Positions 1 through 38,109 of a stretch of DNA of 38,109 nucleotides are shown here, in pieces. The notes under the pieces are model-generated. The model saw only the letters and a program-made list of their open reading frames with translations, did not search any database and was not told the DNA's origin. A program made the position numbers and the translations under genes. Position 1 is the stretch's first letter. Each line of letters begins with the position of its first letter. The DNA is taken from NCBI GenBank assembly GCA_027592745.1, contig JAQCLG010000017.1, forward strand, positions 1 through 38,109, in the 5' to 3' direction. Source of the DNA: Pseudomonadota bacterium (lineage in GTDB: Bacteria; Pseudomonadota; Alphaproteobacteria; SP197).

Positions 1-9
1 GCGGATTCA

Positions 10-50
10 CACGATCAGCCGGAACCGCCGAGCGGTTCCGGCTGATCGTG
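10..50. terminator. Perfect 19-bp hairpin just downstream of hutH
   Basis: The arm CACGATCAGCCGGAACCGC (10-28) and its exact reverse complement (32-50) are separated by the 3-base loop CGA. A further GCGGAT/ATCCGC pair (1-6 and 51-56) extends the symmetry. The hairpin begins 7 bases beyond the hutH stop codon. No T-tract follows on either strand, so it may act as a mRNA 3'-end stabiliser or a Rho-assisted terminator rather than a canonical intrinsic terminator. The hairpin is directly visible; its function is inferred. Confidence 0.6.
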
Positions 51-57
51 ATCCGCT

Positions 58-1587
58 CTAAGGGGCCACCAGTTCCCCCGGCACGAAACGGCGGAAAGCG
101 CCCTGGCGCACCAGGGCGGAGACGGCGGCGATGTCAGGGGCCATCAGGCGGTCCTGGTCCCAGAAGGCGGCGACCTGGCGGATCATGGCGTGGGCCTGGC
201 CCAGCGGCTTCGAAGTCGCCAGCGGGGCGCGGAGGTCGATGCCCTGGGCGGCGGCGAGCAGTTCGATGGCGACGATGTCGGCGAGGTTCTCGTTCATGTC
301 GGCCAGGCGCCGGGCCGCATGCGTCGCCATGGAGACGTGATCCTCCTGATTGGCCGAGGTCGGCAGGCTGTCGATGGAGGCAGGGGCAGCGCGCTGCTTG
401 TTCTCGCTGGCGAGTGCTGCTGCGGTGACCTGGGCGATCATGAAGCCGGAGTTGACGCCGCTGTCGGTCACCAGGAAGGGCGGCAGTTCGCTCATGCGGG
501 AATCGGTAAGCAACGCGATGCGACGTTCGGCCAGCGAGCCGGTCTCGGCGAGCGCCAGGGCCATGACGTCGCTGCAGAGGGCGATCGGCTCGGCGTGGAA
601 GTTGCCGCCCGAGAGCACGTCGCCCTCTGCGGCAAAGACCAACGGATTGTCGGTGACGGCATTGGCCTCGCGCAGGACGACGCCGGCGGCAAAGCGCAGG
701 TGGTCGAGGCAGGCGCCCATGACCTGGGGCTGGCAGCGCAGCGAATAGGGATCCTGCACACGGTCACAGTTCTCGTGGCTGTGGCGGATCTCGCTGCCTT
801 CGAGGAGGTCGCGGTAGACCTTGGCGACGGCGATCTGGCCGGGCTGGCCGCGGATCGCCGAGATGCGCGGATCGAAGGGCGTGTCCGAGCCCAGGGCGGC
901 ATCGACGCTCATGGTGCCCGCGACCAGCGCGGCGGCAAAACAGTCGATGCCGCCCTGCAGGCCCTCGGCGGCAAGCGCGGTGGAGACCTGGGTACCATTC
1001 AGCAGGGCGAGGCCCTCCTTGGCTTCCAGTTCCAGCGGCTCCAGGCCGATCCGCGAGAGGCCTTCCGTGGCGCCCAGGGTCTCTCCGGCGATGCGGACCT
1101 CGCCGACGCCGATCAGCACCGCGGCCAGGTGGGCGAGCGGGGCAAGGTCGCCCGAGGCGCCGACCGAACCCTTGGAGGGCACCACGGGCAGGACATCGCC
1201 GTTGTAGAGGGCGATCAGACGCTCGATGACGACGGGGCGGCAGCCCGAATAACCCTGGGCCAGGGCGGAGATCTTCAGCGCCACGACCAGGCGCACGACA
1301 CGGTCGGGCAAGGGCGCGCCGACACCCGCGGCATGGCTCAGCACGATGCGGCGCTGCAGGTCGCGCAGGCGGTCCCGCGCAATCGAGGTCTTGGCCAGGC
1401 TGCCAAAGCCGGTGTTGATGCCGTAGACGCGGGCATCGCCCTCGGCGACGTCGTGCACCAGGGCGGCTGAGGCTTCGATCGCGGGCCAAGCCGCCGAGTC
1501 AAGCGTCAGTGCCAGGCCGCCGCCGGCGAGGCGGTCGAGATCGCCGAAAACGAGCTGCCCCGGCCTCATGGTGAACTGCTGTGCCAT
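58..1587 (-). CDS. hutH: Histidine ammonia-lyase
   Basis: The 509-aa protein has the usual HutH length. It should convert L-histidine to trans-urocanate and ammonia in the cytoplasm. The MIO cofactor triad Ala144-Ser145-Gly146 lies in [13 protein letters not shown]. Other family active-site blocks are present: VYGINTGFG (Tyr55), LSHAAGVG (His85), [30 protein letters not shown] and [11 protein letters not shown]. The ATG at 1587 matches the conserved family N-terminus. The reading frame stays open further upstream, but that part looks non-coding. No hutU, hutI or hutG is in the window, so it is an isolated hutH, divergent from an MttB gene with 97 bp between the starts. A related lyase specificity is possible, but every residue block I can check is histidine-lyase-like. 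Confidence 0.93.
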
Positions 1588-1627
1588 CGCTTCCCCCTGC
1601 CCGCCCATAACGGACCGATCTCGCGTG

Positions 1628-1656
1628 TTTACATGATCACGGGCCAGCCGTAATAG
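1628..1656 (+). promoter_or_regulatory. Candidate sigma-70 promoter for the first MttB gene
   Basis: TTTACA (1628-1633, 5 of 6 to the -35 consensus) and TAATAG (1651-1656) are separated by 17 bases. They lie in a locally AT-richer stretch between the divergent hutH and MttB starts. Transcription would begin near 1663, about 22 bases before the ATG at 1685, which follows a GGGGG ribosome-binding stretch at 1676-1680. This is a pattern match only. Confidence 0.4.
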
Positions 1657-1684
1657 CTCAGAGGCGACCAACCACGGGGGATGC

Positions 1685-3208
1685 ATGGCACGAGAAGGAC
1701 GGCGCGAACGGCGCAGCACGACGGACGCGGTCCACCAGTTGCCGTGGCGCGATATCGTCAACCGCTTCCCGCCCGTCGAACCGCTCTCGGCCGACGAACT
1801 GGAGTTCATCCAGGACCGCTCGCTCAAGGTACTCGAAGAGATCGGGATGGAGTTCCTCCATGACACCGCCCTCGACGTGCTCGACAAGGCCGGCGCCGAG
1901 GTCGACCGGGCCAGGCGCCATGTCCGCCTGCCCCGCGAGCTGGTGACGGCAAGCGTCGCCAAGGCGCCGGCGCAGTTCACGCTCCATGCCCGCAACCCTG
2001 CGCGCAACCGCATCCTGGGCGGCAACCACATCAACTTCTGTCCTGTGGCCAGCCCGCCCTTCTGCCACGACCTCGACGGCGGCCGGCGCGAGGGCAACTT
2101 CGAGGACTACTGCAAGTTCCTGAAGCTGGGGCAGAGCTTCAACATCCTGCACTTCTTCGGTGGCTATCCCGTCGAACCCACCGACCTTCCGGCCGCAAGC
2201 CGCCACCTGGATTGCCTGGCGGCCTTCGTGACGCTGACCGACCGCGCCTGGCACGCCTATTCGCTTGGCGCCGAGCGCATCGAGGACGCCCTGGAGATCG
2301 CCGCCATCGCGCGCGGCAAGAGCCGCGAGGCGCTCAAGGGCGAGGCCAGCATCGTCACCGTGGTCAACGCCAACTCGCCCCTGCGCTACGACACGCCCAT
2401 GCTCGACGGCCTGCTGAAGATGGCCGAGGGCGGCCAGGTGGTGATCCTGACGCCCTTCACCCTGTCGGGCGCCATGGCGCCGGCGACCGTGGCTGGCGCC
2501 CTGACCCAGCAGAACGCCGAGGCCCTGGCCGGCATCACGCTGGTGCAGCTCGTCAATCCCGGCTGCCCGGTGATCTATGGCGGCTTCACGAGCAACGTCG
2601 ACATGAAGACCGGTGCGCCCGCCTTCGGCACGCCGGAAGCCACGCGCGCGGCGATGATCGGCGGCCAGTTGGCGCGCCGCAACGGCGTGCCCTACCGCTC
2701 CAGCAACCCCAACGCCTCGACCTCGGCCGATGCCCAGGCAGCCTACGAGAGCCAGATGTCGCTGTGGGGCGCCACCATGGGCCATGCCAACATGATCCTG
2801 CACGCGGCGGGCTGGCTCGAGGGCGGCCTGGTCGCGAGTTTCGAGAAGTTCATCATCGACGTCGACACCCTGCAGATGATGGCCGAAGTGCTCACGCCCA
2901 TCGAGGTGACCGACGCGGCCATCGGCATCGAGGCGATGCGCGACGTCGGACCCGGCGGCCACTTCTTCGGCACGCAACATACGCTGGACCGCTACGAGAC
3001 GGCCTTCTACGAACCGATCGTTTCGGACTGGCGCAACTTCGAGGCCTGGGAGGCGGCCGGCGCACCCGACGCCCAGCGCCGCGCCAACACAATCTGTAAG
3101 AAGATGCTGGCGGCCTACCAGCCACCCGACCTGGACCCCGCCATCGCCGAACAGCTTGCCGACTTCGTAGCGCGCAGGAAGAGCGAGATCGGCGTTCGGG
3201 CGATGTAG
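1685..3208 (+). CDS. MttB-family (trimethylamine methyltransferase-like) protein, paralog 1
   Basis: This 507-aa protein belongs to the MttB/MtgB superfamily, whose characterised members move a methyl group from trimethylamine or a quaternary amine (glycine betaine, carnitine, proline betaine) to a corrinoid protein. Recognisable blocks are [69 protein letters not shown] and [19 protein letters not shown]. There is no in-frame TAG, so it is a non-pyrrolysine member. The ATG at 1685 has a G-rich site 5-9 bases upstream. Paralog 2 follows 105 bp downstream on the same strand and shares all these blocks, which suggests tandem duplication. No mttC-like corrinoid gene is nearby. The substrate cannot be told from sequence; a methylated amine is inferred from the neighbours. 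Confidence 0.9.
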
Positions 3209-3313
3209 CGGCAACGTTGTGCCCGCCGACGAAAACGGAACCGAACATGACGGGCTGGTGCTTGTTTGCCGGCATGAGCGACGCCTAGGCTCGGCGCGCC
3301 AGAGGAGGCCACC

Positions 3314-4849
3314 ATGTCCCGCCGTACCACGTCCCGCCGTAGCGCCGCCGCCCGCGACAGCAAGCCGGTCCTGAACCAGTTGCCATGGCGGGAGGTGCGC
3401 AACCCCTTCCCGCCGCTCAATGTTCTCTCCGCCGACGAGCTTGAGCACATCCACAGCGCCTCGCTGACGATCCTGGAGGATCTCGGCATGGAGGTGCTCT
3501 CTGGCCCGGCGCGGGCGTACTACAAGGCCGCGGGCGCCGACGTCGACGAAAGCAGCCAGCGGGTGCGCATGGACCGTGCCATGGTCATGGAACATGTCGC
3601 CAGGGCGCCGGCGGAATTCACGCTGCACAGCCGCGTGGCAGAACGCGACGTCACCTTCGGCGGCAACCGGGTTCTGGTGACGCCGGTGAGCTCGACACCC
3701 AACTGCTCCGACCTCGACGGCGGGCGCCGTCCCGGTACGTTCAAGGATTTCGAGAACCTGGTGAAGATCGCCGCCAGCCTCAACTGCATCCATTTCTTTG
3801 CCGGCTACCCCACCGAGGCCATCGACCTGCCGGTGCCGACCCGGCACCTGGACTGCTACAAGGCCTTCATCACCCTGACCGACCGGGTCTGGCGCACCTA
3901 TGCCCTGGGTGCCGAGAGGAGCCGGGACGGCATCGTGATGAACCGCATCGCACGCGGCATCGGTGAAACCGAGATGATCGAGAAGCCGGGCCTGATCACG
4001 CTGATCAACACCAACTCGCCGCTCAAGCTCGACGAGCCGATGTGCCAGGGGCTGATCGAGATGGCGAGCCACGGCCAGGCCGTGGCGATCACGCCGTTCA
4101 CCCTGCTGGGTGCGATGGCGCCGACCACACTTGCGGGAGCGCTGGCCCAGCAGAACGCCGAGGCGCTGGCCGGGTTGGCGCTGATCCAGATGGTGCGGCC
4201 GGGCTGCCCCAGCGTCTATGGCGGTTTTACCAGCAACGTCGACATGAAGTCGGGCGCCCCGGCCTTCGGCACGCCCGAATACGTCAAGGCGACGCTTGCC
4301 GGCGGCCAGCTTGCGCGCAAGTACGCCATCCCCTTCCGCACCAGCAACGTCAACGCCTCCAACGCGGTCGATGCCCAGGGCGCCTATGAATCGGGCATGA
4401 GCCTGTGGGCGGCCTTCATGTCGGGCGCCAACTTCATCCACCATGGCGCGGGCTGGCTCGAGGGCGGCCTGGTGGCGAGCTTCGAGAAGATGATCGTGGA
4501 CGCCGAGATGCTGCAGGGCATGTTCGAGACCATGATGCCGATCGAGGTTTCCGACGCGGCCATCGGCATGGAGGCGATGCGCGACGTCGGTCCCGGCGGC
4601 CATTTCTTCGGCACGCAACACACGCTGGACCGCTACGAGACGGCGTTCTACGCACCCATGCTCTCGGACTGGCGCAACTACGAGACCTGGGTCGAGGCCG
4701 GCAGCCCGGACGCCGCGACGCGTGCCAACAGGCTGTGGAAGATGATCCTGGAGAACTACGAGGCACCCGAGCTCGACCCCGCCATCGTCGAGGAACTGGA
4801 CGCCTACATCTCCCGGCGCAAGGAAGAGGGCGGCGTCCACGACAACTGA
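3314..4849 (+). CDS. MttB-family (trimethylamine methyltransferase-like) protein, paralog 2
   Basis: This 511-aa protein has the same architecture as the upstream paralog. It has the blocks [69 protein letters not shown] and [19 protein letters not shown]. The start is well supported by AGAGGAGG at 3301-3308, five bases before the ATG. The first 25 residues are basic and low in complexity, and alignment with paralog 1 begins at NQLPWREVRNPFPPL. A weak promoter-like pair (TTGTTT at 3262, TAGGCT at 3286) could give it its own transcript. There is no internal amber codon. As a non-Pyl MttB member, its methyl acceptor and substrate are unknown; a betaine-type quaternary amine is the best guess. 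Confidence 0.9.
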   Translation: MSRRTTSRRSAAARDSKPVLNQLPWREVRNPFPPLNVLSADELEHIHSASLTILEDLGMEVLSGPARAYYKAAGADVDESSQRVRMDRAMVMEHVARAPAEFTLHSRVAERDVTFGGNRVLVTPVSSTPNCSDLDGGRRPGTFKDFENLVKIAASLNCIHFFAGYPTEAIDLPVPTRHLDCYKAFITLTDRVWRTYALGAERSRDGIVMNRIARGIGETEMIEKPGLITLINTNSPLKLDEPMCQGLIEMASHGQAVAITPFTLLGAMAPTTLAGALAQQNAEALAGLALIQMVRPGCPSVYGGFTSNVDMKSGAPAFGTPEYVKATLAGGQLARKYAIPFRTSNVNASNAVDAQGAYESGMSLWAAFMSGANFIHHGAGWLEGGLVASFEKMIVDAEMLQGMFETMMPIEVSDAAIGMEAMRDVGPGGHFFGTQHTLDRYETAFYAPMLSDWRNYETWVEAGSPDAATRANRLWKMILENYEAPELDPAIVEELDAYISRRKEEGGVHDN

Positions 4850-4870
4850 GGGCGTCCTCCTGCCCGGCGT

Positions 4871-4900
4871 GTCGTTCTCCGGCTTGACCGGAGGACCCAT
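4871..4900. repeat. Palindromic intergenic repeat of the alphaproteobacterial type
   Basis: CTCCGG (4877-4882), loop CTTGA and CCGGAG (4888-4893) sit inside GTCGTTCTCCGGCTTGACCG and the following GAGGACCCAT. This strongly resembles the short dispersed palindromes of alphaproteobacterial genomes (CGTCATTCCCGGCTTGACCGGGAATCC-like), whose antisense translation reads as a PPVKPE-type peptide, as it does here. It lies 21 bp after the second MttB stop and may end or stabilise that mRNA. Dispersal cannot be checked within one window. Confidence 0.55.
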
Positions 4901-4965
4901 GCTGTAACATCACGACGGGCGCCACGACGGACCGTGGCACCCTATCGCAAGGTCACAGCTTGTAT

Positions 4966-5010
4966 GGTCTGGTCTGGTCTGGTCTGGTCTGGTCTGGTCA
5001 AGCCAGACCA
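4966..5010 (+). repeat. Pentanucleotide tandem repeat (GGTCT)6-GGTCA plus overlapping hairpin
   Basis: Six exact GGTCT units (4966-4995) and a seventh unit GGTCA (4996-5000) are followed by CCAGACCA (5003-5010). That segment pairs with TGGTCTGG (4990-4997) around the loop TCAAG. The array ends 45 bases before the ATG of the AhpD-like gene, so it sits where a promoter or 5' leader would be. Short-unit arrays of this kind can change copy number by slippage and so alter promoter spacing or leader structure. The repeat is directly visible; the regulatory role is inferred. Confidence 0.8.
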
Positions 5011-5055
5011 TGACAGCCAGAAGGTGCGGTGGTGCTGCAAGCCGAGGAGCATCCG

Positions 5056-5628
5056 ATGACCGATCACGCCATCAGCCGCTTTCCCGTGCCAGACGTGACC
5101 GACCTGCCCGAGGACCTGCGCACGCGCATCCCGGCGGTGCAGGAGAAGGCGGGATTCGTGCCCAACGTCTTACTGGTTCTGGCCCATCGGCCCGAGGAGT
5201 TGCGCGCCTTCATGGCCTACCACGACGCCCTGATGGAAAAGGACATCGGCCTCTCCAAGGCCGAGCGAGAGATGATCGTGGTCGCGACCTCGGCAGCGAA
5301 TGGCTGCCAGTACTGCGTCATAGCCCATGGCGCGATCCTGCGCATCCGCGCGAGGAACCCTCTGGTCGCCGACCAGGTGGCGATCAACCATGCCAAGGCC
5401 GATATCTCGGAGCGCCAGCGCGCCATGCTAGACTTCGCCATGAAGGTCGCCACCGACAGCCGCCATGTCGGCACGCAGGATTTCGCACTCCTGCACGGGC
5501 ACGGCTTCGACGACGAGGCGATCTGGGACATCGGGGCCATCGCGGCCTTCTTCGCCATGAGCAACCGCCTGGCCAACATGACCGGCATGCGCCCCAACAC
5601 CGAGTTCTACACCATGGGCCGGGCGTGA
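5056..5628 (+). CDS. AhpD-like carboxymuconolactone decarboxylase family protein (peroxidase-related)
   Basis: This 190-aa protein carries the AhpD/CMD redox signature Cys84-x2-Cys87 with His91 (CQYCVIAHG), in an all-alpha fold. AhpD relatives act as thiol peroxidases or disulfide reductases in the cytoplasm. The length and the FVPNVLLVLAHRPE segment fit the uncharacterised peroxidase-related subfamily. I chose the ATG at 5056 because GAGGAG lies six bases upstream; a GTG at 5029 in the same frame lacks a ribosome-binding site. The last codons overlap the next gene by four bases (GTGA), implying translational coupling to the acetyltransferase. The physiological substrate is unknown. The GGTCT repeat array lies directly upstream. 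Confidence 0.85.
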   Translation: MTDHAISRFPVPDVTDLPEDLRTRIPAVQEKAGFVPNVLLVLAHRPEELRAFMAYHDALMEKDIGLSKAEREMIVVATSAANGCQYCVIAHGAILRIRARNPLVADQVAINHAKADISERQRAMLDFAMKVATDSRHVGTQDFALLHGHGFDDEAIWDIGAIAAFFAMSNRLANMTGMRPNTEFYTMGRA

Positions 5629-6206
5629 ACGCGGCAGGCATCGTCTGCGCGCCGGCAACCGCGGAGCGTTGGGGCGATGTCGTCGCGGTCATGGAAGGCT
5701 GCAGCTACGGGCGCAAGTGCTGGTGCGCCTACTGGTACCTGCCCAACAAGGACTACAAGGAGGGCTGGGGCCCGGCCAACGCCGCGACCCTGCGGGCGCG
5801 CATCGAGGGCGGCGAGGAGCCCGGCGTGATCGCATGGGTCGATGGCGTTCCGGCCGGCTGGTGCGCCGTCGCCCCGCGCGAGAAACATGACCGGCTCAAC
5901 CGCTCCAAACCCTTCGCGGCGCTGGATGCGACGCCGGTGTGGTCCGTAACCTGTTTCGTGGTGCGCACGGGTTACCGGCGGCGCGGACTGATGCGCACCC
6001 TGCTCGGCGCCGCGGTCGACCATGCCCGCGGCAAGAGTGCCGTGGCGCTCGAAGCCTATCCCACCGAACCGGGGCCGAAAACCGGCAGCGCCGATCTCTA
6101 CTTCGGCACTGCCGCGGCGTTCCGCGATGCCGGCTTCGTGGAAGTCGCGCGCCCCCTGCCCCGACGCCCGATCATGCGCCTCACTCTTTCGCCACAGGCG
6201 CGCTGA
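5625..6206 (+). CDS. GNAT-family N-acetyltransferase
   Basis: The 193-aa protein contains the GNAT acetyl-CoA binding region near residues 105-125 (VTCFVVRTGYRRRGLM), where the R/Q-x-x-G-x-G/A loop appears as RRRGLM. A Cys/Trp-rich segment (GRKCWCAYWYLPN) sits near residue 30. Translation probably starts at the GTG at 5625, which overlaps the upstream stop as GTGA. The acyl acceptor cannot be predicted. The gene ends inside the tail of the convergent AbrB-like gene: the two coding regions overlap by 26 bp (6181-6206), so read-through in either direction would produce antisense RNA. Confidence 0.8.
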   Translation: MNAAGIVCAPATAERWGDVVAVMEGCSYGRKCWCAYWYLPNKDYKEGWGPANAATLRARIEGGEEPGVIAWVDGVPAGWCAVAPREKHDRLNRSKPFAALDATPVWSVTCFVVRTGYRRRGLMRTLLGAAVDHARGKSAVALEAYPTEPGPKTGSADLYFGTAAAFRDAGFVEVARPLPRRPIMRLTLSPQAR

Positions 6207-7239
6207 TCCGGCGCAGCAGGAACGGCAGGGTCAGGCTGATTGCCAGGAAACGCACGAGCTGGTGGCCGGCGACAAAGGCGGGATCGAGGTCGAAGGCGAA
6301 GGCCAGCACCGGCATGACATCGAAGCCGCCGGGCGCGAAGGCGAGGCAAAGCTGCAGAAAATCGTCGCCGGTGATGGCGCTGACCCCCAGGGCAAAGCCG
6401 CTGGTGATCGCCAGCGCGATGAGCAGGCCGCCCATGCCGGCCTTCAGGCATTGCCAGAGGAAGAACGCGCTGGTGCCGGCAAACCGCGCCCCGACGGCGA
6501 TACCGGTGATCACCAGCGAGGGCCAGAGAAGCGCGACGGGGAACTGACCGTGATAGAAGCCTGCGATCGACAGGGCGCCCGAGAGGAACATCGGTGCGAC
6601 GAAGGTCGGCGCAGGCATGCGCAGGCGGCGCGCCAGGGGCACGCTGACGATGCAGAGGACGACGATCAGCGCTGCCATCGGCCAGGTGATCGTCTCTCCG
6701 GGATCGCTGGCATGGGGCGGGATGTCGGTCGCCAGGCCGACGGCAGCGGGGATCAGCGCCAGCAGCATGGCAACCCGCAGGGTCTGGAGCACGGCGACAC
6801 GGCGCAGGTCGACATGGGAGAGGTCGGAGGCCAGCGCGATGACGTAGCTCAGGGCACCGGGAATGGCGCAGAGCCAGGCGGTGGGCCGGTCGATGCCGTG
6901 GCGGCGGGTAAGGTAGCGCGGCACGACCACCATCACCGCGACCAGCGAGAGCAGCAGGCCCGCAAGCGAGATCGGCCAGGAGGCAAAGGAGGCCACCGTG
7001 TCGCGATCGATCGTGGCGCCCAGGATCGCGCCGAGGACGATGAAGGCAAGGTCGCGCAGGCGCGGGTGCAGGCCGACCTTGACTCCCGCGAGCGCGGTGG
7101 CAGCGACCGCGACCATGGAGCCGGCAAGCAGGGCCGCGGGCATGCCGATCGCCATGAAGAGCAACCCGCCCGCAGTGCCCAAGACCACGGTCCGCAGGTC
7201 GACAAGCGCCTTTCGCCCTGTTGCGGGATCCAATCTCAT
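6181..7239 (-). CDS. AbrB-family integral membrane protein (putative ammonia monooxygenase-type annotation)
   Basis: This 352-aa, very hydrophobic protein has about ten membrane segments arranged as two similar halves. Each half has a conserved glycine/proline pattern: LRDLAFIVLGAILGATID and IPGALSYVIALASD in the first, APGGFDVMPVLAFAFD in the second. This is the AbrB duplication family, often mis-annotated as ammonia monooxygenase. E. coli AbrB was linked to regulation of aidB, but a transport role is more likely. The start at 7239 overlaps the stop of the upstream EamA gene as ATGA, so the two membrane proteins form a coupled pair. No substrate can be inferred. Confidence 0.8.
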   Translation of the reverse strand: MRLDPATGRKALVDLRTVVLGTAGGLLFMAIGMPAALLAGSMVAVAATALAGVKVGLHPRLRDLAFIVLGAILGATIDRDTVASFASWPISLAGLLLSLVAVMVVVPRYLTRRHGIDRPTAWLCAIPGALSYVIALASDLSHVDLRRVAVLQTLRVAMLLALIPAAVGLATDIPPHASDPGETITWPMAALIVVLCIVSVPLARRLRMPAPTFVAPMFLSGALSIAGFYHGQFPVALLWPSLVITGIAVGARFAGTSAFFLWQCLKAGMGGLLIALAITSGFALGVSAITGDDFLQLCLAFAPGGFDVMPVLAFAFDLDPAFVAGHQLVRFLAISLTLPFLLRRISAPVAKE

Positions 7240-8141
7240 CGGCGCGGCGCCGGCGTACGGCCGGTGACGACCAGGGCGACGCCCAGAACGGCAAGCACCA
7301 TGCCGGCGATGGCGGTCCAGGTCATGGACTCGCCCAGCGCCGCCCAGGCCATGACGGCGGTGAGCGGGGGCACCAGGAAAAACAGGCTGGTCATGCGGCT
7401 GGCCTGGCCCCGCTTGATCATGACGAAGAGCAGGCTGACCGAGACGAGCGAAAGCACGATGGCGACGTAGAAGAGCGCGGCGACGAACTCCAGGCTCCAG
7501 ACGATACGCGCCTCCTCGAAGAACATGGCGCAGGGCAGCAGTATGACCGTGGCCGTGGCGAACTGCACGAGTCCACCGGTGCGCGGGTCCATCGTCGGAC
7601 AGAACCGCTTCTGGTAGAGCGTGCCCACGGTGATGCCGGCCAGCGAGACGAAGCAGACCGCGATGCCGGCCGGCGTGCCCAGGCCCAGCTCCAGCTTGCG
7701 CTCGACGACCAGCGCGACGCCGGCAAAACCCAGGCCGAGCCCGGCCCACTGGCGCGGTCCGACCCGCTCGCCCAGCAGCGGGCCGGCGGCGATGGCAGTG
7801 AAGATCGGCTGCATGCACACGATCAGCGCGGCGGTGCCCGCACCGACCCCCGTCGACATCGCGACCCAGGCCGCGCCGAAGTAGATCGCCTGCATCAGGG
7901 CGCCGGCGACCGCGATGTGCCTGACCTCGCCCCAGGTCGACGGCCAGGGCGGGCGCGAGACCAGCACCACGACGAGCATCAGCAGGGTGACCAACGCGAA
8001 ACGCAGGGTGAGGAAGGTCAGCGGATCGGCGGCCTGCAGGCCGGCCTTGGCGGCGATGAAACCGCTCGACCAGAGGACGACGAAGAGGGCCGGAATGCCC
8101 AGCGAGACAAGCCGCGACGGCGCGGCAGCAGGGGCGGTCAT
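7236..8141 (-). CDS. EamA/RhaT-type (DMT superfamily) transporter
   Basis: The 301-aa protein has ten predicted membrane helices in two EamA repeats. The first begins LGIPALFVVLWSSGFIAAKAG, with the typical W-S-S/G-F segment of this family, and the second begins near residue 150 (AGIAVCFVSLAGITVGTLYQKRF). Members export or take up amino acids and other small metabolites across the inner membrane; substrate specificity cannot be read from sequence. It is translationally coupled (ATGA) to the AbrB-like gene downstream. The start at 8141 gives the standard short cytoplasmic N-terminus. Confidence 0.87.
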   Translation of the reverse strand: MTAPAAAPSRLVSLGIPALFVVLWSSGFIAAKAGLQAADPLTFLTLRFALVTLLMLVVVLVSRPPWPSTWGEVRHIAVAGALMQAIYFGAAWVAMSTGVGAGTAALIVCMQPIFTAIAAGPLLGERVGPRQWAGLGLGFAGVALVVERKLELGLGTPAGIAVCFVSLAGITVGTLYQKRFCPTMDPRTGGLVQFATATVILLPCAMFFEEARIVWSLEFVAALFYVAIVLSLVSVSLLFVMIKRGQASRMTSLFFLVPPLTAVMAWAALGESMTWTAIAGMVLAVLGVALVVTGRTPAPRR

Positions 8142-8220
8142 GACGCGGACGGTCCGGGGCTACGGGCGGGAGGCCCAGTCTAGAACCGATCGCAGGGTGC
8201 TGGCGAACGTCGCGTGGCCT

Positions 8221-9165
8221 TTATTCGGCCGCCGCCGGATGGGGACAATGGCCGTCCTCGTAAAGCGGATGTACCGGGTGGTCCTTTGGGTGCAGCAGGA
8301 AACGGCGCACGATTTCGCGGTAGCCATGCCAGACAAAGCCGCCGTTGCCGGCTTCCCATTCCTGACGGCGCTCGCGGTAGTAGCCCGGCAGGTCGTACCA
8401 GGCCAGGCCAGGCACCGCATGGTGCACGGCGTGGAGGTTGTTGTTGAGGTAGAGCAGCGCCAGCGGCGGTTCCGCACGGTTGATCGCGATGCGGTGCTCG
8501 TAGCGTGCCGCCGGACGATGTTCGGCAAAGGAACGCAGCATGGTGAGCGATGCCCCCGGGTAGGCAAAGAGCAGGAGATAACTCCATAGCGGCATGCCGC
8601 ACACGCCCACGACCCAGGCTATGACCAGCGCCATGCCGATGGCGTGGCGCAGCCAGACCTGCAGGTGAGCGGTATCGCCCGAAAGCAGGCGGCGCCCCTC
8701 GCCGACGTAGAGACCCCAGGTCGCCATGGCCGGCCCGAGCAGGAGGCGGCCGAGGACGGTCATGTTGGCGCGCAGCAACAGGCGATGAACGGTGCCCATG
8801 CGGGCCCACCGATCGGGCGTGACATAGAAGCTCTCGGGATCGTCGACCGGGCAGGTCAGACGCCAGTCGAGGTGATGCGCCAGATGGCTGTCGCGGTAGA
8901 TGCCGTAGGGATACCACATCGCGAGGGTGGGAAAGACCAGCGCCTCGTTGATCCAGGGCGTGCGGGTGGGATGGCCGTGGAGCACCTCGTGCTGGAGGTG
9001 GCCGAACCAAGCAATGAGCCAGGCGCCCAGAGGCAAGAGGACGAACCATGGCAGCACGGCATGCCACCAGGTCAGGGCCAGCCAGCTACCGTAGATGAGC
9101 GCGGCCAGTCCCCAGGTTGGCAGCTCCCAGCGGCGCCATAGCGGCGCGTACGTCATCATCACCAT
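8221..9165 (-). CDS. Membrane-bound fatty acid desaturase
   Basis: This 314-aa integral membrane protein carries the three histidine boxes of the acyl-lipid desaturase/hydroxylase superfamily that bind a di-iron centre: HEVLHGH, HLAHH and HAVHH. Hydrophobic segments flank the first box and separate the second and third. It should introduce a double bond or hydroxyl group into a membrane acyl chain or similar lipid. I used the ATG at 9165 (Met-Val-Met-Met); two further ATGs follow, and an upstream GTG at 9294 would extend it into the regulatory region, so the start is uncertain. It is divergent from an XRE regulator, a classic regulator-target arrangement. Confidence 0.85.
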   Translation of the reverse strand: MVMMTYAPLWRRWELPTWGLAALIYGSWLALTWWHAVLPWFVLLPLGAWLIAWFGHLQHEVLHGHPTRTPWINEALVFPTLAMWYPYGIYRDSHLAHHLDWRLTCPVDDPESFYVTPDRWARMGTVHRLLLRANMTVLGRLLLGPAMATWGLYVGEGRRLLSGDTAHLQVWLRHAIGMALVIAWVVGVCGMPLWSYLLLFAYPGASLTMLRSFAEHRPAARYEHRIAINRAEPPLALLYLNNNLHAVHHAVPGLAWYDLPGYYRERRQEWEAGNGGFVWHGYREIVRRFLLHPKDHPVHPLYEDGHCPHPAAAE

Positions 9166-9255
9166 GGAGGGCGCTCGTTCCCGTGAAGTCTGTGACGATT
9201 CAACGACAGCCAAGCCCCTTGTGTCGTTGTGGGAATGCGCAGATTCTGCATCGAC

Positions 9256-9291
9256 TTGTAACGTTGCATCCCGTTTGGTGATATTTGTAAC
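9256..9291 (+). promoter_or_regulatory. Candidate promoter and operator repeats for the XRE gene
   Basis: Two exact TTGTAAC direct repeats lie at 9256-9262 and 9285-9291, 29 bp start to start. The first forms part of the near-palindrome TGTAACGTTGCA (9258-9269) and also supplies a -35-like TTGTAA. A -10-like TGATAT (9279-9284) follows at 17-base spacing. The second copy sits at the expected transcription start, about 20 bases before the XRE ATG. This stretch is distinctly AT-richer than its surroundings. Binding by the adjacent regulator is inferred, not shown. Confidence 0.45.
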
Positions 9292-9311
9292 CACCGCAAC
9301 GAGCCGAGCCG

Positions 9312-10166
9312 ATGACTGATTACGACCGCCGCACCACCGTGCGCCTGTTCCGCGAGCGCCTGCAGGCGCTGATCAACGACCTGGGCGACAGCCAGGCCGC
9401 CTTTGCGCGCCGCATCGGCATCGACCGTTCGACGCTCTCGCAGCTGCTCTCGGGCCATGACGACCGCCTGCCCCGCGCCGACACCGTGGCGGCAGTGGCC
9501 CAGACCTGCCAGGTCAGCGCCGACTGGCTGCTGGGCCTCTCCCAGGAGACCGCCGCCGAGGAAGCGATCGTGGGTCCGCCGCTGGAGATCGCGACCGGCG
9601 CCGCCGATCCGGCCAACGACCGCCTCAGGGCCTGGCATGCCGAGGCCGCCGGCTACAAGGTGCGCTATGCACCCACCACCCTGCCCGACCTGCTCAAGAC
9701 CGAGGCCGTCAACCGCTACGAGTTCGGCGACAGCCGCGGCCTGTCGCTGCAGGCGGCCGAACGCGGCGCCTTCGACCGGCTTGCCTATTCGCGTCGTCCG
9801 GAAAACGACGTCGAGATCGTCAGTTCGATCCAGAGCCTGGAGAGCTTTGCGCGCGGCGAAGGCATCTGGCGGGGGCTGGCGGCCGCGGAGCGGCGCGAAC
9901 AGATCGAACGGATCGCGCAGCTCACCGATGAACTCTACCCCACCCTGCGCTGGTTCCTGTTCGATGCCCGGGAGCGTTACGCACCGCCGGTCACCATCTT
10001 CGGGCCCTTGCGGGCCGTGCTTTATGCCGGCGAGGTCTATTTCGTCTTCAACAGCCGCGACCACATCCGGCTGCTGACCGAACATTTCGACTCCCTGATC
10101 CGCTCGGCGGTCATCCACCCGCCCGAGATCCCTAGCTTTGCGACAGGCCTGCTGCGCGGTCTGTAG
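9312..10166 (+). CDS. XRE-family transcriptional regulator
   Basis: The 284-aa protein begins with a lambda-repressor-like helix-turn-helix at roughly residues 10-72 (QAAFARRIGIDRSTLSQLLS, then the helix ending in SADWLLGLS). The rest (residues 90-284) is a larger soluble domain of unknown family, probably a ligand-sensing or oligomerisation module. It lies divergently from a fatty acid desaturase with two TTGTAAC repeats between them, so control of the desaturase and autoregulation is a reasonable inference. The ATG at 9312 follows GAGCCGAGCC, a weak ribosome-binding site. It is longer than simple phage-type XRE repressors. Confidence 0.85.
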   Translation: MTDYDRRTTVRLFRERLQALINDLGDSQAAFARRIGIDRSTLSQLLSGHDDRLPRADTVAAVAQTCQVSADWLLGLSQETAAEEAIVGPPLEIATGAADPANDRLRAWHAEAAGYKVRYAPTTLPDLLKTEAVNRYEFGDSRGLSLQAAERGAFDRLAYSRRPENDVEIVSSIQSLESFARGEGIWRGLAAAERREQIERIAQLTDELYPTLRWFLFDARERYAPPVTIFGPLRAVLYAGEVYFVFNSRDHIRLLTEHFDSLIRSAVIHPPEIPSFATGLLRGL

Positions 10167-10276
10167 TCCAGCACGAAGGCACAGCGTGCCGGACGACGTC
10201 CGCGGGCTTGGAACCCTTGCGGCATGTGCGACTTCGCGGAAAGCTGCGCTCGCCCCCAAATCCAGGAGAAACGACC

Positions 10277-10687
10277 ATGGCGGAACGTACCCAGAGCGGC
10301 GGCTGCCTGTGCGGCGCCGTGCGATACCATACCAGCGCGCGCCTGCGCGACGTGGTGGCCTGCCACTGCAGCCAGTGCCAGAAGACCCACGGCAATTTCG
10401 CCGCCTACACCGCGGTGGAAACCGCCGACCTCATGTTCGACGAGGAGCGAGGCCTGGCCTGGTTTGCCTCCTCGGACAAGGCCGCGCGCGGCTTCTGCCG
10501 CGAGTGCGGCGCCAGCCTCTTCTGGCACCCCTCCTTCGCCAGTTACACGGCAGTGGCCGCAGGCACCCTCGACCAGCCGACCGGCCTCCGGCTGGTGCGC
10601 CACATCTTCACCGCCGACAAGCCCGACTGGTACGAGATCGGCGACGGTCTGGAACAGGTGGCACAGAGCCAGTACGGCAATTCCTGA
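10277..10687 (+). CDS. GFA-family (CENP-V/GFA) protein
   Basis: This 136-aa protein has the zinc-binding cysteine pattern of the glutathione-dependent formaldehyde-activating enzyme fold: GGCLCGAVRY near residues 8-17, CHCSQCQK near 35-42 and CRECGASLFWHP near 80-91. The founding member, Gfa of Paracoccus, was proposed to speed S-hydroxymethylglutathione formation, but most family members are uncharacterised, so a formaldehyde role is only a possibility. The ATG at 10277 has AGGAG eight bases upstream. Its stop overlaps the next start (TGATG), so it is probably co-translated with the binding-protein-like gene. Confidence 0.85.
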   Translation: MAERTQSGGCLCGAVRYHTSARLRDVVACHCSQCQKTHGNFAAYTAVETADLMFDEERGLAWFASSDKAARGFCRECGASLFWHPSFASYTAVAAGTLDQPTGLRLVRHIFTADKPDWYEIGDGLEQVAQSQYGNS

Positions 10688-11505
10688 TGGCCCTGCTCGC
10701 CAGCCTGCCGATGTACGACCTCGAGCCGTTGCGCCCCGCCACCGATGCCTGGTGGTCCGGGGTCGCCGCGGCGCTGCGCCGCCAGGGCTTCGACGATGCG
10801 CCCGGAACCCTGATGCGCGAGGGCGGCTTCACCGACCGTTTCGTCCAGTGGGCAAGTCCCGACCTGCTGCTCTCCCAGACCTGCGGCTATCCCCTGACCC
10901 ATGCCTTCTCCGGGCACCTGCGACTGGTCGCGACGCCGGTCTACCGGGCCGAACACTGCTCCGGGGCACGCTACTGCAGTGTCGTGGTGGTGGGACAGGA
11001 TCATCCGGCGGTCACGATCGACGAGCTTCGGGGCGGCTATGTCGCCGTCAACGGCTTCGACTCCCAGTCCGGTTTCAACAGCCTGCGCGCCCTGGTCGCG
11101 CCGCTCGCCCACGGGGGGCGTTTCTTCGGCAGGGTCAGCGAAACCGGGCGCCATGCCGCCTCGCTGGCCATGGTCGCCGCGGGCGAGGCCGACGTCTGCG
11201 CGCTCGATTGCGTCTCCTTCGCCCTGTGGCGCCGGCACATGCCCGAGCTTCTGGAAGGCACCAGGGTGCTGACGGTGACCGCGCGGGCACCCTCCCTGCC
11301 CTATGTCACCCATGCCGGGCGCAGCGACGAGGCGATCGCGCGCCTCGCCGCCGCGCTCGTCGAGGCGGCAGCGGATCCCGCCCTGGCGGCGGCGCGCGAG
11401 ACCCTGCTGATCGCGGGTTTCGAAACCCTGCCGCGCACGGCCTACGACGAGATCGACGCCATGGAGGACCTCGCCATCGCCGCAGGTTACCCGCAGCTGG
11501 CCTGA
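10687..11505 (+). CDS. PhnD/SsuA/TauA-like substrate-binding domain protein without signal peptide
   Basis: The 272-aa protein looks like a type 2 periplasmic-binding-protein fold of the phosphonate-binding (PhnD-like) group. Features are the segment DLLLSQTCGYPLTH, the cleft-loop ELRGGYVAVNGFDSQSGFNSLRALV, and GEADVCALDCVSFALWRRH. The N-terminus (MALLASLPMYDLEPLRPATD) has no signal peptide or lipobox and no transporter genes are adjacent. It is therefore probably a cytosolic ligand-binding or enzyme-like relative rather than an ABC transporter component. The start ATG overlaps the GFA stop codon (TGATG at 10685-10689), indicating coupling. The ligand is unknown. Confidence 0.8.
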   Translation: MALLASLPMYDLEPLRPATDAWWSGVAAALRRQGFDDAPGTLMREGGFTDRFVQWASPDLLLSQTCGYPLTHAFSGHLRLVATPVYRAEHCSGARYCSVVVVGQDHPAVTIDELRGGYVAVNGFDSQSGFNSLRALVAPLAHGGRFFGRVSETGRHAASLAMVAAGEADVCALDCVSFALWRRHMPELLEGTRVLTVTARAPSLPYVTHAGRSDEAIARLAAALVEAAADPALAAARETLLIAGFETLPRTAYDEIDAMEDLAIAAGYPQLA

Positions 11506-11646
11506 CCGACACACCATCTGGTGGTCGCGCGACTCGGGGGACTCAACATCTGCGCATAATGTGAATAAGTCATTTTTTGCTTGAATCTCATGGTTTTAGC
11601 AGGCTTCCTTGAATGCATAGTTCAGGGGATAACCCGGCGAGACACC

Positions 11647-12303
11647 ATGAGCATGCACGTGCGAGCGCCCCGCCTGGCGGGCAATTATCCGGTCATCTAT
11701 ACCGACCCTCCCTGGAACTTCTCGACCTGGTCGCGCAAGGGCCAGGGCCGGGGAGCCCAGGCCCATTACGACTGCATGACGCAGTCGGACCTGGAGGCGC
11801 TTCCCGTTGCGGACTGGGCGGCACCCGATGCGGTGCTGCTCATGTGGACCACAGACACACACCTGCCCCGCGCATTGGACCTGATCGAGGCCTGGGGTTT
11901 CACCTACAAGACGATCGGCTTCACCTGGGCCAAGCTCAACCAGTCGGCCGACGGCGAAGAGGGTTATACCGACCGCGATTTCTTCACCGGCATGGGCTAC
12001 TGGACGCGGGCGAACCCCGAACAATGCCTGCTGGCAACCCGTGGCCACCCCAAGCGCAAGGGCAAGGATGTCCGGCGCCTCGTGGTCTCGCCCCGGCGCG
12101 AGCACTCCCGCAAGCCCGAATGCGTCTATGACCGCATCGAACGGCTGGTCGATGGCCCCTACCTGGAGATGTTTGCCCGCACCAGCCATGCCGGCTGGGA
12201 CACCTGGGGCAACCAGGCCGGGCTGTTCGACGAAGGTTCGGTCGAGACGCGGCGCTGGGCGAGCGACCTCAAGCGCAACCCCGACAGCATCGCGGCGCGC
12301 TGA
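11647..12303 (+). CDS. MT-A70 family adenine-N6 methyltransferase-like protein
   Basis: This 218-aa protein has the catalytic motif DPPW at residues 20-23 (YTDPPWNFSTW) and the downstream blocks LMWTTDTHLPRALDLIEAWGF and REHSRKPECVYDRIERL of the MT-A70 group. It would transfer a methyl group from S-adenosylmethionine to adenine N6 in DNA or RNA. I used the ATG at 11647; in-frame ATGs at 11653 and 11590 and a TTG at 11581 are alternatives. There is no restriction endonuclease or phage gene beside it. The preceding 140 bp are unusually AT-rich for this window, which hints at acquisition by transfer. The target sequence is unknown. Confidence 0.85.
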   Translation: MSMHVRAPRLAGNYPVIYTDPPWNFSTWSRKGQGRGAQAHYDCMTQSDLEALPVADWAAPDAVLLMWTTDTHLPRALDLIEAWGFTYKTIGFTWAKLNQSADGEEGYTDRDFFTGMGYWTRANPEQCLLATRGHPKRKGKDVRRLVVSPRREHSRKPECVYDRIERLVDGPYLEMFARTSHAGWDTWGNQAGLFDEGSVETRRWASDLKRNPDSIAAR

Positions 12304-12314
12304 CCCTCCTTGCC

Positions 12315-12881
12315 ATGCCCGACATCGCCTTCTCCGCACTGGAGACGGCCCGGCTGCGGCTGCGACGCTTCCGGGAGGACGATCTCGATATCTTCCGGAC
12401 CTACCGCAGCCAGCCCGACACCGCACGGTTCCAGAGCTGGGAGGCGCCCTTCCCGGAAGCCGAGGCACGCGCCTTCCTGGACGAGATGATCGCAGCCCAT
12501 CCCGACACGCCCGGCCAGTGGTTCCAGTTTGCCATCGCCCTGCGCGACGACGACATGCTGGTCGGTGACATCGCCCTGCGCATCGACGGCGACGATCCCG
12601 GTGTGGCCGAACTCGGCTACACCCTGGACGCACGCGCCACCGGCAAGGGCCTTGCAAGTGAAGCCATTGCAGCGGTGCTGGCCTATGCCTTCGAGACACG
12701 CGGCAAGCGCCTGGTGGAGGCCTGGACCGATACGCGCCTCAGCCGCTCTCTCACCCTGCTCGCCCGCCTCGGCTTTACCCGTCCCTCGGGTCCGCCCCGG
12801 CACGGCTTCTACAAGGGCGAGTGGTGCGAGGACATCAACCACGCCATGACCGCGCAGGACTGGGCCGCACGAGCAGGTTGA
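12315..12881 (+). CDS. GNAT-family N-acetyltransferase, RimJ/RimL type
   Basis: The 188-aa protein starts with the RimJ/RimL-like pattern LETARLRLRRFREDDLDIF. It has the acetyl-CoA site near residues 108-120 (TLDARATGKGLASEAI, with GKGLAS in the R/Q-x-x-G-x-G/A position), then AWTDTRLSRSLTLLARLGF, the S/N-x-A-S-x-x-L-x-x-x-G-F stretch seen in many ribosomal-protein or antibiotic acetyltransferases. The start lies 11 bp after the MT-A70 stop, so it is probably in the same transcript. Whether it acts on protein N-termini or small molecules cannot be decided. Confidence 0.83.
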   Translation: MPDIAFSALETARLRLRRFREDDLDIFRTYRSQPDTARFQSWEAPFPEAEARAFLDEMIAAHPDTPGQWFQFAIALRDDDMLVGDIALRIDGDDPGVAELGYTLDARATGKGLASEAIAAVLAYAFETRGKRLVEAWTDTRLSRSLTLLARLGFTRPSGPPRHGFYKGEWCEDINHAMTAQDWAARAG

Positions 12882-13036
12882 GGCCGCTAGCATCCGCGAA
12901 TTGCCTCTGATCGTCCCTCGGGGCCGACGCAGCCTGCGCCGCGAGCGGACGCCGTTCTGGCGCATTGTATCGCGTGCGCGACATGTCCCATGATCGGCGT
13001 CGGCCATGTAAGGCCGGACCTTCCGTGGACATCCAC

Positions 13037-14143
13037 ATGCCGCACACACCCGAACTGCTTGAATCGATCTCCAGGCTCGACAGGGATCCGCACTCGCTGA
13101 GCGCGAACCACTACACCGATGACGGAATCATGAAGCAGGAATGGGAGCGCATCTTCGCCCAATCCTGGCTCTTTGCCGGATACTCCGACCAGTTGCGCCA
13201 ACCGGGCGACTACATCACCTGCATGGCCGGGAACGATCCGGTGGTGGTGGTGCGCGACGAGAGTGGCGTGTTGCGCGCGTTCTACAACATCTGCCGGCAT
13301 CGCGGGCATATCCTGATGAAGGAGGCCGCGGGCAACGTCCGGGGCTTCGTCTGCCCCTACCACGCCTGGGGCTACGTCACCGATGGCAGCCTGCGCAGTG
13401 CCCGTCACAGCGGCGATGTCGCGGGATTCGAGCCGGGAGCCTTCGGCCTGGTCGCGGTACGCGTCGAGATCTTCTGCGGCATGGTGTTCGTCTGCCTCGG
13501 CAGCGAGAGTCCTCCCGTGGCCGCCTGCTACCCAGGGCTGGAGGAGGAACTGCGGGCCTACGAGCCCGGCATCGACGACCTCCACTTCGTGTTCCGTCGG
13601 GAGGTCACGATCGAGGCCAACTGGAAGCTGGTGGTCGAGAACTACAACGAGAACTACCACACCCCCGTGGTACATCCGGCCTTGAGGAACGTGCTGACGA
13701 GCGACTACATCGTCACCCCGAGGGGCAGCTACATCAGCCACGAGGCCCGGGTGAATCCGGAAGCGACGGAGGGCTTCGACGCGACGACCATAGGCTACGA
13801 ACGCCACCTGAACTGGTGGCTGTGGCCGAACCTCTGCCTCATGTCGATCCCCCAAGGGGGCTTCCGCGTGCTCAACATCATGCCCGAAGGACCAGGCCGC
13901 ACGCGCGAGACCTACGACTTCTACCTGCCTTACAGCGAACCCAACGCGCAGCAGTGGCAGCAGATCCTCTTCGCCTGCGACACGGTCAACGTGGAGGACA
14001 TCGGGGTGTGCGAGGCCGTGCAGCGCGGCCAGGCGTCACGCAGCTTCGACCGGGGGCGCATGATGGTCGACCTCAAGGGACGGGACTGGAGCGAGCACGC
14101 CGTGGTGCACTTCCGCAATCTCGTGCTCGACGCCCTGGCCTGA
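13037..14143 (+). CDS. Rieske [2Fe-2S] aromatic-ring-hydroxylating-type oxygenase, alpha subunit
   Basis: The 368-aa protein has a Rieske centre, Cys86-x-His88 and Cys106-x2-His109 (CRHRG and CPYHAWG). It also has a mononuclear iron site in ENYNENYHTPVVHP, with His208 and His213. The bridging carboxylate between the centres is Glu205, not the usual Asp; carnitine monooxygenase CntA is a known example with Glu there. Length and context suggest N-demethylation or C-N cleavage of a quaternary amine rather than ring dihydroxylation. No reductase gene is adjacent. The start is uncertain: an ATG at 12983 is in frame, and neither has a strong ribosome-binding site. It converges on the DddP-like pair. 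Confidence 0.88.
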   Translation: MPHTPELLESISRLDRDPHSLSANHYTDDGIMKQEWERIFAQSWLFAGYSDQLRQPGDYITCMAGNDPVVVVRDESGVLRAFYNICRHRGHILMKEAAGNVRGFVCPYHAWGYVTDGSLRSARHSGDVAGFEPGAFGLVAVRVEIFCGMVFVCLGSESPPVAACYPGLEEELRAYEPGIDDLHFVFRREVTIEANWKLVVENYNENYHTPVVHPALRNVLTSDYIVTPRGSYISHEARVNPEATEGFDATTIGYERHLNWWLWPNLCLMSIPQGGFRVLNIMPEGPGRTRETYDFYLPYSEPNAQQWQQILFACDTVNVEDIGVCEAVQRGQASRSFDRGRMMVDLKGRDWSEHAVVHFRNLVLDALA

Positions 14144-14168
14144 GCGCTACCGCCGGGCGGCAGCGCTC
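14142..14168. terminator. GC-rich hairpin between convergent genes
   Basis: GAGCGCT-a-CCGCC (14142-14154) pairs with GGCGG-c-AGCGCTC (14156-14168) with one A/C mismatch and a very tight loop. It fills the 36-bp gap between the Rieske gene and the end of the DddP-like gene. There is no T-tract on either strand. A bidirectional termination or 3'-end protection role is inferred from position. Confidence 0.45.
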
Positions 14169-14179
14169 GGGCAGGAGGG

Positions 14180-15430
14180 TCAGTTGAGCAGAATGTGCTC
14201 GTAGGGGAAGGTCGAGAGACGGGCGGCACCGTTCTCGGTGATGAGCACCTGCTCCTCGAGCTTCACCCCCTCGACGCCGACTTCCGAGCCGATGTAGCTC
14301 TCGACGCAGACAGTCATGCCGACCTCCAGGGTACCCGAGGAGGAGGCTTCGGCGTTGTCGGTGAAGGTGATCGAGGGGTACTCGTCGACCATGCCGACAC
14401 CGTGCGCGGTGATACCGTATCGGCGGGCGGTGAACTCGTTGGGGATCTTCCAGGACTTCCTGGCCGCCTCGACGAAGCTCATGCCGGGCTGCAGCATCTC
14501 GATGTTGTACTGCACCTGCTCGTAGGCATAGGTGTAGATGCGCTTCTGCTCGTCGGTCGGCCGGCCGGGCTCGCAGAAATAGGTGCGCGAGATATCGGCG
14601 CAGTAGCCGAACGGCCCGACGAGGTCCGTATCGAAGCCGACCAGTTCACCGGCACGGATGACCCGGCTGGATGCCTCGCGGAACCAGGGGTTGGTGCGCC
14701 CGCCCGAGGACAGCAGGCGGGTCTCGATCCACTCGCCGCCCAGGGCGATGTTGACCTGGTGCAGGTGACTCCACAGCTCGACCTCGGTGACGCCGGGTCG
14801 CAGTTCCTCGCGCATCTTGGCCATGCCCGCCTCGCAGGCCGAGATCGCCTGGCACATGCAGGCGATCTCGTCGTCGGACTTGATGACGCGGGCGAGTTCG
14901 GTGACGCGGGTGCCGTTTTTGATTTCCCAGCCCAGCCTGGTGAGCTCGCGCACGCCTTCCATGTCGAGACGGTCGGCCGCAATGCGGCGGCTGCCTCCGG
15001 CATCGGCGCGCATGACGGCGTCGATGTCGGCGGCCCATTTCACGGCCTTCTCGTCGATGTTCTCGTCCGAGCCCATGTAGATGAAGCCGATCGCGGGACG
15101 GATCTCCCGGATCGTCTCGAGGTGGGCATAGAGGTGCATGGACTTCGGGTAGTCGAAGAGCACCGGCAGGCCTTCGACGGGGACCCAGACATAACGCAGG
15201 GGATTGTGCGTGAACCACACCTGCATGTTGCTGGAACCGGTCGCGTAGCGCTGGTTGATCGGGTCGTAGAGGATGATGCCGGCAAGGTCGAGACGCTTGA
15301 GCTGGGCCTGGATGCGGCCGAGGCGGTAGGCGCGCATCCGCTTCATGTCGATCTGGGGTTCGGCGTCGTGCTGGGACGCGCCCAGGGTGTTGCGGCCCAG
15401 ACGGATGCTTTCGAGATAGGCGTCGCTCAT
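14180..15430 (-). CDS. M24-family metalloenzyme, DddP-like (DMSP lyase-type active site), copy 1
   Basis: This 416-aa pita-bread-fold protein has the metal ligands Asp267, Asp269, Asp279, His343, Glu377 and Glu392. The spacings D-x-D, +10, +64 and the final 15 equal those of the DMSP lyase DddP (Asp295, Asp297, Asp307, His371, Glu406, Glu421). DddP's proposed catalytic base Asp377 and substrate-site Tyr366 correspond to Asp349 and Tyr338. The blocks GGEWIETRLLSSGGRTNPWF and FDTDLVGPFGYCADISRTY are also DddP-like. DddP cleaves dimethylsulfoniopropionate to acrylate and dimethyl sulfide. Creatinase or ectoine-hydrolase-like activity is the alternative. A second copy lies 38 bp upstream, and GGAGA precedes the ATG. 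Substrate identity is inference. Confidence 0.85.
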   Translation of the reverse strand: MSDAYLESIRLGRNTLGASQHDAEPQIDMKRMRAYRLGRIQAQLKRLDLAGIILYDPINQRYATGSSNMQVWFTHNPLRYVWVPVEGLPVLFDYPKSMHLYAHLETIREIRPAIGFIYMGSDENIDEKAVKWAADIDAVMRADAGGSRRIAADRLDMEGVRELTRLGWEIKNGTRVTELARVIKSDDEIACMCQAISACEAGMAKMREELRPGVTEVELWSHLHQVNIALGGEWIETRLLSSGGRTNPWFREASSRVIRAGELVGFDTDLVGPFGYCADISRTYFCEPGRPTDEQKRIYTYAYEQVQYNIEMLQPGMSFVEAARKSWKIPNEFTARRYGITAHGVGMVDEYPSITFTDNAEASSSGTLEVGMTVCVESYIGSEVGVEGVKLEEQVLITENGAARLSTFPYEHILLN

Positions 15431-15468
15431 GGCGTGATCGTCTCCCGCGCGGTCGCAGCCGCGCCGTT

Positions 15469-16722
15469 TCAGTTCAACAGGATGGTTTCGTAAGGATAGG
15501 TCGACAGGCGCTGGGGCGCGCCGTCGGTGATGAGGATCTGCTCCTCCAGCTTGATGCCCTCGATGCCGTCCTCGGCACCGATGTAGCTTTCGATACAGAC
15601 CGTCATGCCGGTCTCGAGCATGCCGCCGGTCGAACGGTCGGCATTGTCGGAGAATTGCACATGGGGCCATTCGTCGGCCAGGCCCACACCGTGGGCCATG
15701 CTGCCGTAGCGGCGGGCGACGAACTCGTTGGGCACGCGCCAGGACTTCTCGGCGATCTCGCGGAAGGTCTGGCCGGGGCGGAAGAGCTCGATGTTGGTCT
15801 GGATCTGGTCGTAGGCGTAGGTATAGAGCCGCTTCTGTTCGTCGCTGGGCCGACCGGGCGGACAGAACCAGGAGCGCGAGATGTCGGCGCAGTAGCCGAA
15901 GGGTCCGATCAGGTCGGTGTCGAAGGCGACGATCTCCCCGGCGCGGATAACGCGGTCGCTGGACTCGCGGAACCAGGGGTTGGTGCGCCCGCCCGAGGCG
16001 AGCAGCCGCGTCTCGATCCACTCCCCGCCCATGGCGATGTTGACCTGGTGGAGATGGGACCAGAGCTGGTTCTCGGTGATGCCCGCCCGCATCTCGCGCT
16101 GCATCTTCGCCATGCCGGCCTCGCAGACCGAAATCGAGGCGACCATGCAGGCGATCTCGTCGTCCGACTTGATGGCACGGGCCAGTTCCATCACCTCCTG
16201 GCCATTGTGGATTTCCCAGCCCAGGGCTTCCAGTTCGCGTGCGCCAGCGACGTCGAGATGGTCGGCGGCGATGCGCCGGTTGGCGCCGGCGCCGGATTCG
16301 CGCATGACCGCGTCGAGCTCGGCCGCCCACTGAGCAACCCGCTCGGCGATGCGGTCGCCGGCGCTGAAGAAGGTCCAGACGGTGGCCGGGCGGATGTCGC
16401 GGATCGTTTCCAGGTGCCTGGAGAGATGCAGGGCGCGGCCGTATTCGAAGAGCGTGCAGAGACCCTGCGCCGGAACCCAGCAGTAGCGGTGCTGGTTGTG
16501 CAGGATCCAGACCTGCATGTCGCTGGAGCCGTTGGCGTAACGCACGTTGATCGGATCGTAGAGCAGGATGCCGGCGAGATCGCGCTCCTGCAGCATCTGC
16601 TGCACACGGCCCAGCCGGTAGGCCCGCATCCGCCTCATGTCGATCTGGGGCTCGGCATCGTGCTGGAAGACGCCCGGCGTATTGCGCGCCAGACGCTGCG
16701 ATTCGAAGGAAGCTTCGTTCAT
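15469..16722 (-). CDS. M24-family metalloenzyme, DddP-like (DMSP lyase-type active site), copy 2
   Basis: The 417-aa protein is a clear tandem paralog of the downstream gene: both share HDAEPQIDM-(R/K)-RMRAYRLGR at the N-terminus and end in LLN. The DddP ligand set is complete: Asp268, Asp270, Asp280, His344, Glu378, Glu393, plus Tyr339 and Asp350. Its blocks GGEWIETRLLASGGRTNPWF and FDTDLIGPFGYCADISRSW are even closer to what I recall of roseobacter DddP than copy 1. Differences between the copies cluster in the N-terminal domain (residues 60-125), which helps form the substrate pocket in dimeric M24 enzymes, so the two may differ in substrate. The start at 16722 follows AGGG in the reverse strand. 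It may be co-transcribed with the zinc operon 110 bp upstream or have its own promoter. Confidence 0.85.
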   Translation of the reverse strand: MNEASFESQRLARNTPGVFQHDAEPQIDMRRMRAYRLGRVQQMLQERDLAGILLYDPINVRYANGSSDMQVWILHNQHRYCWVPAQGLCTLFEYGRALHLSRHLETIRDIRPATVWTFFSAGDRIAERVAQWAAELDAVMRESGAGANRRIAADHLDVAGARELEALGWEIHNGQEVMELARAIKSDDEIACMVASISVCEAGMAKMQREMRAGITENQLWSHLHQVNIAMGGEWIETRLLASGGRTNPWFRESSDRVIRAGEIVAFDTDLIGPFGYCADISRSWFCPPGRPSDEQKRLYTYAYDQIQTNIELFRPGQTFREIAEKSWRVPNEFVARRYGSMAHGVGLADEWPHVQFSDNADRSTGGMLETGMTVCIESYIGAEDGIEGIKLEEQILITDGAPQRLSTYPYETILLN

Positions 16723-16832
16723 GGAAACCCTGTGGCGACCCGAGGAGTTCGGGCGGCCCATGCAACGTCCGGCAACGCCGGGAGTCAATCTCGAACCGCC
16801 TTCCTCAGGCCGCCATCAGGGTGAAATCGGCG

Positions 16833-17894
16833 TCAGAACCCCTGCAGCGCAGCCGAGAGCTGGCTTGCATTGTGGCCCATCATCGCGAGGTAGGTCGCAG
16901 CCGGACCTTCGGGTCCCGACAGCGAGTCGGAAAAGAGGGTGCCACCGACGACAACACCCGTGTCCTCGGCGATGCGCTCCAGGACCCGGTTGTCGCTGAT
17001 GTTCTCAACGAAGAGACCGGCGATGTGCTCACGCTCGATCTGGTCGATCAGGGCCGCGATCTCAGCAGCCGAGGGTTCGTCCGCCGTGTTCATGCCCTCG
17101 GGTGCCAGGAACACGATGCCGTAGGCGTGTCCGAAGTAGCCGAAGGCATCGTGGCTGGTGACGATGGTGCGGGCATCGGCGGGCAAGGCGTCCATGGCCT
17201 GGCGAACCGACCGGTCGAGCGCTTCGATCTGCGCCAGGTAGGCCTGCGCATTGGCTTCGTAGGTCGCCGCACCCTCCGGATCGGCAAGTGTCAGCGCCGC
17301 GGCGATATTGCGGACATAGGCGGCACCGTTGGCCAGGTCCTGCCAGGCGTGGGGATCGAAGGCACCGTGGCGGTGCTGCACCTCCTCATGCCCCTCTTCC
17401 CCGGCGTGCTCGTCGTGGTCCTCATGATCGTCGTGGTCCTCATGATCGTCATGATCGTCATGATCGTCATGATCCGCGTGCGCGTCGTCGTCGGCGTGCT
17501 CGTCGTGGCCTGCATCCTCGGCATGATGCTTCTCGTCCCCGCCGGGCAGGGGATCGATGCCTGCGGAGGCGACGACGATGGCGCCGTCGTAGCCGGAGGC
17601 TTCGACCAGACGGTCGATCCAGCCCTCGAAACCCAGGCCGTTGAGCACGACCAGGTCGGCATCGGCGAGCAGGCGTGCATCGGCCGGCGCAGGATCGAAG
17701 ACATGGACGTCCTCGCCGGGGCCGACCAGGGTCTCGACACGGACGCGCTCGCCGCCCACGACCGAGACCATGTCGCTCAGGATGCTGAAGCTGGCCACGA
17801 CATCGACAGGTTCATCGGCGCGAAGCGCAGCCGTCGCGGTCATCGCGACAGTCAGGGCGGCAGAGGCAAGGAGAACGCGGCGGGCAAGGGACAT
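16833..17894 (-). CDS. znuA: Zinc ABC transporter substrate-binding protein
   Basis: The 353-aa cluster-9 binding protein has a Sec signal peptide (residues 1-27, cleaved near AALRADE). A metal-binding His follows (GEDVHVFDPAPAD), then an Asp/His-rich loop at about residues 125-175 (repeated DDH/EDH units), then HAWQDLANG and TSHDAFGYFGHAYG. Such acidic His loops are typical of zinc-specific ZnuA and act in zinc capture in the periplasm. GGAG lies eight bases before the ATG. It follows znuB by 28 nt on the same strand, the last gene of the zur-znuCBA operon. The loop DNA is a tandem repeat (17415-17477) and may vary in length. Confidence 0.93.
   Translation of the reverse strand: MSLARRVLLASAALTVAMTATAALRADEPVDVVASFSILSDMVSVVGGERVRVETLVGPGEDVHVFDPAPADARLLADADLVVLNGLGFEGWIDRLVEASGYDGAIVVASAGIDPLPGGDEKHHAEDAGHDEHADDDAHADHDDHDDHDDHEDHDDHEDHDEHAGEEGHEEVQHRHGAFDPHAWQDLANGAAYVRNIAAALTLADPEGAATYEANAQAYLAQIEALDRSVRQAMDALPADARTIVTSHDAFGYFGHAYGIVFLAPEGMNTADEPSAAEIAALIDQIEREHIAGLFVENISDNRVLERIAEDTGVVVGGTLFSDSLSGPEGPAATYLAMMGHNASQLSAALQGF
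17415..17477. repeat. In-frame tandem repeat encoding the ZnuA His/Asp loop
   Basis: Two exact 18-bp units GTGGTCCTCATGATCGTC (17415-17432, 17433-17450) are followed by 9-bp units ATGATCGTC at 17451 and 17460 and a diverged ATGATCCGC at 17469. All units are multiples of three, so copy changes keep znuA in frame and only change the number of Asp/Glu-Asp/His triplets in the metal loop. Confidence 0.85.
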
Positions 17895-17922
17895 CTGGCA
17901 GGCTCCGTTCGTCAGGTTGTCG

Positions 17923-18792
17923 TCAGTTGCTGCGGTGCCAGGCGGGCGTGCGCAGGGCGCGCAGGCTGCCATGGGGGCCAAGCAGCATGGAAAACATCGA
18001 AGCAGCGCCCGCGACCAGGATGATCGCCGGGCCGCTGGGGACGTCGATATGGAAGGAAATCAGGAGACCGACCACCGAGGCCAGGACGGCAGTGGCCACC
18101 GCCGCGACAATCATGCCGCCGATGCCGCGAGCCCAGAAGCGGGCGGCCGTGGCCGGCAGGATCATCATGCCGACCGACATCAACGTGCCCAGGGCGTGAA
18201 ACCCGGCGACGAGATTGAGAACGACGAGGGCGAGGAAAAGATGGTGGACCAGCGCCCCCCGGCCGCCGACGGCACGCAGGAAGGCCGGATCGTAACTTTC
18301 CATGACCAGGGGACGGTAGATCAGCGCAAGGACGACGACAGTGAGCGTTGCCGAGCCGGCAAGCAGCAGCACGGCCCCGTTGCCCAGGGCAAGCACACTG
18401 CCGAAGAGGACATGGATAAGGTCGATCTTGCTGCCCGCGACCGAGACCAGCAGCACGCCCATGGCAAGCGCGACGAGATGGAAGGAGGCAAGGCTGGCGT
18501 CCTCGCGCAGAACGGTGAGTCGCGAAACGAGGGCCGACAGCGTGGCGATCACCAGGCCTGCGACAAGGCCGCCGATGGTCATGGCAAAGAGCGAAAGGCC
18601 GGCAAGCAGATAGGCAACCGCGATGCCCGGCAACACGCCGTGGGCAATGGCCTCGCCGGTGAGACTCATGCGGCGCAGCATGAGAAAGACGCCGACGGGC
18701 GCCGCGCCCAGAGAGACGGCGAGCGCACCGGCAAGGGCACGCGCCATGAAGGCGTAGTCGAGAAAAGGGGCGATCAGCCAGTCGAATATCAT
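17923..18792 (-). CDS. znuB: Zinc ABC transporter permease
   Basis: The 289-aa ABC-3 family permease has about eight membrane helices. Family signatures are the N-terminal LAVSLGAAPVGVFLMLRRMS-LTGEAIAHG segment, which couples to the ATPase, and the C-terminal ALGTLMSVGMMILPATAARF. It forms the inner-membrane channel for zinc delivered by ZnuA. Its ATG overlaps the stop of znuC by four bases (ATGA, 18789-18792), giving tight translational coupling. The metal assignment (zinc rather than manganese) rests on the linked Fur-family regulator and the His-rich ZnuA. Confidence 0.92.
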   Translation of the reverse strand: MIFDWLIAPFLDYAFMARALAGALAVSLGAAPVGVFLMLRRMSLTGEAIAHGVLPGIAVAYLLAGLSLFAMTIGGLVAGLVIATLSALVSRLTVLREDASLASFHLVALAMGVLLVSVAGSKIDLIHVLFGSVLALGNGAVLLLAGSATLTVVVLALIYRPLVMESYDPAFLRAVGGRGALVHHLFLALVVLNLVAGFHALGTLMSVGMMILPATAARFWARGIGGMIVAAVATAVLASVVGLLISFHIDVPSGPAIILVAGAASMFSMLLGPHGSLRALRTPAWHRSN

Positions 18793-19538
18793 GCCGCGAT
18801 CTCCGGGGCATCGCAGCGCGGTGCTGCTTCGTCCCAGGCCTCGCTGATGCTGCGGGCACGCAGCAGGTTGGCGCTTGTCATCACCTCGCCGGTTTCGCCC
18901 CAGGCGACGGGATCGCGGGCGAGCAGGAGGGTCCGGGGAAAGCGCGCACGCACGGTGTCGAGGTCGTGCATGACGGCAAGCACCGTGCGGCCCTCGCCAT
19001 GCCAGCGCGCGACCAGGGCGAGCAGGTCATGTTCGGTACGCTGGTCGAGCGCGGTGAAGGGCTCGTCGAGCAGGATCAGCGGGGCGTCCTGGACCAGCAG
19101 GCGGGCAAAAAGGGCACGCTGAAGCTGACCGCGCGAGAGGGTGCCTGCCTGGCGGCGGTCAAAACTTTCCAGGCCGACTTCGGCGAGAGCGCTCGCAACG
19201 CGTTTGCGTCCTGCCGCGCCCAGGGTGCCCAGGCTGCCGATGGCACCCCAGTTGCCCATGGCGACGAGATCGAAGACCGAGATCGGGAAGGAGCGATCGA
19301 GTTCCGACTGCTGGGGCAGATAGGCGGTATCGCGGCGGCGGGCATCGGGACGCCGGATGCGTCCGGAGAGCGGCTTCAGCTCTCCGACAATGCCCTTGAG
19401 CAGCGTCGACTTGCCCGCGCCGTTGGGACCGACGATCGCCAGCAGCGCACCGGCCGGAACCTCGCCGGAAAGATGATGCACGGCCGGGTGGTGATCGTAG
19501 CCCAGGGTAACGTCATCGAAGGCGATGACCGCGCTCAT
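18789..19538 (-). CDS. znuC: Zinc ABC transporter ATP-binding protein
   Basis: The 249-aa ATPase has Walker A GPNGAGKST (near residue 38), Q-loop LPQQSELDRSFP, signature LSRGQLQRA, Walker B LILLDEP and H-loop VMHDLDT. It powers zinc import through ZnuB. The ATG at 19538 overlaps the stop codon of a 47-aa upstream ORF (ATGA), and its own stop overlaps znuB. It belongs to the minus-strand zinc operon, downstream of zur and the Zur-box-like palindrome. Confidence 0.93.
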   Translation of the reverse strand: MSAVIAFDDVTLGYDHHPAVHHLSGEVPAGALLAIVGPNGAGKSTLLKGIVGELKPLSGRIRRPDARRRDTAYLPQQSELDRSFPISVFDLVAMGNWGAIGSLGTLGAAGRKRVASALAEVGLESFDRRQAGTLSRGQLQRALFARLLVQDAPLILLDEPFTALDQRTEHDLLALVARWHGEGRTVLAVMHDLDTVRARFPRTLLLARDPVAWGETGEVMTSANLLRARSISEAWDEAAPRCDAPEIAA

Positions 19539-19678
19539 GAAAGGCTCCACCAGACGGCCGCCCACAGCGGCACGAGGGCCGCAAGCGCGATGGCAAGGCG
19601 CAGCGCCGCACCCATGGTGAGCGCGGTACGACCCATCGGCGCCACAATGGCGGGGGCCTCGTGACGGTGAGCGCTCAC
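19535..19678 (-). CDS. Small single-pass membrane protein (47 aa) between zur and znuC
   Basis: A 47-codon ORF starts at the GTG at 19678, overlapping the zur stop (GTGA), and ends at a TGA overlapping the znuC ATG (ATGA). It fills the 136-bp gap between zur and znuC exactly. The product begins MSAHRHEAPAIVAP, with two histidines, then has one hydrophobic segment at about residues 19-47 (LTMGAALRLAIALAALVPLW, continuing with AAVWW), so it is a likely inner-membrane peptide. I know no named family. The double stop-start overlap inside an operon is strong evidence for translation. A role in zinc uptake, such as modulating the ZnuBC permease, is inferred from position only. Confidence 0.7.
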   Translation of the reverse strand: MSAHRHEAPAIVAPMGRTALTMGAALRLAIALAALVPLWAAVWWSLS

Positions 19679-20103
19679 GGGCACGCGCCTTCGCCGGGAC
19701 GGCAGGCGGCACAGAGCACGGAAAGTTCGATGGTCGCGTGATCGAGCTCGAACCCCTTGCGGCCGGCAAGGGCACCGAGCGCAGTGTTGACGTCCTCGTC
19801 GACGAACTCCTCGACGCTGCCGCAGTCATGGCAGATGGCAAAGGCCGTGCCTTCGCCGTGGCGGGGATGGGCGCAGGCGACGAAAGCGTTGAGTGATTCC
19901 AGCCGGTGCACAACACCGCGCTCGATCAGCTGGTTGAGCGCGCGATAGACCGTGGGCGGCGCGGCAATGCCCTGGGGGCGCAGGCGCTCCAGGATCTCAT
20001 ACGCCGTGGCGGGCCCATCGGCGCGGCCAAGGTCTTCAAGGACCAGCCGGGCGTTCCTGGGCAGGTCATCGAGGGAGTGATCGTGGCGGTGGCGTGCGGC
20101 CAT
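19675..20103 (-). CDS. zur: Fur-family zinc uptake regulator
   Basis: The 142-aa Fur-family protein has an N-terminal winged helix (GPATAYEILERLRPQGIAAP, then TVYRALNQLIERGVVHRLES). The metal domain has ACAHPRHG, a structural zinc pair CHDCGSVEEF, and CAACRPGEGAC at the end. With zinc bound it should repress zinc uptake genes. I chose the ATG at 20103, with CGAGG six bases upstream; an in-frame ATG at 20130 has no ribosome-binding site and abuts the operator. It heads the zur-smORF-znuC-znuB-znuA operon, so it probably represses itself along with the transporter. Fur-type iron or manganese specificity is unlikely given the linkage. Confidence 0.92.
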   Translation of the reverse strand: MAARHRHDHSLDDLPRNARLVLEDLGRADGPATAYEILERLRPQGIAAPPTVYRALNQLIERGVVHRLESLNAFVACAHPRHGEGTAFAICHDCGSVEEFVDEDVNTALGALAGRKGFELDHATIELSVLCAACRPGEGACP

Positions 20104-20135
20104 GGCGAACCTCGGGAGCGGGTTCGTCATATGTA

Positions 20136-20147
20136 ATGTTATAACAT
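20136..20147. promoter_or_regulatory. Zur-box-like palindrome upstream of zur-znu operon
   Basis: ATGTTATAACAT is a perfect 12-bp palindrome within GTAATGTTATAACATCCC, matching the A/T-rich TGTTATA-core of known Zur operators. It lies 33 bp upstream of the zur start codon on the minus strand, where it would cover the promoter. The surrounding sequence is GC-rich, so this palindrome stands out. It is the only such site I noticed in the window, consistent with one promoter for the whole operon. Confidence 0.75.
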
Positions 20148-20255
20148 CCCGCGCGCAAGCGCCTTATCGACGACCCCCACGCCAGATCCCTCGGCCGGTC
20201 GCCACCATCAACTCAGGAAATACCCGGATCAATCCCCGCAATCGATGCGTGGCGA

Positions 20256-22691
20256 TCAGGCGCGCAGGCGTTCGTTCTCGGGATCTAAGGGCGATTCGTC
20301 GATCACGGTGGCCTTGTACCAGTCGCCCAGGATCTGGATTTCCAGCTCCGTGCCGAGCTCCGAAACCTCCGGGGCGACCATGGCCATGGCGAGCGACTTG
20401 CCGATGCGGAAGCCGTAGCCGCCAGAGGTGGCGCGGCCGATCACCTTGCCGTCCTTGCGGATCGGGTTGGAGCCCAGGGCATCGGCATCGGTGACGCCAT
20501 GGACTTCCATGTTGACGAAGGTGTTGGCAAAGCCCCTCTCCTGCCACCGGATGAGACCCTCACGGCCCTTGAACTCGCCCTTGTTGAGATGAACGAAGCG
20601 CTGCAGGCCGCTCTCCAGGGCCGCGTACTCGATCGACATCTCCTGGCCGACCATGCGGTAGGACTTCTCGATGCGCATGGCCTCCATGGCGCGGATGCCG
20701 AAGGGCTTGATGCCCAGATCGGCGCCGGCCGCCATCACCGCATCGAAGATGTGGTTCTGGTATTCGATCGGGTGGTGCAGCTCGAACCCCAGCTCGCCGA
20801 CGAAGTTCATGCGGATGCACAGGCTGGGGGCGAGGCCGACATCGATCCACTTGCTGGTCAGCCACTTGAACGCGCCGTTGGAGAGGTCGCTGCGGGTGAT
20901 GCGCTGGAGCAATTCGCGCGACTTCGGACCGGCGATCACCAGCACGCCCATGGCATTGGTGATGTTCTGGAACTGCACCGAGCCATCCTTGGGCATGTGC
21001 TTCTTCAGCCAGTCGTGGTCGAGGCGCTGCAGCGCGCCGGCCGAGACGACATAGAAGCTGTCAGCGGCCTCGCGCTGGATGGTGAACTCCGAGTGGACGC
21101 CGCCCTTTTCGGTCAGAGCATGGACCAGGCCGACGCGGCCGATCGCCTTGGGCAGCTTGTTGGCGATCAGGCCGTCGAGGAAAGCCTCAGTGCCGGGACC
21201 GGAGATGCGGCACTTGGCGAAGGCCGACATGTCGAGCAAACCGACGTTCTCATGAACGTTCATCACCTCGTTGCCGACGTGCTCGAACCACTTCGAGCGG
21301 CGGAACGACCAGTCGTCCTCGGCGGCCACGCCCTCGGGTGCGAACCAGTTGGCACGTTCCCAACCGAACTTCTGGCCGAAGACCGCGCCCAGCGCCTTGA
21401 GCCGGTCGTAGCAGGGCGCGGTGCGCAGGGGCCGGGCGGCCGGGCGCTCCTCGTCGGGATAATGGATGACGAAGACGTTGGCGTAGGCTTCCTCGTTCTT
21501 CTCCACCAGATAGGACTTGGTGGCGTAGTCGCCGAAGCGGCGGGGATCGACGCCCAGCATGTCGACCGTGGGCTCACCCTCGACGATCCACTCGGCAAGC
21601 TGCCAGCCGGCGCCGCCCGCGGCCGTGATACCGAAGCTGTGGCCCTCGTTGAGCCAGAAGTTGGGCACGTCCCAGGCCGGGCCGATGATGGGGCTGCCGT
21701 CGGGCGTGTAGCAGATGGCGCCGTTGTAGACCTGCTTGACGCCGACCTCGCCGAAGGCGGGCACGCGGTTGATCGCAGCCTCGATGTGGGGCGAGAGGCG
21801 CTCCAGGTCTTCCTGGAAGAGCTCGTACTCCATGTCGTCCGGAGGACCGTCGACATAACAGGCCGGGGCGCCGACCTCGTAGGGGCCAAGGATCAGGCCG
21901 CCGCGCTCCTCGCGCATGTACCAGGAGCCGTCGCTCTCGCGCAGCACGCCCATCTCGGGCAGGCCCTGCTCCTTGCGCGCGACGATGTCGGGATGGGCAT
22001 CGGTCACGATGTACTGGTGCTCGACGGGGATCACGGGCACGTCGAGGCCAACCATGGCGCCGGTCTGGCGCGCAAAGCTGCCGGTGGCGCTGACGACGTG
22101 TTCGCAGGTGATGTCGCCCTTGTCGGTCTTGACCAGCCACTCGCCCGAGGGGGTGCGCTCGATGGCGGTGACGCATGTGTTGCGGTGGATTTCCGCACCG
22201 TGGTTGCGGGCTCCGGTGGCCAGGGCCTGAGTCAGGTCGGCGGGCTGGATGTAGCCATCCTCGGGATGCTGGATCGCGCCGACCAGGCCTTCGATGTTGC
22301 ACAGTGGCCAGATTTCCTTGACCTGCTGGGGCGTCAGGAAGTTGACCTGCACGCCCAGCGTCTGGGCGACGCCAGCGTACTGGTGGTACTCGTCCATGCG
22401 GTCGCGGTTCATGGCCAGGCGGATGTTGGAGACCTTCTTGAAGCCGACGTTCATGCCGGTCTCTTCCTGCAGCTCCTGATAGAAGCGCACGGAGTACTTG
22501 TGCACCTGGCCGACCGAATAGCTCATGTTGAAGAGCGGCAGCAGGCCTGCGGCATGCCAGGTGGAACCCGACGTCAGCTCCTTGCGCTCGAGCAGGACGA
22601 CGTCCGACCAGCCCTTCTTCGCCAGGTGATAGAGCGTACCGACGCCGACGACGCCGCCACCGATGACCACGACCCGCGCATGACTCTTCAT
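20256..22691 (-). CDS. Dimethylglycine/sarcosine dehydrogenase family protein (FAD + GcvT domains)
   Basis: The 811-aa two-part flavoprotein has an N-terminal DAO domain with VVVIGGGVVGVGTLYHLAKK for FAD binding. It also has the TSGSTWHAAGL segment, whose His carries covalent FAD in mammalian dimethylglycine and sarcosine dehydrogenases. From about residue 430 it continues into an aminomethyltransferase (GcvT-like) domain that binds tetrahydrofolate (FVGELGFELHHP, KPFGIRAMEAMRIEK, GRATSGGYGFRIGKS). It oxidatively demethylates dimethylglycine or sarcosine and passes the one-carbon unit to tetrahydrofolate. The start has GGGGAGAG upstream. It is a natural partner for the MttB, Rieske and SoxG genes here. 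Which N-methylglycine it prefers cannot be told. Confidence 0.9.
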   Translation of the reverse strand: MKSHARVVVIGGGVVGVGTLYHLAKKGWSDVVLLERKELTSGSTWHAAGLLPLFNMSYSVGQVHKYSVRFYQELQEETGMNVGFKKVSNIRLAMNRDRMDEYHQYAGVAQTLGVQVNFLTPQQVKEIWPLCNIEGLVGAIQHPEDGYIQPADLTQALATGARNHGAEIHRNTCVTAIERTPSGEWLVKTDKGDITCEHVVSATGSFARQTGAMVGLDVPVIPVEHQYIVTDAHPDIVARKEQGLPEMGVLRESDGSWYMREERGGLILGPYEVGAPACYVDGPPDDMEYELFQEDLERLSPHIEAAINRVPAFGEVGVKQVYNGAICYTPDGSPIIGPAWDVPNFWLNEGHSFGITAAGGAGWQLAEWIVEGEPTVDMLGVDPRRFGDYATKSYLVEKNEEAYANVFVIHYPDEERPAARPLRTAPCYDRLKALGAVFGQKFGWERANWFAPEGVAAEDDWSFRRSKWFEHVGNEVMNVHENVGLLDMSAFAKCRISGPGTEAFLDGLIANKLPKAIGRVGLVHALTEKGGVHSEFTIQREAADSFYVVSAGALQRLDHDWLKKHMPKDGSVQFQNITNAMGVLVIAGPKSRELLQRITRSDLSNGAFKWLTSKWIDVGLAPSLCIRMNFVGELGFELHHPIEYQNHIFDAVMAAGADLGIKPFGIRAMEAMRIEKSYRMVGQEMSIEYAALESGLQRFVHLNKGEFKGREGLIRWQERGFANTFVNMEVHGVTDADALGSNPIRKDGKVIGRATSGGYGFRIGKSLAMAMVAPEVSELGTELEIQILGDWYKATVIDESPLDPENERLRA

Positions 22692-22751
22692 GGTGTCTCT
22701 CCCCTGCCCGCGGCACATGCCCGGCACACGATTTTCGGGCCCAGTCGTAAC

Positions 22752-22779
22752 AAAAAAGCCCCGGCGCTTCACTAGCGCC
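22752..22779 (-). terminator. Terminator-like hairpin with T6 tract in the leader of the dehydrogenase gene
   Basis: Read on the minus strand, GGCGCT (22779-22774), loop AGTGA, AGCGCC (22768-22763), then GGGGC and six T (22757-22752) form an intrinsic-terminator-like element. The 5-base gap between stem and T-tract makes it imperfect. It lies 61 bp upstream of the dehydrogenase ATG and in the same orientation, where transcription should be starting rather than ending. It could be an attenuator, or it could block antisense transcription from the divergent amidase side. Confidence 0.4.
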
Positions 22780-22919
22780 CCGTGGCCCGCGGGAATGGTG
22801 CGCAGGCGACATCGCCGTGCCGCGTGAAGGCCGATTGTGCCGATCCGGATACCGCAGCCGCTTGCCGCGCCGCCCGCGAGGGGGCACGGTCCGCCAGTTG
22901 CCACGCAGGGGAGAACGCC

Positions 22920-23864
22920 ATGGCCATGGGCTGCATGCACACGATCCATCGGAACCACCACCATTTCGGCTGGAACAATGCCCATGCACCCGCACTGACC
23001 GTGGCGCCGGGCGAGACGGTCTATCTGGAAACGGTCGATTCCTCGGGCGGCCAGCTCACTGCCATGTCGACGCTGTCGGACCTCGCCACGCTGGATTTCG
23101 GCAAGGTCAACCCCGTGACCGGCCCGATAGCCATCGACGGCGCGCAGCCGGGCGACGCCGTGAAGGTGACCCTGCTCGGCTTCGAGCCGAGCGGCTGGGG
23201 CTGGACCGCGCTGATCCCCGGCTTCGGCCTGCTCACCGACCAGTTCCCCGATCCCGCCCTGCACCTGTGGAACTACGACCGCGATCGCCTGGGAGCCAGC
23301 GCCTATGGTCCTGGCGGACGGGTGCCCCTGAAACCCTTCGTCGGCACCATGGGGCTGGCCCCGGCAGAGGCCGGCCTGCACAGCGTCGTGCCGCCGCGCC
23401 GCGTCGGCGGCAACATGGACATTCGCGATCTCGCCGAAGGCACCGAACTGCTGCTGCCGGTCGAGGTCGCGGGCGGGCTCTTTTCGCTGGGCGACACCCA
23501 TGCCGCGCAGGGCGACGGCGAGGTCTGCGGCACGGCGATCGAGAGCCCGATGAACGTCGCCCTGAAGTTCGATCTGGTGAAGGGCGCCAACCTGCCCTTC
23601 CCGCGCTTCCGCACCCCGGGCCCGGTAACGCGCCATCTCGACGAGAAGGGCTACCTGGCAACCACCGGCATCGGCCCGGACCTGTTTGCCGGCGCGCGCG
23701 CCGCGGTGAGCGGCATGATCGACCTGCTCTGCGCCGAACAGGGCCTGCAGGCCGACGAGGCCTACATGCTCTGCAGCGTGGCCGGCGACCTGCGCATCAG
23801 CGAGATCGTCGACATGCCCAACTGGGTCGTCTCGTTCTATTTCCCGCGGGTCGTGTTCGCCTAG
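22920..23864 (+). CDS. Acetamidase/formamidase family protein
   Basis: The 314-aa protein of the FmdA/AmdA family would hydrolyse formamide or a short-chain amide to the acid and ammonia. Recognisable parts are the N-terminal HHHFGWNNAHAPALTVAPGE, the PVTGPIAIDGAQPGDAVKV block, the metal-site segments GGNMDIRDL and LFSLGDTHAAQGDGEVCGTAIE, and the C-terminal YMLCSVAGDLRISEIVD. The ATG at 22920 has GGGGAG six bases upstream. It is divergent from the dehydrogenase gene with a 228-bp intergenic region. Formamide-type amides could arise from N-methyl amine breakdown, but that link is inference only. Confidence 0.9.
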   Translation: MAMGCMHTIHRNHHHFGWNNAHAPALTVAPGETVYLETVDSSGGQLTAMSTLSDLATLDFGKVNPVTGPIAIDGAQPGDAVKVTLLGFEPSGWGWTALIPGFGLLTDQFPDPALHLWNYDRDRLGASAYGPGGRVPLKPFVGTMGLAPAEAGLHSVVPPRRVGGNMDIRDLAEGTELLLPVEVAGGLFSLGDTHAAQGDGEVCGTAIESPMNVALKFDLVKGANLPFPRFRTPGPVTRHLDEKGYLATTGIGPDLFAGARAAVSGMIDLLCAEQGLQADEAYMLCSVAGDLRISEIVDMPNWVVSFYFPRVVFA

Positions 23865-23876
23865 ATTGCGAGCGTG

Positions 23877-24872
23877 TCAGTAGGCCGCCCCCAGGCCCAG
23901 GGGGTGGGCCGGCGCGAAACTCGCCATGAGCAGCGCCACACCGGCAGCCAGAATGACGAGGCCGCCGACCAGCGCCAGACCGCGCGTGACCAGGGCAAGC
24001 ATGCCTGCGCGCATGCCGGCGAGGCGCACCGCCCGGTCGGAGGCATAAACGGCCACGAGCGCCAGGATGCAGACGGTGATCGCCGTGCCCGCGGATATCG
24101 CCAGCACCGCCAGAACCCCTGCCCACGTGAGATGCAGGATGCTGGCGAAGGCCAGGACCATGACCGCCCCCGAACAGGGACGCAGGCCGACCGAGACGAC
24201 CACTGCCGCAGCGGTGCGCCAATCATGCACCCGGCGGGCGATGTCGGGGGTAACGACGTGGCTGTGGCCGCAGCCGTCATGGTCGTGATGCCCGTGATGA
24301 CCATGGTGGCCGTGCGTCTCGCGCCCGTGCAGACGCCGCCACAGCGGTGCCAGACTGCGCAGCACGAGATAGGCACCCAGAGCGGCAATCAGGGCAAAAC
24401 TCACGCGTTCGGTCCAGACTGCGGCTTCCTGGGTTTCCCGCCCGACGAAACCGGCAAGACCGATCAGGCCCAGCACCAGGACGATGGCGACCAGCCCCTG
24501 GCACAGGGCGGCAGCGCAGGAAAGCATCAGGGCGCGCCCGATCCGACGTTCGTGGCTGACCAGATAGGCGGTCAGCACCACCTTGCCATGGCCCGGACCG
24601 GCGGCATGGAAGACCCCATAGAGGAAGCTGCTGGCAATCAGCGCCCAGGCCGTGGCCAGCGTGGCATGCTCGCCCAGCGCCGAGAGTTCGCCGCTGAGCT
24701 GGCGATGGAGCAGCCGTTGCTGGTCCATGACAAAGGCGATCGCGCGCGACCAGAGCGAGGGGTCACCCGCGGCACCGTCGCTGCCGAAGGCGGCGCCGGC
24801 GATTGGCGCCATCATCAGGACGGCGAGCGCCGCCAGCCTCAGGGCGCGTCGCGACACGAGATCGTCACCCAT
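23877..24872 (-). CDS. Nickel/cobalt efflux (RcnA/NicO-type) transporter
   Basis: The 331-aa integral membrane protein has six or more helices, the NicO-type motif YGVFHAAGPGHGKVVLTAYLVS, a cytosolic His-rich loop (HGHHGHHGHHDHDGCGHSH) and a second conserved segment VSVGLRPCSGAVMVL. RcnA-type members export nickel and cobalt; related members supply nickel to enzymes. The start is either the ATG at 24872 or a GTG at 24857; both lie inside the end of the DUF1007 gene, so the two are coupled. The DUF1007-NicO pairing recurs in proteobacteria. Metal choice (Ni, Co or other) is uncertain. Confidence 0.85.
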   Translation of the reverse strand: MGDDLVSRRALRLAALAVLMMAPIAGAAFGSDGAAGDPSLWSRAIAFVMDQQRLLHRQLSGELSALGEHATLATAWALIASSFLYGVFHAAGPGHGKVVLTAYLVSHERRIGRALMLSCAAALCQGLVAIVLVLGLIGLAGFVGRETQEAAVWTERVSFALIAALGAYLVLRSLAPLWRRLHGRETHGHHGHHGHHDHDGCGHSHVVTPDIARRVHDWRTAAAVVVSVGLRPCSGAVMVLAFASILHLTWAGVLAVLAISAGTAITVCILALVAVYASDRAVRLAGMRAGMLALVTRGLALVGGLVILAAGVALLMASFAPAHPLGLGAAY

Positions 24873-25519
24873 TGGGCGAACTGGGCGCCCAGGGTGTCGT
24901 CGGAGGTCTGCGTGATATCGAGCGAGAGGGCATAGGCGACGACATCGGGATCGGGCTGCGCCTCCTCGATGCTGGCCGTACAACCGGGCGGTCCTCCCTC
25001 CACGCGCAGGCCGTCGCCTTCGGGCAGGTGTTCCATCGCGGCCATGTAGGTCGGATCGAAGATGGCGTAGGAGAGCGGCTGGCCATCGCGGGGCACGGGA
25101 CTGTCGAAGAGCAGCGTGAAGGCCATGTAGATGCGGCCCCCGGCATAGGCCGTGGTCGCGTCTGTCGCCTCCGGAACGGAGACGGGACCGGTGCCTGCGC
25201 GAATCTCGGTGAAGTAGTCCCAGGTGCGCAACTGCGCGAGGTTCTCGGCCGCCAGGGCCTGCAGCAGGCCTATGTCGGGCGCGCCGTCGCCGTCCTCGTC
25301 GAAGCCGTCCGTGGCAAAGGCCGAATAGGTTTCGTCGAACAGCCAGTTCTCGCGCAAGCCCAGGATCGCGCCGTCCTCGTCGAGCAGCACGGTGACCTGG
25401 AGGTCGATCCAGCCGTGGGGATGGGCCGCCGCGCCGCCGGCCCAAAAGAACAGGGCCGCGACCCATGGCAGCAGGCGGATGCATCCGCGGCACGACGAAC
25501 CGGACATGGAGAATTCCAT
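24839..25519 (-). CDS. DUF1007 family periplasmic protein
   Basis: The 226-aa protein has a signal peptide (LLPWVAALFFWAGGAAA, cleavage before HPHGWID) and the conserved mature N-terminus HPHGWIDLQV, a potential metal ligand pair. DUF1007 proteins have no established function but are often encoded next to NicO/RcnA-type transporters, as here (33-bp overlap). An acidic segment FDEDGDGAPDIG resembles an EF-hand-like calcium loop. The ATG at 25519 overlaps the stop of the VOC gene (TGATG); a second ATG at 25507 is also possible. A periplasmic metal-handling partner of the transporter is a reasonable inference. Confidence 0.85.
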   Translation of the reverse strand: MEFSMSGSSCRGCIRLLPWVAALFFWAGGAAAHPHGWIDLQVTVLLDEDGAILGLRENWLFDETYSAFATDGFDEDGDGAPDIGLLQALAAENLAQLRTWDYFTEIRAGTGPVSVPEATDATTAYAGGRIYMAFTLLFDSPVPRDGQPLSYAIFDPTYMAAMEHLPEGDGLRVEGGPPGCTASIEEAQPDPDVVAYALSLDITQTSDDTLGAQFAQWVTISCRDAP

Positions 25520-25992
25520 CAGGAGGGGTGGCAAGTATCCCCGTCCCGGCCCATGGGCGCCATACCCTTTTCAGTGAGTTCGTCGATCGCCTTCTGCGAC
25601 TTGCGCAGATGGCCAAGTCCCATGCCGTTCAGCACATGGTCGGCCTTGGTGAACTGGATGTCGGTATAGGTCGTGATCTCTACCCGGTTGCCCCAGGGAT
25701 CGAGGAAGTCGAGAAAGCGGCCGTCGAGCAGTTCGACGCCCATCTCCTCGAGCAACCGCCGCGCCAGCGGCTTGTCGTCGACGGCGATGCCGAAGTGGCG
25801 CTTGTCGTCGGGCCCCTGGCGGCGGCCCCTGGAGAAGTTGATGAACTGGTCGCCGAAGTAGACGAAGGCAGCATCCTCGTCCTGCGAAGCGATCTCGAGA
25901 TCGAGGAAACGACCGTAAAAGGCCAGCGCCTCGCCGATATCGCCGACCTCCAGCGCAACGTGGTTGATTCCCGCGGGTCTTGCCTTGGTCAT
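25519..25992 (-). CDS. Glyoxalase/bleomycin resistance (VOC) family protein
   Basis: The 157-aa protein begins INHVALEVGDIGEALAFYGRFL, the first beta-alpha-beta-beta-beta unit with a metal-ligand His. It ends the domain with FLDFLDPWGNRVEITTY, whose Glu is the last metal ligand of VOC enzymes. Members include metal-dependent glyoxalases, dioxygenases and resistance proteins, so the reaction is open. AGGGAG precedes the ATG at 25992. Its stop overlaps the DUF1007 start (TGATG), making a three-gene coupled unit with a probable nickel/cobalt transporter. That is notable because several VOC enzymes use nickel or cobalt. Confidence 0.87.
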   Translation of the reverse strand: MTKARPAGINHVALEVGDIGEALAFYGRFLDLEIASQDEDAAFVYFGDQFINFSRGRRQGPDDKRHFGIAVDDKPLARRLLEEMGVELLDGRFLDFLDPWGNRVEITTYTDIQFTKADHVLNGMGLGHLRKSQKAIDELTEKGMAPMGRDGDTCHPS

Positions 25993-26286
25993 GCCGTGCT
26001 CCCTGATTGCAGGTTGCCGCCGCCATGAAGCGGCCCGGGACTCTACATGGCGTCCGAATGGCCTGGTGCAATGCCGGTGCTGCGCGCGGCTGCAATTCCA
26101 GGCTGTTGTGTGCGCTACTTCATCGCCTTTATCACGAACCCCGGGGCAGGATGGGCGTTCTTGTCGAGAGTTGCGGACAGAGCAGGCGGCTGCCGGTCGA
26201 AAGAACATGAAACCTCCCTCCTCCAGAAAGATCGCGTCGGGCGGTCCGGCGCACAGCACCAGCACGAGGCGCCGGGGGGGCCTTCG

Positions 26287-26652
26287 GTGCTGATCGTCGA
26301 GGACGATCTGGCCGTGGCCAGCGTCATCGAGCAGGCACTGATGGCGGAGGGGTACGACTGCCTGCATGCCGAGGTCACCGAGGATGCCCTGCAGATCATG
26401 ATGCATGTCTCGTTCGATCTGGCGGTCGTCGACATCTTCATGCGCGGCCAGGGTGGGCTCGTCTCGATCCAGGCGCTGCGCCGGCGCCATCCTCATTGCC
26501 GGATCATCGCCACGAGCGGCGGCTGGTCCTCCATGACGCCGACCGAGGCGCTACGGGCAGCCTGGAAGCTTGGCGCCGACGAAACCCTGCCCAAGCCGTT
26601 CCGTCTGGAACGACTGATAACCATGTCGCACATGCTGCTGCGCGCCGAATAG
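26287..26652 (+). CDS. Stand-alone response-regulator receiver protein (start unclear)
   Basis: A single receiver domain of about 121 aa from the GTG at 26287. It has the acidic pair in LIVEDDLA, the phospho-acceptor Asp49 (AVVDIFM), Thr76/Ser77 (IIATSGG) and Lys103 (LPKPF). No output domain and no kinase gene are nearby, so it may act by protein-protein interaction. The 5' end is problematic. The open frame runs back to ATGs at 26047 and 26071, but the best-looking start (ATG at 26207, MKPPSSRKIASGG) lies in another frame that would join the receiver only by a shift at the seven-G run 26274-26280. The stretch 25993-26286 holds no other gene. Confidence 0.75.
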   Translation: MLIVEDDLAVASVIEQALMAEGYDCLHAEVTEDALQIMMHVSFDLAVVDIFMRGQGGLVSIQALRRRHPHCRIIATSGGWSSMTPTEALRAAWKLGADETLPKPFRLERLITMSHMLLRAE

Positions 26653-26701
26653 GGCAAGCAGAGACTGGCGGGGATCGGCGCCTGCCCCTATCTTCGCGGC
26701 C

Positions 26702-29044
26702 ATGACAAGCGATGGCATCGGCGTCCCTCTGCGGCGCAAGGAAGATCTTCGGTTCCTGACCGGCGCGGGACGCTACAGCGGCGACCGGCGCGAGCGTGGC
26801 GAACTGGTCGCCGTGTTCCGCCGCAGCGACGAGGCGGCCGGCGCCATCGTGGCGATCGACACGACCCAGGCGCGCGCCGTTCCCGGTGTCGTGGCCGTGT
26901 GGACCGCCCGCGACCTGCCCGGCACGGGCCTTCCCGGGGTCGGCGCACGCGTCGCCTACCGCAAGGCTGACGGCACCCCGACGCCCGAACTGCTGCGGCC
27001 CGTGCTGGCAGCCGACCGGGTCCGCATGGCGGGCGACGCGCTTGCCATCGTCGTCGCCGAAACCGAGGAAGCCGCGCGCGACGGCGCCGAGGCGATCGCA
27101 GTCACCATCGAGGCGGCCCCAGCGGTGGGGACCATTGCGGCGGCCTGCGCGGAAGGCGCGCCCGCGGTATGGGAGAACTGCCCCGACAACCGCGCCTACG
27201 TCTGGGCGGGCGGCGACGGCGCTGCCGTGGACGAAGCGCTGGAACGTGCGGCCCATGTCGTCGCACTCGACATCACCAACTGCCGCATCACCGCCAACCC
27301 GATGGAGCCGCGCTGCTGTCTTGCGGTACCCGAAGCCGGCGGCAAGTTGCGCCTGGTCATGGGCAACCAGGCACCGCACCTGCTGCGCACCCGCATCGCG
27401 CCCCTGCTCGCCATGGCCGAGACCGACATCACCATCGTCAGCGAGGACATGGGCGGGGGTTTCGGCATGCGCGTGACACCCTATTCGGAGGAGGTCGCGG
27501 TAAGCCGCGCGGCACTGGCCCTGCAGCGCCCGGTGCGCTGGACCGGGACGCGCAGCGAATGCGTCATCACCGATACCGGTGCACGCAGCCACGAGACCTC
27601 CGCGTACCTGGCGCTCGACGCCGAAGGCCGCATCACCGGCCTTGCCGTGACGACGCGGGCCGAGATGGGTGCCTATCTCACCGGATTCGGGCCGGGTGTG
27701 CCGGTGGAGCTCTATGCGCCGCTGATTCCGGGCGCCTACCGCCTGCCCGCGATCTCGGTCACGGTCGAGGGCGTGCTCACCAACACCGCCCCGACCGCCC
27801 CCTATCGCGGCGCCGGCAGGCCGGAGGCGATCTACCTGATCGAACGCCTGATGGATGCCGCGGCGGCACAGACCGGCATCGATCCGGCCGAGCTGCGGCG
27901 GCGCAACATGATCCGACCCGCCGAGGTGCCGTTCACCACGGTGACCGGCCTGCCCTATGAAGCGGTCGACTTTCCCGGCCTGCTCGACGACGCGCTCGCC
28001 ATGGTCGACCGCGAGGCCTTCGAGGTTCGACGCGCAGAAGCAGCAACCCAAGGAAGGCTGCGCGGCATGGGCTTCTCCATGTTCGTCGAGACCTCTGCCA
28101 TGCCCGGGCCCAGCGTGTTCGAGACGGCGCAGGTCCGGGTCCATCCGACAGGCGACGTCGAACTCGCCGTGGGCACCCACAGCCACGGCCAGGGCCACGC
28201 CACGGTGTTTGCCCAGATTCTGGGCCAGCGCCTGGGCCTGGCGACCAGCCGGGTCGAGGTCGTCTATGGCGATACCTCGCGCGCACCCTACGGCCAGGGC
28301 ACCTATGCCTCGCGGTCGACGGTGCTGGCCGGGCCGGCGATCACCATCGCGGCCGACAAGGTGATCGCCAAGGGCCGGCGCATCGCCGCCCATCTCCTTG
28401 AGGCCGCGTTCGACGACGTGGAGTTTGACGAAGGCAGCTTCCGCATCGTCGGCACCGACCGTGCGGTCACCTGGGGTGAGGTCGCGCTGACCGCCTACGT
28501 GCCGCACAACTTCCCGCATGAGGAACTCGAGCCGGGCCTTGAGGAACGCGCGTTCTACCATCCCGAGGGCGGCACCTTTCCCAGCGGCTGCCATGTCGCC
28601 GAAGTCGAGGTCGATGCCGAGACCGGCGTCTGGCACGTCGTCGATTATGCCGGGGTCGACGACGTCGGAACGGTGATCAATCCCCTGCTGCTCGAAGGCC
28701 AGCTTCACGGCGGCATCGCGCAGGGCCTGGGCCAGGCGCGCCTGGAACATGCCGTGTACGACGCTGAATCAGCGCAACCCCTGGCGGGCAGTTTCCTCGA
28801 CTACGCCATGCCGCGGGCCGACGACATGCCACCGATCCGCCGGATCGACCGCCCGGTGCCCAGCGGCAGCAACGTGCTGGGGGTCAAGGGTGCGGGCGAA
28901 CTGGGCACGGTAGGGGCAACGCCGACCGTGATCCTGGCTCTGCTCGACGCCCTGCGCCCGTATGGCGTCAACGCCATCGACATGCCGGCCACACCCCAGG
29001 CCGTCTGGCGCGCGTTGCAGGCCGCAAGTGAGCGGCGCGACTAG
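26702..29044 (+). CDS. Xanthine dehydrogenase-family molybdenum-binding subunit (CoxL form II-like)
   Basis: The 780-aa protein is the large subunit of a molybdenum hydroxylase. It has the N-terminal RKEDLRFLTGAGRY, MGGGFGMR near residue 255 for the cofactor, APYRGAGRPEA near 366 (a form II CoxL signature rather than the AYRCSFR of true CO dehydrogenase), QGTYASRST, and the catalytic-Glu block KGAGELGTVGA near 730. It should hydroxylate an aldehyde, purine or N-heterocycle. The usual FAD (CoxM) and [2Fe-2S] (CoxS) subunit genes are not beside it, so it is an orphan large subunit that must borrow partners or act differently. The ATG at 26702 follows a gap of only 49 bp. Confidence 0.9.
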   Translation: MTSDGIGVPLRRKEDLRFLTGAGRYSGDRRERGELVAVFRRSDEAAGAIVAIDTTQARAVPGVVAVWTARDLPGTGLPGVGARVAYRKADGTPTPELLRPVLAADRVRMAGDALAIVVAETEEAARDGAEAIAVTIEAAPAVGTIAAACAEGAPAVWENCPDNRAYVWAGGDGAAVDEALERAAHVVALDITNCRITANPMEPRCCLAVPEAGGKLRLVMGNQAPHLLRTRIAPLLAMAETDITIVSEDMGGGFGMRVTPYSEEVAVSRAALALQRPVRWTGTRSECVITDTGARSHETSAYLALDAEGRITGLAVTTRAEMGAYLTGFGPGVPVELYAPLIPGAYRLPAISVTVEGVLTNTAPTAPYRGAGRPEAIYLIERLMDAAAAQTGIDPAELRRRNMIRPAEVPFTTVTGLPYEAVDFPGLLDDALAMVDREAFEVRRAEAATQGRLRGMGFSMFVETSAMPGPSVFETAQVRVHPTGDVELAVGTHSHGQGHATVFAQILGQRLGLATSRVEVVYGDTSRAPYGQGTYASRSTVLAGPAITIAADKVIAKGRRIAAHLLEAAFDDVEFDEGSFRIVGTDRAVTWGEVALTAYVPHNFPHEELEPGLEERAFYHPEGGTFPSGCHVAEVEVDAETGVWHVVDYAGVDDVGTVINPLLLEGQLHGGIAQGLGQARLEHAVYDAESAQPLAGSFLDYAMPRADDMPPIRRIDRPVPSGSNVLGVKGAGELGTVGATPTVILALLDALRPYGVNAIDMPATPQAVWRALQAASERRD

Positions 29045-29063
29045 CGCTCGAGGAAGACCCCAC

Positions 29064-29583
29064 ATGGCCGGCCTTGCCTGGAACGATCAAAGAGGTTGCC
29101 CGTGTCGGCGAAGGCCTGCTGTCGCACGCCCTGCCGGAGCCGGAATGGACGCACCAGGCGCATTTCGCCGCCCTGGTCCACCTCCTGCGCGCACACCGGG
29201 AAATCGATCTCGATCGCCAGCTGCCCGGCATCATCTGGCGCTACAACGCTGCGGTGGGCACGCCCAACACCGACAGCCGCGGCTATCACGAGACCATCAC
29301 GCGGTTCTACCTGTTGGCGGTGCGCGCCTTCCTTGCGCGTCAGGCGGACGATCCCGGTCCGGGCGCCATGACGACCCGCCTGGTCAATGCCTCTTTCGGC
29401 CAGACCGGCTTCCCGCTGCGCTACTACTCGCGGGAGGTCCTGCTTTCCGTGCAAGCCCGCAGGGTCTGGGTCGAGCCCGACCTTGCGCCCTTCGATTTCG
29501 AACGCTGCACGCTCACAGTCGATCCCGAACGCGACGGGGCGCGCTGGAAGGCCTCGCCATCAAAACCCGAGGGTGGATCTTAA
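29064..29583 (+). pseudogene. Conserved hypothetical gene with apparent +1 frameshift near its start
   Basis: The body of the gene (about 165 aa, VARVGEGLLSHALPEPEWTH, then HFAALVHLL, PGIIWRYNAAVGTPNTDSRG, NASFGQTGFPLRYYSRE) is a compact soluble protein of unknown function that reads as a conserved family. The only in-frame start is a weak TTG at 29074. A good start, ATG 29064 with GAGGAAG upstream, encodes MAGLAWNDQ in another frame. Removing one A from the AAA at 29089-29091 would join it smoothly to EVARVGEG. Either there is a single-base insertion (real or a sequencing error) or the TTG is used. It follows the molybdenum subunit by about 20 bp. Confidence 0.6.
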
Positions 29584-29596
29584 GCCTGTATCGCGT

Positions 29597-30214
29597 TCAG
29601 AGGCCGTGGACCAGGCGCACCGAGGGGCGCTGCGCCACGCTGGCGGCAAGCCGGGCGGCATTGGGAAAGTCTTCGATGCGGGGATGGCCCATCTCGGGCG
29701 AGAGCCAGGTCGAGAGCATGTGGAGATGGATGTCGGCCGCCGAAAATCGGTCGCCGACAAACCATGGCCGCTCGCCGATGGCTTGATCGATGAAACCCCA
29801 GACTTCCCGGAGGCGTTCGCACGAGCGCTGCTGCACGCTTTCCCGTGCCGCCTCGCCCGCACAGTAGCGCGCCCAGTGATAGGTGAGCTGGTAGGCGATC
29901 TGCAGGGTGTTGGAGAGATAAACCATCCACTGCAGGAAGGGGCCGCGCACCGGATCGTCAAAGGCGGGGGCGAGGCCGGCCGCGGGATGGCGGTCGGCAA
30001 GGTAGATCGAGATCGCCGACGCCTCGTGCATCGCCATCGCACCGTCGACCAGCACGGGAACCCAGCCGTTGGGATTGTGGGCCAGCAGCTCGACATCGCG
30101 CGGCTTGCCCGATCCGATCTCCGTGTGGACCAGCGTGTAGGGCGCGCCAATCTCCTCGAGCACGACACGGGGGCCGCATGCGGCCGAGCCCTCGGCATAG
30201 AACAGGCGGTACAT
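29597..30214 (-). CDS. Glutathione S-transferase family protein
   Basis: The 205-aa protein has a thioredoxin-like N-terminal domain (MYRLFYAEGSAACGPRVVLEE) with the cis-Pro segment GWVPVLV and the glutathione-binding EASAISIYLADR near residues 65-76. An all-alpha C-terminal domain contains FVGDRFSAADIHLHML, the N-capping box of the GST fold. It conjugates or reduces substrates with glutathione in the cytosol; the substrate is not predictable. AGAGGG lies upstream of the ATG at 30214. It converges on the hypothetical gene ending at 29583. Confidence 0.9.
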   Translation of the reverse strand: MYRLFYAEGSAACGPRVVLEEIGAPYTLVHTEIGSGKPRDVELLAHNPNGWVPVLVDGAMAMHEASAISIYLADRHPAAGLAPAFDDPVRGPFLQWMVYLSNTLQIAYQLTYHWARYCAGEAARESVQQRSCERLREVWGFIDQAIGERPWFVGDRFSAADIHLHMLSTWLSPEMGHPRIEDFPNAARLAASVAQRPSVRLVHGL

Positions 30215-30243
30215 GAACCCTCTTTCGACAATGGCCACGGCAG

Positions 30244-30600
30244 TCAGGGGCCTTGCGTTGGCCTGACAAAGCCGCCCCGGCGCGGGCTTCGTTCGCGCCG
30301 CATGGGCAGCACGATCAATCCTACGAAGAGCACGATCAGCACGTAGAGATAGACAAAAAACACGAAGGTCACGGTCGCGACCGTGTGGAAGAGGAATTCC
30401 TCGACGCCAGGCCAGACAAAGACGCCGACGATGACGGCCGCCAGGAACAGGCTTGCGACCACGGCAAGCACAGCAAAGACGATCCAGCGCCTGCGGGCCG
30501 AGCGTATCGCGTTCGGTCGGACAAGGACCATGAGACCGATGGTCGTTCCTCCCATGAACGCCGCCCACATCAGGCCGATCGGAACGGCGGATTCGATCAT
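30244..30600 (-). CDS. Small membrane protein with three predicted helices (118 aa)
   Basis: No named family is recognised. The product has three hydrophobic segments (about residues 5-28, 38-63 and 72-102) and a basic Arg-rich tail (RRERSPRRGGFVRP), so the C-terminus is probably cytosolic. The second helix ends in VGVFVWPGVEEF; a very similar FVWP turn occurs in the 103-aa membrane protein encoded 300 bp upstream, suggesting the two are related. It is the last gene of the minus-strand run that starts with the DAO oxidoreductase. The ATG at 30600 lacks a clear ribosome-binding site. Confidence 0.6.
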   Translation of the reverse strand: MIESAVPIGLMWAAFMGGTTIGLMVLVRPNAIRSARRRWIVFAVLAVVASLFLAAVIVGVFVWPGVEEFLFHTVATVTFVFFVYLYVLIVLFVGLIVLPMRRERSPRRGGFVRPTQGP

Positions 30601-30696
30601 GACACAGAGGGTGAACCTGCCCGCGACCGCTGACAAGCGACCGCGATCACACGCTTGCCGCAACCTTGATCGCCGCACGGGATCACTTGACGGGCC

Positions 30697-30900
30697 CTAC
30701 TCGCCCTCGGCGACGAAGGAACAGCGTCCGTGCTCCTGCATCGTCCGGCCGAGGCGATACACGGCATCGAGATAGGCCGACGTGCTCAGCGTGATCCCTT
30801 CCCTGTCGGTCAGATCGAAGCAGCGGGCCGCGACCCGGTGGCTTCCATTCCCTTCAACCCTCAGGGAGTCGCATTGCCGTCGGGCAGCCGGCCGGTTCAA
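30697..30900 (-). CDS. Possible 67-aa soluble protein
   Basis: A 67-codon ORF begins with TTG at 30900 overlapping the preceding stop (TTGA) and has no recognised domain. The product contains FDLTDREGITLSTSAYLDAV and RLGRTMQEHGRCSFVAEGE, with a composition like a folded soluble protein, and two or three cysteines. The stop-start overlap and its place between two related membrane protein genes favour translation; the TTG start and short length weigh against it. If it is not coding, the interval 30601-30896 is empty. Confidence 0.42.
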   Translation of the reverse strand: MNRPAARRQCDSLRVEGNGSHRVAARCFDLTDREGITLSTSAYLDAVYRLGRTMQEHGRCSFVAEGE

Positions 30901-31208
30901 TGCCGCCCGCCGCGACTACGCAGGACTGGCAGCAGGAAGATGACCAGCAGGAGGCCGAGGACAAGCAGGGCAAAGACGACGGCAACGACCAGGAAAGGCC
31001 GGTTCTCCCCGGCCCCGATGCCCACCACCTCCGGCCAGACGAAGTTCACCATCAGGGCGACGGCCAGGAAGACCAGCGCAATGCTCTTGACGCCCAGGAA
31101 GGCAAAGAGCCGGGGGCCTGGTGCCGGCGCCACGCTCCGCAGCACCACCGCCGTCGCCCCTCCGCAGACGATCACCATGGCTGCCGACCAGACGACGGCC
31201 AGCATCAT
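30897..31208 (-). CDS. Small membrane protein with three predicted helices (103 aa)
   Basis: The product is unrecognised. Three hydrophobic segments (MLAVVWSAAMVIVCGGATAV, then a second ending VNFVWPEVVGIG, then FLVVAVVFALLVLGLLLVIF) and a short basic tail RSRGGRH indicate an inner-membrane protein. Its FVWP turn after helix 2 matches the 118-aa protein downstream. It starts 23 bp after the DAO oxidoreductase stop on the same strand, so co-transcription is likely. The function is unknown. Confidence 0.6.
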   Translation of the reverse strand: MMLAVVWSAAMVIVCGGATAVVLRSVAPAPGPRLFAFLGVKSIALVFLAVALMVNFVWPEVVGIGAGENRPFLVVAVVFALLVLGLLLVIFLLPVLRSRGGRH

Positions 31209-31231
31209 CGGCGAGAGGCCTGCCCTCGGGG

Positions 31232-32533
31232 CTACTTCGCGCGGGCGTCGAGGAACTGGTACCAGCGCTGCACGATCGGCAGGAACCAGGGATTGCCGTC
31301 GTAGAACGGGATCGTGGTGAACTCCATGTCGTCGAAGGCCGTCTTGCCCTCGGCCTTGCCGAGGATCTTCATCGCCGTCTTGTAGCCGAAGTAGGTCTGC
31401 TTCACGACGCCCGAGCCGTTGCAGGCCAGGGCATAGTGGATGCCGTCGCGCACGCCGATATGGGGCAGCTTGTCGAAGGCAAAGGCGACGTTGCCGGTCC
31501 AGCTGTGCGTCACCTTGACGTCCTTGAGCTCGGGGAAGATGCCGCACATGAACTTGTGCAGTATCTCGCCGCTTTCCTTCGTCTCGATGTCGCGGGTCTT
31601 GGCGCGGCCGCCGAAGATGACGCGCTTGCGGTCCGGCGACGGCCGATAATAGTAGAGGATGTGCTTGGTGTCGGCGATCATCCGGTGGTGCGGGAAGAGT
31701 TCGGTGATGCGTTCCTCGCCGATCTCCTCGGTGGCGATGATGTAACTGCCGACCGGCACGAGGCGCCGGCGCAGGTCCTGCGCGGCGGGCGGAGTGTAGC
31801 CGTTGGTCATGACGCAGACGTTGTCGGCGAGCACCTTGCCGCGGCTGGTCGTGACCTCGAAACCCTTGCCCGAACGGGCAATCGCGGTGACCGGGGTGTG
31901 CGCGGCGATCTTGATGCCGGCCTGCCGGACCCGGTCGAGCACCTGCTGGTGGTAGATCGCCGGGTGCAGGCCGCCGCCGGCCAGGGTCGCCTTGCCGCCG
32001 TGATAGGCGTCGGTCTTGACCTCGCTGTGCTGTTCGGCACGCGGGATCATGTAGCCGGTTTCGAGACCTGCCTCCTTCTTGACCAGTTCGATGCCGCGGG
32101 CCATGGCCTCATAGTCCGACGGCGCATGCGCGCCGATGAAACGGCCGACCTTCTGGTAGTGGCACTGGATCTGCTCGCCGGCCAGGAAATCCTCGAAGAA
32201 CTCGAGGCTGCGCTCGCTCTCGGTCACCATGTCGACCGCACGCTGCTGGCCGTACTTGGCCTTGAGGTCGCTGTAGCCGAGCTTCAGGCCCGAACCGGCC
32301 ATGCCGCCACTGCGGGAGGAAGCGCCATGGCCCGGTTCCCTGGCCTCCAGCACCACGACATCGCGCCCGGCGCGCGTCAGGTGCAGGGCGGCCGACATAC
32401 CGGCGTAACCCGAACCGACGATGGCGACATCGACCTTTCGGGGAAGTTCGATCTGGGGCCAGTCGGGACGCGGCGCCAGCTCCCACCAATAGGGAGTCGC
32501 CTTCCATCCGTCGGCGAAGATCGAATCGGCCAT
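31232..32533 (-). CDS. FAD-dependent oxidoreductase (DAO family)
   Basis: The 433-aa amine/amino acid oxidase-like flavoprotein starts with an N-terminal lead FADGWKATPYWWELAP typical of the gamma-glutamylputrescine oxidase/sarcosine oxidase-like subgroup. Rossmann FAD site VDVAIVGSGYAGMSAALHL and EAREPGHGASSRSGGM follow, and C-terminal SWTGNVAFAFDKLPHIGV and ALACNGSGVVKQTYFG complete the fold. It would oxidise a secondary or N-methyl amine. GGAG six bases before the ATG at 32533 supports that start over an in-frame ATG at 32545. It is divergent from the third MttB paralog (184 bp apart), suggesting a joint role in methylated amine breakdown. Confidence 0.88.
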   Translation of the reverse strand: MADSIFADGWKATPYWWELAPRPDWPQIELPRKVDVAIVGSGYAGMSAALHLTRAGRDVVVLEAREPGHGASSRSGGMAGSGLKLGYSDLKAKYGQQRAVDMVTESERSLEFFEDFLAGEQIQCHYQKVGRFIGAHAPSDYEAMARGIELVKKEAGLETGYMIPRAEQHSEVKTDAYHGGKATLAGGGLHPAIYHQQVLDRVRQAGIKIAAHTPVTAIARSGKGFEVTTSRGKVLADNVCVMTNGYTPPAAQDLRRRLVPVGSYIIATEEIGEERITELFPHHRMIADTKHILYYYRPSPDRKRVIFGGRAKTRDIETKESGEILHKFMCGIFPELKDVKVTHSWTGNVAFAFDKLPHIGVRDGIHYALACNGSGVVKQTYFGYKTAMKILGKAEGKTAFDDMEFTTIPFYDGNPWFLPIVQRWYQFLDARAK

Positions 32534-32717
32534 GTCCTGCTCCATTGTTCCGGTTGCGTCGCAGCTTGGAACAAGGCCATGGCCTCGGCAAGGGAGAGCG
32601 CGCGAGAATCGGTCCGCACGCGACCCATGGGGCCGCGCAGGCGACGAAATCTGACCGTTTCGCCCCCAAGGCGCATGCCATAAGCGGACGCATACAGGCC
32701 CTTTCGGGAGCACGATC

Positions 32718-34292
32718 ATGACCGACGATGTTGAGCAGGCTGGACGCGGAGCGCGCCGCGGACGTGGCGAACGCGGCGGCAGCGGCGCACGCCGCGCAAC
32801 GCGCACGACACGCTTCTCGACCGTGCCCCTGCCCTATATCCAGCGCCGCATCGGCACCTTCGACGTGCTTTCGGAAGAAGGCCTCGAGATCATCGAGAAC
32901 AACGCCGAAACGATCATGGAAGAGGTCGGCATCGCCATCAAGGACGACCCCGAGGTCGTGGCGATGTGGAAGGAAGCCGGCGCCGAGGTCGGCGACGACG
33001 GCGAGCGCCTGCGCGTGCCGCGCGGCCTGGCCCGCGAGCTGCTCAAGACCGCGCCCAGTTCCTTCACCCAGCATGCCCGCAACCCGGAGCGCAACGTCAA
33101 GATCGGCGACGGCAGCACGGTGTTTGCCCCGGTCTACGGCCCGCCCTTCATCCGCAACCTGGACGAAGGACGGCGCTACGCCACGATCGAGGACTTCCGC
33201 AACTTCGTGAAGCTGGCCTACCTGACGCCCGCGATGCACCACTCGGGCGGCACGGTGTGCGAACCGGTCGACATCCCCGTCTCCAAGCGCCACCTCGACA
33301 TGGTCTATTCGCACATCCGCTACAGCGACAAGCCGTTCATGGGCTCTGTCACGGCACCCGAGCGCGCCGAGGACACCATCGCCATGGCCAAGCTGGTGCT
33401 GGGCGACGACTTCGTCGAGAACAACTGCTGCATCATCAACCTGATCAACGCCAACTCGCCCATGACCTTCGACGGGACCATGCTGGGTGCACTGAAGGTC
33501 TACGCCCGCCACAACCAGGCCTGCGTCGTCTCGCCCTTCATCCTCTCGGGCGCGATGAGCCCGGTGACGGTCGCCGGCACGGTGGCGCAGCTCTTCGCCG
33601 AGGCCCTGGTCGGCATGGCCACGACCCAGCTCGTGCGCAAAGGCGCACCGGTGGTCTTCGGCACCTTCGGCAGCTCGATCTCGATGCAGTCGGGCGCCCC
33701 GACCTTCGGCACTCCCGAGCCCACCCTGGTCCTGCTCGCCTCGGCCCAGCTCGCGCGCCGCATCGGCGTGCCCTTCCGTTCGGGCGGCTCTCTCTGCGGC
33801 TCCAAGATCGCCGATGCCCAGGCGGCCTACGAAAGCGCCAACACCTTGCTGCCGACCCTTCTGGGCGGCGTCAACTTCGTGCTCCATGCCGCAGGCTGGC
33901 TCGAGGGCGGCCTGGCTTCGGGCTACGAGAAGTTCGTGATGGACGCCGACCAGATCGGCATGATGCAGGTGCTGGCGGGCGGCGTGGACCTCAGCGAGAA
34001 CGGCCAGGCGATGGACGCCATCCGCGAAGTCGGTCCGGGCAGCCACTTCCTGGGCTGCGCGCATACCCAGGCCAACTTCGAGAACGCCTTCTACCGTTCG
34101 ACCATCGCCGACAACAACAGCTTCGAGCAGTGGGAGGCCGAAGGCAGCGACGACGCCCAGGTCCGCGCCAACAAGCTGTGGAAGGCGATGCTGGCCGATT
34201 ACGAGGCGCCCGCGATCGATCCCGGCGTGGACGAGGCGCTGGGCGCCTTCATCACCCAGCGCAAGGAAGCCCTGCCCGACAGCTTCGCGTAA
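32718..34292 (+). CDS. MttB-family (trimethylamine methyltransferase-like) protein, paralog 3
   Basis: The 524-aa MttB superfamily protein is more divergent than the 1.7-4.8 kb pair. It has [69 protein letters not shown] and EVGPGSHFLGCAHTQANFE. The first 33 residues are Arg/Gly-rich and look disordered. GGGAG precedes the ATG at 32718. There is no in-frame amber, so it is not a pyrrolysine form. Differences from paralogs 1 and 2 in the central barrel strands (GSSIS for TSNVD) suggest another substrate. It is divergent from a DAO oxidoreductase, and no corrinoid protein gene is adjacent. Confidence 0.9.
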   Translation: MTDDVEQAGRGARRGRGERGGSGARRATRTTRFSTVPLPYIQRRIGTFDVLSEEGLEIIENNAETIMEEVGIAIKDDPEVVAMWKEAGAEVGDDGERLRVPRGLARELLKTAPSSFTQHARNPERNVKIGDGSTVFAPVYGPPFIRNLDEGRRYATIEDFRNFVKLAYLTPAMHHSGGTVCEPVDIPVSKRHLDMVYSHIRYSDKPFMGSVTAPERAEDTIAMAKLVLGDDFVENNCCIINLINANSPMTFDGTMLGALKVYARHNQACVVSPFILSGAMSPVTVAGTVAQLFAEALVGMATTQLVRKGAPVVFGTFGSSISMQSGAPTFGTPEPTLVLLASAQLARRIGVPFRSGGSLCGSKIADAQAAYESANTLLPTLLGGVNFVLHAAGWLEGGLASGYEKFVMDADQIGMMQVLAGGVDLSENGQAMDAIREVGPGSHFLGCAHTQANFENAFYRSTIADNNSFEQWEAEGSDDAQVRANKLWKAMLADYEAPAIDPGVDEALGAFITQRKEALPDSFA

Positions 34293-34385
34293 GGGCTATC
34301 ACAGGGGATCTCCGGGCCTGCGGGTTTTGATGCCACAGAAGGTGTAATCTCGGTTCTTGGTTCATCAACTGGGGTACCCCTAACC

Positions 34386-35267
34386 ATGGAGCTCAACGAC
34401 CTTCTGTCCGAGGCTTCGGTGGACCTGACGCGGACACTCGTGTTGCGGCACCGGCCAACCGAGCCCTAGTTCTTCAAGGCCCTGCCGCTTCTTGCGGGAG
34501 AGCGGCTCGATCTTTTCAATGCGTATCAATGCTACCAAGGCGGGCCTCTGGAGAAGTCGATCGACCAGCTTAGAGGTGGCCTGATTGCTTCCTTCATCGC
34601 CTACGGTGCAGGCAAGGCAGTTTACGTAGGAACGTTCACGATCAATGGCTCGACTCCCGTGACGCGAGACGAGTTTTGGTCACGTCCGGCAAACAAGGAA
34701 ATCCAGAAGCTCGGATCTGCGGGTTTCAACGATCGCATCAAGCGGGAACGTATCCTGGAGTTCGATCTCGGTTTGACCGACTTCATGTCGAATTGGAGAG
34801 GCAAGCTCGTGGTGGGATGGCCTCCACCCGAACGCAGCTGGTATCGACGCGCCCACAAGAATGTGATGCCTGTCCTGGCCATTCGCGAAGAAAGCGCCTT
34901 CGCGCCCGATCTGCCCGCATGGGAACAAATCGACTTTTCCTGGCCGGAGCTTGGCATCTTGCCGCGGAGCCTGCGCGCGGCGCTGGCACAGTGGCGTGGC
35001 ATTTACCTGATCTGGGATTCGTCCGACGGGATGGCATATGTCGGCTCAGCCTATGGCGTGGACAACATCCTTGGACGATGGACGGGATATGCAGCCACTG
35101 GCCATGGCGGCAACAAGCTGCTCAAGCAACGGGATCCGTCGAGTTTTCGATTCTCGATCCTGCAGCGTGTCTCACCCGACCTCGACGATGCCGAAGTGAT
35201 TGCGCTCGAAAACTCATGGAAGGCGCGCCTCCATACCAGGGCGCCTCACGGACTCAACGAGAACTGA
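34386..35267 (+). pseudogene. GIY-YIG nuclease-family gene interrupted by an in-frame TAG codon
   Basis: From the ATG at 34386 the frame encodes a 293-codon protein broken once, by TAG at 34467-34469 (codon 28, RHRPTEP-stop-FFKALPLLAG). Before and after the TAG the sequence reads as one family. The C-terminal third is a GIY-YIG domain: WRGIYLIWDSSDGMAYVGSA, then GRWTGY (catalytic Arg) and ALENSWKARL (metal-binding Glu). A single G-to-T change in GAG would explain the stop. The downstream part could start at a GTG at 34659 (202 aa), which keeps the nuclease domain. The gene is less GC-rich than its neighbours, consistent with transfer. A nonsense mutation, sequencing error or readthrough are all possible. 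Confidence 0.7.
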
Positions 35268-35282
35268 GGCCGGAGGCAACGC

Positions 35283-36131
35283 TCAGCCCCGATTGAAGCC
35301 GGTCGCCACCTTTGCTCTCACCCGTTCGCCGTACATCTGGATGTTGAGGTCGTCGCGCTCGCGCTTGTCGGGGATGCGGTCGTAGGCCAGCACGGCAGTC
35401 AGGCGCGGCACACTGCCCTCGACGGGAAGGACGCGGTGGACGCTGTGGTGACCTCGCATGATGGTCAGGGTTCCGGCCCGGGCACTGCGGCGGTGCAGGC
35501 GCTCGTAGGTTCCCTCAAAGGCGCAGGCGACACCGTCGTAGTTGGGATCGTCGTCGCTGCGCACGAGGCTGGCGCACTCCAGGTCGCCGCCGCCCTCCGG
35601 CGTCGTCAGGTAGAGCAGCACCACGAAATCCATGTCGTCGAAATGCCAGGCCTGCTCGTCGCCGGGATTGAGCACGTTGATGTTGAGCGCCTGGAAGCGG
35701 TCGGCGTGGCGGTAGAGCGGGCGCACCTGCAGGGCCTCGGCAACGAAGGCCGTCAGCCCGTCCCACTGATAGAGTTGCCGCAGCCAGTGGTCATCGGGAA
35801 TGAGATCGTCGGCGACCACACCCCACCAGGTGCGGAAGAACTGCCGCCTGGGGTGCCCTTCGGGGAAGGAGGTGTCCTCCTGGTCCGGTGTGTCGAGATA
35901 GGCGCTGCGCACCACCTCGCGGCGGGCCGTACGATCATGAAGTGCCATGGCCTCCTGCCAGAAGCGGGCGACGGCCCCGGGCGTCAGGAAGTCGTGGAGC
36001 ACCGCGAAGGCCTGGCTGTCGAGTTCGGCACGGCAGCGCGCGATCAGTGCCCGTGTGCGCGGGTCAGTCAGATCGTGGACGGGATACCGCTCCAGATCGA
36101 TCCATGCGGCGGGTGTGGCAGGTTCAGCCAT
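35283..36131 (-). CDS. 2-oxoglutarate/Fe(II)-dependent oxygenase, HalD/BesD-like
   Basis: The 282-aa protein has the facial triad His163-x-Asp165 (AWHFDDMDF) and a distal His232 (HHSVHRVLPV), followed by Arg243 (VPRLTAVLAYD) for 2-oxoglutarate. The overall pattern (LNINVLNPGDEQAWHFDD) resembles the family that includes the amino-acid radical halogenase BesD/HalD. Those halogenases have Gly in place of the Asp; here the Asp is present, which points to a hydroxylase. An amino-acid-like or betaine-like substrate is inferred. The start overlaps the stop of the alpha/beta hydrolase gene by 8 bp, so it is in the same operon. It converges on the GIY-YIG gene. Confidence 0.75.
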   Translation of the reverse strand: MAEPATPAAWIDLERYPVHDLTDPRTRALIARCRAELDSQAFAVLHDFLTPGAVARFWQEAMALHDRTARREVVRSAYLDTPDQEDTSFPEGHPRRQFFRTWWGVVADDLIPDDHWLRQLYQWDGLTAFVAEALQVRPLYRHADRFQALNINVLNPGDEQAWHFDDMDFVVLLYLTTPEGGGDLECASLVRSDDDPNYDGVACAFEGTYERLHRRSARAGTLTIMRGHHSVHRVLPVEGSVPRLTAVLAYDRIPDKRERDDLNIQMYGERVRAKVATGFNRG

Positions 36132-37062
36132 GGCTGTTCAGGAAGGCTCCCACAGCATTGAGGGATTCCAGTCCTTCGGGCACGACATGGAGCCAGTATT
36201 CCGTGGTGTGGACGAGGCCCGGTAGGGTCCTGAAATGGGCGTCGACTCCGGCGTCACGTGCCGCCTCGACCAGGCGCAGGCCGTCGTCGTGCAGGATCTC
36301 GCGCTCGCCCGCATGGACTAGGAAGGGCGGCAGACCCGTGAAATCGCCGTAGACCGGGGAGACATAGGGGTGGTTCCAGGGCGTGCCGTCCTGGATGTAA
36401 AGCGCGCGGATGAAGGTGATGCCGTCGGGCGAGAGCATGGGGTCGAGATGGGCGCGCTCGGTGCGCGACGGACTGCGGCCCTCGAAGTCGGTGGCCGGCG
36501 CAAAGGCCGCGGCGGCGGCTGGCAGGGGCCTGCCCTCGTCGCGCAGGCGCAGCATCAGGGCAAAGGTGAGATTGCCGCCCGCGGAATCGCCGGCAAGCAT
36601 GGCGACACGCGGCGCACCAGCACCCTCCGATCCGTTCTCCAGAAGCCAAATCCAGGCCTTCAGGCAATCGTCGAGGCCCGCCGGAAAGGGATGTTCGGGT
36701 GCCAGGCGGTAGTCGACCGCAAGCACGGCCATGCCCGTGGCGCGCGACAGAGCCTCGACCTGATGGCGGTAGCCGTCGAGGGTGCCCGCCACCCAGCCCC
36801 CGCCATGGATCCAGAGCAGGCGACGTCCGGGATCGGCGCCCGGCACCACGACCCATTCGCACGGCACGCCATCGACCGAGACGGCTGCGACGCTGGTGTC
36901 CGGTGCGATCGACGGTGCGATGCCGTCGAGTACCAGGCAGGCGTCGGTTTCGGTCCGGTAGGCCGCGATCATGGCGGCGGTATCGCCATCCTGCCGGGCA
37001 GGCGGATGGTCCCGGGCCTCCTCCAGGCGGCGGATCAGCGAGAGGAGTTGTGGTGACGGCAT
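36124..37062 (-). CDS. Alpha/beta hydrolase (hormone-sensitive lipase-like esterase)
   Basis: The 312-aa esterase of the HSL group has an oxyanion-hole motif HGGGW near residue 90, nucleophile elbow GDSAGG near 163, a catalytic Asp region near 255 (PPFLVHAGEREILHDD) and a catalytic His in GLVHTTEYW near 290. It hydrolyses short-chain esters or lactones in the cytosol; the natural substrate is unknown. GGAGG lies just upstream of the ATG at 37062. It sits between the HAD hydrolase (19-bp gap) and the 2OG oxygenase (8-bp overlap) in the minus-strand operon that begins with sarcosine oxidase genes outside the window. Confidence 0.9.
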   Translation of the reverse strand: MPSPQLLSLIRRLEEARDHPPARQDGDTAAMIAAYRTETDACLVLDGIAPSIAPDTSVAAVSVDGVPCEWVVVPGADPGRRLLWIHGGGWVAGTLDGYRHQVEALSRATGMAVLAVDYRLAPEHPFPAGLDDCLKAWIWLLENGSEGAGAPRVAMLAGDSAGGNLTFALMLRLRDEGRPLPAAAAAFAPATDFEGRSPSRTERAHLDPMLSPDGITFIRALYIQDGTPWNHPYVSPVYGDFTGLPPFLVHAGEREILHDDGLRLVEAARDAGVDAHFRTLPGLVHTTEYWLHVVPEGLESLNAVGAFLNSHG

Positions 37063-37081
37063 GTAGCCTCCGTGGTCAGCA

Positions 37082-37696
37082 TCAGTCGAGAAGCCCCAGG
37101 GCAACCAGGTCGGCGCGTAGTGCGCAGGGTTCGGCAAAGTGATGCGTGTGAAAGCCCAATGCGGAGGCACTTTCGATGTTGGGCGCATGATCGTCGATGA
37201 AGACGGTGCGAGACGGCTCCAGTGCGAACCGCTGCGCCAGCAGGCAGAAGATCGCCGGGTCGGGCTTGCGCAGGCCTTCGCGGCCGGAGATCAGCATGCC
37301 GTCGAAGCGCTCCAGAAACGCAAAGCGGCGCTCGCCGTGGTGAAAGGTCTCTGCCGACCAGTTCGTCAATGCATAGAGGGGCGCACCGCCTGCATGAAGC
37401 TCTTCCAGGACGGCCACGGTACCGTGGATGGCATCCTTCATCATCGCATCGAAGCGGTCGTAGTAGGCATCGATCAGGTCGCGCTTGTCGGGATGGCGCG
37501 CGATCGCCTCGGCATTGGCCTCGGCGATCGTGCGGCCGGCATCCTGCTGCACGTTCCAGTCGGGGCCGCAGACCTCGGTCAGGAAGTGCTCGCGCTCTGC
37601 CGCGTCGGCGATGAGCTCGTCGTAGAGGTGTCGGGGATTCCAGTCGATCAGCACGCCGCCCAGGTCGAAGACGACATGGGTCGGGGCAGGTTTCAC
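37082..37696 (-). CDS. HAD-superfamily (subfamily IA) hydrolase
   Basis: The 204-aa phosphatase-like protein has motif I FDLGGVLIDW near residues 10-19, motif II LTNWS near 110, the Lys of motif III in GLRKPDPAIF and motif IV FIDDHAPNIESA. Motif I has Gly-Gly-Val where phosphatases usually carry the second Asp, as in the D-x-G-G-V subgroup that includes haloacid-dehalogenase-like and YihX-like enzymes. The GTG start at 37696 overlaps the soxG stop (GTGA). The substrate is unknown; linkage to sarcosine oxidase genes is the only hint. Confidence 0.88.
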   Translation of the reverse strand: MKPAPTHVVFDLGGVLIDWNPRHLYDELIADAAEREHFLTEVCGPDWNVQQDAGRTIAEANAEAIARHPDKRDLIDAYYDRFDAMMKDAIHGTVAVLEELHAGGAPLYALTNWSAETFHHGERRFAFLERFDGMLISGREGLRKPDPAIFCLLAQRFALEPSRTVFIDDHAPNIESASALGFHTHHFAEPCALRADLVALGLLD

Positions 37697-38109
37697 GCGC
37701 CGTCATCCGTCTTGGGGCGGGCCGGGCGGCGCCAGGATCCAGTCTGCGCCTCCGCAGCGATGGCCACGCCATAGGGCGCGCCGGAGGTCTCGAACCAATG
37801 GAAGAGATAGTCGGACTGGCTGCGCTCGACAAAGACGTCATAGACCGGCGCATCGTCGACCTGGTGCAGGATCACCGTCGAGCGCACGATGAAGCTCTGG
37901 GCGCAGCAGCCGGCGCCGAAGACGCGAGGGTGCAGGTCGAGCGGACAGCCCATGGACAACACATCGCGCGCCATGGGACCCGCCACGCGGATGGTGGTGC
38001 GTCCTTCGGTGACGTCGACGATGCCGACGCTGGTTCCCGCAAGGCCTTCCTCCAGGGCGTCCGTGATCGCCCTCTCGGCACCGACCGGGCCGACCAGAAG
38101 CCATTCCTG
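37693..38109 (-). CDS. soxG: Sarcosine oxidase gamma subunit, partial (5' end beyond window)
   Basis: The open frame runs off the right edge, so 138 C-terminal residues are visible. They read EWLLVGPVGAERAITDALEE, then GIVDVTEGRTTIRVAGPMARDVLS, GCPLDLHPRVFGAGCCAQSF, and YDVFVERSQSDYLFHWFE. These are the conserved core of SoxG, the gamma subunit of heterotetrameric sarcosine oxidase. The complex oxidises sarcosine to glycine with tetrahydrofolate as one-carbon acceptor. soxB, soxD and soxA would be expected just beyond 38109. A GTG at 37986 could look like a start but is internal, because the conserved sequence continues upstream of it. Confidence 0.88.
   Translation of the reverse strand, partial: QEWLLVGPVGAERAITDALEEGLAGTSVGIVDVTEGRTTIRVAGPMARDVLSMGCPLDLHPRVFGAGCCAQSFIVRSTVILHQVDDAPVYDVFVERSQSDYLFHWFETSGAPYGVAIAAEAQTGSWRRPARPKTDDGA

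Follow-up and report, generated by a model that had tools for sequence, protein, structure and literature searches.

Two adjacent and intact genes for DddP-like enzymes of the M24 family, M24-A and M24-B (A and B below), were found in the window, that is, the whole stretch of 38,109 nucleotides analyzed here. The window is one of the 263 contigs that make up a 3.85-Mb genome. The closest named relatives of this genome are 'Rhodospirillaceae/Alphaproteobacteria' MAGs, and it contains five DddP-like paralogues altogether. The features of the locus are collected in Table 1.

Table 1. Tandem DddP-like genes and neighbouring features, with positions in the window
Feature	Position	Strand	Remarks
M24-A (P0001), DddP-like enzyme, 417 aa	15469..16722	minus	First tandem gene
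M24-A ligand block D268..E393	about 15544-15921	minus	
M24-B, DddP-like enzyme, 416 aa	14180..15430	minus	Second tandem gene, downstream of A; intergenic gap 38 nt
Rieske oxygenase alpha subunit, distantly GbcA-related (161 bits, cut-off 670)	12965..14143	plus	Convergent with M24-B
Metal ABC transporter (AztC/ZnuA, ZnuB, ZnuC) and Fur/Zur regulator	16833..20130	minus	On the strand of the tandem, immediately upstream of it
FAD oxidoreductase-GcvT fusion (dimethylglycine/sarcosine dehydrogenase-like)	20256..22690, start approximate	minus	
MttB superfamily methyltransferase (PF06253)	1685..3208	plus	No in-frame TAG
MttB superfamily methyltransferase (PF06253)	3314..4849	plus	
MttB superfamily methyltransferase (PF06253)	32718..34292	plus	
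Fatty-acid-desaturase-family protein	8221..9294	minus	Conserved module; homologues adjoin M24 genes in Rhizobiales clusters
HTH/XRE regulator	9312..10166	plus	Conserved module
PhnD-like (PF12974) protein	10690..11505, start approximate	plus	Conserved module

An earlier sequence-only reading had considered the neighbourhood to fit the catabolism of onium osmolytes. This was borne out by the three MttB genes, the FAD-GcvT demethylase gene and the GbcA-like Rieske enzyme. A Pyl stop was absent from all three mttB genes. In relatives, the FAD-GcvT gene was again found close to the tandem or to homologues of the tandem. The Rieske gene was rejected as a conserved partner, as no Rieske match was found beside B in the other tandem genomes reaching that far. 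The block from 8221 to 11505, with fatty acid desaturase, XRE, GFA-family and PhnD-like genes, was conserved in the family, and homologues of its desaturase, XRE and PhnD-like genes adjoin betaine-type genes in rhizobia. A histidine ammonia-lyase above the curated cut-off (58-1878, minus strand) adjoins two of the mttB genes. The zinc-binding protein (AztC/ZnuA-like, 16833-17981, minus strand) carries a long His/Asp-rich repeat (HDDHDDHDDHEDHDDHEDHDEH). The protein encoded at 35283-36131 on the minus strand weakly matches a halogenase family, HalD (PF23169, 44 bits); HalD-like genes also occur near DddP-like genes at loci L155 and L286.

Active site, fold and family placement

The metal ligands of A are D268-x-D270, D280 (+10), H344 (+64), E378 (+34) and E393 (+15), compared to D295, D297, D307, H371, E406 (+35) and E421 (+15) in RlDddP (4rzy). 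The pattern of B is identical to that of A, and all six DddP metal ligands (three Asp, one His and two Glu) are present in both proteins. This confirmed the ligand spacing proposed in the sequence-only reading (D-x-D, +10 D, +64 H and E-15-E), including the distance from His to the first Glu, 34 residues against 35 in DddP, as the sole difference. The proposed counterparts of DddP Tyr366 and Asp377 were likewise found in both proteins, in A as Y339 and D350. Y366A and D377N are the two DddP mutants solved with an acrylate-type ligand, according to the titles of the PDB entries. The counterpart of W95 in A is W72, and W277 and F278 are also retained. In DddP the onium group is bound by the aromatic pair (W95 and Y366), and the Asp (D377) takes up the alpha proton. 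In place of the His pair of M24 peptidases (His243 and His361 of APP, with the correspondence taken from the alignment and PMC5395565), A has F251 and D350, a replacement shared with DddP. In a comparison of 219 DddP-like sequences, the catalytic residues, among them W95, Y366, D377 and the Phe replacing the peptidase His, were invariant in 23 of 23 tandem-clade proteins, with one alignment row truncated before the last Glu. Among 105 other superfamily members W95 was lost in 44 and D377 in 29, so the pattern is no trivial property of DddP-like proteins.

A and B are predicted to have the DddP fold, and no solved structure comes closer than DddP, whether judged by sequence or by model. In phmmer searches against the PDB, DddP was matched by the two proteins with E-values of about 1e-95 to 1e-91 and the next M24 family with about 1e-14 to 1e-18, a gap which places the likeness to DddP beyond chance. 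The AlphaFold model of A (pLDDT 91.9) superposed on the DddP crystal structures with Z 49 and an rmsd of 1.6 Å over 401 residues. Among other M24 structures, the best prolidase gave Z 35, and creatinase and the ectoine hydrolase DoeA gave Z 34. Proteins of this kind would usually be labelled Xaa-Pro peptidase or creatinase, as the sequence-only reading remarked; its view of them as DddP-like was supported. Identity with DoeA was rejected from the models TIGR02993 and NF038259 (27-37 bits, cut-offs 575-613) and the structural score, creatinase from E-values of about 1e-5 to 1e-7 and its Z-score, both far from those of DddP, and prolidase or Xaa-Pro peptidase from the replaced His pair and the lower Z-score. 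DoeA and creatinase share the pita-bread fold of M24 with the window proteins at 18% identity, whereas the window proteins have the full di-metal site and the DddP-type Phe and Asp. DddU, considered as a possible M24 relative, was discarded, as it is placed among the cupins (PMC10686828).

Membership of the DddP clade, which the sequence-only reading had proposed, was not upheld. On the NCBI DddP equivalog model NF043017, A and B scored 396 and 388 bits, below the cut-off of 600, and the cut-off was reached by no gene in the 17 genomes searched (the genome of the window and relatives). The match of the tandem proteins begins only at profile position 50, so the N-terminal stretch of DddP is not recognized in A and B. 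The phylogeny put forward as a check was calculated with IQ-TREE from 64 sequences. The tandem clade (support 100/99) fell outside a supported group of 40 sequences (98/90) which holds all DddP-type sequences of the tree; the group of RlDddP and Oceanimonas sequences was itself supported (98/97). Forcing the tandem proteins into one clade with the solved and verified-type DddPs cost 131 log-likelihood units (AU test, p = 7e-9). Compared to DddP, an M24B DMSP lyase (RlDddP 4rzy/4s00/4s01, RdDddP 4b28), the tandem proteins are alike in predicted fold, the six ligands, W95, F278, Y366 and D377, at 38-40% identity. They differ by conserved changes such as A103Y, D88G and P128E, by forming their own clade, by their betaine-type gene context and by the lack of AcuI in their genomes. 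The DddP-like M24 proteins of Mesorhizobium and Aminobacter (e.g. L245 and L236) have about 52% identity and the same catalytic set, but occur as a single copy per locus and fall on the DddP side of the tree; L236 scored 472 bits on the NCBI model (cut-off 600). In a genome from the genus of Oceanimonas baumannii, three DddP-like genes were found, two of which (L312 and L320) belong to the DddP clade, with L318 (428 bits) outside it.

Duplication and divergence of the two copies

A and B could be aligned end to end with 68% identity. Residues 1-28 were likewise 68% identical, the N-domains 60% and the catalytic domains 72%. The suggestion that the two proteins have differing N-terminal domains was therefore rejected as overstated. 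In contrast, a tandem duplication with divergence of the copies was supported. About ten genomes, mostly MAGs, from a single family of marine Alphaproteobacteria share the pair, and relatives with a single copy were also found (G005, G004 and G007). In the wide tree the A+B clade does not include the single copy of G005, and the simplest account is therefore that the gene was duplicated within the family and the copies then diverged. Thirteen tandem-type genomes are referred to below. Eleven of them have both copies or a contig that is cut, while G004 and G007 each have a single copy of the A type. Nineteen differences between A and B are fixed. Some of these adjoin catalytic residues (L74T, Q77P, A349V and W352Y), but the number within five residues of catalytic sites, six of the 19, was not clearly above chance.

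Betaine-type gene context and the DMSP question

Genes for MttB were found no more than 5 kb from the DddP-like gene in 6 of 10 tandem loci, in 10 of 18 loci of a mainly Rhizobiales group and in 7 of 17 loci of the non-Roseobacter members of the DddP clade, compared to none of 10 Roseobacter-type dddP loci. The chance expectation, calculated from the MttB density in the genome of the window, was about 4%. As the loci are related by descent, these counts show recurrence across groups and are not independent trials. FAD-GcvT demethylase genes, like mttB, recur beside DddP-like genes, and in several family members mttB is divergent from A. The gene order in Mesorhizobium and Aminobacter is MttB, RidA, DMGDH-like, M24, PhnD-like, desaturase, XRE, DUF1989 and homocysteine S-methyltransferase, and six of these families (MttB, DMGDH-like, M24, PhnD-like, desaturase and XRE) are common to the Rhizobiales cluster and the window. 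At a gammaproteobacterial locus (L271), sarcosine-oxidase-like genes (with a BLAST match to DMGDH) are followed by a DddP homologue, then MttB and finally a regulator that combines AraC and DJ-1 domains, as GbdR does.

PF06253 proteins have been described as the glycine-betaine demethylase subunit MtgB of aerobic marine bacteria (PNAS 2025, PMC12478193). In that MtgBCDE system MtgB belongs to the same family as the three mttB products of the window, and the genes for the later demethylations are co-located, as they are in the window. A keyword search for 'peptidase' in the text of that paper returned no M24 or DddP-like component. Literature searches for a link between M24 proteins and MttB gave nothing specific.

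DmdA was found above the cut-off in all 13 tandem-type genomes, in the genome of the window and in G001 barely so, and the tandem bacteria therefore probably meet DMSP. The acrylate reductase AcuI was found in none of the 13, compared to 9 of 12 genomes with a true dddP (Fisher test, p = 1e-4, without correction for kinship). The proposal in the sequence-only reading of DMSP or a related onium osmolyte as the substrate thus fared unevenly: the neighbourhood fits onium osmolytes, and the occurrence of DmdA speaks for the role of a DMSP lyase, the lack of AcuI and the position outside the DddP clade against it. The missing AcuI counts against any acrylate-forming reaction, and a simple beta-alanine betaine lyase is therefore poorly supported too. 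In G006 a DddP-like paralogue (L184, G006:C1:2403243-2405542), 43% identical to A, lies convergent to dmdA at a distance of 38 nt and could be the paralogue that is truly linked to DMSP in this family.

Predicted function and implications for DddP surveys

The explanation tentatively preferred here, with a probability somewhat short of even, is that A and B are diverged copies of a predicted subfamily of onium-carboxylate lyases with the mechanism of DddP, linked to betaine catabolism; DMSP is a possible substrate, but not the favoured one. The carboxylate of the substrate would be bound to the di-metal centre, as in DddP, with the onium head gripped by W72 and Y339, and D350 would act as the base in a beta-elimination. 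The substrate would be an osmolyte of the onium-carboxylate type, with an N-onium (betaine) compound as the likeliest candidate, and would feed the neighbouring demethylation route of MttB and the dimethylglycine-dehydrogenase-like enzyme. The duplication and the 19 fixed differences suggest that the copies may differ in substrate or form a mixed dimer. Because the two enzymes belong to a separate branch tied to betaine-degrading genes, they probably act on a compound related to DMSP, and a simple classification of them as DMS-producing would be unwarranted. The betaine-type reading is weakened by the distance of 9 kb between B and the nearest mttB in the window, by the zinc-transport genes flanking the tandem, by the abundance of MttB in these genomes (12 matches in that of the window), by the kinship of the loci, by the reliance on genomes that are mostly MAGs and by the probable availability of DMSP. 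Furthermore, conserved residues are no proof of lyase over hydrolase chemistry.

As first proposed, one or both proteins could be functional DMSP or DMSOP lyases despite their separate branch. This is unlikely, even though all known catalytic residues are retained, activity is known for divergent DddPs, among them that of a scallop symbiont and O. doudoroffii DddP2 (PMC10989825), DddP cleaves DMSOP as well (PMC10686828) and DMSP is probably met. Besides the tree, the curated cut-off and the lack of AcuI, the location of dmdA on another contig in the genome of the window speaks against it, as do relatives nearer to DddP which sit in the betaine-type clusters of Mesorhizobium and Aminobacter. 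A creatinase-, DoeA- or prolidase-type hydrolase, which would cleave a C-N bond of an N-methylated compound and pass the product to the dimethylglycine-dehydrogenase-like enzyme, is still less probable. Such an enzyme would fit the M24 fold, the nearby FAD-GcvT demethylase, the presence in some clusters of genes for DUF1989 and amidase-type proteins, and the weak resemblance in sequence to creatinase and DoeA, but the peptidase histidines are replaced as in DddP, which itself has no Val-Pro activity (PMC5395565), the DoeA model gave 28 bits against a cut-off of 613, and the creatinase and DoeA structures are clearly more distant than DddP. Least probable is a sub-functionalized obligate heterodimer, in which A and B would be one enzyme and each N-domain would serve the active-site tunnel of the partner. 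In DddP the tunnel of one chain is built from the N-domain of its partner (PMC4108388), and A and B are adjacent and retained together in about ten genomes; however, the relatives with a single copy indicate that a homodimer is viable.

DddP is counted as the most abundant DMSP lyase gene of marine bacteria. Published surveys used HMM cut-offs of 1e-30 or 1e-50 followed by curation in trees (PMC8520302, PMC7494906), with a few sequences tested. All 229 DddP-like proteins collected here passed both cut-offs with an HMM built from ten DddP-clade sequences, the tandem pair at 1e-129 to 1e-131. DddP-like genes were found in 78 of 385 sampled alphaproteobacterial-class genomes, and in only 12 did they exceed the curated DddP cut-off. 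An unusual expansion was observed at L143 (G100:C7:627000-646999), where five DddP-like genes lie within 20 kb beside mttB, with a sixth at 504 kb. The contig of L286, labelled Oceanobacillus sp. HTM 045, carries a DddP-clade gene (63% identical to RlDddP) and, about 2 kb away, a second DddP-like gene, which suggests transfer or contamination.

A wider proposal, which is doubtful at present, is that a distinct family with DddP chemistry splits N-onium (betaine-type) osmolytes, is widespread in marine and soil Proteobacteria and is wired into cobalamin-dependent betaine demethylation, the DMSP lyase DddP perhaps being one specialized branch of it. If so, loose DddP thresholds in marine surveys would count many enzymes that do not act on DMSP. 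If the unassigned branches act on betaines, loosely curated surveys would overestimate the DMS potential, and it would become testable whether a climate-relevant enzyme arose from betaine metabolism.
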